Source of the DNA: a virus
Reading direction: 5' to 3' (one strand)
DNA: 38,604 bases
Virus record (IMG/VR): IMGVR_UViG_3300010391_001709
Location: 1-38,604 of that record
Shown: positions 1 through 38,604 of the stretch, piece by piece
How positions within the stretch are numbered: position 1 is the stretch's first letter
Layout: each line of letters begins with the position of its first letter
Made by a program: the position numbers and the translations under genes
The notes under the pieces: generated by a model
What the model was told of the DNA's origin: nothing
What the model saw: the letters and a program-made list of their open reading frames with translations, nothing else
Database searches by the model: none

Positions 1-141
1 CTGAAGAAGATCGAGTCTCCTCCGTCAGATTGGGCGAGACTTCCGGAGCAGGAGGTCTATGTCGGGAAGTCTCCGTTGCTGGCAGAGCTCTATGGCCCTG
101 TGGCCGCGGGGCGGGCGCTGCGCCGACCGGGGAGGAAGTAG
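1..141 (+). CDS. C-terminal end of an unknown protein (partial)
   Basis: An open frame enters from the left edge and ends at TAG 139-141, giving the last 46 residues of a protein. The visible tail begins LKKIESPPSDWARL and ends in a basic stretch (ALRRPGRK). I do not recognise the family and the start lies outside the window. The next gene begins two bases after this stop and its Shine-Dalgarno (GGGGAGGAAG) lies inside this frame, which is the usual arrangement here and supports the reading frame. Confidence 0.5.
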   Translation: MKKIESPPSDWARLPEQEVYVGKSPLLAELYGPVAAGRALRRPGRK

Positions 142-142
142 G

Positions 143-382
143 ATGCCTGCTCTCACTCCTCGGCCTCGCCTGCATGAAGAGATCTGGGTGCTCTGCTATG
201 GCTGGTGGCGTTATGGACGGATGGTCTGGCGAGGGCCCAAGTGGTGTGAGGTCCGCCTTCTTCGGCCCGTCAACCGGGGCCAACACTCCAAACTTGTTCG
301 GATGCCTTGGAACTTTGATGGGGCGCATCAATTGATCTCCCGAGAGCGTCCGACGAAGCGAATAGGAAAGGAGTGGCGATGA
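143..382 (+). CDS. Unknown small basic protein, 79 aa
   Basis: The ATG at 143 is preceded by GGAGGAAG at 131-138, a good ribosome binding site, so I prefer it to the upstream in-frame ATG at 59 that would overlap the previous gene deeply. The protein begins MPALTPRPRLHEEIWVLCYG, is rich in Trp and Arg, and has no motif or membrane segment that I recognise. Its TGA stop (380-382) overlaps the ATG of the next gene at 379, a coupled ATGA junction. Function unknown. Confidence 0.55.
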   Translation: MPALTPRPRLHEEIWVLCYGWWRYGRMVWRGPKWCEVRLLRPVNRGQHSKLVRMPWNFDGAHQLISRERPTKRIGKEWR

Positions 383-738
383 AGATCAAGAAGATCTCGT
401 TCTATCTCCTGGCCCCTTACTCAGAGTTTCAGGAGAAGGGGGTCCAGGATATGCTGCGGTATGACCTGGCGTTTCAGTTCGGGTCCATCGTGGCCTTTCC
501 CATCTTCCAGGGCCAGGGGACGAAGGGGAAGCCCACCATGGAGCGGTGGCGGTCGTTCGGACTCTCGCTCTCGTTGGTCGCATTTTCAACGGAGCAGTGC
601 GTGGGGGACTCGGATTCCTGGTTGACGTATCGACATCCGCAGAAGAATCCCCCGTTCGGGCCGCGGGATTATGGAGTCTTGGCCCCCGTGCCCCTGACGA
701 CGTTTCTCCTGGCCAAGAAGTGGGAGGATGTCGTCTAG
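379..738 (+). CDS. Unknown protein, 119 aa
   Basis: It starts at ATG 379 in an ATGA overlap with the previous stop, behind the RBS AGGAAAGGAG (364-373). A GTG at 373 is in frame but would sit inside that RBS. The protein (MKIKKISFYLLAPYSEFQ...) has a beta-strand-like N-terminus and a Pro/Gly-rich middle without signal peptide or metal motif. I do not recognise it. It is the last gene before a 41-base gap holding a promoter-like A-rich motif, so it may end a transcription unit. Confidence 0.55.
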   Translation: MKIKKISFYLLAPYSEFQEKGVQDMLRYDLAFQFGSIVAFPIFQGQGTKGKPTMERWRSFGLSLSLVAFSTEQCVGDSDSWLTYRHPQKNPPFGPRDYGVLAPVPLTTFLLAKKWEDVV

Positions 739-768
739 TCTCTACTCGTCTCTCGATAAAAGAAGGGA
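735..768 (+). promoter_or_regulatory. Promoter-like motif CTAG-N17-ATAAAAGAAGGGA
   Basis: The gap between 738 and 780 holds CTCGATAAAAGAAGGGA (752-768). Thirteen of these bases (756-768) recur exactly at 38453-38465 in another gap, each with a CTAG at a similar distance upstream, and a related CTCGATAAAAGA lies at 25112-25123. The A-rich core resembles a -10 box with no clear -35 box. The 3' part doubles as a purine-rich ribosome binding region. Promoter function is inferred only from repetition at gene-block boundaries. Confidence 0.35.
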
Positions 769-779
769 GGGAAGGAAGG

Positions 780-1583
780 ATGGCAAAAAAGATTCGTCGT
801 AAACGAGGGAGGAAGCGCAGGGAGTTTCTGACTTCCTCGCCTCCGTTGGTGCAGGAAGAAGTCCCGCCAAAGGCTTTGGCTTCTGAGCCTGAGCCCCCCA
901 TCCGACGAGAAGAGGATAATGGATGGCGAATCTGCAAGCGTCCTGCCCTGTATGGGCTGGAGCCCTGCACCGCGAAGTTCCGGCCTATCTCCGAGACGAT
1001 GTTCCACTGCTCGAATGAGTGTGCCACTCTGAGCTTTGCGCATCGGTCGGGCTGGACCGAGAAGAACTCGCACTCCGTGCGGTCAATCTTGGTTCAGATT
1101 GCCCAGGCTGGCGTAACACGCCAAGATCGAGCGGAGCGGATGCGGGGCTTGCGCACGCGACTTCGGGTGCGTCCTTCCGTGCCTCGGACAGCGGAGGCTT
1201 TCCCACCGGGGACCAAAGTCCACTATCTCGGAGGATCCAAGGCCCTGTGGCTTCCGGAAGGAGAGACCGGCGTCATTGTCAAGGCGCATGGGACGACCAC
1301 CCTGCGATATGCGATTCGGTTCCCGCAGAAAACGACGGTCCTGGGAGCGCTGTATGTGGCCCTCGTGGAGAACAAGGAGGAAAAGGGAGATGGCATCGAA
1401 GCAGTGGGTGCGGCAGGTCGTCAGCGTCCTCGTGCAAAATCTCGGACGGAGCAAGGCCGAAGCATTGCTCCTGGCGGTCATCGGAGTCAAGGAGATCCCG
1501 ACCCCAGCCATCCAGAGAGCCCTGACCTATCTCCTGGCCGAGCTTCGGAAGTGAAGAAGAAAAAAGGAGGAAAGAAAAAGTGA
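780..1583 (+). CDS. Basic protein with Cys/His segment and KOW-like domain, 267 aa
   Basis: ATG 780 follows GGGAGGGAAGGAAGG, a strong purine-rich RBS; an in-frame upstream start at 546 would overlap the previous gene and is rejected. Residues 1-15 are very basic (MAKKIRRKRGRKRR). Residues about 55-90 carry several Cys and His (ICKRP, EPC, FHCSNEC) that could bind metal. Residues 144-198 (GTKVHYLGGSKA ... VLGALYVALVE) closely match the C-terminal domain of the protein ending at 10593, and look like a small SH3/KOW-type beta-barrel. The paralogue stops right after this domain, whereas this frame runs on for about 65 residues of low-complexity text ending in VKKKKGGKKK, which is simply the RBS of the next gene. 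The true coding end is therefore uncertain; a second frame (1390-1554) overlaps this tail. Confidence 0.6.
   Translation: MAKKIRRKRGRKRREFLTSSPPLVQEEVPPKALASEPEPPIRREEDNGWRICKRPALYGLEPCTAKFRPISETMFHCSNECATLSFAHRSGWTEKNSHSVRSILVQIAQAGVTRQDRAERMRGLRTRLRVRPSVPRTAEAFPPGTKVHYLGGSKALWLPEGETGVIVKAHGTTTLRYAIRFPQKTTVLGALYVALVENKEEKGDGIEAVGAAGRQRPRAKSRTEQGRSIAPGGHRSQGDPDPSHPESPDLSPGRASEVKKKKGGKKK
1390..1554 (+). CDS. Small overlapping ORF, 54 aa, unknown
   Basis: This ATG-started frame lies wholly inside the 780-1583 frame but is read in another phase. It has its own RBS (AAGGAGGAAAAGGGAG at 1375-1390) and encodes a plausible helical protein beginning MASKQWVRQVVSVLVQNLGR and ending LLAELRK, with ordinary amphipathic composition. 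By contrast, the overlapping tail of the longer frame is low complexity. I favour this short ORF as the real gene over the tail, with the longer frame's stop lost or not selected. No family recognised. Confidence 0.45.
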   Translation: MASKQWVRQVVSVLVQNLGRSKAEALLLAVIGVKEIPTPAIQRALTYLLAELRK

Positions 1584-2476
1584 GAGTGGGCAAGTCCCAC
1601 GTCTATCATGGCGTCCTGGATATTCCCGAGGGTCAGGTGAATGGGTATCAGATTGTGCACGATCGCCGCCCGGCCGGGACGACGTTCAATCTGGCGAACG
1701 TTCGGACGATGATGATGGGGGGAGATCAGCAGGGGAGTGTCACGTTCTCTGAGCCGACTCGATGGCATAAACTCCTGGAGGATGGGGGGGTGTGGATGTC
1801 GGATTGGCCTATCGAGCAGGCTCAGCATGATCGGACCTTGACTCCGATTCGCCGGGGTCGGGTGCTTGTCGGGGGGTTGGGGGTGGGATATGCGACGACC
1901 GTACTCGCCTTGCGGAAGCAGGTCCGGGAGGTCGTCGTCGTGGAAATCAGTCCGGAAGTCTGTGCCCTCGTGGAGCCCTTTCTGTTGCGGACTTCTCCGG
2001 CACGGGCCAAGATCAAGGTCATCCAGCAGGACCTCTTTCGGTACCTCGCCGGGGCGCGGGAGCGGGGAGAGCACTTCGATTGGGCCTTCTACGATATTTG
2101 GGCCTCGGATGGGGAAGGGACCTTCTTCGAGATCGTCTGTCCCCTCCTGGAGCAGTCTCATAAGATCGTACGACATTCCCCCATCTGCTGGAACGAGAAC
2201 GTCATGCGAGGGCAACTCGCCCTTTCCCTGCACTCGCGGTACCAGATGATGATGGCCTCCTCTCCTGAGTTTCGGAAAACAGTACCATCCTTGGAAGAGA
2301 TGGCCGTTCGGACGGGGTCTATCTGGCATGACTGGGCGGTGCCCTTCTTCTCCTGGATTCAGGCGCGGAAGCCCTCCCAGGAGCAAGTCAAGGAGGCGAT
2401 TCGCTGCTATGCCGGAACGTATGGGTATCCCGGATTCCCGATTGTATGGGACTTCTGGATGCGCCGTCAGCAATGA
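1580..2476 (+). CDS. Spermidine-synthase-like Rossmann-fold protein, 298 aa
   Basis: The GTG at 1580 overlaps the stop at 1581-1583 and is preceded by AAAAAAGGAGG (1560-1570). Residues about 94-135 show a nucleotide-binding signature: a hydrophobic strand, a Gly-rich loop (LVGGLGVGYAT), then a second strand ending in an acidic residue (VVVVEIS), followed by IQQDLFRYL and FDWAFYDIW. This order is typical of the spermidine synthase and related SAM-dependent methyltransferase superfamily. The catalytic Asp of true aminopropyltransferases cannot be assigned with confidence (an Asp occurs in FYDIWASDGEG). The substrate is unknown; it sits among unknown genes ahead of the AAA+ ATPase, so it could be a methyltransferase acting on DNA, protein or a small molecule. 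Confidence 0.6.
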   Translation: MRVGKSHVYHGVLDIPEGQVNGYQIVHDRRPAGTTFNLANVRTMMMGGDQQGSVTFSEPTRWHKLLEDGGVWMSDWPIEQAQHDRTLTPIRRGRVLVGGLGVGYATTVLALRKQVREVVVVEISPEVCALVEPFLLRTSPARAKIKVIQQDLFRYLAGARERGEHFDWAFYDIWASDGEGTFFEIVCPLLEQSHKIVRHSPICWNENVMRGQLALSLHSRYQMMMASSPEFRKTVPSLEEMAVRTGSIWHDWAVPFFSWIQARKPSQEQVKEAIRCYAGTYGYPGFPIVWDFWMRRQQ

Positions 2477-2491
2477 AAGGAGAAGGGGAGA

Positions 2492-2776
2492 ATGAGACCC
2501 TTGGTGGTCTTGGTGGACGGAACGAGCCTTCCCGAGGTCCCGTTCGAGTCGTATCGGTTTACTTTCCCGGTGCAGGATGCGGAACTCACGCCAGAACATA
2601 TTGAGGAGTTCGGGTTGCGGGAGGGGCTGGTGAAGTTCGGGAAAGCCCTCGCGGAGCAGCGGGGAGCGGAAGGTGTGGAGATCTATTCGATCGGTGTCAC
2701 GTTTCTACTCAAGAAACAAGAGAAGATGGGATATAAACTGACGGAGAAGGAGAGGAAAGATGGCGAGTCTGCTTGA
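2492..2776 (+). CDS. Unknown protein, 94 aa
   Basis: ATG 2492 is preceded by AAAGGAGAAGGGGAG. The protein starts MRPLVVLVDGTSLPEVPFES with a beta-rich first half, has a helical second half, and ends in a charged tail (KLTEKERKDGESA). That tail overlaps the start of the AAA+ gene by 17 bases and is read partly from the AAA+ gene's RBS (GGAGAAGGAGAGG). No metal motif, membrane segment or known family is visible. Its position directly upstream suggests co-expression with the ATPase. Confidence 0.55.
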   Translation: MRPLVVLVDGTSLPEVPFESYRFTFPVQDAELTPEHIEEFGLREGLVKFGKALAEQRGAEGVEIYSIGVTFLLKKQEKMGYKLTEKERKDGESA

Positions 2777-4379
2777 CCAAGTCAAGGCCGCGCGGCGGGT
2801 CTCGACCCCCCTGCTGGCCATCCTGACCCCTGACCCTGGGGCCACGATTCAGACGCTCCAGGAGGGACTCGAAGGGGGCAAGACACCCATTCCCCTCTTT
2901 CGGTGGGATATCGTGAACGGGCTTCTCCCCGTCAACAAACCCGGGGCGGAAGTCCTCTCGTCGATCATCGCGGATCCAGGTGAGCTTCGGAATGGGACGC
3001 AAACCCCGTCCGACTGTCTCGCCCTGGCTACCCGCCTGCCAGGAGAGATCCAGGGGACGCAGCGGGGGTCGCTTCTCTTCGTCCTGAACGCCCAACGGTA
3101 TCTCGATCCTCAGGTGCAAGGGTCGGCGGCCGTTGCCCAAGCCGTCTGGAACCTTCGGGATCTCTACAAAGGCGATCGTCGGACGTGCATCCTCCTGGGG
3201 CCGCAGATGAAGCTGCCGCCGGAGTTGGCTCAGGATGTCATCGTCCTCGACGAAGCCTTGCCAGAGAACGGAGCCCTGACGGCGATCGTCCAGGAGCAGA
3301 TGCTCGCGGCGGATTTGCCCGCGCTCGATCCGGAGCGCCTGTCCCTGGCGGTGGATGCCATCCGAGGTCTTCCCGCCTTTACGGCGGAGCAGGTGACGGC
3401 CATGTCCATCGACCTCGATGCGAAAACCCTGGATCTGGAAGCGCTGTGGGCTCGGAAGCGGTCGGCCCTGGAGCAGAATCCTGGGCTGGTCGTGGCCCGG
3501 GGGACGGAGACCGTGGAGGACATCGGCGGACTGGAGACGATCCAGAAGTTCGGGCTGAAGATTCTGACCGGGCGAGCACGGCCCCGCATTCTCGTCGTCC
3601 TGGATGAAGTGGAGAAGATGCTCGGAGGGGCGGGCGCCGGCTCGGGTGGAGATACCTCGGGCGTCTCCCAGGACTTCCTGGGGGTCATCCTGCGGGAAAT
3701 GGAGGACAACGACTGGACGGGATTCCTCAGCGTGGGGCCGGCCGGGTCGGGCAAGACGCTTATCGCCAAGGCCCTGGGGAATTCTGCCGAGCCCCGGATC
3801 ATGACAACGACCATGGATCTTGGGGCCATGAAGGGGTCTCTGGTGGGGCAGTCGGAGGCCGCGATTCGTCAGAACATGAAGGCGATCAAGGCGGTGGCGG
3901 GTCGGGGAGGCGCCCTCTTTGTCGCGACCTGCAATCGGCTGGAGTCCCTCCCCCCGGAACTGCGCCGGCGGTTTCGTCTCGGGATCTGGTTCTTCGATCT
4001 GCCGGAGAAGGAGGAGCGGGGACCCATCTGGAAGATCCTCCTGAAGCGCTACGAACTCTCGGAGAAGGACCCACGTCCGGATGATACGAACTGGACGGGG
4101 GCGGATATCCGCAACGTCTGTGACATCGCCTGGCGCCTGAAGATTTCCCTCCAGCAGGCCGCCGCCTACATCGTTCCCGTGGCGAAGAGTAATCCGGAGG
4201 CGATTGATGCCCTGCGGCGCCTGGCCGCTGGGCGGTTCTTGTCGGCCTCGAAGCCGGGGGTCTATCAGATGGGGCAGACCCTGACGGAGTCTGCCCTCTC
4301 GTCGGGAGGGATTCAGCCCCTGAGTGGGGCGTACGAGAAGGAAGCTCGTCGGCGGAAGGTCCAGAAGGAGGAAGAATGA
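2760..4379 (+). CDS. AAA+ ATPase of the Ycf46/FtsH type with permuted Walker motifs, 539 aa
   Basis: The N-terminal ~250 residues resemble the non-catalytic arm of Ycf46-like ATPases. The AAA+ core follows: an entry motif (VEDIGGLETIQKFG, about residues 250-263), a Walker B strand with the acidic pair (ILVVLDEVEKML, about 277-288), a Gly/Ser loop, then the Walker A loop GPAGSGKT at residues 326-333, a VGQSEAAIRQN segment, the sensor-1 strand LFVATCNRLESLPPEL, and arginine-finger candidates RRRF. In known AAA+ modules Walker B follows Walker A; here it precedes it by about 45 residues and the normal Walker B position is empty. All motifs otherwise look intact, so the protein is probably active, perhaps as a remodelling ATPase. 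Start ATG 2760 has the RBS GGAGAAGGAGAGG. A DUF1257-like gene lies close downstream, a pairing also seen beside Ycf46-type ATPases. Confidence 0.8.
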   Translation: MASLLDQVKAARRVSTPLLAILTPDPGATIQTLQEGLEGGKTPIPLFRWDIVNGLLPVNKPGAEVLSSIIADPGELRNGTQTPSDCLALATRLPGEIQGTQRGSLLFVLNAQRYLDPQVQGSAAVAQAVWNLRDLYKGDRRTCILLGPQMKLPPELAQDVIVLDEALPENGALTAIVQEQMLAADLPALDPERLSLAVDAIRGLPAFTAEQVTAMSIDLDAKTLDLEALWARKRSALEQNPGLVVARGTETVEDIGGLETIQKFGLKILTGRARPRILVVLDEVEKMLGGAGAGSGGDTSGVSQDFLGVILREMEDNDWTGFLSVGPAGSGKTLIAKALGNSAEPRIMTTTMDLGAMKGSLVGQSEAAIRQNMKAIKAVAGRGGALFVATCNRLESLPPELRRRFRLGIWFFDLPEKEERGPIWKILLKRYELSEKDPRPDDTNWTGADIRNVCDIAWRLKISLQQAAAYIVPVAKSNPEAIDALRRLAAGRFLSASKPGVYQMGQTLTESALSSGGIQPLSGAYEKEARRRKVQKEEE

Positions 4380-4612
4380 AAACGCGGATGATCTGTACCT
4401 GTGAGGTGGATCGGTCTCACTGTCCGAGCCCTGCGCATCACTGGCCGGATGGAGCGACGCCCATCGTTATGCTGTGTCCGCTCCATGCCGCCGACGTGCT
4501 CAAGAAAATCGCGGATACCGTCGAGCAGAACCGGCGGCAAGGGGTCTATACGGATGACGATTGGCTCATTGCCGAAGCCCGCGCGCCGCTTCGGGCCTTG
4601 AAAGAGGTCTGA
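4376..4612 (+). CDS. Small Cys/His protein, possible zinc binding, 78 aa
   Basis: It begins at ATG 4376 in an ATGA overlap with the AAA+ stop, with GGAGGAAG just upstream. Candidate metal ligands are CTC near residues 7-9, HC at 15-16 and CPLH around residues 35-38. The C-terminal half is helical and charged (VLKKIADTVEQNRRQG). No family is recognised; it resembles the many small metal-binding proteins of this genome. Tight coupling to the ATPase gene suggests shared expression. Confidence 0.55.
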   Translation: MKTRMICTCEVDRSHCPSPAHHWPDGATPIVMLCPLHAADVLKKIADTVEQNRRQGVYTDDDWLIAEARAPLRALKEV

Positions 4613-4613
4613 C

Positions 4614-5033
4614 ATGCGAGGGCCGGATCATGCCTGGATGCTCGCCATTCACAAATGGAGCCGAGAGGAGGAGCAACGTGCCACGTCCGCGCATCATTCC
4701 GAAAAAGAAACTCCGACGATGAGTCTACTGATTTGCGACTTCTGTTCGAGCACGCCGATTCGCTGGTGGTATCCAACGCGAAGTTTTGATATGCCTCCGA
4801 TCGCGGGCTTCGTGATGGGGTCCATCGGGAACTGGGCCGCCTGTGATCCTTGTCATGCGCTGATCGAGGCCCAGGAGTGGGACAAACTTCGGGAGCGTAC
4901 GCTCGATGCGTTCTTTGCCTTGAACCCAGGAGTTCGGGCGACCCGGGAACAAATAGGAAGTCATGCGCGATGTCTGCATGCCCTGTTCCGGGAAATGCGT
5001 CAGGGCCCGCCGGGGCCGATAAAGAAGGAGTGA
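4614..5033 (+). CDS. Small CxxC protein, 139 aa (104 aa from internal start)
   Basis: The recognisable part starts at the internal ATG 4719 (MSLLICDFCSSTPIRWWYP) and contains CDFC and CDPCH, a probable zinc-binding pair, followed by a helical domain with IEAQEWDKL and VRATREQIGSH. Similar short proteins with a CDFCSS start are, to my recollection, widespread hypotheticals in actinobacteria. The 35 residues encoded from ATG 4614 look less protein-like, and another phase in that stretch (4630-4722 or GTG 4678-4722) gives a basic peptide ending IIPKKKLRR whose TGA overlaps ATG 4719. The start is therefore uncertain; 4614 has the RBS GAAAGAGG, while 4719 could rely on coupling. Confidence 0.55.
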   Translation: MRGPDHAWMLAIHKWSREEEQRATSAHHSEKETPTMSLLICDFCSSTPIRWWYPTRSFDMPPIAGFVMGSIGNWAACDPCHALIEAQEWDKLRERTLDAFFALNPGVRATREQIGSHARCLHALFREMRQGPPGPIKKE

Positions 5034-5035
5034 AA

Positions 5036-5209
5036 ATGGAATACGAGGTGATGGTGACGTTCACGCTCCAGGCCGAGCCGTATTATCAGGGAGGCGCGGA
5101 CCAGGCCAAGTTTCGGATTGCGGAGATGCTGACGGATCTCCAGGACCGGCATCGGGAAGAAGAGGTCTCGGTGAAGATCGAGTCCGTCAGTTTTCACCAT
5201 GGAGGCTGA
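5036..5209 (+). CDS. Unknown small protein, 57 aa
   Basis: ATG 5036 follows AAGAAGGAGTGAAA, a good RBS that includes the previous stop. The protein (MEYEVMVTFTLQAEPYYQGG ... VKIESVSFHHGG) has alternating hydrophobic residues at both ends around a helical middle, suggesting a small beta-alpha-beta fold. No family is recognised. It lies directly ahead of the DUF1257-like gene, which starts two bases after this stop and takes its RBS (GGAGG) from the end of this frame. Confidence 0.55.
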   Translation: MEYEVMVTFTLQAEPYYQGGADQAKFRIAEMLTDLQDRHREEEVSVKIESVSFHHGG

Positions 5210-5210
5210 G

Positions 5211-5543
5211 ATGCCCTGCAACACGGTGGTGCGAAACTCACTCACGTTCGAAGTCGCTCGGCTCGATCTTCTCGAACGAGCTATCAAGCAGGAGATCAAG
5301 GATGTCCACGTCGTCCGGAAAGGGCAAGCCCTGGTCTTTTGGGCTCACGGATCTGCGGTCACTCTTACTCAAGGGCGGCTTGAGTCCAAGATGCCGGCCT
5401 CCCAGCTCGGGGCGCTCTCCGATCGCCTGAAGCAGGCCTACTCGCGGGAGGCGATCCGGGAGGCCGCCCGGAAGACGGGATTCAAACTCCAGCAGAAGGC
5501 CGGAGACCTGAATGCCTTCACCCTGACCAAGCAGGCCTTCTAA
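5211..5543 (+). CDS. DUF1257-like protein (Ycf35 family), 110 aa
   Basis: I choose ATG 5211 because GGAGG lies at 5201-5205; the ATG at 5199 overlaps the previous gene. The protein starts MPCNTVVRNSLTFEVAR, has a central strand-rich part (VRKGQALVFWAHGSAVTL) and a C-terminal part (LKQAYSREAIREAARKTGFK followed by a short strand) that fits the closing helix and strand of the DUF1257/Ycf35 family. Function of the family is unknown. In other genomes DUF1257 proteins often lie near Ycf46-like AAA ATPases, and here the AAA+ gene ends about 0.8 kb upstream, so a common job is likely. Confidence 0.55.
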   Translation: MPCNTVVRNSLTFEVARLDLLERAIKQEIKDVHVVRKGQALVFWAHGSAVTLTQGRLESKMPASQLGALSDRLKQAYSREAIREAARKTGFKLQQKAGDLNAFTLTKQAF

Positions 5544-5545
5544 CC

Positions 5546-5668
5546 ATGGCTCCCAAAAAAGTGATTGAGACTCGTTGTCTCTCCTGCGGTGATGAGTGGA
5601 CAGCCTATGCCCAGTCTCCGGTTCGAAAGTGCCCCCTTTGCGGTGGGCGCGTCGTAAAGAAGCCATGA
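5546..5668 (+). CDS. Zinc-ribbon mini-protein, 40 aa
   Basis: This short frame begins at ATG 5546, two bases after the previous stop, and encodes MAPKKVIETRCLSCGDEW then KCPLCGGRVVKKP. The two CxxCG knuckles about 20 residues apart form a textbook zinc ribbon. No clear RBS is visible, so translation probably depends on reinitiation. The stop overlaps the next ATG at 5665 (ATGA). The partner or nucleic acid target is unknown. Confidence 0.65.
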   Translation: MAPKKVIETRCLSCGDEWTAYAQSPVRKCPLCGGRVVKKP

Positions 5669-5844
5669 CCGAGCAAGAGGTCGTCCACAAGCTGACAGGG
5701 ATGCTGGAAGAGATCAAGCGAAAGGCGGGACCCTCGATTGGGCTCGTCCGGAAGTTCTGGCCCCGAGCCGACACCCTCCGGCGGGAGATCGAACGACTCT
5801 ACGAGCGGGCGAAATGGTGTCAGGAGGAGGTGGCGAGATTATGA
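5665..5844 (+). CDS. Unknown small helical protein, 59 aa
   Basis: It starts at ATG 5665 in an ATGA overlap with the zinc-ribbon gene. The sequence (MTEQEVVHKLTGMLEEIKRK ... LRREIERLYERAKWCQEEVARL) is almost entirely charged and leucine-rich, predicting two helices or a short coiled coil. No catalytic or metal motif is visible. The stop overlaps the next ATG at 5841. Function unknown. Confidence 0.55.
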   Translation: MTEQEVVHKLTGMLEEIKRKAGPSIGLVRKFWPRADTLRREIERLYERAKWCQEEVARL

Positions 5845-6200
5845 GTCGGAGCTTTCTCAAGACGGGATCTATGCGCGTCGATGGACAGATCATCAAGCCG
5901 CAGCGCTTCTTTACCTACCAGAGCGTCTCGGAGAAAGGGAAGGAGTATCGGACGACGCAGTGGGGGGATGGCTTCGTCTCCTGCAACTGCACCGGGTGGG
6001 CGATTCACAAGAAGTGCTGGCACACGGCAGACGTGGCCAGCCTGATGGGGGCGAATAGTCTCTCGTCAGCCGATCGGGTCGCGAACCTCTTTACGACTCC
6101 GACCCCTGCGCTTCGGGTTGTCCCAGCCTCCCAGCCGGCGTCCGTCATCGTGGAGCATCGGGGCCAACGCTTTCGCCGGCTCATCGGGGAGGAAGAGTAG
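5841..6200 (+). CDS. SWIM-type zinc-finger protein, 119 aa
   Basis: ATG 5841 overlaps the preceding stop and has GGAGGAGG about 13 bases upstream. The middle of the protein contains CNCTGWAIHKKCWHTADV, which fits the SWIM zinc-finger pattern CxC-xn-CxH. SWIM domains bind nucleic acid or protein partners in bacterial SWI/SNF ATPases and in MULE-type transposases. Here the domain stands nearly alone with a short N-terminal strand region and a disordered C-terminus. It is directly followed by the 329-aa gene at 6201 with no gap. Role unknown. Confidence 0.6.
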   Translation: MSRSFLKTGSMRVDGQIIKPQRFFTYQSVSEKGKEYRTTQWGDGFVSCNCTGWAIHKKCWHTADVASLMGANSLSSADRVANLFTTPTPALRVVPASQPASVIVEHRGQRFRRLIGEEE

Positions 6201-7190
6201 ATGTTGCACAGCGACTATATTAGAGCCGTCGAGACACGTCTGGCCTGGCTCCGGTGGGCCAAGCAAGCCAAGTTCCCGGCGGACTTGGCTCCAGGAATGG
6301 AGCGGGCTCTGCCGCAGTATGTCGCAATCCTGGAGCAGGCCGACACCTTCTACATGAATCCCCACTTCGCCCGCCTCGTGGATCATGCGCGCGTGTCCGT
6401 GCCTGACTCGTTACGGTTCGATGCCCAATGGCTCCAAGCCCCCAGGGGATGGCTCTACCTGGATGCCCCGTTCCAGGTGCCCCTGATCGAGTCGGCCCAT
6501 AAGCAAGTCCACGCAGGAACAGAGACCTTGGAGTTTTTGGAGCAGGCCAGTCGGGTGCAGGCGGTGGGATGGCGCCCGGTGGAGGGGCTGCTGGTTCCTG
6601 ACAATGCCCGGACGCATGGGTCGGAGGTCATGAAAGTCGCCCCACCCGGCACGATTCAGTTCTGCTGTTTCCAGGCTCTTCCTTCCCGTCCCCACATGTT
6701 CTTTCTCTGGTCGTACTTCCTGGTGCGCGATGGCGTGATCCTTGGGGATCGGGTGGCATCATTCGAGGCGGCGAACCTCCGGGCCGGGGATGGTTCCAAT
6801 TACGTCCGGCGTCCTGAAGATGTGGTCTTGCATCCATGGCATGAGATCCGCTGGATCTACACTGCGTTGTATCTCATGGCTCAGCGGCTCTCCCTGACCG
6901 TGCAACACGTGACGGACCGTCATACCCGGCGACGGGCCGAACGCCAAGGGCAGATGGCTCCTTCCTTCATCCGGGTCATCACTCTCCGACGGCTAGAAGC
7001 AGCCCGCAAGCATGAGGCTTCCAAAGATGTCGAGTGGCACTGGCAGTGGGAGGTCCGAGGGCACTGGCGGAACCAGTTCTATCCCTCGGAGGGGATCCAC
7101 AAGCCCAAGTTCATCGAGGCCTATGTCAAAGGTCCCCCGGATAAACCGCTAAAGGAAGGCTCACACAAGCTCTTCGCGGCAGTGCGATAA
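6201..7190 (+). CDS. Unknown protein with WxVRGHWR ... KGP motif, 329 aa
   Basis: ATG 6201 starts immediately after the previous TAG, with GGGGAGGAAGAG upstream. The protein is soluble-looking. A central strand-rich region (VAPPGTIQFCCFQALP, HMFFLWSYFLVRDG) is followed by an arginine-rich segment and a C-terminal motif WQWEVRGHWRNQFYPS ... FIEAYVKGPPDKPLK. To my recollection that motif recurs in hypothetical proteins of actinobacteria and their phages without known function. No nuclease or nucleotide-binding motif is evident. It could be a DNA-associated accessory protein, but that is a guess. Confidence 0.6.
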   Translation: MLHSDYIRAVETRLAWLRWAKQAKFPADLAPGMERALPQYVAILEQADTFYMNPHFARLVDHARVSVPDSLRFDAQWLQAPRGWLYLDAPFQVPLIESAHKQVHAGTETLEFLEQASRVQAVGWRPVEGLLVPDNARTHGSEVMKVAPPGTIQFCCFQALPSRPHMFFLWSYFLVRDGVILGDRVASFEAANLRAGDGSNYVRRPEDVVLHPWHEIRWIYTALYLMAQRLSLTVQHVTDRHTRRRAERQGQMAPSFIRVITLRRLEAARKHEASKDVEWHWQWEVRGHWRNQFYPSEGIHKPKFIEAYVKGPPDKPLKEGSHKLFAAVR

Positions 7191-7201
7191 AAGGAGAGGA
7201 C

Positions 7202-7408
7202 ATGAGCCAAGACACTCTGCGATTGCAAATCCTGGACGATGGGACGATTAAGTCTACGGCGGACGGCATCTCGGCCTCCAATCATCGGGCGGCGGAGGAG
7301 TTCCTGGCCCTCCTGACTCAGTTCCTGGGAGGCGCGGTGACTCGGGAGCGTCGGAAAGATGCCCACCAGCATCAGCATGTGCAGGGGCAAGCCCACGAGC
7401 ATGCCTGA
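7202..7408 (+). CDS. Small protein with His-rich tail, 68 aa
   Basis: ATG 7202 follows AAAAGGAGAGGAC, a strong RBS that overlaps the previous stop. The protein (MSQDTLRLQILDDGTIKSTA ...) has a beta-rich start and a helix, and ends in a histidine-rich tail (DAHQHQHVQGQAHEHA) that could bind a metal ion. The DDGTIK strand and the following helix are reminiscent of DUF2997, which often travels with DUF1257, but the match is weak. The last 8 bases overlap the next gene. Confidence 0.55.
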   Translation: MSQDTLRLQILDDGTIKSTADGISASNHRAAEEFLALLTQFLGGAVTRERRKDAHQHQHVQGQAHEHA

Positions 7409-7571
7409 GCTTCTGGTGCTAGTTAGGGTAGGCCCTGAAGGAGAGGGGCTGGTCATCGTGGCCGAGCCTCTCGTCTGTAAGGGGTGTGCGAGTCTCCATT
7501 ACTTTTTTATCAACCGGAACGGGCAGACTCGCTGTCTGGCCTGTGATCGGTCGGGGAGACAGACGAAATGA
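7401..7571 (+). CDS. Zinc-ribbon mini-protein, 56 aa
   Basis: It starts at ATG 7401 inside the His-rich tail of the previous gene. After a hydrophobic strand region it has CKGC and, about 20 residues later, CLAC, followed by a basic end (DRSGRQTK), so a single zinc ribbon is predicted. No convincing RBS is seen. The TGA stop overlaps the ATG of the next gene at 7568. Role unknown; it belongs to the set of tiny zinc proteins scattered along this genome. Confidence 0.6.
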   Translation: MPELLVLVRVGPEGEGLVIVAEPLVCKGCASLHYFFINRNGQTRCLACDRSGRQTK

Positions 7572-7858
7572 TACCCGTCTTCAAGTGGAAGAAGCCGAAC
7601 ATTCATCCGCTCCCTGGGGCGGTCTGGATGCATCGTTCTCGACCCACGCAAAATGCTTCTTGGGAAGCCTCCGTGGCACGAACGGATTGCCCGAAGGCGC
7701 GGATCAAGAGTACGCCGGGGTCGCAGGGCTATGGTCGCATGGAGCGTGAGTATTGTCCTCCAAAGGGCCGGGGGCTCTATTGGAAGTTTCGGCAAGCAGT
7801 GGAGCGTTCGGGAGGAGCGTTGAAAAAGACCATGAAGCCGGTGCGGTTCAAAGTGTGA
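7568..7858 (+). CDS. Unknown basic protein, 96 aa
   Basis: It starts at ATG 7568 (ATGA overlap). The sequence is basic and rich in Pro, Gly and Trp, beginning MIPVFKWKKPNIHPLPGAVW and ending KKTMKPVRFKV, with no domain I recognise. It may bind nucleic acid because of its charge, but no motif proves this. It is coupled at its 3' end to the gene starting with GTG 7855. Confidence 0.5.
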   Translation: MIPVFKWKKPNIHPLPGAVWMHRSRPTQNASWEASVARTDCPKARIKSTPGSQGYGRMEREYCPPKGRGLYWKFRQAVERSGGALKKTMKPVRFKV

Positions 7859-8076
7859 CCCACCGTGAGCGCATGGCGCTACTACAGGCTTATCGTCTAC
7901 TCGTACGTGACGGCAGCGCATCGCAGCAGGCTTCTGACTGGGACAAGGGGGTTCAGATTCTTCAACGACTCCTTCGGCCCAAGCCCAAGAAAGAAAGGCG
8001 AAGACGGAGGCTGAATCCCGCAGAAGATCCGGAACGCGGGCTTGCAGGGTGGACCCGAATCATCCTGGGGCAATGA
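7855..8076 (+). CDS. Unknown small basic protein, 73 aa
   Basis: The start is the GTG at 7855 in a GTGA overlap; ATG 7873 is an alternative without better RBS. The protein has a helical N-terminus (RMALLQAYRLLVRDG), a strongly basic stretch (KPKKERRRRRLNP) and a short C-terminus. The basic patch suggests nucleic-acid contact but the family is not recognised. It is the last gene before a 66-base gap with a promoter-like sequence. Confidence 0.5.
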   Translation: MTHRERMALLQAYRLLVRDGSASQQASDWDKGVQILQRLLRPKPKKERRRRRLNPAEDPERGLAGWTRIILGQ

Positions 8077-8078
8077 GG

Positions 8079-8108
8079 TTGATTTTCTTTTCCCAAGTCC
8101 CCTAGAAT
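8079..8108 (+). promoter_or_regulatory. Candidate sigma70-type promoter
   Basis: The gap ahead of the 8143 gene holds TTGATT (8079-8084) and TAGAAT (8103-8108) separated by 18 bases, close to the TTGACA/TATAAT pattern. The RBS GGGAGAGAGAGGAAC and ATG 8143 follow within 35 bases. This is one of the few true gaps in a tightly coupled gene string, which favours a real promoter. It is a sequence match only. Confidence 0.45.
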
Positions 8109-8142
8109 CCTCCCGTCCTCTAGGGAGAGAGAGGAACCCCCA

Positions 8143-9045
8143 ATGTTAACGTCGTCCGCCAAAACGATCTTCGAGAACGCGGTCTGTGTGGACCTGCGGC
8201 TGTCGAAGCTTCGAACCCGTCGCACGATTGCCACCTCCTCCGTTGAGGTCGAGGCCGATCCGGATTTGATTCACGTGTCGAAGGACATCCTGGATGCGGA
8301 GGAACTGAAGGCGGTCGGGCACCTGCACGGAGAGATCCGACGCTATCTCTGGTCGCGGCACCTGCCCTCGTCCCTGTTCCGGAACGGAATCTATCTCATT
8401 CCTCTGGCCCTGGTCGATGAGGTGGACAAGAAGCTCCAGACCTACCGGACCGAACTGACCAACCGGATCAAGAAGTTTCTGGCTGTCTACCCGGAGCGGA
8501 TCGAGGAGGCCAAGAAGCGCCTGGGGAAACTCTTCGATGAGGAAGAGTATCCGTCCGGGTCCCGCCTCTCCGAGGCCTTCGAGATGAAGGTCTCCTATAT
8601 CACCTTTCAGACTCCCACCTCGTTGAAGTCCGTCTCCTCTGCCCTCTTCCAGCGGGAGAGCAAGAAGCTCGAAGAGAGCATGGCCGAGTCGGCCCGGGAG
8701 ATCCAGCAGGCCCTGCGGGAGGCCATGGGCTCTCTCGTTGAGCACATGGTCGAGCGGCTGACGGGAGGGGATGGGGGAAAGCCCAAGAAGTTCAAGGATA
8801 CCTCTATTCAGAAGGTCCAGGAGTTCCTGGACACCTTCCAGGCGCGGAACATCACGGGGGATGCCCAGCTCGGGGCCCTCGTCGAGAAGGCCAAGAAGCT
8901 CCTGGTCGGGATCTCCCCGGATGACCTTCGGGAGGATGACAAGGTGCGCAAGATCGTGGCCCAAGGGTTCGAGAAACTCAAGGGCGCTCTTGACGGGATG
9001 CTTCAGGAGAAGGGCACTCGGAAGATCTCCAGGGAGGAGGACTAG
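8143..9045 (+). CDS. Unknown helical protein, possibly DUF3150-like, 300 aa
   Basis: ATG 8143 follows GAGAGAGAGGAAC. The protein is acidic/basic mixed and mostly helical. Its N-terminal half (residues 1-130) contains KDILDAEELKAVGHLHGEI and RNGIYLIPLALVDEVDKKLQ, a pattern that reminds me of phage DUF3150 proteins; the C-terminal half has long charged helices (EEAKKRLGKLFDEEEY, KLEESMAESAREIQQALREA). No catalytic motif is visible. It appears to be transcribed on its own, from the promoter-like site upstream to the hairpin just after its stop, so it may be an abundant early protein. Family call is weak. Confidence 0.6.
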   Translation: MLTSSAKTIFENAVCVDLRLSKLRTRRTIATSSVEVEADPDLIHVSKDILDAEELKAVGHLHGEIRRYLWSRHLPSSLFRNGIYLIPLALVDEVDKKLQTYRTELTNRIKKFLAVYPERIEEAKKRLGKLFDEEEYPSGSRLSEAFEMKVSYITFQTPTSLKSVSSALFQRESKKLEESMAESAREIQQALREAMGSLVEHMVERLTGGDGGKPKKFKDTSIQKVQEFLDTFQARNITGDAQLGALVEKAKKLLVGISPDDLREDDKVRKIVAQGFEKLKGALDGMLQEKGTRKISREED

Positions 9046-9071
9046 GGGGAGGGGATCATCTCCCCTTCTCC
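9045..9071 (+). terminator. Stem-loop after the 300-aa gene
   Basis: Bases 9045-9055 pair with 9061-9071 around the loop TCATC (11 pairs, of which 9 are Watson-Crick and 2 are G-U). The stem begins on the last base of the stop codon. No T-tract follows, so it is not a classical intrinsic terminator; it could stabilise the 3' end of the transcript or act as a weak terminator. Confidence 0.4.
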
Positions 9072-9096
9072 TGCCAGAGAGGAGAATGGGTATTTC

Positions 9097-9185
9097 TCCA
9101 ATGAAATCAATATGTTATAAGGCATTCCCCCCTGGGCTCCTGGGGGGAGAAGGGGGAGTCCAATGAAATCAATGGGTTATGAGGA
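9097..9185 (+). repeat. Two direct repeats 62 bases apart, each followed by a C/G hairpin
   Basis: TCCAATGAAATCAAT begins at 9097 and again at 9159. The match extends with few changes through GTTAT to 9123 and 9185. Each copy is followed by a run of C, a short loop and a run of G (about 9125-9147 and 9185-9201), so unit plus hairpin is tandemly repeated. The A/T-rich repeat stands out sharply from the G-rich surroundings. The 254-base region 9046-9299 has no convincing gene; it contains these repeats, further C5/G5 hairpins and the dispersed repeat at 9214. Confidence 0.6.
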
Positions 9186-9213
9186 CCCCCTTTCCAGGGG
9201 GAGGGGAGAGGGG

Positions 9214-9236
9214 AGAACATCGAGCCTAGACCCAGG
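9214..9236 (+). repeat. Dispersed 23-base repeat, copy 1
   Basis: The 23 bases beginning AGAACATCGAGCCTAGAC occur exactly at 30690-30712 inside the sbcD-like gene. In both places the repeat runs within a few bases into a hairpin of the form CCCCCTT-loop-GGGGG (here 9239-9257). The two copies are about 21 kb apart. An exact 23-base match plus a shared hairpin is not expected by chance and suggests a small mobile or recombining element. Confidence 0.7.
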
Positions 9237-9299
9237 GCACCCCCTTGTTGAGGGGGAAGGACTCTTCCTGGGGGGGAGTTCCTGGGGAGGGGGGAAGGG

Positions 9300-9506
9300 A
9301 TGAGGCCCAGGAAGAAGGGGCTTTGTCCGGGGTGTCGGGCCCAGGTGGACTGGGACCTGCGCTATCTGAAGGGAGGACTCTACTGGGTCGCCCTTTGTTC
9401 GAGTCCGGGGTGCCCGATGCCCGAGCCGAAGGTCGTCCGCCGTACTCGGCGGAAAACCCCTCGTCCCGTGAAGGGGTGGCATCCTCCCGTGAGGCAGGTG
9501 GGCTGA
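9300..9506 (+). CDS. Zinc-ribbon protein with basic tail, 68 aa
   Basis: ATG 9300 follows GGGGAGGGGGGAAGGG. The protein has CPGC near residue 9 and CSSPGC about 25 residues later, which together could bind one zinc ion, followed by a very basic tail (KVVRRTRRKTPRPVKGW). This combination suggests nucleic-acid binding. It ends one base before the sigma-like gene, so the two are probably co-translated. No named family is recognised. Confidence 0.6.
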   Translation: MRPRKKGLCPGCRAQVDWDLRYLKGGLYWVALCSSPGCPMPEPKVVRRTRRKTPRPVKGWHPPVRQVG

Positions 9507-9507
9507 G

Positions 9508-10593
9508 ATGGGAGCCTCAGCGCGTCTTTCCTTTGAGGGCTATGTCGGACTGATGCGGCCCTGGGCCGAGCGGATTGTCCGTCGTCGGGCGGTCCCTACG
9601 CATCCCTTCCTGTCCCGCGAAGATTTGCTCCAAGAGGGGTTGACCGCCTTGTGGGAGGTCTGGAAGTCCCATCGTCGGACGCTGCCGCAGGAAGAACTCT
9701 GTCGGCTTGGGACGACGGCGATGCGCTGTCGGATCTTCGATCAGTTCGATCGAGCCCGGACGGTGGGGCGGGGGCGTCGGGTGGAGACCCTCTCGTTGGA
9801 TGCCCCGGGACCGGAGGACATGTCGATTGGTCTCGCGGACGTCTTGGGGGGAGGAGAAGAAGTCGATACCTTGTTGCTGCGGTTGGGGCTCCAGGAGATC
9901 GAGCGGTCTCTGACGGAGGTCGAACGAAATATCTTGCAGGAAGTGCTCTCCCCGGGGGCCAAGACGCTGCGGGTCCTTCGTCAGGTGTGGCGGGCGAAAC
10001 ATCATCCCTATTGGTCCCAAGCCCGGACCCGAGCCCTGGCCGCCGGAATTGGGGTGTCAGAGAAGGAGGTGCAACAGGCCTGGAAACATTTGCGACGTCG
10101 GGTCCATCGTCTCGTCGAGACCGGATGTCCGTCCCGTTCCCGATATAGGAAACAAGACCCCTTCCATCTCTCATCACAGGAGGAACAAGCGATGTCGAAA
10201 GTATCGGCGGACGAACTGGCCCCCCCGGAGCCGTTGGGATCCAAGGCCCCCGTGGCCCCGGAAGGAGGCAAACCCCCCACTCCCCCCGAAGGAGGCAAGG
10301 TGAAGAAGGAGAAGAAGCCCAAGGCCCCTAAGGTCGAGAAGAAGCCCAAGGCCCCCAAGGAGAAGAAGGTCAAGGCGCCGAAGCCCCCCAAGGCCGAGAA
10401 GAAGCCCAAGGGCCCCGTCCTGGCCGTCGGGACCAAGATTCGGTACCTTGGCGGGTCCCGGGCGACCTCCATCAAGAAGGGCGACACGGGCGTCATCAAG
10501 CACCAGTACGGCAAGGACAAGTCTCGGTACGCCGTCAAGTTCGAGTCCGGCAAGAGCACGGTCCTCGCCGGCAAGTTCGTCGAGAAGGCGTAG
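9508..10593 (+). CDS. Sigma-factor-like protein fused to Lys/Pro linker and KOW-like domain, 361 aa
   Basis: Residues 1-215 resemble a small sigma-70 family factor. The stretch FLSREDLLQEGLTALWEVW and the following helix with RCRIFDQFDRARTVGRGRR match region 2 (core binding and -10 recognition), and a helix pair near residues 170-205 (ALAAGIGVSEKEVQQAWKHL) looks like a region 4 helix-turn-helix. Residues about 255-305 are repeats of the type KKPKAPK. Residues about 309-361 (GTKIRYLGGSRAT ... VLAGKFVEKA) are the same small domain found in the protein starting at 780. The frame is continuous, but a strong internal RBS (AGGAGG 10178-10183) and ATG 10192 would give a separate 133-aa linker-plus-domain protein. 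Inferred role: phage control of host RNA polymerase, with the tail possibly binding nucleic acid. Confidence 0.65.
   Translation: MGASARLSFEGYVGLMRPWAERIVRRRAVPTHPFLSREDLLQEGLTALWEVWKSHRRTLPQEELCRLGTTAMRCRIFDQFDRARTVGRGRRVETLSLDAPGPEDMSIGLADVLGGGEEVDTLLLRLGLQEIERSLTEVERNILQEVLSPGAKTLRVLRQVWRAKHHPYWSQARTRALAAGIGVSEKEVQQAWKHLRRRVHRLVETGCPSRSRYRKQDPFHLSSQEEQAMSKVSADELAPPEPLGSKAPVAPEGGKPPTPPEGGKVKKEKKPKAPKVEKKPKAPKEKKVKAPKPPKAEKKPKGPVLAVGTKIRYLGGSRATSIKKGDTGVIKHQYGKDKSRYAVKFESGKSTVLAGKFVEKA
10178..10194 (+). promoter_or_regulatory. Internal RBS and start codon within the sigma-like gene
   Basis: AGGAGG at 10178-10183 lies 8 bases before an in-frame ATG at 10192, an ideal Shine-Dalgarno arrangement. 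From this ATG a 133-aa protein (MSKVSADELAPPEPLG ...) consisting of the Lys/Pro-rich linker and the KOW-like domain would be made. This RBS is better than the one in front of the full-length start at 9508, so two products, or a recent fusion of two genes, are likely. Confidence 0.6.
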
Positions 10594-10693
10594 GGCTCTC
10601 CGGGCTGGTTGAACCCGATGACAACTCGCCGTCGACAAGGGCATGGAAACGGATGGGGGAGAGAGGGCTAGCCAGGGCCACCCGGGGGAATTG

Positions 10694-10725
10694 AGGGAGA
10701 GGGGCGAAAGCTCCTCTCCCTTTTA
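10694..10725 (+). terminator. Intrinsic terminator with GAAA tetraloop
   Basis: Bases 10694-10705 pair with 10710-10721 around the loop GAAA, giving a 12-pair stem (one G-U pair) followed by a run of T (10721-10724). This is a near-perfect rho-independent terminator. It separates the sigma-like gene from the homing endonuclease and the 7-deazaguanine locus. The rest of the 148-base gap (10594-10741) shows no gene beyond a 17-codon frame without RBS and no structure I can name. Confidence 0.85.
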
Positions 10726-10741
10726 CTATGTTTGAGGGGTT

Positions 10742-11233
10742 ATGCGAAAGATTCCGCTGATGGGAAGGCGGGGCGTAGTTCGTGCCTATGCGCTTGTAGA
10801 TGATTCTGATTATGAATTGTTGTCTCAGTACTCGTGGAGGTTGTTAGAAGTAAAGTACAAAGGAAAAGTTTGGAGATATGCTGTCCATACGAAGGGACTG
10901 CGTCCCCATTTTAGTATGCACAGAAAGGTTCTTGGCTTGTCAGGAAAAGGACGTAGGCTTGAGGCTGACCATCTTAACGGTAATGGTCTAGACAATCGTC
11001 GCTCTAATATACGGGCTGTAACTCACGCGCAAAATCTTCAGAACAAATCGGCTAACCGTCGAAGCACATCAAAGTTTCGCGGGGTTCATTGGAATCGTAA
11101 AGACCGAAGATGGCGCGCAAAAGTACGTCTTAATGGGAAAATTGTTTTTGAGCGTAATTTTTCTAGCGAGCAAGAAGCAGCGGAAGCTGCAGCCGAACAG
11201 CGTAAACTCCTGCTTCCTTATAGTGTCTCTTGA
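10742..11233 (+). CDS. HNH homing endonuclease with AP2 DNA-binding domain, 163 aa
   Basis: The N-terminal half has the HNH_3 layout: ALVDDSDYELLSQYSW, a central MHR, then EADHLNGNGLDNRRSNIR, where the His of ADH and the Asn residues form the nuclease site. Residues about 105-150 (SKFRGVHWNRKDRRWRAKV, NGKIVFERNF) are an AP2 DNA-binding domain. This architecture is typical of free-standing phage homing endonucleases. The codons are visibly richer in A/T than those of neighbours, consistent with recent invasion. It sits between the terminator and queC; ATG 10742 follows TGAGGGGTT. Confidence 0.9.
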   Translation: MRKIPLMGRRGVVRAYALVDDSDYELLSQYSWRLLEVKYKGKVWRYAVHTKGLRPHFSMHRKVLGLSGKGRRLEADHLNGNGLDNRRSNIRAVTHAQNLQNKSANRRSTSKFRGVHWNRKDRRWRAKVRLNGKIVFERNFSSEQEAAEAAAEQRKLLLPYSVS

Positions 11234-11283
11234 GAGAGAAGGTTTTGTCCAAAAATCTTTTCTTTCCTGTTCGAGAGTCATCC

Positions 11284-11293
11284 CCGATAATAG
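11284..11293 (+). promoter_or_regulatory. Candidate -10 element ahead of queC
   Basis: The 78-base gap before queC contains CCGATAATAG (11284-11293), close to a TATAAT box and to the CGATAA core seen at 752 and 25112. No convincing -35 is present at the usual distance. The RBS GAGGGGGAGAGAG follows, about 6 bases before ATG 11312. Since a terminator lies upstream at 10694, the deazaguanine genes need their own promoter, and this is the best candidate. Confidence 0.3.
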
Positions 11294-11311
11294 AGGGGGA
11301 GAGAGAAAAAC

Positions 11312-12007
11312 ATGAGTCAAGTCATTTCACTGTTATCGGGAGGACTAGACTCGACGGTCCTCCTTCACTATCTGCGAGCGGAAGGGCATGAGGTGAAAGC
11401 CCTCTCCGTTCACTATGGGCAGCGTCATGTGAAGGAACTCAGTGCCGCCAAACGGATTGCTGGCAGACTCTTTGGGGTTGAATGGCGGGAGGCGAACCTC
11501 TCGGACCTTCAGCCCTTTCTGGAAGGATCCTCGCAGACCTCTCCCGAAATTCCAGTGCCCCATGGCCATTATACAGAAGAGAGCATGAAGCAGACGATCG
11601 TCCCGAATCGCAATATGTTGATGCTCTCTATCGCCATTGCCTGGGCTATCTCCTCGAAGTTCGAGTCCGTCGCCTATGCCGCGCATGCGGGGGATCATGC
11701 CATCTATCCGGATTGTCGTGAGCCCTTCGTGGCGGCGATGACGGAGGCGGCCCGTCTCTGCGACTGGCATCCGGTGATCATCTTGCGTCCCTTTATCACG
11801 ATGACCAAGGCCGAGATCGTTCGGCTTGGGGCGGGTCTCGGGGTGCCCTTCGGAGAGACGTGGTCGTGTTATGAAGGGGGGGAAGTACATTGCGGGCAAT
11901 GTGGAACTTGTCAGGAAAGAGTTTGGGCGTTTCAAGCGGCCGGGATTCCTGATCCAACTGCTTATGTTGGAGGAGAGATTCCAAAGTTGTTCCGGGGGCC
12001 TGAGTAA
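11312..12007 (+). CDS. queC: 7-cyano-7-deazaguanine (preQ0) synthase QueC, 231 aa
   Basis: QueC converts 7-carboxy-7-deazaguanine to preQ0 with ATP and ammonia. The N-terminal [13 protein letters not shown] (residues 8-20) is the PP-loop that activates the carboxylate. YGQRHVKEL, the segment [12 protein letters not shown] and [13 protein letters not shown] are family hallmarks. The C-terminal [18 protein letters not shown] carries the four Cys zinc ligands. Length (231) is normal and all key residues are present, so the enzyme should be active. Start ATG 11312 has the RBS GGGGGAGAGAG. It begins the deazaguanine gene set but is flanked on both sides by homing endonucleases. Confidence 0.95.
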
Positions 12008-12817
12008 ATGTCGTGGCCGAAGGGTAAGAGGCGCTCTCCTGAAACTATTAGGAAAATGTCTGTTTCTTTGACAGGCCGCAAGTTGTCTGCCGAGCATAGG
12101 GCACGAATTGGAGAGGCTCAGCGTATAATATGTTCGGACCCAGAGGAGCGTAAACGCAGATCTGAACGTTCTATTCTTGTGGGAAGAGATCCAGAGGAGC
12201 GCCAACGACGATCCGTCAGAGCGAAGGCGCGGGGTTATGGAAAATGGATGCTTGGGCGTCCTTCTCATCCTAAGCGCATAGCTTGGTTGAAAGCTCAGAA
12301 GGGAAAATCTTTTGAAGAGCGTTTTGGTTCAAGAGCGGCTGAGATCAAACGCAAGATTTCAGAATCCAACAAACGAGCAAAACGGGGCAAGCGTCCTTCT
12401 TCTGGATTTCTGACGTCATCAGTTCGACACAGAAAAGGAAAGACCTACGCCCAGATCTATGGTATTGCTCGCGCTGCCGAAGAGAGTAAGAAGAGATCGT
12501 TAGGACGTAGACGTCGATGGCAGGCTCTTCGTCGTCATCAGTATCATCGACCTCGTGGTCAAGGTTGTGGCCCACGTTATCGTCAATGGCGCCATCGTGT
12601 TTTTGAACGAGATAATTATATCTGTCAGAGATGCGGAAGACAGGGAGGAAAGCTTCAGGCAAATCACATAAAGCCTTGGGCTCTGTTTCCTAGGCTTCGC
12701 TACGATGTGAAGAATGGGGAAACTCTTTGTGCTAAGCCTTGCCACAAGGAAGCGACCAAGGAGCAGCGCAGACTGTATCGAAACATGTTTCGTGAGAACG
12801 GTTGGAAATGCGCATGA
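12008..12817 (+). CDS. HNH homing endonuclease with NUMOD3-like repeats, 269 aa
   Basis: The N-terminal part has NUMOD3-type repeats (KRRSPETIRKMSVSLTGRKL and similar units), which help homing nucleases bind DNA. The C-terminal 70 residues form an HNH domain: WRHRVFERDNYICQRCGRQ, then QANHIKPWALFP and ETLCAKPCHKEA, with zinc-binding Cys pairs and the catalytic His. The codons are A/T-richer than in queC and queD. It starts directly after the queC stop and ends 22 bases before queD, so it was inserted between them without damaging either gene. Confidence 0.85.
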   Translation: MSWPKGKRRSPETIRKMSVSLTGRKLSAEHRARIGEAQRIICSDPEERKRRSERSILVGRDPEERQRRSVRAKARGYGKWMLGRPSHPKRIAWLKAQKGKSFEERFGSRAAEIKRKISESNKRAKRGKRPSSGFLTSSVRHRKGKTYAQIYGIARAAEESKKRSLGRRRRWQALRRHQYHRPRGQGCGPRYRQWRHRVFERDNYICQRCGRQGGKLQANHIKPWALFPRLRYDVKNGETLCAKPCHKEATKEQRRLYRNMFRENGWKCA

Positions 12818-12839
12818 GCCGACTTTTCAGGGGAGAGTG

Positions 12840-13226
12840 ATGTTTCGCCTTTCCAAGATGTTCCGCTTCGAGGCGGCCCATTTTCTTCCTCATCACGATG
12901 GGAAATGTCGTCGGATGCATGGGCACTCCTGGCAGGCGACCATTGTGTGTGAGGGGTATCATCTGAAGCATGAAGGGCCGAAGCAGGGCATGCTGCTGGA
13001 CTACGGGGAGATTTCTGACGCAATGGAGCCCATCGTGGATGGGGCTCTGGATCATCATCTGCTGAATGACACCGTGAATGCCAATCCCACGTCCGAAGTG
13101 GTGGCGGTCTGGATCTATTTCCGCCTTCGGGATAAGCTTCCTGGCCTGAAGGGAGTCATCATTGAAGAAACCTGTACCTCTCGATGTGAGTACTTTCCTA
13201 GTCCAGACGATCTCATTGGGCGATGA
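12840..13226 (+). CDS. queD: 6-carboxytetrahydropterin synthase QueD, 128 aa
   Basis: QueD turns dihydroneopterin triphosphate into 6-carboxy-tetrahydropterin, the second step of preQ0 synthesis. FRFEAAHFLP supplies the first zinc His; GKCRRMHGHSW supplies the catalytic Cys and the other two zinc His residues. DYGEISDAMEPIVDGALDHH and the C-terminal EETCTSRCEY with the substrate-binding Glu complete the family pattern. Length is typical. ATG 12840 follows AGGGGAGAGTG. The stop overlaps the queE start at 13223 (ATGA). Confidence 0.95.
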   Translation: MFRLSKMFRFEAAHFLPHHDGKCRRMHGHSWQATIVCEGYHLKHEGPKQGMLLDYGEISDAMEPIVDGALDHHLLNDTVNANPTSEVVAVWIYFRLRDKLPGLKGVIIEETCTSRCEYFPSPDDLIGR

Positions 13227-13921
13227 TCCCCCGCGCTTCCGAAGTGTTGACGCCCTTTCAATATGGGGCAAAGGCTCCAGAGGGTACCTCCTGGCCCTTG
13301 AACAAAGATCGCTTCACCGAGTATTGGGTCAATCGCGTGTATCCGACCGTGCAGGGAGAGGGCCGTCAAGCCGGCACGCCCATGACCATTATTCGGTTGC
13401 AGGGCTGTCCGGTCGGGTGTTCGTTTTGCGATACGCCTGAGACCTGGAGTGTGGATGACATGACCCTGTCCTGGTGGAAGGCCGAAGCCCTGGCGGCCCA
13501 GGTGGGGTTGTCCTGGGCCCTGGTGACGGGAGGAGAGCCTACGTGGCATGACCTCGGCGCGCTGACAGCCGCCCTTCGGGTGCGGGGGATTCGTCGGGCC
13601 CTGGAGACCTCCGGCGTCTATCCCATCACGGGGTTGTGGGACTGGGTCACGATCAGCCCTAAGCCACGGGGGCTTCTCCCCCTGGATCGACAGAATCTTC
13701 GCCAGGCGGACGAAGTGAAGTGGATCGTGGGACGGGCAGAGGATGTCCAGGAAATCGAGCATTTTGTTCGAGAGATGGGGCTCCCTGGCGGGGGACCAAG
13801 AATTTCCCTTCAGCCTGTGTCCTGTTCTGAGAAGGCCACGGCGCTTTGTCTGGGAGCGTTGATGCGACATCCGGACTGGTATTTGTCCCTTCAAACGCAC
13901 AAGATGATTGGCATAGCCTAA
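13223..13921 (+). CDS. queE: 7-carboxy-7-deazaguanine synthase QueE (radical SAM), 232 aa
   Basis: QueE rearranges carboxy-tetrahydropterin to 7-carboxy-7-deazaguanine using SAM and an iron-sulfur cluster. The cluster motif [10 protein letters not shown] (CxxxCxxC) follows [18 protein letters not shown], and [10 protein letters not shown] is the SAM-binding GGE segment. The C-terminus has SPKPRG and a lysine-containing strand (DEVKWIVG) as in QueE. About 35 extra residues precede the first conserved segment, so translation from a later codon cannot be excluded, although ATG 13223 fits the ATGA coupling. Its last base overlaps the next ATG (TAATG). Confidence 0.93.
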
Positions 13922-14823
13922 TGCGTCCTGTTCGACGGGTGACCTGGGAGCAGTTTCGTCTTCTCGTGCATACATTGGGAGCGGTCCTGTCTAGGGTGCG
14001 GTTTGAGGGGGTCTATGGGATTCCCACCGGGGGGGCTGTGGTCGCCTTAATCCTGAGTCAGAAGCTTCATTTGCCCATTCTTGATATCCCAACGCCGGGA
14101 TGTCTCATTGTGGATGATATCTGTGATTCCGGGCGGACGCTTCAAGAATGGTACTCAGCAGGATATATGACCGCCGTTCTTCACGTGCGCCCCCAGCGTC
14201 GAGACCCCCCGACATATTTTGTCGAGGAGACTGAGGACTGGATCGCATATCCATACGAGCGAGCCTCCGTGGGGGAGGACATTGTGACGCGCATGATCGA
14301 ATTGATTGGAGAGGATCCCGCTCGTCCGGGTCTTCGAGAGACGCCTGCTCGGGTCGTCCGGTCCTGGGGAGAGCTCTTTGCCGGCTATCACGCGGACCCC
14401 ACGCTGACTTCGTTCGAGGATCCCTGTGACCAGATGGTCGTGGTCCGGGGCATCGAGTTTACTTCCACCTGTGAGCATCATCTGCTTCCCTTCGTAGGGA
14501 TGGCGAATGTCGCCTACGTGCCGAATGGGCGGGTTCTGGGTCTCTCCAAGATTCCCCGACTGGTCGAAGTCTATGCCCGCCGGTTGCAACTTCAGGAGCG
14601 TTTGACGGGACAAGTGGCCGATGCGATTGAGCAAGCATGTCAGCCGAAGGGAGTCGCCGTGGTTCTCTCGGCTCGACATCTCTGTGTCTCAGCCCGAGGG
14701 GTCGGGAAACAACAGAGTGATTTTGTCACGTCCGCCATGCGGGGGTGTTTCCTGACGGAGGGGGCCGCCCGGGCGGAGTTCTTCTCTCTGATTGACAAGG
14801 GAGGACCGAATGGGCGAGGATGA
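13921..14823 (+). CDS. folE: Phosphoribosyltransferase-GTP cyclohydrolase I fusion, 300 aa
   Basis: Residues 1-110 are a type I phosphoribosyltransferase domain: [19 protein letters not shown] forms the first conserved loop and [17 protein letters not shown] is the PRPP-binding loop with its two Asp. Residues about 115-300 are GTP cyclohydrolase [20 protein letters not shown], then [11 protein letters not shown] with the zinc Cys and His, [28 protein letters not shown], and HLCVSARGV with the third zinc ligand. Both halves look intact. FolE makes dihydroneopterin triphosphate from GTP, the first step to preQ0. The fused transferase could feed purine nucleotide to FolE or act on a deazapurine; that is inference. 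I know of no standard fusion of these two families. It overlaps queE by 1 base and queF by 14. Confidence 0.9.
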
Positions 14824-15223
14824 ACTAACCCTCCTGGGGGCGTCGCGCACTGTGTATCCGAACCATCCGGATCTGGCTCGGCTGGAGACCTTTCCGAATC
14901 CCTCCCCCGAAAGCTATTACACAGTGTTGCTCGACTGTCCGGAGTTTACCTCCCTGTGCCCCAAGACAGGACAGCCAGATTTCGGGACGATTCGGATTCA
15001 CTATATACCGGATCAGCGCGTCCTCGAAAGCAAGAGTCTTAAGCTATATTTATTTTCGTTTCGTCAGGTCGGGATGTTCTATGAGCAACTAGTCACCCGA
15101 ATCTGTCGGGATCTCGTGCGGGAGGTTCGTCCGAAGTGGATCGAAGTGACAGGAACCATGATGCCGCGAGGAGGGATTTCCCTGGAGGCCCGAGCGGAGT
15201 GGCCTGAGCCGGAGGAGCGCTGA
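14810..15223 (+). CDS. queF: NADPH-dependent preQ0 reductase QueF, 137 aa
   Basis: QueF reduces the nitrile of preQ0 to the aminomethyl group of preQ1. The frame shows [20 protein letters not shown], the nucleophilic Cys in [11 protein letters not shown], the signature [14 protein letters not shown] (family motif E-S/L-K-S/A-x-K-L/Y), HGIFH-equivalent [11 protein letters not shown] and MMPRGGIS near the end. The length matches the short unimodular QueF class. I choose ATG 14810 because AAGGGAGGACC precedes it; an upstream TTG at 14792 lacks support. Its presence says the pathway goes past preQ0. Confidence 0.93.
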
Positions 15224-15224
15224 G

Positions 15225-16256
15225 ATGGCGACGGTCGTTTTTGATGCGGATGGCGTCCTGTGGCGGGGGATTATTCTCTATGGGGATGCCATCCAAGTCA
15301 CGCCGGGGGTGCCGGAAGTCCTCAAGGAGCTCAAGAAGCGAGGGCATCGCGTTGTGATCTGTTCCCGGAACGATAAAGAGAATCTGACGCGGATGCTGGT
15401 CCAGCAGGGGCTCTCTGAGCATGTTGATGTGGTCTGGGGGTCCTGGGGGCCGAAGTCGGAAGGGTTCCAGACATTCTACCATGAAGGAGATCCAACGATC
15501 TTTCTGGACGATGACCCCTTCAACCTGGAAGAAGTGGGGCGTCTGTTCCCGGAGGTCGACCTCCTGCACATCGTTCCGGAGGAGTGGGCCCCCCTAGAAC
15601 TCCTGAACTATGGCCCCTTGGCCAAGGAAGAAGATCGGTACCGGGTGCGGCTGCTTCGGGAGCAGCAAGCCCGACAGGCTGCTGAGAAAGTCTATTCGGG
15701 GGATTATCAAACCTTCTTACGGTCGACGGACCTCCAGCTCACGATCTATTCGTCTCGGGAGACGATCCCGGACTTGGGGCGCGCTCTGGATCTCCTGAAC
15801 CGGACCAATGAACTCAGGACGAACAAGACGCGATATGAGACTCTGCCCCTGAATCGGGATCTCTTCGGAGCCTCTCTGGTGGATCGGTTCGGGGATTACG
15901 GGGTCATTGGGGTAGGCCTCGTCGACCGGGGACAACTGGCGAGTGGCGGAGGAGTCGTGATCCTGGAAGATCTCGCGATCTCGTGCCGGACCATGGGGCG
16001 GGGGATTGGCTCGGTCCTGGTGGCCTGGCTCTGTCGTCATGCGGTAGAGGAGTGGGAGGCTCGGGGGGTGCTAGGGTATCTTCGGGTTTCAGAGAAGAAT
16101 ACCTCCATGCGGGATCTTTATCAGTTTCTGGGGTTCACCTGCGGCCTTCATACGCTCGACGAGAGAGCCCAGGAAGCAGAATTGGAGACCTGGTTCTGGC
16201 GGGCAAGTCAAAAGCTTTCTTCCTTTCCGGACTGGATGCAAGTCACTATCGTATGA
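15225..16256 (+). CDS. FkbH-like HAD-IIIC protein, 343 aa
   Basis: The first ~140 residues are a HAD-superfamily subclass IIIC domain: FDADGVLWRGII (DxDxxLW nucleophile motif), VICSRNDKENL (second motif) and FLDDDPFNLEEV (final acidic motif). The rest matches the C-terminal domain of FkbH proteins: FLRSTDLQLTIY, LLNRTNELRTNKTRY, LVDRFGDYGVIGVGL and LEDLAISCRTMGRGIG, the last containing the conserved Cys. FkbH enzymes load a glyceryl group from 1,3-bisphosphoglycerate onto carrier proteins in polyketide pathways; relatives work in surface polysaccharide synthesis. Such a full-length copy between queF and dpdA in a phage is unexpected. No acyl carrier gene is visible nearby. I infer that it activates a small acid for attachment to preQ1 or another acceptor. 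It starts two bases after queF. Confidence 0.85.
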   Translation: MATVVFDADGVLWRGIILYGDAIQVTPGVPEVLKELKKRGHRVVICSRNDKENLTRMLVQQGLSEHVDVVWGSWGPKSEGFQTFYHEGDPTIFLDDDPFNLEEVGRLFPEVDLLHIVPEEWAPLELLNYGPLAKEEDRYRVRLLREQQARQAAEKVYSGDYQTFLRSTDLQLTIYSSRETIPDLGRALDLLNRTNELRTNKTRYETLPLNRDLFGASLVDRFGDYGVIGVGLVDRGQLASGGGVVILEDLAISCRTMGRGIGSVLVAWLCRHAVEEWEARGVLGYLRVSEKNTSMRDLYQFLGFTCGLHTLDERAQEAELETWFWRASQKLSSFPDWMQVTIV

Positions 16257-16618
16257 TTTTCCATCATGTCGGCATCATCGTACCGGACTTTTCGGTTGCT
16301 GATCGGATGGCCCGACGCTTTGGGGCCACAACGCCGGTGCCGTTCGAGACCGTCGAGGCTTTCTCCTGCTGGTGTGCTTTCCTTGATCCGCATCGACAAG
16401 TTGAACTCGTACTCCCGATGCCCCAGTCTCGATTGGCCAAGTTCCTGACGGAGGGTCAGAAGTCCGCTCTGCACCATGTGGCTTTTGCCGTACCTGATGT
16501 TCGTTCCATCCCATTTCCCCTTCTGTTTCCTGAACCGGCCCAGGGGATTCAGGGACTCCTCGTCAACTTCGCCGTGCCGGAGGATGGCGTGCTCATCGAA
16601 CTTGTGCAGATACGATGA
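16253..16618 (+). CDS. VOC-superfamily (glyoxalase-fold) protein, 121 aa
   Basis: ATG 16253 overlaps the FkbH-like stop. The protein has the two-module beta-alpha-beta layout of the vicinal oxygen chelate fold: IFHHVGIIVPDFSVADRMA opens module 1, VELVLP closes it, LHHVAFAVPDVRSI opens module 2 and GVLIELVQI closes it. The His and Glu at these positions are the usual metal ligands. It resembles methylmalonyl-CoA epimerase-like members. Direct coupling to the FkbH-like gene suggests that it acts on the same small acyl substrate or product, for example by epimerisation; this is inference. Confidence 0.8.
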   Translation: MIFHHVGIIVPDFSVADRMARRFGATTPVPFETVEAFSCWCAFLDPHRQVELVLPMPQSRLAKFLTEGQKSALHHVAFAVPDVRSIPFPLLFPEPAQGIQGLLVNFAVPEDGVLIELVQIR

Positions 16619-17001
16619 GCAGGCCTTGTCAGTGCATAGAAGTGCTGTACGCAGAAATGACTTCCATTCACGGAGGATGGCGGCACAAATGTGGGGGTGT
16701 GCTGATTTGGGGTCAATATATTCCTCCTCCTCAGTACAAACTTGAAGAAATAGTGCGGGAGAATAGTGAAGGTCCCGATAACATCGAGTTGTTGGACTTG
16801 GTGATTCCCTATCCGTTGAAGCACGTCTGGCACTTCCTGACACGTCGGCGATGGCTTACATGGACGTCTTGCTCAGTGTGCCACAAGACAATCTGGCCTA
16901 TCATAACGCTTGCCTATCCACGAAGCGGCCCTCGCCGGCTAACACTTTGCGTGTCCTGCTATGTAACTCGTGCTGATGTGGAGGGGGTTTCTCATGCGTG
17001 A
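16615..17001 (+). CDS. Unknown Cys-rich protein, 128 aa
   Basis: It begins at ATG 16615 in an ATGA overlap. Candidate metal ligands are CQC near the start, HKCGG around residue 24, CSVCHK around residue 86 and CVSC near the end, giving at least one probable zinc site in the C-terminal half. The codons look somewhat A/T-richer than those of the neighbouring enzymes. No family is recognised. It lies inside the modification locus, so it may be a recent arrival or a partner of the neighbouring enzymes. The last 8 bases overlap the acetyltransferase gene. Confidence 0.5.
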   Translation: MSRPCQCIEVLYAEMTSIHGGWRHKCGGVLIWGQYIPPPQYKLEEIVRENSEGPDNIELLDLVIPYPLKHVWHFLTRRRWLTWTSCSVCHKTIWPIITLAYPRSGPRRLTLCVSCYVTRADVEGVSHA

Positions 17002-17632
17002 GTCGTTTCGATTGCGGTGGGCTTCGAAACAAGATGCTCCAGGTATCTATGAGGTCTTCAAGGAGGCTTCGGCAAATCTTGGGGGACCCACGCCAACCTC
17101 GGCCATCCTTGGATGGATGACCCTGACGCGGTTGCCTATCGTCCTGGTCAACAAGAACAACGTTTCCGTCGGGGCCTCCTTCTCGCGCTATCCGACCCGA
17201 GGGGTGTGCTATCACTCCCTCTTCGGTATCCGAAAGTCTCTTCGAGGCCAGGGGCTGGGGGGAGGAATGCTGGCCGGGATCATTCGCCTGCTCAACATGG
17301 ACAAGATCAACGGGCAGGAGAATCCCTTTCATGCCCACAAGTGGTTCGCCTCGTATCCGGAGTATAATGTGGCCGTCGAAACGCTCTACAAGGACCAGCG
17401 CTGGGCTCTAGAGGGGCGCTTGCGGATGCACACTCGCGCTCAGACCGATCTCATCGTGCGTGCGTACTACCCCCAGGAACAAGGCGACCCTCCGTTCTGG
17501 CATGAGTCTCATCCTGAGGTGCCGGTAGTGGAGTGGCAAGAGCTCTTGAAGGTTCCCTCCGTGCCGCGTCAGGGAGACATCTTCGGAGAAGCCAAGGGAG
17601 TGGATCAAGGACGAGACGGGGAGCTCTGGTAA
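16994..17632 (+). CDS. GNAT-family acetyltransferase, 212 aa
   Basis: ATG 16994 has the RBS GGAGGGGG; the in-frame ATG 16970 lies deeper in the previous gene. Residues 1-25 (FRLRWASKQDAPGIYEVFKE) form the usual GNAT opening. Near residues 75-95 a strand (YHSLFGIRKS) leads to LRGQGLGGGMLAGII, the acetyl-CoA pyrophosphate loop (motif A, R/Q-x-x-G-x-G). A late segment (YNVAVETLYKDQRW) fits the terminal GNAT helix. The acceptor is unknown. Because preQ1 carries a free primary amine and queF and dpdA are close, N-acylation of the modified base is a reasonable inference. Confidence 0.75.
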   Translation: MRESFRLRWASKQDAPGIYEVFKEASANLGGPTPTSAILGWMTLTRLPIVLVNKNNVSVGASFSRYPTRGVCYHSLFGIRKSLRGQGLGGGMLAGIIRLLNMDKINGQENPFHAHKWFASYPEYNVAVETLYKDQRWALEGRLRMHTRAQTDLIVRAYYPQEQGDPPFWHESHPEVPVVEWQELLKVPSVPRQGDIFGEAKGVDQGRDGELW

Positions 17633-18582
17633 TGCTGCTACAGCATAACATCATCTCGATGCCTCAGAATGCTTCGTTCGTGATTGAGGTGTTGCTGCCG
17701 TCCATCTGTGCCTTCCTGGGAGAGGCGTTCGCCAAGGACGAGTACTTCTTACGGTTGGTGCTTCAAGGATATTCTTCGCAGGAGGTCGTCCGAGTGCAGC
17801 AAGCGTTGGAGTGGGCCGAAGTTCCACACGAGATTATTCGTCAACCCTGGGACGAAGATCATCTGCGTGTGTACTGGAAGACTCGTCTTCGGGGGTTCTC
17901 CTCTCAGTTTCCGTACTTTTTGATGACGGACGATGACTTTGAGTTCAAGTCTGGTTCGTTTCGCTCTTATCGACTGGCTGTGGAGTATCTGGAGCATCAT
18001 CCGGCCTGTGCCCTGGTGATGTGTGCGAGCTGGATGGGGAGTCGGGGCCAGAAGGGAATGCCAGGCCCCGTGCCCTATGCGGGGACGATCTGGACGAATC
18101 GAGGGCTCGTTTTTCGGAACTTGGAGAAAGATGGCCCCTTGGGAGCGTTCGTGCATGGAGTGTGTTGGCGTCCGGCCGTCCAGTGGGCTCCCCGGTTCGG
18201 GGGAGACTGGCTCTTGGCCTGGAGCCCGAGTCAGTTTGGGTTCCATCCAGCCAAACTCTTTGGGTGCCCCACTCGGCATTATCAAGCGCGTCCTGAGAAG
18301 ATCGAGAACTTTCCCAGTCGAATTCGTCCCTACTTCGAGTGGAAGCGTCAGCAAGGCCCCTTTCTAGCGCTCAAGACCGAGGATTGGCGTCAGACGCCCG
18401 CCGCCCGATTCTTGTCTCGGGTCTTTGCCCTTCCCTCGAACTTCGACGTCACGCAGCGGGATAGCATCCTGAAACATATTCGGATGGCTCCGAGTTTCTA
18501 CAAGACGGTGTATCGCCCGGAAGCCCTAAAGCGATTCGGAGAGGATGCGCTTCAGGAATGGGCGCACAAACATTTCCGGTAA
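17632..18582 (+). CDS. Glycosyltransferase-like protein (GT-A type), 316 aa
   Basis: It starts at ATG 17632 in a TAATG overlap. The N-terminal 85 residues have a Rossmann-like alternation (LRLVLQGYSSQEVVRVQQAL, VPHEIIRQPW). This is followed by FPYFLMTDDDFEFKSG, where the DDD triplet fits the metal- and sugar-nucleotide-binding DxD motif of GT-A glycosyltransferases. Later come ACALVMCASWMG and a conserved-looking FGGDWLLAWSPSQFGF. The C-terminus is helical. Donor and acceptor cannot be read from sequence. It may glycosylate the modified base, DNA or a virion protein; location just before dpdA favours the first two. Confidence 0.65.
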   Translation: MLLQHNIISMPQNASFVIEVLLPSICAFLGEAFAKDEYFLRLVLQGYSSQEVVRVQQALEWAEVPHEIIRQPWDEDHLRVYWKTRLRGFSSQFPYFLMTDDDFEFKSGSFRSYRLAVEYLEHHPACALVMCASWMGSRGQKGMPGPVPYAGTIWTNRGLVFRNLEKDGPLGAFVHGVCWRPAVQWAPRFGGDWLLAWSPSQFGFHPAKLFGCPTRHYQARPEKIENFPSRIRPYFEWKRQQGPFLALKTEDWRQTPAARFLSRVFALPSNFDVTQRDSILKHIRMAPSFYKTVYRPEALKRFGEDALQEWAHKHFR

Positions 18583-18584
18583 AG

Positions 18585-19538
18585 ATGTTCTTGGCGGGCG
18601 TCTCGGCCGCGGTGCCTCCTCATGCGTGGAACCGATATGCGGAGTTTCTGACGAATCGCTCATATCAAGTTCGGGAACTTCTCTCCTATGTGGAGATTGC
18701 CCCAGACGCCATGTGGAGGCGCGTAATGGAGAAGACTGCGACGGTGCGGTGTGAACTGTTTCTGGACTCCGGGGCCTTCTCGGCCTGGACCCGGGGTCTG
18801 GCCATCGACCTGAAGGAGTATGCGCAGTTCGTCCTGGACCGGCGGGATGCCTTCTCCATCGTGGCCAATCTGGATGTCATTCCGGGTTCTTGGGGGCATA
18901 TTCCGACCCAGCAGGAGATCAATGAATCGGCGGCTCGGGGGTGGGAGAACTACTGGGCCCTCAAGAAGCTCCTGGCTCCTTCGGGGCTGGTCCCCATGCA
19001 TATCTACCATCAAGGAGAAGATATCAAGTGGCTCAAGAAGCTCATGGACGAGGCAGACTACTTTGGGGTCTCCCCAGGGAATGACCGTTCGACGGACGAA
19101 AAGCTTCGATGGTTGGATGAAGTCTTTACTCTCTTGACGGATGATAAGGGATGGCCCCTCCGAAAAACGCACGGGTTCGGGGTGACGGCGATGGACCTGC
19201 TCTTTCGGTATCCCTGGTATTCGTGTGATAGTACGGCGTGGGTCCTGACGGGGCGCTACGGCATGATCTATGTCCCCCTGAACGGAAAGGCGCACAAGGT
19301 CTATTTTTCGAACCAGTCTCCCAAACAACAGATGGAGGGGCAGCACTATCTGACCCATTCAAAGCCGGAACAGGCGGCCATTCGCACCTACATTGAGGAG
19401 AAGGGATTTACGGTGGAAGGGCTCGCCGATGATTATGTGCAGCGGGATCTGGCGAACATTCAGTTTTTCCTGGAACTCGAAAAGTTGTGGGAACCTCGGC
19501 CCTTCAAGCGGTCTGAGATCCAACCGTCTTTCTTCTAG
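18585..19538 (+). CDS. dpdA: DpdA-type DNA-guanine transglycosylase, 317 aa
   Basis: DpdA proteins are relatives of tRNA-guanine transglycosylase that swap guanine in DNA for a 7-deazaguanine. Visible hallmarks are FLDSGAFSAWTRG, VANLDVIPGSW, PMHIYHQGEDIKWL, YFGVSPGNDRSTDEKLRWL, THGFGVTAMDLLFRYPWYS and CDSTAWVL, which track the TIM-barrel strands with their Asp residues. Length is normal for phage DpdA. I prefer ATG 18585 (MFLAGVSAAV) to ATG 18558: the N-terminus then matches that of the small remnant at 20089 and avoids overlap with the previous gene. With QueC, D, E, F and FolE upstream, the expected substrate is preQ0 or preQ1. Confidence 0.88.
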   Translation: MFLAGVSAAVPPHAWNRYAEFLTNRSYQVRELLSYVEIAPDAMWRRVMEKTATVRCELFLDSGAFSAWTRGLAIDLKEYAQFVLDRRDAFSIVANLDVIPGSWGHIPTQQEINESAARGWENYWALKKLLAPSGLVPMHIYHQGEDIKWLKKLMDEADYFGVSPGNDRSTDEKLRWLDEVFTLLTDDKGWPLRKTHGFGVTAMDLLFRYPWYSCDSTAWVLTGRYGMIYVPLNGKAHKVYFSNQSPKQQMEGQHYLTHSKPEQAAIRTYIEEKGFTVEGLADDYVQRDLANIQFFLELEKLWEPRPFKRSEIQPSFF

Positions 19539-19540
19539 TG

Positions 19541-20092
19541 ATGATCTCAACCCACGAGAACGGGTTCATCCAGTTGAAGGTTTCGGAGTCCCCGTGTATT
19601 CGGATTCATGTCTGGCCAGATGGGCCGGTGGTCCGACAGCGGACGGTTTCAGAGGTTCATGATCACCGGTTCTCCTTTATCTCGACGGTCCTTCGTGGGG
19701 AACTTGACCATGTGATTTACCGCTTTGAGGAAGATTCTCATGGCCCGAAGGAAGTTCTTCATGTTCGGAACGGCATACTTCACCCAACAGGTGTTCGCGG
19801 GCATCTGAAACAACTTAGTGTTCAGAGAATCTTGCCCGGAGAATGCTATCAGTTCGACTGGGGAAACTTGCATGAATCTATTCCCTACGGGCTTACGGCT
19901 ACATTGTTTCAGAAGGTTTACCATAAAACATATAACGGAAAGGACCCCGAGCTTCGACTAGCAGGCAAGTCCGACTACCAAGTGCGAGTCATCGGGAACG
20001 CAGGGGAAGTTCCAGATAACAGTTTCTCTCGGGACTCCAATGATCCTGAAGTACTGTGGGAGTTTGTGCGAAGGGCGCTTGACGGGGGATGA
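19541..20092 (+). CDS. Cupin-like protein, 183 aa
   Basis: ATG 19541 lies just after the dpdA stop. The middle contains VHDHRFSFISTVLRGELDHV, which fits the first cupin motif (HxH followed by a G-containing turn), and later ILPGECYQFDWGNLHESIPY fits the second motif with its His. A metal-dependent RmlC-like barrel is predicted. Cupins include oxygenases, isomerases and binding proteins, so the reaction cannot be assigned. Coupling to dpdA suggests a role in tailoring or sensing the modified base. The stop overlaps the next ATG at 20089. Confidence 0.6.
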   Translation: MISTHENGFIQLKVSESPCIRIHVWPDGPVVRQRTVSEVHDHRFSFISTVLRGELDHVIYRFEEDSHGPKEVLHVRNGILHPTGVRGHLKQLSVQRILPGECYQFDWGNLHESIPYGLTATLFQKVYHKTYNGKDPELRLAGKSDYQVRVIGNAGEVPDNSFSRDSNDPEVLWEFVRRALDGG

Positions 20093-20208
20093 AAATTTAC
20101 TTCGCCGGGACTCCGGCCAACCATCGGGAGAAGTCCTTGATTGAGTCCGGGGTGCGACGGCGCCTTGGAAGGGCGACACGTTGCAAGTCCTCAAGAAGTG
20201 GGGACTAA
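20089..20208 (+). pseudogene. Probable remnant of a second dpdA-like gene, 39 aa
   Basis: The frame starts at ATG 20089 (ATGA overlap) with MKIYFAGTPANHREKSLIES and GVRRRL, which resembles the N-terminus of DpdA/TGT-like phage proteins and parallels MFLAGVSAAV at 18585. After about 27 residues it turns into low-quality text (GRATRCKSSRSGD) and stops. A shifted phase over the same bases reads WKGDTLQVLKKWGL, more protein-like. I interpret this as a gene that lost its middle by deletion, leaving an out-of-frame junction near 20164. A functional micro-protein is the alternative. Confidence 0.45.
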
Positions 20209-20229
20209 ACGAAAAGAAGGAGAAGAAAG

Positions 20230-20700
20230 ATGCCGAAGGGAAAACCCGTTCTGACGTATGATGAACAGGAGGAGCTCTGCTATCGGGTTCTCTGTGCCGG
20301 GTTCCCAACGGTGCGAGCGGAGTCGATGGGGACGCTGTTCCGAGATGTCTATGGCGTGACGCTGACCGAAACGTGTTTTCGACGGGCGCAGGATCGTCTC
20401 AAGCGCACGCCGGACGCCCGTCAGGTTCGGGTGAAGTATCAATATCTCATCGCTCTCTTCGTGTGCTATCCGGGTCTTCCTCGGGCTCAAGCCCGGGTGA
20501 AAGCCAAGCTGGCCTTTGGGGAGGATACCCGCGATGATATGATCGAGGAGATGCGGGGAAAGGCCAGCAGAGAGGAAATGCCTCGGAGCCGAGCAGAACA
20601 GATTATCCGGGAGTGCGAGGCGCGTGTCGTAGCGCTAGCGGAGTTCGACTTTACGGGAGAGGGGCATGGGGAAGAAAGTTTCGAACGACCACAAAGATAG
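20230..20700 (+). CDS. Unknown helical protein, 156 aa
   Basis: ATG 20230 follows AAGAAGGAGAAGAAAG. The protein is helical and basic in its first half (EQEELCYRVLCAGFPTVRAE, YGVTLTETCFRRAQDRLKR), a pattern that might hold a helix-turn-helix, and acidic near the end. No family is recognised. The last 35 bases overlap the sliding-clamp gene, so the two are likely co-expressed. Confidence 0.55.
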   Translation: MPKGKPVLTYDEQEELCYRVLCAGFPTVRAESMGTLFRDVYGVTLTETCFRRAQDRLKRTPDARQVRVKYQYLIALFVCYPGLPRAQARVKAKLAFGEDTRDDMIEEMRGKASREEMPRSRAEQIIRECEARVVALAEFDFTGEGHGEESFERPQR

Positions 20701-21793
20701 TCTCACCGTTTCTGTGAAGGATCTTCTTCCCATTCTGAGTCTGGCCAAGGCCTTCACGGCGACGCGGGACATTGTTCCCGTGCTCAAGTGTCTTTACTTT
20801 CAGGGGGACACCGTGCGCGCCTTTTCCGGGGAAGCGGGCGCGGTCTGGTATACCCCCTGGAAAATGCCCGGAGAGTTCGCGGTTCCGGCAGACACCTTAG
20901 TGCGGTTGGTGGATTCTCTCCACGCACAAGGGCATGAGGAGGTGACCCTGACGCGAACGGAGGCTTCCCTGGTTCTTCGGGCGAGTGGATTTCGAGCCGT
21001 TCTGCCGACGCTTCCTGAGACCGAACGCTCGGCCTTTGTCTTTCGGGATCCCCCAGAGAAGGGCAAGGTCTCCGTCTCGAAAGAGTTCTGGCAGGACGCG
21101 GATCGGACTGTGGGGACAATCTGTCAAGATGAGACGAAACCAATGCTTCGAGGGATTTTCTGGGGGCCATCGGGAAAGTTCCTAATCTCGACGGACGCCT
21201 TTCGGATCACGGTGGCGCACATGAGCGCGGGGGCGGTCGCCGCTCCTCGTCCCACAGGAGTGCTGATTCCTGATCATTTGCTCTCCCGCTGCGGCGCTCG
21301 ACGACGAGAGATTATTTCTGTTGCTCTTGAAGGGGAGGGGCTGTTGTGGTTTTTCTTCGAGTCAGGGGCGGTCTATGGGAGTCTGCTCCAGGCGGAGTTT
21401 CCTTCGGGCCGCTCGATCGAGTTCATCAAGAAGGTGCGGGAAGCCGAGCGGGCTCACGGGAGCTGGATTACTCTTCCGAGTGGGCCTCCCGTGGAGCAGG
21501 CGATGGATCGGCTCCTCTATCTCGCCGAGGGCCCGGTGTTCAAGGTCTCAGGGGAAATTACCAAGGATGCGTTGATCCTTCGTGTCGGGGGACAGGAAGG
21601 CCCGTCGGCAGAGGAGAGCTTCCCCGCCCAGGTGAAGGGGGAACAGGGAACATTCTCGGTCAATGGGAAATTTTTTCGGGACGCTCTCGGGATTTCGCAT
21701 CGGTTCTGGGTGCAGCCGGGAGAGACCCTAGATCCGCTCTATTTCGTGGCCGAAAATCACTTGACGGAGCAGATTGTCTTACGGCTTCGGTGA
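20666..21793 (+). CDS. DNA polymerase sliding clamp, DnaN-like, 375 aa
   Basis: The length (375) equals that of bacterial beta clamps, and three repeated domains can be traced. Domain 1 has VSVKDLLPILSLAKAFTATR and the P-V-L-K-C-L strand; domain 2 contains KPMLRGIFWGPSGKFLISTD followed by AFRITVAHM, which matches the beta-clamp pattern P-x-L-x-G-(x)n-L-x-x-x-A-T-D-x-x-R-L; domain 3 ends with DPLYFVAENHLTEQIVLRLR. It would encircle DNA and tether the phage polymerase encoded just downstream. ATG 20666 lies inside the previous gene behind GGGAGAGGGGC. The stop overlaps the UDG/exonuclease start at 21793. Confidence 0.75.
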   Translation: MGKKVSNDHKDSLTVSVKDLLPILSLAKAFTATRDIVPVLKCLYFQGDTVRAFSGEAGAVWYTPWKMPGEFAVPADTLVRLVDSLHAQGHEEVTLTRTEASLVLRASGFRAVLPTLPETERSAFVFRDPPEKGKVSVSKEFWQDADRTVGTICQDETKPMLRGIFWGPSGKFLISTDAFRITVAHMSAGAVAAPRPTGVLIPDHLLSRCGARRREIISVALEGEGLLWFFFESGAVYGSLLQAEFPSGRSIEFIKKVREAERAHGSWITLPSGPPVEQAMDRLLYLAEGPVFKVSGEITKDALILRVGGQEGPSAEESFPAQVKGEQGTFSVNGKFFRDALGISHRFWVQPGETLDPLYFVAENHLTEQIVLRLR

Positions 21794-22686
21794 TGGAGAG
21801 CTTCTTCCCCGATCTCGAACGTCCCATTTTCCGGAAGCCTCGGATGGGAGGGCGAGGACTGAAGCTGGCTTCTTCGGGTGTGTTGTCTGGGTCTCCCTGC
21901 ATGGGATGCCCCAGGGAGAAAGCAGTGAAGGTCTTGCCGGTACTTCCCCCTAAGGCGAAACTCGTCGCCGTGGGCATGGCCCCAGGAGGAGAAGAGGAGC
22001 AAAAGGGAAAGCCCTTTGTAGGACGCTCGGGGATTCTGCTTCGATCCACCCTTCGCGCTGTTGGACTCGACCCGGAAGAAGAAGTTGGATATTTAAATCT
22101 GGGTCGCTGTCGTCCGGAGGATGATGACTTCGAGTCGGCAGGATGGAAAGAAGCGGAAAAACGGTGCAGTCGATATTTAGCGGATGATTTGGCCCACGTG
22201 TCTGTTCCTCTTCTACTTCTGGGGACTCGTCCGGTGGTGCGGCTTCTAGGAGACGCGAAAGAGCGGGTGGGCAAGTCGCGGGGGCTCTGGGTCCAGACGG
22301 CGGATGGGCGTCCGGCCTTTGTGGCGCGTCATCCGGCCCAGATTCTGCGGGCGGACAGTGATCAGATCCGGGCGCGGTTAGAGAAAGAGTTTCGGGAAGA
22401 TCTCCAGCGCATGGCCAATAAACTCCTGGGACGTGAGCCTCCGCAAGGATATGAAGTCTCAGTGTTTACTTCTCCCTTCGAGGCTCAGGGGTTTCTGACC
22501 AAGCTCACAGCGCATCGGGCGCCCTGGGCGTTCGATATTGAATCGTATGATGGAAAAGAGTTTCCCTCCCGACGCCCCGTGGCCACGGATCCCTGTCATC
22601 CGGACTTTCGCTTGCGGGGGATCGCTATTGCCTGGGGATCCGAGAAAGGGGTCTGGATCGAGTGCAAGGGGCTTGAGGATCGTTGA
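21793..22686 (+). CDS. Uracil-DNA glycosylase (family 4-like) fused to start of a 3'-5' exonuclease domain, 297 aa
   Basis: Residues about 34-205 match family 4 uracil-DNA glycosylases: CMGC (iron-sulfur Cys pair), VAVGMAPGGEEEQKGKPFVG with RSGILL, NLGRCRP, a further Cys (KRCSRY), and FVARHPAQILR as motif B. The usual motif A is GEAPG; here it reads GMAPG, so the catalytic Glu is missing and the domain may bind rather than cut uracil. From about residue 245, WAFDIESYDGKEF and RLRGIAIAW are the first exonuclease motif (DxE) of family A polymerases. The frame then meets TGA at 22684-22686 in the middle of that domain; the same phase continues (see next entry). A start at ATG 21793 overlaps the clamp stop. 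Confidence 0.8.
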   Translation: MESFFPDLERPIFRKPRMGGRGLKLASSGVLSGSPCMGCPREKAVKVLPVLPPKAKLVAVGMAPGGEEEQKGKPFVGRSGILLRSTLRAVGLDPEEEVGYLNLGRCRPEDDDFESAGWKEAEKRCSRYLADDLAHVSVPLLLLGTRPVVRLLGDAKERVGKSRGLWVQTADGRPAFVARHPAQILRADSDQIRARLEKEFREDLQRMANKLLGREPPQGYEVSVFTSPFEAQGFLTKLTAHRAPWAFDIESYDGKEFPSRRPVATDPCHPDFRLRGIAIAWGSEKGVWIECKGLEDR

Positions 22687-23055
22687 GACGAAGTCCGAGA
22701 GCTTTTTTCTCCTCCTTTTGCCTCTTCTGCGGAGAAGTGGGGGTTCAATGGGGGATTCGACGAGGACGGGCTGGTCTATCCGGGGTGGGTGCGGGAAGTG
22801 CAGAACCGGAGCGGGGATGGGATGCTGGGGCTGATTGCCTTGGGGGATGCGCGGCATGAGTCCCTTCGGCTAGAGAAGGCGGTCGTGGACATCTTGAAAC
22901 TGCCCCAATACTGGGATGGATTGTCTAAAGATCGGATGCGTGATATTTCCCTCGCCCAAGTAGCTCGAAATGCGGTGGGGGACGCCTGCCGAACATTTTT
23001 GCTCTGTCAGATTCTGCATGAGCGCATTCGCAAGGGGGAGTACTTGGAGCGATGA
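22687..23055 (+). pseudogene. In-frame continuation of the exonuclease domain after TGA 22684-22686
   Basis: The phase of the preceding gene stays open from 22687 to TGA 23053-23055 and encodes the missing part of the exonuclease domain: EKWGFNGGFDEDGLVY is exonuclease motif II (NxxFD), GMLGLIALGDARHESLRLEK matches the usual DTM-HALDE-LKLE segment, and LAQVARNAVGDACRTFLLCQ fits motif III (A-Y/V-x-A-x-D). The final stop forms an ATGA overlap with the next ATG at 23052, as at real gene junctions here. So the full gene would be 21793-23055 (420 codons) interrupted by one TGA. Readthrough, a recent nonsense mutation (CGA to TGA at a CpG) or an assembly error are all possible. No good internal start exists; GTG 22789 lacks motif II. 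Confidence 0.65.
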
Positions 23056-23489
23056 TTCTCTCGGGGCGGGACATTGCCTGGTACATTGAGACAGGAAGGC
23101 TGGGGGTCTCTCCCATCCAGCCCGAGCAGTTTCAGCAGAACGGAATAGACTTGATCCTGGATGAAGTGGAGGGACATCCGGAAGTCTTTTCTTCGCTGAC
23201 GTTCTATCTCGGAGGAACGCGGGAGCGGCTCGTTCTTCCGGATGATTTGATGGCGTTCGTAGAGCTGCGGAGTACCTGGGCACGCAGGGGCCTTCTAATT
23301 CCTCCAACCATTGTGGACGCGGGATTTGTGGGCAATCTGACGCTCGAAGTTTTTGCCATGAATGGGAATCGCGTTCCCTATGGGGAGCGGTTTGCCCATC
23401 TTATTTTTGCAAAGTTGACCGGTCCGGCGGTTCCCTATCGAGGGAAGTATTATGGTCAGCAGGGGGTAACTCCCCCACGAGACGATTGA
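23052..23489 (+). CDS. dcd: dCTP deaminase (Dcd/DUT family), 145 aa
   Basis: The protein starts MILSGRDIAWYIETGRLGVS and has QQNGIDLILDEV (substrate-binding strand), FVELRSTWARRGLLIPPTIV with the RS-x-x-A-R-x-G signature, DAGFVGNLTLEVF, and the C-terminal YRGKYYGQQGVTPPRDD lid that covers the nucleotide. This is the dCTP deaminase pattern. It is somewhat short but complete. It would supply dUTP for dTMP synthesis together with the ThyX encoded at 28613. A separate dUTPase is not visible, so a bifunctional enzyme is possible. It is coupled to both neighbours by overlaps. Confidence 0.85.
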   Translation: MILSGRDIAWYIETGRLGVSPIQPEQFQQNGIDLILDEVEGHPEVFSSLTFYLGGTRERLVLPDDLMAFVELRSTWARRGLLIPPTIVDAGFVGNLTLEVFAMNGNRVPYGERFAHLIFAKLTGPAVPYRGKYYGQQGVTPPRDD

Positions 23490-25105
23490 TGGATCTCTGG
23501 TCATATTATAGTCAAATCTTCGTTCCCGCCAACGTGGCGGTGTCCGCCTTGCGGCGCGCGGGGTTGCCCATTCATCTGAACCGCCTGCGGGAGACGCGGG
23601 CGACGTGGGAGCGGGAAATCGGAGAACTTGAACGGATGATCGAGGGGGAAGCTGCTACGCGGGGGGTCGTCCTGAAGTTTTCCAAGGCGCACGCACTGGG
23701 CCCAAAAGTCCTGCACGATTTTCTGTACTCCGCTCGGGGACTTGGGTTAGAGATTAAGAAGTGGACGGCTCCCTCTGCTACGTATCCCCAGGGACAACCC
23801 TCGACGGATGACGAAGCTCTTCTCTCTTATGCGTCAATCAAGAATCCGAAACCGGACGATCATGCCGTCGTGACGGCACTCCTGAAGATTCGGTCTCTCA
23901 ACAAAGGGCTCTCTACGTATTTGTTCAACTTCGAGCGCACCTTGCGGGGGGATGGCGCCTGTCACCCCAAGTTCAACTGGGCCCTTCGCACCTCTCGCCT
24001 CTCGGCCGAGGATCCACCGGTGCATCAAATCCCGGAACGGTCCGACAAAGTTGTCGCCGAAGGGGTGAAGGCATGTATCATTCCTCGCGTCACCCCCGCC
24101 CCAGGGCGAGAAGAGTGGGACCCCCGGAAGTATGGGTCCTGTTTTCGATGGGATATTGTCGGGGCAGAGGCGTGTATTCGGGGAGCGATGTTGCCCGCTC
24201 TCTTTTGTTCTCGTCCTGATCCGGTCCTGTGGGAGTATCTTCGGAAAGGAAAAGACGTGCACTCCAAAACGGCCTCACTGATCTATGGAGTGCCCGAGGG
24301 GACCTATAAGAAGGGATCGTATGAGCGGGATCAGGTGGGAAAGATCGTCTTCTTCGCCAAAATCTTTGGGGCGATGTGGACCACGCTCCAGCACCAAGTT
24401 TGGACAGAGGCCCGCATCCGACTTCCGGACCCGGAGGCTCGCCGCATCTCTGATGCGTTTGAGGCTGGATATTCGGGTCTCACGGAGCTCTATGAGTGGG
24501 ACAAAGAACACCTGGGACAGATTGGCTATGCCGTAGATGGCTATGGGCGGCGTCGGTGGATTGGACTCCCAGAGGGTGTGCGATATGTTGGACGCTTGAA
24601 CGGGAAGACGCGGTGGGACGTCCAGGGACGAACGGAAGATGAGCGCAAGGCCCGATGGACAGACTTGAATCATCGGTTTCATGTGGCTGCGAATACGCCC
24701 ACCCAGGGGATGAATGCAACGGATACTCTATGGATGCTTGCCCTTTTGTATCATGGGGAGTATGTGGAGCTCCGGGTACCCCCGATGTGGGAAGCGCGAG
24801 GTGTTTCGTTTCCAGAGGCAAAAGACTGGCGGTTTCATGGGGGGCCGGGTCCAGGAGGAAAGCCCTTTCAAGCCTGGCACTTTAACACCGTGCATGACAG
24901 TGGGTGGGGAGATTGTGCCCCAGGGTATCTGGAAGCGGTGGCCAAAACGATCTATCGGCGCTGTACGGCGCTTCCGTTCGACTGGCGGCTGAAGGCGGAT
25001 GTTCCGTATCGAGTCGAGCTGACGGTTGGCCCGGACATGGGCACGTTGCAATCGTACAACAAAGTGGCCAAGACCTTTGGACTAGAACCTTTGCCTGAAG
25101 TCTGA
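23489..25105 (+). CDS. Family A DNA polymerase, polymerase domain only, 538 aa
   Basis: ATG 23489 overlaps the dcd stop (TGATG). The N-terminal 150 residues form the thumb-like helices (LRRAGLPIHLNRLRETRATW). Motif A is RWDIVGAEACIRGAM, keeping the metal Asp and the Glu five residues later of DYSQIELR. Motif B is RDQVGKIVFFAKIFGAMWTT (canonical R-x3-K-x7-YG, with F for the Tyr). Motif C is FNTVHDSGWGDC, where the usual HDE reads HDS. A GYAVDGYGRRRWIGLP hairpin and NTPTQGMNATD also fit. The 3'-5' exonuclease is in a separate gene (21793-23055) with dcd between, so the polymerase works as a split enzyme, probably with the clamp at 20666. Confidence 0.9.
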   Translation: MDLWSYYSQIFVPANVAVSALRRAGLPIHLNRLRETRATWEREIGELERMIEGEAATRGVVLKFSKAHALGPKVLHDFLYSARGLGLEIKKWTAPSATYPQGQPSTDDEALLSYASIKNPKPDDHAVVTALLKIRSLNKGLSTYLFNFERTLRGDGACHPKFNWALRTSRLSAEDPPVHQIPERSDKVVAEGVKACIIPRVTPAPGREEWDPRKYGSCFRWDIVGAEACIRGAMLPALFCSRPDPVLWEYLRKGKDVHSKTASLIYGVPEGTYKKGSYERDQVGKIVFFAKIFGAMWTTLQHQVWTEARIRLPDPEARRISDAFEAGYSGLTELYEWDKEHLGQIGYAVDGYGRRRWIGLPEGVRYVGRLNGKTRWDVQGRTEDERKARWTDLNHRFHVAANTPTQGMNATDTLWMLALLYHGEYVELRVPPMWEARGVSFPEAKDWRFHGGPGPGGKPFQAWHFNTVHDSGWGDCAPGYLEAVAKTIYRRCTALPFDWRLKADVPYRVELTVGPDMGTLQSYNKVAKTFGLEPLPEV

Positions 25106-25111
25106 TAAACA

Positions 25112-25127
25112 CTCGATAAAAGAGAAG
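25112..25127 (+). promoter_or_regulatory. CTCGATAAAAGA motif in intergenic gap
   Basis: In the 35-base gap after the polymerase gene, CTCGATAAAAGA (25112-25123) repeats the same 12 bases found at 752-763. GAAAGGAGAAGAGC follows as the RBS for ATG 25141. No -35 box is seen. It may be a promoter recognised by a phage-specific factor, or simply a favoured leader sequence. Confidence 0.3.
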
Positions 25128-25140
25128 AAAGGAGAAGAGC

Positions 25141-25710
25141 ATGCCGATTCGCGTTCCCCCTCCCGATGGACGACTCCTGAAGATTCGGGTCGAACTCGGT
25201 GGACGAGTCTATGAGGAGGATCTGGAGCCCCAAGCGTTCATCAACCCGGACCTCGATGGACTGAACAAGGCCCTGGCCGAACACCCGGGACGATTCGCCT
25301 GGTGGGCGATGCTGGAGACATACGCCCGGGCGACATTCGAGGAACTATCGACCCAACTCGAAACGCTGGATGCGACGTTGTTCAATCGGTACCAGCGTCA
25401 ACTCGCAGAGGAGGTCCCGGAAGGCTCCAAGAAAGGCCCCACCCTGGACTCGATCAAAGCCCTCGTGACGCTGGACAAGGACCGGAAGACTCTCGTCGAT
25501 CGTATTGCCCAGACGAAGCAAGACTTTGAGCAAGTCACAGTGGGGCGGCAGACGATGCAGCAGCGCAAGGACTCGCTCATCGCGATCGCCTCCAATCTGC
25601 GAGCCGAAATGGATACCTGGCTCGCTATTGGGAAGAGCAAAGTGGAAGAGATGTATCGGAAGGGGTCCCAGGGGGGCGCTGCTCCGCCCTCTCGACCCAT
25701 TCGCCGTTAA
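25141..25710 (+). CDS. Helical protein, possible UvsY-like recombination mediator, 189 aa
   Basis: ATG 25141 follows AAAGGAGAAGAGC. After a beta-rich N-terminus the protein has INPDLDGLNKALAEHPGRFA, then long helices (LSTQLETLDATLFNRYQRQL, then TLDSIKALVTLDKDRKTLVD) and a terminal QQRKDSLIAIASNLRAEMD. The order of a substrate-facing helix, a polar loop announcing a lysine/aspartate segment, and a closing helix resembles the layout of T4 UvsY. It stands directly before a gp32-like SSB and a RecA/UvsX-like recombinase, the partners of UvsY. This is an inference from context and shape, not from a clear motif match. Confidence 0.55.
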   Translation: MPIRVPPPDGRLLKIRVELGGRVYEEDLEPQAFINPDLDGLNKALAEHPGRFAWWAMLETYARATFEELSTQLETLDATLFNRYQRQLAEEVPEGSKKGPTLDSIKALVTLDKDRKTLVDRIAQTKQDFEQVTVGRQTMQQRKDSLIAIASNLRAEMDTWLAIGKSKVEEMYRKGSQGGAAPPSRPIRR

Positions 25711-25731
25711 CCCAGAGAAAGGAGATTCAGC

Positions 25732-26754
25732 ATGCCGCCAGGATTGAGTCCTGCAGTTCGAGAAGCCATGCGTCAGAAGGCCCAAATCGTCAAGGATCGT
25801 CTTCAGGGCCCTGGGAGTTTCGGGCTTCCCCGATGGGGGCTGACCGGGAAGAATTCTATCGTCGAGCCCGGACATGAGATCGTTCTCCGGCTTCTTCCCC
25901 GATGGGACGTTGGCCAGAAGTATCTTCGAGGGGAAGGAGGGAAGACGGTGATCAATCCGAAGTATCAGGATGGGGTCATCTACTTCGAGGCGATCGAGCA
26001 CTGGTGGGATTCCGCCGATGGATCGCACCCGGTGCGGGAGTGGTGCCCGAAGAGTTTTGGCGTGGAGGAGGCCTGCCCCATCTGTGAGGCGTGGCAGGAG
26101 CTCAAGACCTCGCAGTCTGAGGATGATAAGACCTATGCCAAGCGGATTCGTCCCCAGGAAGTCTATCTCTTCAACGCCGTCGTGGGGGACGCAGGGAAGC
26201 GTCAGCTGAACGAGCAAGGGCTTGTGGACATTCGGTATATCCCGGCCCCTGGGACGGTGTTTCTTTCCATCATCAACATCATGACGGGCGGCGAGAACGA
26301 ATCCTTCGCCCGAGGGGATATTTCCGATCCCCGAGAGGGATACGATCTGAAGCTCTCTCGGCCCTCTGCCCAAGGGGATCGCTGGAAAGTGGATTCGGCT
26401 CCTCAGGCGTCCGGTCTTTATGTGGAGAGCGAGAAGGCCGTTTTCCAGGGATGGATCGGCCGGCTCATCAACCTCTCGAAGATGATGGAAGAGGAGGTTA
26501 TGTCTTACGAGGAACTCTACAAAGCCTTCCACGGCACCGAGGCGCCTCCCATTGAGGAGACATCCGCCGGCCCCCAGGCTGGAACGGAGACGCCTCCTGG
26601 AGGGGGAGGGGCTCCCCCCGTCGATCCCTTCTCTGACCTTGGGGTTCCTGGAGAGGAGATCGATCTGCCAGGAAAGGCTTCCCCCCCGGTGACTCGGCCC
26701 TCAGGACGCTCAGCAGCCCCCAAAGGACGCTCAGGGGCGCGAGGGCGACGATAA
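25732..26754 (+). CDS. Single-stranded DNA-binding protein, gp32-like, 340 aa
   Basis: ATG 25732 follows GAAAGGAGATTCAGC. Residues 40-60 (EPGHEIVLRLLPRWD) start an OB-type barrel. A HWWDSADGSHPVREWCPKSF and CPICEAWQELKTS segment gives His/Cys residues for the zinc site of gp32-type proteins, followed by EVYLFNAVVGDAGKR and YDLKLSRPSAQGDRWKVDS, strands typical of this family. The last ~90 residues are disordered, rich in Pro/Gly, acidic first (EAPPIEETSAG) and basic at the very end. It would coat single strands during replication and recombination, partnering the RecA-like protein next door. Confidence 0.75.
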   Translation: MPPGLSPAVREAMRQKAQIVKDRLQGPGSFGLPRWGLTGKNSIVEPGHEIVLRLLPRWDVGQKYLRGEGGKTVINPKYQDGVIYFEAIEHWWDSADGSHPVREWCPKSFGVEEACPICEAWQELKTSQSEDDKTYAKRIRPQEVYLFNAVVGDAGKRQLNEQGLVDIRYIPAPGTVFLSIINIMTGGENESFARGDISDPREGYDLKLSRPSAQGDRWKVDSAPQASGLYVESEKAVFQGWIGRLINLSKMMEEEVMSYEELYKAFHGTEAPPIEETSAGPQAGTETPPGGGGAPPVDPFSDLGVPGEEIDLPGKASPPVTRPSGRSAAPKGRSGARGRR

Positions 26755-26757
26755 CCG

Positions 26758-27864
26758 ATGGGGCGACAGCAGGCCCTGATCGAGCGGGCCTCCAAGGCGG
26801 TCCGGAAACGGTTCCGGTCTGGGATCTCTCAGCAAGCCTCCGTCGCCTTGGAGTTCTCGTCCGTCTGGGCGTCAACTGGCGCTCTCTCGCTCGATCGTCT
26901 TTGTGCGGGGCAACTCCCAGGAGGGCTCCCCCTGGGACCCCACCAGGGGCGGATTATTCATATTCCTGGAGAGTGGAGTACGGGCAAATCGCTCTTACTC
27001 GATCATTTGTTCAAGTCCACGCTGGATCTTGGGGGGCTGGGTCTTTGTTCCGAGACCGAGGGATCGCGGGACGCCCACTTTGCTCAAGCCATTCAGCTTG
27101 ATCTGAGCCTCTTGGAGATCCAGCGTCCTGAGACGATCGAAGAACTCGTCGATATGGGACTGACCTGGCACGATGAGGTCCGAAACCAGAAGGGAGGGGA
27201 AGAGCTGCCGATTCTCTGGGGGATTGACTCTCTGGATTCGACCGAAGCCGGGAAGTCCGCCAAGGAGGGACTGTCAGAGGGAGGGGGATGGCATTTCGGT
27301 GGGGGGCGATCCGAAGCCTTGGGAGCGGGACTTCGGAAGATCGTCAAGCGGTGTGCTCGGTATCCGACGACAGTCGTCATGCTCAATCAGACCCGTGATG
27401 CGGGGGGGGTGATGTTCGGCCCCAAGAAGCGGACTCCTGGGGGAAACGCCCCCCACTTCTATGCCGCGCTCGAACTGATGCTGACCCCATCCCCCCTGGG
27501 GCTGATCCGGGCGGAGTCGAAGCTCTCGCCTCTTCCCGCGGCCACGCTCAAGCGTCTGGGGCTTCAGGGAGCGGATCGAGGCGTTGTCGTGGGGCGATGG
27601 ATTCGAGCCAAGGTGTCCAAGACGAAGATTGCTCCGACCTTGCAACAGGAGGCGGACTTCTACATCAGCTTCCGGGATGGGGTGCATCGGTGGGGGGGGT
27701 TGCTGCCCGCTCTGATGAAAGACGGGATCGTGCTGTTGGATGAAGATGGCACGATCCATCATCGGCTGGGAGAGGGAAAGGAACAGGTGTTTCCTTCTCA
27801 GGGAGAGTGGCTGCGGTGGCTCTCTGAGCATCCTGCGGTCTTGTCGAAAGGAGCAGAAGCGTGA
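26758..27864 (+). CDS. RecA/UvsX-like recombinase, 368 aa
   Basis: The ATP-binding loop is GEWSTGKSLLLDHLFK (about residues 72-87). A strand ending in the Walker B-like LPILWGIDSLDST follows near residue 160. VVMLNQTRDAGGVMFGPKKR then TPGGNAPHFYAALELML match the RecA L2 loop region and the following strand. Length and motif spacing fit the RecA core without the long C-terminal domain. It should polymerise on single-stranded DNA for strand exchange. ATG 26758 starts 3 bases after the SSB stop, and the gene ends in a GTGA overlap with the next. Confidence 0.88.
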   Translation: MGRQQALIERASKAVRKRFRSGISQQASVALEFSSVWASTGALSLDRLCAGQLPGGLPLGPHQGRIIHIPGEWSTGKSLLLDHLFKSTLDLGGLGLCSETEGSRDAHFAQAIQLDLSLLEIQRPETIEELVDMGLTWHDEVRNQKGGEELPILWGIDSLDSTEAGKSAKEGLSEGGGWHFGGGRSEALGAGLRKIVKRCARYPTTVVMLNQTRDAGGVMFGPKKRTPGGNAPHFYAALELMLTPSPLGLIRAESKLSPLPAATLKRLGLQGADRGVVVGRWIRAKVSKTKIAPTLQQEADFYISFRDGVHRWGGLLPALMKDGIVLLDEDGTIHHRLGEGKEQVFPSQGEWLRWLSEHPAVLSKGAEA

Positions 27865-28028
27865 TATATTTCTGCCCATGTGGAAAGAACCTGAATATCG
27901 GGCCCACGGGGCTTTTGATGCATCTGGTTGATTGCATCCGAGTCCTAGTTGGGGGGGTGGAGTGGGCGAAAAGGATGCTGTCGTTTTCTGAGGAGGAACG
28001 GACACGGCGAGTCGGCCTGGGGCGGTAA
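27861..28028 (+). CDS. Small Cys protein, possible zinc finger, 55 aa
   Basis: The frame starts at GTG 27861 in a GTGA overlap, with AAAGGAGCAGAAGC as RBS. It begins MIYFCPCGKNLNIGPTGLLM and continues HLVDC, so CxC plus H and C about 20 residues later could bind zinc. The C-terminus is charged (FSEEERTRRVGLGR). Its stop overlaps the ATG at 28028 (TAATG). Function unknown. Confidence 0.55.
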   Translation: MIYFCPCGKNLNIGPTGLLMHLVDCIRVLVGGVEWAKRMLSFSEEERTRRVGLGR

Positions 28029-28351
28029 TGGACGTGCTAGCCACGCTGTCTCGACGGGCCCAGGCGGGGGACCCTCTGGGGGCCGCGTCCGCCCTCTTGG
28101 AATCCCTGAATGATGGGCAGGCCGAGATCGTGACCCGACTCCTGGACTTCGCCCATCTTCCGATGCGGGAGGTCGAGGACTGGGAACGGGTGGGGGTACC
28201 GGTCCTGATTCGGGGCCGGTTCGGGCAGATTTGGTACGTCCCACAGACGCCGACGCGGATGCTTCTTCCAGCCGCCCCCACGGTGACCGCGCGAGCCCTT
28301 CGATCCTTGGCCCGAGGCGTCGTGGATTTGCTGACGTCGGAGGAAGCCTGA
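28028..28351 (+). CDS. Unknown protein, 107 aa
   Basis: It starts at ATG 28028 (TAATG) and ends at 28351, overlapping the next ATG by one base. The first 60 residues are helical (LATLSRRAQAGDPLGAASAL, AEIVTRLLDF), then short strands (VPVLIRGRFGQIWYVP) and a terminal helix. No recognisable motif. It is placed between the RecA-like gene and DUF3310, so it could belong to DNA or nucleotide metabolism. Confidence 0.55.
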   Translation: MDVLATLSRRAQAGDPLGAASALLESLNDGQAEIVTRLLDFAHLPMREVEDWERVGVPVLIRGRFGQIWYVPQTPTRMLLPAAPTVTARALRSLARGVVDLLTSEEA

Positions 28352-28626
28352 TGGCTATGGTGAACCATCCTCCGCATTACAACCGGGGCAAGATCGAAGT
28401 CATCGACTTCATTGAAGACCAGGAGTTGAATTTTAGCCTGGGCAATGCGCTCAAGTATCTGTGTCGCGCGGGGGCCAAGCCAGGAGTTGAGGCCCTGGAA
28501 GACCTGCGGAAGGCTCGGTGGTATCTGGAACGCGAGATTGCATTTCGTCAGCATGGGGACCAGATCTGGCGGGTTATCCCTAAAGCGGTTCGGTGGGAGG
28601 AGGAACATCCGGATGCATCTCGTTAG
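28351..28626 (+). CDS. DUF3310 protein, 91 aa
   Basis: The protein starts MAMVNHPPHYNRGKIEVIDF and has LGNALKYLCRAGAKPG and DLRKARWYLEREI, which is the DUF3310 signature (HPxHYN, GN-x-x-KY-x-x-RAG-x-K, KA-x-WYLxxEI). DUF3310 proteins are common in phages and are sometimes labelled nucleotide kinases without biochemical proof. Residues up to the signature end are complete. It overlaps thyX by 14 bases, which supports a link with nucleotide metabolism. Confidence 0.85.
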   Translation: MAMVNHPPHYNRGKIEVIDFIEDQELNFSLGNALKYLCRAGAKPGVEALEDLRKARWYLEREIAFRQHGDQIWRVIPKAVRWEEEHPDASR

Positions 28627-29398
28627 TCCCAAGGTGTTCTTAATCGGAGAGAGCCGTGTGGTCGAGGAGGGGCTTCACGCCTACTTGACCCATTTGGGCG
28701 TTCCGGAGTGGACGTCGGATGCGCCGACGGACGCTGAGCGTCTGATCGAGGTCATGGGGCGATTGTGCTATCGGTCGTTCAAGCCGGGCCTTAACCCGAA
28801 TGTCACGAAAATCCGGGAACATCATGCCGATTACATGGCCAACATTCTGAAAGTCAGGCATGGCTCGGTGCTTGAACATCCGGTCCTCAATTTCGTCTTC
28901 GCCGATGTCTCTCGGGTCTTTACCCATGAACTGGTCCGACATCGGGTCGGGACGGCGATCTCTCAGGAGAGTCTTCGGTTCGTGCGGCTGGAGGACTTGG
29001 GGGGCTGGCTTCCGACAGTCATTCGTGAGGATGCTGGGGTCATGGAGATCTTCGTGAATACGTTCGAACATCTGGAGCAACTCCAGCGCGATCTGGCTCG
29101 GTACCTTGAGTTGGATAAAGAAGGGCTTCCCTTCGCGCGGAAAAAGATTCTGACTTCAGCCATGCGGCGGATTGCTCCCCTGGGTCTCGCGACGTCTATC
29201 GGATGGTCCACGAATCCTCGGACCTTGCGCTGGGTCCTAGAGATGCGCACAGACCCCTCGGCGGAGGAGGAGATTCGCGTTGTATTCGGGCTCGTGGGGG
29301 AACTGGTCTTGCGTCGGTATCCGCATCTCTTCGGAGACTTTGTCGTGGAGGCGGTGGATGGGCTTTCCGTGTATCGCCCCAAGACCAGCAAGGTGTAG
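28613..29398 (+). CDS. thyX: Flavin-dependent thymidylate synthase ThyX, 261 aa
   Basis: ThyX methylates dUMP to dTMP with FAD, NADPH and methylenetetrahydrofolate. The defining motif is present as ELVRHRVGTAISQESLRFVR (RHR-x7-S class; here R-H-R-x5-S-Q-E-S). VLEHPVLNFVFADVSRVFTH precedes it as in the family, and a C-terminal substrate segment (RIAPLGLATSIGWSTNPRTL) follows. Length is typical. ATG 28613 overlaps DUF3310. Together with the dCTP deaminase at 23052 it completes a route from dCTP to dTMP through dUMP, provided a dUTPase activity is supplied. Confidence 0.92.
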   Translation: MHLVSPKVFLIGESRVVEEGLHAYLTHLGVPEWTSDAPTDAERLIEVMGRLCYRSFKPGLNPNVTKIREHHADYMANILKVRHGSVLEHPVLNFVFADVSRVFTHELVRHRVGTAISQESLRFVRLEDLGGWLPTVIREDAGVMEIFVNTFEHLEQLQRDLARYLELDKEGLPFARKKILTSAMRRIAPLGLATSIGWSTNPRTLRWVLEMRTDPSAEEEIRVVFGLVGELVLRRYPHLFGDFVVEAVDGLSVYRPKTSKV

Positions 29399-29420
29399 TT
29401 AAAACGAAAGGAGAACCATT

Positions 29421-29585
29421 ATGGATCAGCCGTTTGGCGGGTACGCGATTAACTTCAAGGGCATCGAGGCAACGATGGAGGACATTTTCGGCCTGGAGCC
29501 CATTACCCCAGCCCAAATGACCAAGAAGCTCTGGGAGTTCGTTAAGACTCACGGCCTCGGGGCGAAGGATAGGACGGGCGAGTAG
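29421..29585 (+). CDS. Small protein with SWIB-like fragment, 54 aa
   Basis: ATG 29421 follows ACGAAAGGAGAACC. The second half reads PITPAQMTKKLWEFVKTHGL followed by GAKDRTGE, similar to the first helices of SWIB/MDM2 domains (x-TR-x-E-V-x-K-x-L-W-x-Y-I-K-x-x-x-L-Q-D). Only about half of a SWIB domain is present. It is too short to judge function and may be a stand-alone helical binder. It is separated from thyX by 22 bases. Confidence 0.5.
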   Translation: MDQPFGGYAINFKGIEATMEDIFGLEPITPAQMTKKLWEFVKTHGLGAKDRTGE

Positions 29586-29588
29586 ATC

Positions 29589-29834
29589 ATGGGCGTTCCT
29601 CACACTGTCTGGCGAGGGCCGAAGGCAGGCCAAGGAAAGGCCTATTGCAGGGATCAGTTGTGTTGTTGGGGTCCCTGTGGAGCCTATTCCCCTCGTCGGA
29701 CTGTAACCCTGGATCCCGTAAAGAATGGGCGTCAAACCATTCCCAGTCGGGTGAAAGCGAGGGGAAGGGGGGTCATGCCCTCTTTCTCTTGGTCCAGGGA
29801 ACTCTTTCCCCGGCTCATCGGAGAAGAGAAGTGA
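29589..29834 (+). CDS. Small Cys-cluster basic protein, 81 aa
   Basis: It begins at ATG 29589 three bases after the previous stop. A Cys cluster YCRDQLCCWGPCGAY around residues 19-33 could bind metal; the remainder is basic (VKARGRGVMPSFSWSRELFP) and the end LIGEEK resembles tails of other small genes here (LIGEEE at 6200). No RBS is obvious. Family unknown. The stop lies in a GTGA overlap with the next gene. Confidence 0.45.
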   Translation: MGVPHTVWRGPKAGQGKAYCRDQLCCWGPCGAYSPRRTVTLDPVKNGRQTIPSRVKARGRGVMPSFSWSRELFPRLIGEEK

Positions 29835-30040
29835 GACATGCCGAGTCCGTGATAGCCTACGTCAAGGTTACTTGGACTTGCGATCTTCCCAAGTGTTCGG
29901 AGTTCCTCGTGGACGTCAATCCGCCCACAAACCCGCTCTGGTGCCCCCAGGGATGGACGCGACGTCCGAATGGGACGCATGTCTGCCCTCGGCATGTCCA
30001 GACGGAGCTTCGTGAGCATGCGAGCCATCGTTCTCGCTGA
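29831..30040 (+). CDS. Small Cys/His protein, probable zinc binding, 69 aa
   Basis: The start is GTG 29831 in a GTGA overlap, behind GGAGAAGAGAA. Residues include TWTCDLPKCSEFLVDV and later WCPQGW and HVCPRHV, giving Cys and His pairs of a zinc-ribbon type. The last 23 bases overlap the sbcD-like gene. Similar short proteins with a paired C-x4-C and CP-x-H are frequent in phages and have no known role. Confidence 0.5.
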   Translation: MRHAESVIAYVKVTWTCDLPKCSEFLVDVNPPTNPLWCPQGWTRRPNGTHVCPRHVQTELREHASHRSR

Positions 30041-31241
30041 TTTGCATGTGCATCCCTTCAAGTTGTGTTCGCGTGATGGAGGGAAGGATCGTCTTCAAGA
30101 TGGACTCTCCGCTCTGAAGCAGTCCCTGGAGTATGCTCGCGAATATCAGTGCCCCTGGATCTTTTGTGGGGACTTCAAACAACCAAAACTCATCTGGCCT
30201 CAGGAAGCCCTGACCGGGTCCTTGGCCATCCTTCGAGCCTATCCAGATGTTGGTAAGATCATGCTTCCAGGGCAGCATGATGGAGACATGTATCATCTCG
30301 GAGGATCAGGGTTAGCCCCCTTCTATGAAGTGGCCAAGGTTGTCGAAGAGCCGACGATAATTCAGAACTCTTCGTTCGGTCCTATTGGGGTTGCTCCAGC
30401 TCGTCCTTCTATTACCCCGGAGTTTCTCGAACAGGCGGAACGCGCTCAAGCGCGGATTCTCTTCGGACATGCCTTCCTGAGTGGGGTCCTTCTAGGACCG
30501 GACGAGGTCCGCCTACCCGACAAAGGCCTACGTCGTCAAGACTTGGGACTGGGAGAGGTCTTTCATGTGGCCGCCCTGGGGGATATTCACAAGGGTCAAG
30601 GGTGGTTGGGCCCCCAAGGATGGCGTCCGTGGAAAGACCTCGTTCCTGGAGAAACGGGAGGGAAGAAGAGAAAGACTTCTCGAAAGGGAAGAACATCGAG
30701 CCTAGACCCAGGACGACCCCCTTCTGGGGGGAACTCGGGGGTGCCTCTGAGGGGGAAAGCCCCCTGGAAGGGAGAGGTATTGTATCCGGGGTCCCCCTAT
30801 GGACAATCCTGGGGGGAGTCCGAAGACGGGGCGAAAGGGGTCTTGCTTGTCGACTTTGAGTCTGGGGAAGTCTCGCTTCTTCCCATTCAGGCTCCGCGCT
30901 ATCTGCGTGTCTCCGTTGACTCGTTAGATGCTATGGATCAACTCGATCCGTCTTTCTGGGAGGGGCATTTCGTTCGCCTGCTGGTTGGTCCCTGGGCGGA
31001 AGGGACCCGACGGCGAGGACGACTGGAATCGTTGAGGGAGCAGGCCAAGGCTCGAGTGTTCCAGGTTATTCCCCAGCGGGCTCCGGTCGAGGTCCGACGC
31101 GCCTCGCTTCATGCGGGTCTTCCACGAGGGGACTTGCTGGGGGAGTATCTGAAGGCGCGTCCCTTTGAGGGAGAGACCCGCCCGGCGATGATCCTGGAGG
31201 CGGGGCGTCGGCTATTGGAGGGGCGGGATGCCGGGGACTAA
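30018..31241 (+). CDS. SbcD/gp47-like recombination nuclease subunit (with in-frame insertion), 407 aa
   Basis: The protein starts MRAIVLADLHVHPF (metallophosphoesterase motif D-x-H) and has WIFCGDFKQPK (GD motif with F/K in place of GDxHD), MLPGQHDGDMYH (GNHD-like), ARILFGHAFLSG and AALGDIHKGQ, with metal-binding His and Asp residues. GEVLYPGSPYGQSWGE is the conserved segment that normally follows GDIHK closely; here about 55 residues (roughly 196-250) intervene, partly encoded by the repeat at 30690. The rest is a capping domain. With the SbcC/gp46-like ATPase at 32031 it should form the Mre11-Rad50-type complex that processes DNA ends. I choose ATG 30018; the earlier ATG 29970 lacks the family start. 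Confidence 0.82.
   Translation: MRAIVLADLHVHPFKLCSRDGGKDRLQDGLSALKQSLEYAREYQCPWIFCGDFKQPKLIWPQEALTGSLAILRAYPDVGKIMLPGQHDGDMYHLGGSGLAPFYEVAKVVEEPTIIQNSSFGPIGVAPARPSITPEFLEQAERAQARILFGHAFLSGVLLGPDEVRLPDKGLRRQDLGLGEVFHVAALGDIHKGQGWLGPQGWRPWKDLVPGETGGKKRKTSRKGRTSSLDPGRPPSGGNSGVPLRGKAPWKGEVLYPGSPYGQSWGESEDGAKGVLLVDFESGEVSLLPIQAPRYLRVSVDSLDAMDQLDPSFWEGHFVRLLVGPWAEGTRRRGRLESLREQAKARVFQVIPQRAPVEVRRASLHAGLPRGDLLGEYLKARPFEGETRPAMILEAGRRLLEGRDAGD
30690..30770 (+). repeat. Dispersed repeat copy 2 with hairpins, inserted in the sbcD-like gene
   Basis: Bases 30690-30712 repeat 9214-9236 exactly. They are followed by CCCCC/GGGGG hairpins (about 30716-30731 and 30751-30765), as at the first copy. The stretch is translated in frame as Gly/Pro/Arg-rich text (GRTSSLDPGRPPSGGNSG) between the conserved GDIHK and YPGSP motifs, where the family normally has no such segment. 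This looks like insertion of a small palindromic element that kept the frame open. Confidence 0.65.
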
Positions 31242-31488
31242 CGCGGGGACGGGGTATCCCTTAACCTTGCGCTGCGCGAAGTGTAAGCGGGGGCGAGACT
31301 ACCGGCGCTTGTCAGAGATGTGTGTGGGTACCAACCTGGAAGCGACAGGCCGTACGCGTCCGAAACCACAGCAACGAGGAGCATATCGATCTGCGTCGCA
31401 ATTTGTTCAGTATCGGTGTCGGGATTGCGGGCATGTTGGATGGTCGACCCACAGCGATGCGGAGCGGTTGTTGCGGAGACGTCGTTAA
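31228..31488 (+). CDS. Zinc-ribbon protein, 86 aa
   Basis: ATG 31228 has the RBS TTGGAGGGGCGGG and overlaps the sbcD-like end by 14 bases. The Cys pairs are CAKC (about residues 16-19) and CRDCG (about 64-68), about 45 residues apart, with a basic C-terminus (DAERLLRRRR). A zinc ribbon is predicted. Its place between the two subunits of the recombination nuclease is shared with two further small genes. Function unknown. Confidence 0.6.
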   Translation: MPGTNAGTGYPLTLRCAKCKRGRDYRRLSEMCVGTNLEATGRTRPKPQQRGAYRSASQFVQYRCRDCGHVGWSTHSDAERLLRRRR

Positions 31489-31490
31489 AA

Positions 31491-31616
31491 ATGGGCGCCC
31501 CCACGTACTATTTTGCCTGGTGTGTGAAATGTGGGGCGAACTTTCATCACTTTAGCAAGTTCAAGAGGCATGTTCGAACCTGTCAGAAGAAAAAAAGGCG
31601 CTCGAAGCGTGCGTGA
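31491..31616 (+). CDS. C2H2-like zinc-finger mini-protein, 41 aa
   Basis: Starts at ATG 31491, two bases after the previous stop. The sequence MGAPTYYFAWCVKCGANFHH continues FSKFKRHVRTCQ, fitting a zinc finger of the CxxC...H(x4)C type, and ends in a very basic tail (KKKRRSKRA). This suggests DNA or RNA binding. The last 8 bases overlap the macro-domain gene. Confidence 0.6.
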   Translation: MGAPTYYFAWCVKCGANFHHFSKFKRHVRTCQKKKRRSKRA

Positions 31617-32034
31617 GTGTCAAGGGAACCTCTGGGACCAAGTAGGGTGGAAAGTCGTCACGACGAACGGAACAATCCGACGTGATGGATGTGCCGTCAT
31701 GGGACGTGGAGTCGCCCGCCAGGCGAGGGAGCGATACCCTTCGCTTCCGGAACTGTTAGGCGCGCTCCTCCGCAACTATGGCAATCACGTCTTTCCTCAT
31801 CCGACGTTCCAACTCTTCACGTTTCCCGTGAAGCATGCGTGGCGCGAACCCGCCGATATCGCACTCATTCATTGCTCAGTGCTTGAGTTGGATCGTCACG
31901 CATCGGGACTGGGACTTACTCGAGTCTGGCTCGTTCGCCCTGGATGCGGAAATGGGGGGTTGTTGTGGGAGGTCGTGCGTCCTCTTCTGGCCGATATGTT
32001 GGATGATCGCTTCGTCGTGGTGCATCCCACATGA
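31609..32034 (+). CDS. Macro-domain-like protein, 141 aa
   Basis: I choose GTG 31609 (MRECQGNLWDQVGW); the earlier ATG 31570 and ATG 31531 read through the previous gene. The core shows VTTNGTIRRDGCAVMGRGVA, the ADP-ribose-binding loop of phage-type macro domains (NG-x-x-G-x-x-VMG-x-G-x-A), then FPVKHAWREPADIALIHCSV and VWLVRPGCGNGGLLWEVVRP, the second phosphate loop. Macro domains bind or hydrolyse ADP-ribose derivatives; in phages they may counter ADP-ribosylation-based or NAD-based defence, though that is inference here. The stop overlaps the SbcC-like start (ATGA). Confidence 0.78.
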   Translation: MRECQGNLWDQVGWKVVTTNGTIRRDGCAVMGRGVARQARERYPSLPELLGALLRNYGNHVFPHPTFQLFTFPVKHAWREPADIALIHCSVLELDRHASGLGLTRVWLVRPGCGNGGLLWEVVRPLLADMLDDRFVVVHPT

Positions 32035-33914
32035 AACTGAGTATGGAGTTCGAACATCTGCTCTCTTATCGAGAGCGGCAGTCGTTGCCTCTGTCGGACT
32101 TGGGCCTTGTCCTTATTCGGGGACGGAACGAGGTCTCCGAAGCTGCAGACAGCAACGGAGTGGGAAAAACGGCGATTATGGATATTCTCTCCTTCGGGTG
32201 GTTCGGGGTCACGCTTCGGGGGAAACGAGGAGAAGAGGTCGCCAATCGCTTTACCAAAGCCCCAGGGCGCGTGTTGATTCCGGTGGAAGACGATCTGGGA
32301 AAGTGGTTCGTGATGCGTCAGACGCGCCCAAAGAAACTCGAAGTGGCCGGTATTCCGGGTCTGACGGGAGCCGAGGACGATCGGGTGCTTCAGGAGAAGA
32401 TCGAAGCCCGGCTGGGGTGGGGCCTTCGTACGTTCCGGAACGCGATGGTCTTTGGCCAAGGGACTTTTGATCGGTTCGCCCAAGCGGACCAGGACGATCA
32501 GCTTCGGATGCTTGATGAAATCCAGGGACTCGATCTTCGGGACGCCTTGGACCGGGCCAAACAGTGGCGTGATACGTTAGAGCGGGCGTATTGCGATGCA
32601 GGGGATGCCCTTCAGGGGATGGAACAGGAGGGCGTCGCGCATCAGCAGCATCTGGTGAGTCTGGAGGAAGCCCGAAAGGGGTTTGATCGCATGCGGGCGG
32701 ACCGCGTCGCCCGGTTGAAGGAGCAGGGAGACACCCAGCGAGAAGAAGTCCGACGACTAGCAGCAGAGCTCGGGGCTCTCGTCAAGCGCCGACGAGACGT
32801 GGAACAAAAACGGGTGCTCTGGGGAACGATTCAGAAGGCGCAACAAGAGGTGGACCTCCTGAAGCCGCGTGTCCTTCAGGCAGAGACCAGTGAGCGGCAT
32901 CTTCTGGAGGAAGCCAAGACCCGGGCGGGGGCCTTGCAGGATCTCTTATCAGCGGGGGCGTGTCCGACCTGTCGGCGTCCTATTGAAGGAGACCAGACGC
33001 GCATTCGCCAAGCCTTCGATCGGGAGCTTCGGGCCGCCCGGACGTCCGCGCAGCAGGCAGTGGATCAAACCACGAAGCTGCGAGAGGCTCTTGTTCGAGC
33101 TACCCAGGCCTTGAATGCGATCGTGATAAAGCTCCCTACCCCGTTGTCGGAACGGATCTTGGGGCAAGAAGAGGCCCTGGTCTCTCTCCAGGTTGAGAAG
33201 CGGTTAGAGACTGAGCAGAGAGGGGCGCTGGAGACTCTGGCGCGCATTCAGAAAGAGCTTGAGGAGGAGAGGGGGCGACAGTGGGAGGGGGAGTCCTCCT
33301 TGGCCACCTTACGGAGTACGCTTCGGACGTTGGCCTCGCAAATCACGGAAACTCAAGAGATCCGGCTCCGGACCGAACGCACGCTTCGCGTAGCCGATTA
33401 CTGGGTGGAAGCGTTTGGTGATCGTGGGATTCGGTCGCTTCTCTTCGACTCCGCCGCAATGTTTCTGACGACGCGGGTAGCCACTCATTTGGAAATCCTG
33501 GCCGGAGGAGAGGCCCAGGCTCCCATCTCGGCGACGCGCGCCCTGAAGAAAGGCGGAACCCGGGAGCGGGTAACTATTGCCCCGGTCTGGGCCTGGGGAG
33601 GGGCCGGGCTTGACGTGGGCTCAGCGGGGCAAGACCGCCGCGTGGATCTTGCGTTGTTCGCAGCCCTTCAGGATTTAGCTGAGTCCCAATCGGCGCGCCC
33701 GTTCCCGTTGAAAGTCTGGGACGAGCCCGGGGATGCCCTGGATGAGCGCGGGAAAGAGCTCTTTTGTCGATGGGTGGAGCAGGAGGCCCGACAGCGGGGG
33801 ACGGGGTTGCTGATCACGCACTCCACTGACATCGTCACACAGATCCGACCGGATGAAATCTGGACCGTCGTTCTCGATGAGCACGGTTCTCGAGTCGAAC
33901 GGTCTCGATCCTGA
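32031..33914 (+). CDS. SbcC/gp46-like ATPase of the recombination nuclease, 627 aa
   Basis: The N-terminus has GRNEVSEAADSNGVGKTAIM, the Walker A loop with an extended form like that of T4 gp46. Long charged coiled coils (about residues 175-460) surround a zinc hook ACPTCRRPI near residue 313. The C-terminal lobe carries GQDRRVDLALFAALQDLAES as the signature helix, PLKVWDEPGDALDERG as Walker B with D-loop, and GLLITHSTD with the switch His. The order is that of Rad50/SbcC. Length (627) is closer to phage gp46 than to bacterial SbcC. It pairs with the SbcD/gp47-like protein. Confidence 0.9.
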   Translation: MKLSMEFEHLLSYRERQSLPLSDLGLVLIRGRNEVSEAADSNGVGKTAIMDILSFGWFGVTLRGKRGEEVANRFTKAPGRVLIPVEDDLGKWFVMRQTRPKKLEVAGIPGLTGAEDDRVLQEKIEARLGWGLRTFRNAMVFGQGTFDRFAQADQDDQLRMLDEIQGLDLRDALDRAKQWRDTLERAYCDAGDALQGMEQEGVAHQQHLVSLEEARKGFDRMRADRVARLKEQGDTQREEVRRLAAELGALVKRRRDVEQKRVLWGTIQKAQQEVDLLKPRVLQAETSERHLLEEAKTRAGALQDLLSAGACPTCRRPIEGDQTRIRQAFDRELRAARTSAQQAVDQTTKLREALVRATQALNAIVIKLPTPLSERILGQEEALVSLQVEKRLETEQRGALETLARIQKELEEERGRQWEGESSLATLRSTLRTLASQITETQEIRLRTERTLRVADYWVEAFGDRGIRSLLFDSAAMFLTTRVATHLEILAGGEAQAPISATRALKKGGTRERVTIAPVWAWGGAGLDVGSAGQDRRVDLALFAALQDLAESQSARPFPLKVWDEPGDALDERGKELFCRWVEQEARQRGTGLLITHSTDIVTQIRPDEIWTVVLDEHGSRVERSRS

Positions 33915-33925
33915 AAGGAGGACCT

Positions 33926-34612
33926 ATGAAGATGATGACCTGGCGTCTGCAGCGGTCTCGGGCTGAACTGTTTGGAGCCGTGTGTGCATTGCTCCTTGTG
34001 GGGATGTTCGTGGGGCTTGGGTTCTACTGGGGGACCACTCGAACGATGCGAGAAGACTTGCTCCGGTTTCAGCAGCATGAAGCCTTGGAGGCTCGCATCA
34101 TGGCGTGGATTGTCGAGCGGAACCCTGAGGCGAAAATCCGGGACTTCCAGGGATTTCCCCAAGCCTTGTTTCGCACGGCGCAGGAGATTGGGATCGAGTG
34201 GGAGTGGTTGTTGGCGCTGGCCGATACGGAGTCGTCGATGAAGCCCGACGCAGTGGGGATGGCGGGGGAAATCGGGTTGATGCAGATTCTCCCCACGACA
34301 GGGAGGCTCATTGCCCAGAAGTTGGGAGAGGAGTTTGAACCTCCGAAGATGGGGGGGCGGGATCGCGTCACGGCGCGCCCGATCTATGTGACGTTAGGTT
34401 CCCTGGGGGAGGCACGAACGAATCTTCGATGGGGAGCCTATTACCTGAAGTGGCAGAAGGATCAGTTCAAGTCTTGGCCGACGGCCTTGCGCGCGTACAA
34501 TCGAAACCCCGATCATGCGCGACAACATCGTCCCTGGGATCGGTATGCGGAGACCGTGACATTTCGATTCGTGGATCTTCGTGAGCAGTTTCGGTTTGTC
34601 TCTCGGATATGA
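33926..34612 (+). CDS. Membrane-anchored lytic transglycosylase (SLT type), 228 aa
   Basis: ATG 33926 follows GAAAGGAGGACCT. One hydrophobic segment (LFGAVCALLLVGMFVGLGFY, about residues 15-34) after a short basic N-terminus acts as a signal anchor. The catalytic domain shows WLLALADTESSMKPDAVG with the ES pair of SLT transglycosylases, GEIGLMQILPTTG, NLRWGAYYLKW and a final ALRAYNRNPDHA (A-Y-N motif). It would cleave peptidoglycan on the outer face of the inner membrane, perhaps for lysis (signal-arrest-release type) or during DNA entry. It is placed between recombination genes and terminase. Confidence 0.85.
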   Translation: MKMMTWRLQRSRAELFGAVCALLLVGMFVGLGFYWGTTRTMREDLLRFQQHEALEARIMAWIVERNPEAKIRDFQGFPQALFRTAQEIGIEWEWLLALADTESSMKPDAVGMAGEIGLMQILPTTGRLIAQKLGEEFEPPKMGGRDRVTARPIYVTLGSLGEARTNLRWGAYYLKWQKDQFKSWPTALRAYNRNPDHARQHRPWDRYAETVTFRFVDLREQFRFVSRI

Positions 34613-34624
34613 GAGACTAGGGAC

Positions 34625-34841
34625 ATGGGAAACGCCTCCAAATGGTGGTGGTGGGGAGTCCTGCTCTCACGGGGGAGAATGTCCACTCACGCTTCTCCGG
34701 ATGAGGTACGGGAGCTGGGGGGCTCTCCGGGGGTGCCTCGGACGTTGATTGACCGAGCAGGAAGACGAAATCAACGACGGCGACGTCTTGGGTGGCTTCA
34801 ACGTCAAGCTCGGCGACGATCGCGTCATGGATGACAAATGA
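34625..34841 (+). pseudogene. Small gene apparently frameshifted by a TTGATTGA duplication
   Basis: The ATG 34625 frame reads MGNASKWWWWGVLL and SPDEVRELGGSPGVPRTL, then turns into Arg-rich text and stops at 34834. At 34745-34752 the bases are TTGATTGA. If one TTGA were removed, the frame would continue as RTLTEQEDEINDGDVLGGFN and end at TGA 34839-34841, which forms an ATGA overlap with the next ATG at 34838, as at most junctions here. I therefore read this as one 71-codon gene broken by a 4-base tandem duplication, either in the phage or in the assembly. The protein family is unknown. Confidence 0.5.
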
Positions 34842-35017
34842 TCCCCCCGCTGCCCTGGACGAAGTGCCCGCGCTGTCGGGCTCCGTGGAGGACGGGGGCT
34901 GAGAAGTGCTTGACGTGTGGTCAGGTCGCCATCGGGCAGGTACGGATTCTTCCTCGCCCCCACATTCCGGGGGAGTGGCCTCCATGGTTGAAAACAAGGC
35001 GAGAGAAAAATCTTTAA
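34838..35017 (+). CDS. Zinc-ribbon protein, 59 aa
   Basis: ATG 34838 overlaps the TGA at 34839. The protein MIPPLPWTKCPRCRAPWRTG is followed by CLTCG, two CxxC pairs 16 residues apart, a clear zinc ribbon. A Pro-rich strand region (RILPRPHIPGEWPPWL) follows. The stop TAA ends at 35017, overlapping the next ATG (TAATG). Role unknown. Confidence 0.6.
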   Translation: MIPPLPWTKCPRCRAPWRTGAEKCLTCGQVAIGQVRILPRPHIPGEWPPWLKTRREKNL

Positions 35018-35169
35018 TGATCTGTCGCTGCGGGCATTCGCGAATTCGTCATTTCAAGATTGATTCCTTCAGGGTGGGGGCGTGTCGCCTCCTTCGATGT
35101 TCCTGCCATAAATATCGTTCCGATCCGCTCGTATTTCTTTGGCGCTGGGTCAAGTCCAAATGGCAGTGA
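35017..35169 (+). CDS. Small Cys/His protein, probable zinc binding, 50 aa
   Basis: It starts at ATG 35017. The sequence MICRCGHSRIRHFKIDSFRV followed by GACRLLRCSCHKY has CxCGHxxxxH and a later C-x4-CxCH, a pattern I know from many short phage and actinobacterial proteins. It ends in a Trp/Lys tail. A one-zinc or two-zinc fold is likely. It overlaps the next gene by 10 bases. Role unknown. Confidence 0.6.
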   Translation: MICRCGHSRIRHFKIDSFRVGACRLLRCSCHKYRSDPLVFLWRWVKSKWQ

Positions 35170-35324
35170 GGGAGCGAGAGAAGGCCGGGACGCGGTATTG
35201 TTCCTGCTGTCGGCGGGTGCAGGAGACATACCTCCTGATGCTTCGGGGTCTCCAAGAGCGCCGATGTCAAGGGTGTCATGCCATCCTGTCCACGCGACCC
35301 ATCGAAGTCAGGGGATGCGTGTGA
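35160..35324 (+). CDS. Zinc-ribbon mini-protein, 54 aa
   Basis: ATG 35160 lies inside the end of the previous gene. The protein MAVREREKAGTRYCSCCRRV continues to RRCQGCHAIL; CxxC near residue 14 (CSCC) and CQGC about 25 residues later make a zinc ribbon. No RBS is obvious, so reinitiation is likely. The stop overlaps the small terminase start. This is the third zinc mini-protein in a row before the terminase genes. Confidence 0.55.
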   Translation: MAVREREKAGTRYCSCCRRVQETYLLMLRGLQERRCQGCHAILSTRPIEVRGCV

Positions 35325-35887
35325 GAAAAAAGAAGACTCAGGTTTTCTCGAAACCTGCGAACGGGGAGAAGGAGAGTGAGGAGCTCGTGCGATTGTTTCC
35401 TCGGTCGTCGGCCCGAGGTGGACGCCCCTCTCTGCTGACTCTCTCCGTGTTTAAGAAGTTGACGGAGGCAGTTCAAAAAGGCAACTTCCTTTCGACGGCC
35501 GCACGCTCTCTGGGCCTGAACCATCTTGTCGTGCAGGACTGGGTCGAGCGGGGGTTGAAGGAGCTGCACGAACAGATGACTCCTCCTACTCGTTTCCAGC
35601 TCTTTGCCCAGGTCATTCTCGAAGCGCGGGCCAAGGGGGAGGTGGCTCTCGTGAAAATGATTCGGGACGAGGCCGATTACGATTGGCATGCGGCCGCGTT
35701 CTTGCTAACACGAGGATATGCCAAGAGTCGGTGGGCCGCGTCGACGTCGTCCCATCTTCAAGTGGGAGGGGCGATCGGGGTCTATCCTGCCCACGAGGTG
35801 TTCCAACGGCAAGCTCGCGCCCTTCCTCCCGCCCGGCTGGAGGGAGAGCTGGAACGGATGCAGGAAGTCCTTGGGGAAGAAGCATGA
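35315..35887 (+). CDS. Small terminase subunit, 190 aa
   Basis: The start is ATG 35315 or GTG 35321; the latter has the better-spaced AGGGG. After a basic N-terminus, GRPSLLTLSVFKKLTEAVQK and FLSTAARSLGLNHLVVQDWV form a helix-turn-helix, followed by WVERGLKELHEQ and LFAQVILEARAKGEVALVKM, the usual small terminase order of DNA-binding domain and oligomerisation helices. It recognises the packaging site and recruits the large subunit. The large subunit ATPase starts at 35884 in an ATGA overlap, which supports the call. Confidence 0.8.
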   Translation: MRVRKKKTQVFSKPANGEKESEELVRLFPRSSARGGRPSLLTLSVFKKLTEAVQKGNFLSTAARSLGLNHLVVQDWVERGLKELHEQMTPPTRFQLFAQVILEARAKGEVALVKMIRDEADYDWHAAAFLLTRGYAKSRWAASTSSHLQVGGAIGVYPAHEVFQRQARALPPARLEGELERMQEVLGEEA

Positions 35888-36645
35888 CGGTGGAGCGCTA
35901 TGTCGAGCTGAAGGGGCGTCTTCTGGAGAAAGCCCAGCGAGGGGATGAGGATGCGTTCGGGACCCTTGTGCTTCGGGACCAAGATGGACTGCCCCTGGAA
36001 GTCGCCGCGTTGCATCGGGTCTGGACCCGATTCATTCGATACGCCTGGAGTCAGAACCTCTACGCAGGCATCCTTGCCCCATGGCGTCATGGAAAAACCA
36101 GCCTCGGGGTGATCCGAAAAGCGTTGTGGGAGATCGGGCATAATCCGGGGATTCGGATTCGGGTCGTGTCGGGAGATGATGAAGAAGCCATGGAGCGCGT
36201 CGAGTCGGTGCGACGCTATATTGCGTCCTCGGACGAATATAAATTGGTCTTTCCGGGGATTCGTCCCGCCCGGCTCGCAGACTGGACGAAGCATCGCCTC
36301 TTCGTGGAACGTCCCTCGCTGGGTCCGGACCCCACGCTGGAGGCCTCCGGGGTCTTTACGGGAGAAGCCGGCGGAGGGAACGATCTCATCATTTTGGATG
36401 ACATCGTGACGTATCAGAATTCGGTGCTTCGGGCGACCTCCCGTCCCCATGTGTATACCGCCTTGACCTCCGTGTGGCTTCGTCGGATTGAACCCACCTC
36501 ACGCGTGCTGCTCGTAGGTACGACGTGGCATGCGCATGATGCCTATGGGTTGCTTCGGAAGGCCCAGTCGGGGCAATGGTTGTGGCTGATACAAGGGATT
36601 TCCGAAGATTTTCACCACATTGATTGTCGCGTCGAGCAGGGATGA
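35884..36645 (+). CDS. Large terminase subunit, ATPase domain, 253 aa
   Basis: Residues about 60-75 (YAGILAPWRHGKTSLGVIR) hold the Walker A variant of terminases. IRIRVVSGDDEEAMERVESV follows, then NDLIILDDIVTYQNS as Walker B with the catalytic acid, and SRVLLVGTTWHAHDAYGLL as the coupling motif. The protein stops at 36645 shortly after LIQGISEDFHHID, where single-chain large terminases pass into the nuclease domain. The nuclease domain is encoded by the next gene, starting at the overlapping ATG 36642. So the motor is split into two polypeptides. Confidence 0.85.
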   Translation: MTVERYVELKGRLLEKAQRGDEDAFGTLVLRDQDGLPLEVAALHRVWTRFIRYAWSQNLYAGILAPWRHGKTSLGVIRKALWEIGHNPGIRIRVVSGDDEEAMERVESVRRYIASSDEYKLVFPGIRPARLADWTKHRLFVERPSLGPDPTLEASGVFTGEAGGGNDLIILDDIVTYQNSVLRATSRPHVYTALTSVWLRRIEPTSRVLLVGTTWHAHDAYGLLRKAQSGQWLWLIQGISEDFHHIDCRVEQG

Positions 36646-37526
36646 CAAAGAAGACGAGTAAGAAGAAGAAGGCAGAGAAGAGGAGGAAGGAGGCGCCTGT
36701 TCTTATTCTTCCTTCTGAGTTTCCCCCAGGACTGACTTTTCCCCTTCCGCTGTGGCGAAAATGGTCCCGAGAGGCGCTTATCCGGGAGTTTCGCAAGGGG
36801 CGATGGTCTTTCAATCGAGGGTATCGACAACAGGCCCCGGCCGAGGAAGATCGGTTGTTTGGAGATCTGACCAAGTTTTTGCGGTACGGGGTGCGCGTGG
36901 CCGATCTTCTCCCTCCTGATGCTCCCCGATTCGGGGGATATGACCCCGCGGGAGAGCGACGAATCGGGAACGCGTTAGTCTCGACCGCCGTGGTGCCGGC
37001 GACGGGCCTTCGCGTGATTGTGGAGATGGACTTGTGGCGCGGTTCGTATGGTGCGTCCAATCAACGCGTTCTTTCAGGATGGCGACGTCATGTCTACTCG
37101 TTACTGGCCGTTGAAAATGTGGCGCTACAAGGGGCGATTCTCCAAGCCCTTCAGGATAAAGCCCCCTCCATTCCGCTGTTGGGTTTTATGACGGGGGCCA
37201 ACAAAGTGCATCCCGAGCTCGGGATTCCTGGGTTGGAGGCAGAGATCGGGGCCGGGACCTGGGCGTTGTGCATGGATGATCCGTATGATACCGAAGTGCC
37301 TTTGGCTCAGCATGATCCGGGATGTGAGTGTGCCTATCATGTCTTTCTTCAGGATCTTGAGCTCTATCCGACGCCCGGCCGAGCCTATGACTGGCTGATG
37401 GCCTGGTGGTTTTGTCGGGAGGCCATCCGAGGGACGTTGCTCCGGGTCGAGGACGACGGCACGCCTGACGAGGACATGAGCCGAGGGCTCCCCGAAGACG
37501 AAGTCGCTGGGGTCTTTCTCCGATGA
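36642..37526 (+). CDS. Large terminase subunit, nuclease domain, 294 aa
   Basis: It starts at ATG 36642 in an ATGA overlap. A Lys-rich leader (TKKTSKKKKAEKRRKEA) precedes PLPLWRKWSREALIREFRKG and FNRGYRQQAPAEEDRL, the segment that links ATPase and nuclease in ordinary terminases. GGYDPAGERRIGNALVSTAV gives the first metal Asp of the RNase H-like fold, VENVALQGAILQALQ the Glu, and YDWLMAWWFCREAIRG the last Asp. GFMTGANKVHPELGIPGLEA fits the intervening region. It would cut concatemers during packaging together with the ATPase. Confidence 0.82.
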   Translation: MTKKTSKKKKAEKRRKEAPVLILPSEFPPGLTFPLPLWRKWSREALIREFRKGRWSFNRGYRQQAPAEEDRLFGDLTKFLRYGVRVADLLPPDAPRFGGYDPAGERRIGNALVSTAVVPATGLRVIVEMDLWRGSYGASNQRVLSGWRRHVYSLLAVENVALQGAILQALQDKAPSIPLLGFMTGANKVHPELGIPGLEAEIGAGTWALCMDDPYDTEVPLAQHDPGCECAYHVFLQDLELYPTPGRAYDWLMAWWFCREAIRGTLLRVEDDGTPDEDMSRGLPEDEVAGVFLR

Positions 37527-38062
37527 GGGAAGTGACCGCGCAAGAGACGTTGTTCGGTTCTTCGGTCGTGCGCGCCGCGGAGTTCTCCAAGAACCGGACC
37601 TATCGGTATTGGCTCTCTCGGGAGTGGGCGCCAAGTCAGGGGCGCGTGCTGTGGATTTTGTTGAATCCTTCAACGGCAGATGCAGAGCGCGATGATCCGA
37701 CGATGCGTCGGTGCCATCGATTCTCTGCCGACTGGGGATATGGGGCGATGATCGTCCTGAATCTCTGGGCTTATCGGTCTCCCTATCCGAAGCGATTAGT
37801 CGGAGTCAAGGATCCTGTTGGCCCCCAGAACGATTATTGGTTTGGTTGGTGGGCGGAACGAATGGATCTTTGTCTTGTGGGGTGGGGGGCTTCGTTCGAG
37901 CCGCTCGCCCGAGCACGCTGGAACAAAGTTTTAGGGATTCTGGAATTGCACAATCAGGCTGTTGATCCGTTGTGTTTGGGGCGTACGCGATCGGGTGCTC
38001 CGCAACATCCACTGTTCGTTAACGGGCGGACGAGACCCGCTCCGTGGGAGGGATATGTATGA
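37523..38062 (+). CDS. DUF1643 protein, 179 aa
   Basis: ATG 37523 overlaps the terminase stop. The DUF1643 signature is clear: TYRYWLSREWAPSQG, LWILLNPSTADAERDDPTMR, CHRFSADWGYGAMIVLNLWA, YPKRLVGVKDPVGPQND and LGRTRSGAPQHPLF. The family occurs in many bacteria and phages and its function is unknown. Length is normal. It follows the terminase genes and overlaps the membrane protein gene at 38059. Confidence 0.9.
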   Translation: MREVTAQETLFGSSVVRAAEFSKNRTYRYWLSREWAPSQGRVLWILLNPSTADAERDDPTMRRCHRFSADWGYGAMIVLNLWAYRSPYPKRLVGVKDPVGPQNDYWFGWWAERMDLCLVGWGASFEPLARARWNKVLGILELHNQAVDPLCLGRTRSGAPQHPLFVNGRTRPAPWEGYV

Positions 38063-38436
38063 AAAGGCAAACGAAGTTAGAGCTGATCTTCGTGGTCGCG
38101 ATGCTGCTTAGCCTTGGAATCGGGACTCTACTGGGGCTCTCGATGCGGCGCTCTCCTGTTGAGAGAATCGTCGAGAGCATCGTGGAGAAGCCCGTCGAGA
38201 AGATCGTGGAGAAGGTCATTGTACGGCCGGTCGAGAAAATCGTGATTGTGGAAAAACAGACGGTAGTGGAAAAGATCGTTGAGAAGATCGTGGAACGGAT
38301 CGTGGAGCGCGTCGGAGAGCCTGTGAAGCCTTCCCTATCCTCTCAGCCTATTCCCAAGAAGGAGAAGAAGAGGGGATGGTGTGCTGGGGGGTATGATGGA
38401 GTACGGGGGACGAATTTTGGGCGGTGCCCTGACTAG
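38059..38436 (+). CDS. Small membrane protein with VEKIVE repeats, 125 aa
   Basis: It starts at ATG 38059 (ATGA overlap). After a short basic N-terminus one transmembrane segment (LIFVVAMLLSLGIGTLLGLS) leads into about 60 residues of imperfect repeats of the unit V-E-K/R-I-V-E (VERIVESIVEKPVEKIVEKV and further). Repeats of alternating hydrophobic and charged residues could form beta structure or a coiled coil reaching across the periplasm. The C-terminus is disordered, then CAGGYDGVRGTNFGRCPD with two Cys. A spanin-like or scaffold role is conceivable but nothing proves it. Confidence 0.6.
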   Translation: MKRQTKLELIFVVAMLLSLGIGTLLGLSMRRSPVERIVESIVEKPVEKIVEKVIVRPVEKIVIVEKQTVVEKIVEKIVERIVERVGEPVKPSLSSQPIPKKEKKRGWCAGGYDGVRGTNFGRCPD

Positions 38437-38465
38437 ATCTCTCTGACATCCTATAAAAGAAGGGA
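38433..38465 (+). promoter_or_regulatory. Promoter-like motif, second copy of the 735-768 element
   Basis: The 49-base gap after 38436 contains ATAAAAGAAGGGA at 38453-38465, identical to 756-768, with CTAG at 38433 at nearly the same distance upstream as at 735. The core (CTATAAAAG) resembles a -10 or late-promoter box. The following GGTAGGTAGGGTTAGG contains the RBS for ATG 38486. Confidence 0.35.
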
Positions 38466-38485
38466 AATAGGTAGGTAGGGTTAGG

Positions 38486-38604
38486 ATGAGCCGGGCCAAG
38501 CATGCGTTCATGGGACGAGTTCGCTTCTGCCCGGGGTGCGGAACGGAGAATCTTCAACGCGATATGGCGCGAGCGGCGAATGGGAAACTCGAGTTCACCT
38601 GTTC
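38486..38604 (+). CDS. Zinc-ribbon protein, N-terminal part (partial)
   Basis: The ATG 38486 follows TAGGGTTAGG and the frame stays open to the window end. It reads MSRAKHAFMGRVRFCPGCGT, then about 15 charged residues and FTC at the very edge. The CPGCG knuckle and the coming Cys suggest another zinc ribbon. The rest lies outside the window, so length and function are unknown. Confidence 0.5.
   Translation, partial: MSRAKHAFMGRVRFCPGCGTENLQRDMARAANGKLEFTC

Follow-up and report, generated by a model that had tools for sequence, protein, structure and literature searches.

Motif order in a viral AAA+ protein

The window analysed here, the whole of a 38,604-base IMG/VR virus record, carries on its plus strand an open reading frame for a protein of 539 amino acids, with a purine-rich, ribosome-binding-like stretch upstream of the ATG. 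We divide the encoded protein into the following features, each given with its coordinates, strand and basis.

2760-4379, plus: Ycf46-like AAA+ protein (539 aa) with a non-cyclic permutation in its catalytic AAA module (ORF; homologues; Pfam AAA at 43.5 bits in the native order, covering profile positions 2-55 only)
2760-3479, plus: degenerate N-terminal AAA (D1-like) domain, residues 1-240, no Walker A (AF2 secondary structure; full-length alignment on p97/Cdc48 D1-D2)
3525-3584, plus: GG entry motif and alpha-0, residues 256-275, G257 invariant (AF2 secondary structure, family alignment)
3585-3713, plus: relocated Walker B unit, residues 276-318, with beta-3 (277-281), D282 and E283, the pore-loop-2 region and alpha-3 (302-316) (reordering test, AF2, alignment)
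3714-3908, plus: Walker A unit, residues 319-383, with beta-1, the P-loop (326-333), alpha-1, beta-2, the pore-loop-1 region and alpha-2 (364-383) (reordering test, AF2, alignment)
3909-4259, plus: residues 384-500, with the sensor 1 strand (385-391, N392), the arginine-finger region (R403, R404), beta-5 and a helical lid (AF2, alignment)

Read along the protein sequence, the motifs are GG (256-257), Walker B (ILVVLDEVEK, 277-286, which includes I277, D282, E283 and K286), Walker A (GPAGSGKT, from G326 to K332-T333), VGQSE (362-366), ATCN (389-392) and RRRF (402-405). The Walker B strand and helix precede the block made up of Walker A, alpha-1, beta-2 and alpha-2, and this block leads directly into the sensor-1 strand. 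The initial annotation had read the same order from the sequence, and its numbering of D282, E283 and K332 and its DNA coordinates (3585-3960) are correct; only its placement of LVVLDEVEK at residues 277-285 was one residue off (278-286). It had also described the stretch from VGQSE to sensor 1, where Walker B would normally lie, as lacking acids, and there is indeed no D or E in it.

The same order throughout a family

Family members were gathered by tblastn and pattern scans, which returned the isolate phage Tunturi_3 and as many as 80 IMG/VR loci in a single scan, together with 46 loci in bacterial genomes, mostly of Acidobacteriota, Nitrospirota and Armatimonadota. The resulting family comprises about 156 distinct proteins. 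The Tunturi_3 homologue, gp103, is 38% identical over 93% of the length (tblastn), and the complete chromosome of Nitrospira moscoviensis holds two copies of the permuted gene that are 93% identical (L126, L132). Genes for a ribonucleotide-reductase-like protein, a primase and a helicase lie near the first of these copies, which probably belongs to a prophage-like element. In two other members (L019:3998-5533 and L023:3995-5563) a CxxCxGxG-like zinc-finger insertion is present in the N-terminal half, ahead of a conserved AEQATAM motif.

Walker B comes before Walker A, and Walker A before sensor 1, in every member long enough to be read; the canonical order of Walker A, Walker B and sensor 1 is absent. 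Sequences missed by the motif regex were read by eye and, fragments excepted, also have Walker B first. Two apparent standard-order members (L089 and L091) proved to be false regex hits to GGCGAYKT upstream, the true P-loop lying after Walker B. A DE motif at the standard place was found in 0 of the 147 distinct sequences scanned for it.

The window is a metagenomic IMG/VR record, and an unusual order in such a record could come from a chance motif or a misjoined contig, with the real Walker B elsewhere. The initial annotation had named homologues as the check on an assembly rearrangement and had called for a search for the same order, which is now found in all readable relatives. Independent contigs (more than 100), the isolate phage and the complete N. 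moscoviensis chromosome are all permuted, and the standard place is free of a DE motif in all relatives tested. We consider this explanation ruled out by the homologues, with a probability close to nil.

Conservation of the nucleotide site

Four residues are invariant in the family alignment (156/156): E283, K332, N392 and R404. Position 282 is D in 151 members and E in the other five; G326, G329 and S/T333 are, like K332, present in 156/156, and R403 in 134/156. Walker A, Walker B, sensor 1 and the arginine-finger region are all found across the 156 aligned members, in agreement with the earlier claim that every motif is retained. The exception within these motifs is the glycine before the P-loop lysine, which is Gly in 67/156 and A, S or C in 89/156 (e.g. 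GPPGAAKS); the window protein, whose P-loop is encoded at 3738-3755, keeps it. This substitution could alter nucleotide handling. In addition, the aromatic residue of pore loop 1 is missing in nearly all permuted members.

Could the rearranged domain be catalytically dead, or a nucleotide-binding scaffold in which motif remnants are kept for folding? The loss of the last P-loop glycine in more than half of the members, the P-loop of Tunturi_3 (GVPGVSKS) and the degenerate state of the N-terminal AAA domain are all consistent with such a site. However, K332, E283, N392 and R404, above all the catalytic Glu, would hardly have been kept in 156 divergent sequences if the site were dead. MCM proteins likewise carry A or S before the P-loop lysine, and this is usual in active MCM ATPases. 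We regard a dead site as unlikely and propose that the domain is an active one.

An exchange of two inner blocks

In the native order the window protein matches Pfam AAA over less than half of the profile (positions 2-55 of 131). When segments 276-319 and 320-382 are exchanged in silico, the match rises from 43.5 to 65.7 bits and extends over profile positions 2-126. Scored against a profile built from 32 standard-order relatives, the best domain of 123/123 members gains from the same reordering, the mean going from 79.1 to 211.5 bits. Control swaps with shifted boundaries gave means of 45-131 bits, the top control being a shift that partly restores the order.

The GG motif and alpha-0 stay N-terminal, and sensor 1, the arginine finger and the lid stay C-terminal; the two inner blocks alone are exchanged. 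A simple circular permutation does not describe this arrangement, in which no old termini are joined and no new termini lie inside the domain. That a single strand-helix unit was relocated, as first suggested from the sequence, is upheld by the reordering, which restores one contiguous AAA+ domain with its flanks in place, and the order of secondary structure in the AF2 model and the order in relatives agree with it. Since all sequence motifs of the classical AAA clade are present and the canonical order is not, we consider the protein a rearranged derivative of the AAA+ superfamily by descent.

Predicted fold and covariation

An AF2 model of the window protein, built with 88 family sequences, has a pLDDT of 93.1 and a pTM of 0.87. 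Its strands (E) and helices (H) in the catalytic module, E277-281, H302-316, E320-325, H332-342, E348-352, H364-383, E385-391, H399-404 and E409-411, follow the order beta-3, alpha-3, beta-1, alpha-1, beta-2, alpha-2, beta-4, alpha-4, beta-5 that is expected of the permuted chain. The predicted active domain aligns on p97 D2 (3cf0_A) with a Z of 16.1 over 204 residues at 2.7 Å, and the whole protein on p97/Cdc48 D1-D2 with a Z of up to 18.8 over 408 residues at 4.9 Å. The full-length alignment indicates a D1-like domain at the N-terminus, and no P-loop occurs in residues 1-255 of the sequence. By both the AF2 layout and the D1-D2 alignment the protein consists of two AAA domains, the first degenerate and the second the active one. 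Foldseek matches of the full model have rmsd values of about 9-17 Å, which are expected from a sequential aligner and an interdomain hinge, and were left out of the evidence. Alpha-2 is 20 residues long in the permuted model versus 16 in the model of a standard-order relative, the latter being the weaker model (pLDDT 77, 20 sequences); the greater length fits the need of this helix to reach one strand further.

Covariation was calculated from permuted sequences only (n=156, Neff 109), which are thin data. When beta-3 (276-282) is slid along the domain, its best pairing among 209 offsets is with 382-388 and 384-390 (offsets 106 and 108), which is beta-4, the sensor-1 strand. Of the moved unit's 11 strongest couplings, six are with alpha-2, for which the expected share is 0.10 (P about 3e-4, weakening to P 0.05 at a lower cut-off of z 4). 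L281 and C391, the residues just before D282 of Walker B and N392 of sensor 1, are coupled, as are I277 with A380 and R276 with R382, pairs that join the start of beta-3 to the end of alpha-2, two points that follow directly on each other in a canonical chain. Several couplings of the moved unit point to the lid and look like noise, and block-level coupling counts are too weak to decide, so that the argument is carried by the offset scan and the top couplings. By these sequence correlations the strand of Walker B would lie next to that of sensor 1 and close to alpha-2, the arrangement of a normal AAA+ domain. They bear indirectly on the condition that the initial annotation had set for refuting its reading, a model with residues 282-283 far from the nucleotide, and speak against it. 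Judged from the model and the covariation, the moved piece apparently folds back to its usual position, and the AAA fold would be retained.

A different arrangement is one in which the Walker B unit is domain-swapped and completes the site of the neighbouring subunit, giving an obligate composite site in trans. The moved unit lies directly after the inter-domain linker, at a new attachment point, as such a swap might have it, and contacts in cis and in trans look alike in covariation. On the other hand, the monomer AF2 model places the unit confidently (block means of 97-98 around 271-280 and 93-98 around 301-340), and the links around the 319-383 block are short, with alpha-3 ending at 316 and beta-1 starting at 320, and alpha-2 ending at 383 and beta-4 starting at 385. 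We judge a swap of this kind to be very improbable. Our preferred reading, to which we assign a probability of roughly 85%, is that an active AAA+ core underwent a single non-cyclic block swap with its three-dimensional site kept, and that the protein is Ycf46-like and probably an active ATPase.

A standard-order sister family and a shared operon

The nearest standard-order relatives found form a phage and plasmid family that was reached through a Candidatus Manganitrophus plasmid protein, WDT73634.1 (loci L145-L170); the proposed kinship with Ycf46 and classical AAA proteins holds. The window protein matches PHROG 8638 at 4.4e-37 but in four stretches, whereas L145, of the standard-order family, matches it in one. 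Two quick trees without bootstrap, one from reordered sequences and one from an alignment stripped of the Walker B unit in every row, gave the same result: the permuted proteins form one clade (SH-aLRT 100), which is sister to the standard-order family (SH-aLRT 98).

Three downstream neighbours of the AAA gene in the window recur in the family.

5199-5543, plus: DUF1257/Ycf35-like small protein (104/130 permuted loci; profile match to the standard-order neighbour, prob 99.0, E 2.9e-18)
7202-7408, plus: DUF2997-like small protein (90/130 permuted loci; profile match prob 99.1, E 7e-19)
8143-9045, plus: DUF3150 protein (Pfam PF11348 at 5.5e-8; 99/130 permuted loci; profile match prob 99.7)

The neighbour scan reached 3.8 kb, and the window's own DUF3150 copy lies mostly beyond that range. 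Single-sequence family searches on the neighbours were mostly negative and profile-profile comparison was needed, in which mismatched pairs of neighbour profiles scored a prob of <1. Because DUF1257-like, DUF2997-like and DUF3150 proteins are encoded downstream of the AAA gene in both families, we take the operon to be the same one, with its AAA gene rearranged. In Synechocystis, Ycf35/DUF1257 and DUF2997 are clustered beside ferredoxin 7 (PMC4284462), which makes the operon products no more than candidate partners.

We consider it likely that this is a natural non-cyclic permutation of an AAA+ core that became fixed a single time in a phage lineage and is now present in more than 150 divergent sequences, and in which the links joining the pore loops, Walker A, Walker B and sensor 1 are rewired and the ATP site is kept. 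We infer that it arose by a tandem duplication to A-B-A-B-C, from which the first A and the last B were then lost to leave B-A-C. Among the family sequences found, neither the A-B-A-B-C intermediate nor a leftover of such a duplication was seen, whether an extra P-loop ahead of Walker B or an extra DE motif ahead of sensor 1.

Proposed mechanism

We propose that a single ancestor passed from the canonical arrangement [b1-a1-b2-a2][b3-a3][b4-a4-b5-lid], in which b and a stand for beta and alpha, to [b3-a3][b1-a1-b2-a2][b4-a4-b5-lid]. Only two links would change: alpha-3 would run to beta-1, skipping beta-4, and alpha-2 to beta-4, skipping beta-3. As judged from AAA+ topology, the crossing directions are unchanged and every crossover can remain right-handed, so that a 5-1-4-3-2 sheet can still form. 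Walker B (D282/E283) is predicted to lie beside sensor 1 (N392) and to face the P-loop (K332), so that the ATP site would most likely be an ordinary one despite the unusual chain order, with the arginine finger supplied by a neighbouring subunit. The helix behind pore loop 2, alpha-3, would lead straight to the Walker A strand, and the helix behind pore loop 1, alpha-2, straight to sensor 1. The end of alpha-3 carries an M-x-D where classical AAA proteins have their inter-subunit signalling motif, and this now runs into Walker A. We infer that the protein hydrolyses ATP, forms a ring and remodels a partner, possibly one or more of the DUF1257, DUF2997 and DUF3150 products.

Comparison with known systems

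To our knowledge, Walker A precedes Walker B in all other AAA+ proteins. The standard-order Ycf46-like family of phages and plasmids (PHROG 8638), the sister clade of the permuted family, has the same pair of AAA domains, a degenerate one at the N-terminus and an active one after it, and the same downstream DUF1257, DUF2997 and DUF3150 genes, but its Walker A precedes its Walker B. Ycf46 itself occurs in phages, cyanobacteria and plastids, and the top BFVD structural matches of our model are phage proteins named ycf46 (A0A6J5NS46, TM 0.65; Pseudomonas phage SM1); these were compared by overall structure match and differ in sequence (16-18% identity), with an rmsd of 7.7-14 Å in sequential alignment. 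With p97/Cdc48 D2, of the classical AAA clade, the active domain shares its predicted fold and its motif set, whereas the segment order of D2 is canonical; pore loop 1 of D2 is aromatic.

The nearest known precedent for reordered P-loop motifs is that of the circularly permuted GTPases RsgA/YjeQ and RbgA/YlqF, P-loop NTPases in which the order of the nucleotide-site motifs is changed and the site is kept. Those proteins are true circular permutations of a TRAFAC GTPase, whereas the present case is the transposition of an internal block within an AAA+ (ASCE) domain. Natural non-cyclic permutations are known as a class and are rarely reported, with one possible case (PMC2096629). A search of open-licence full texts for permuted AAA+ proteins, for Walker B before Walker A or for DUF3150 with phage returned nothing on point; priority is not established by this, and as far as we found there is no earlier description of an AAA+ motor with a changed chain order.

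Few molecular motors have been studied as much as AAA+ proteins, whose detection and classification make use of motif order. A family with two exchanged inner blocks would show that the fold can do without the canonical order and, if our reading is true, that AAA+ allostery does not depend on canonical chain connectivity. It would provide a natural test of whether the direct links from alpha-2 and pore loop 1 to Walker B, and from alpha-3 to sensor 1, couple substrate grip to hydrolysis, and the standard-order sister in the same operon makes an unusually clean before-and-after pair. The partial Pfam coverage and the fragmented PHROG 8638 match also show how annotation fails on such a protein.

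Other genes of the window

Upstream of the AAA gene lies a methyltransferase-like gene (1580-2476, PHROG 15480), and downstream of it a gene (5814-6200) whose small product weakly matches a SWIM zinc finger. A 7-deazaguanine cluster (11312-12007, 13223-13921, 13846-14823 and 18558-19538) encodes QueC, a QueE-like radical SAM protein, GTP cyclohydrolase and a queuine tRNA-ribosyltransferase-like protein, which suggests that the phage DNA is modified. Two HNH endonuclease genes flank queC (10742-11233 and 12008-12817), one of them with a weak AP2 match, and are possible homing endonucleases. A replication and repair block at 20666-33914 encodes a processivity factor, a family A DNA polymerase, a gp32-like SSB, a UvsX-like recombinase, thymidylate synthase, and SbcD-like and SbcC-like proteins.
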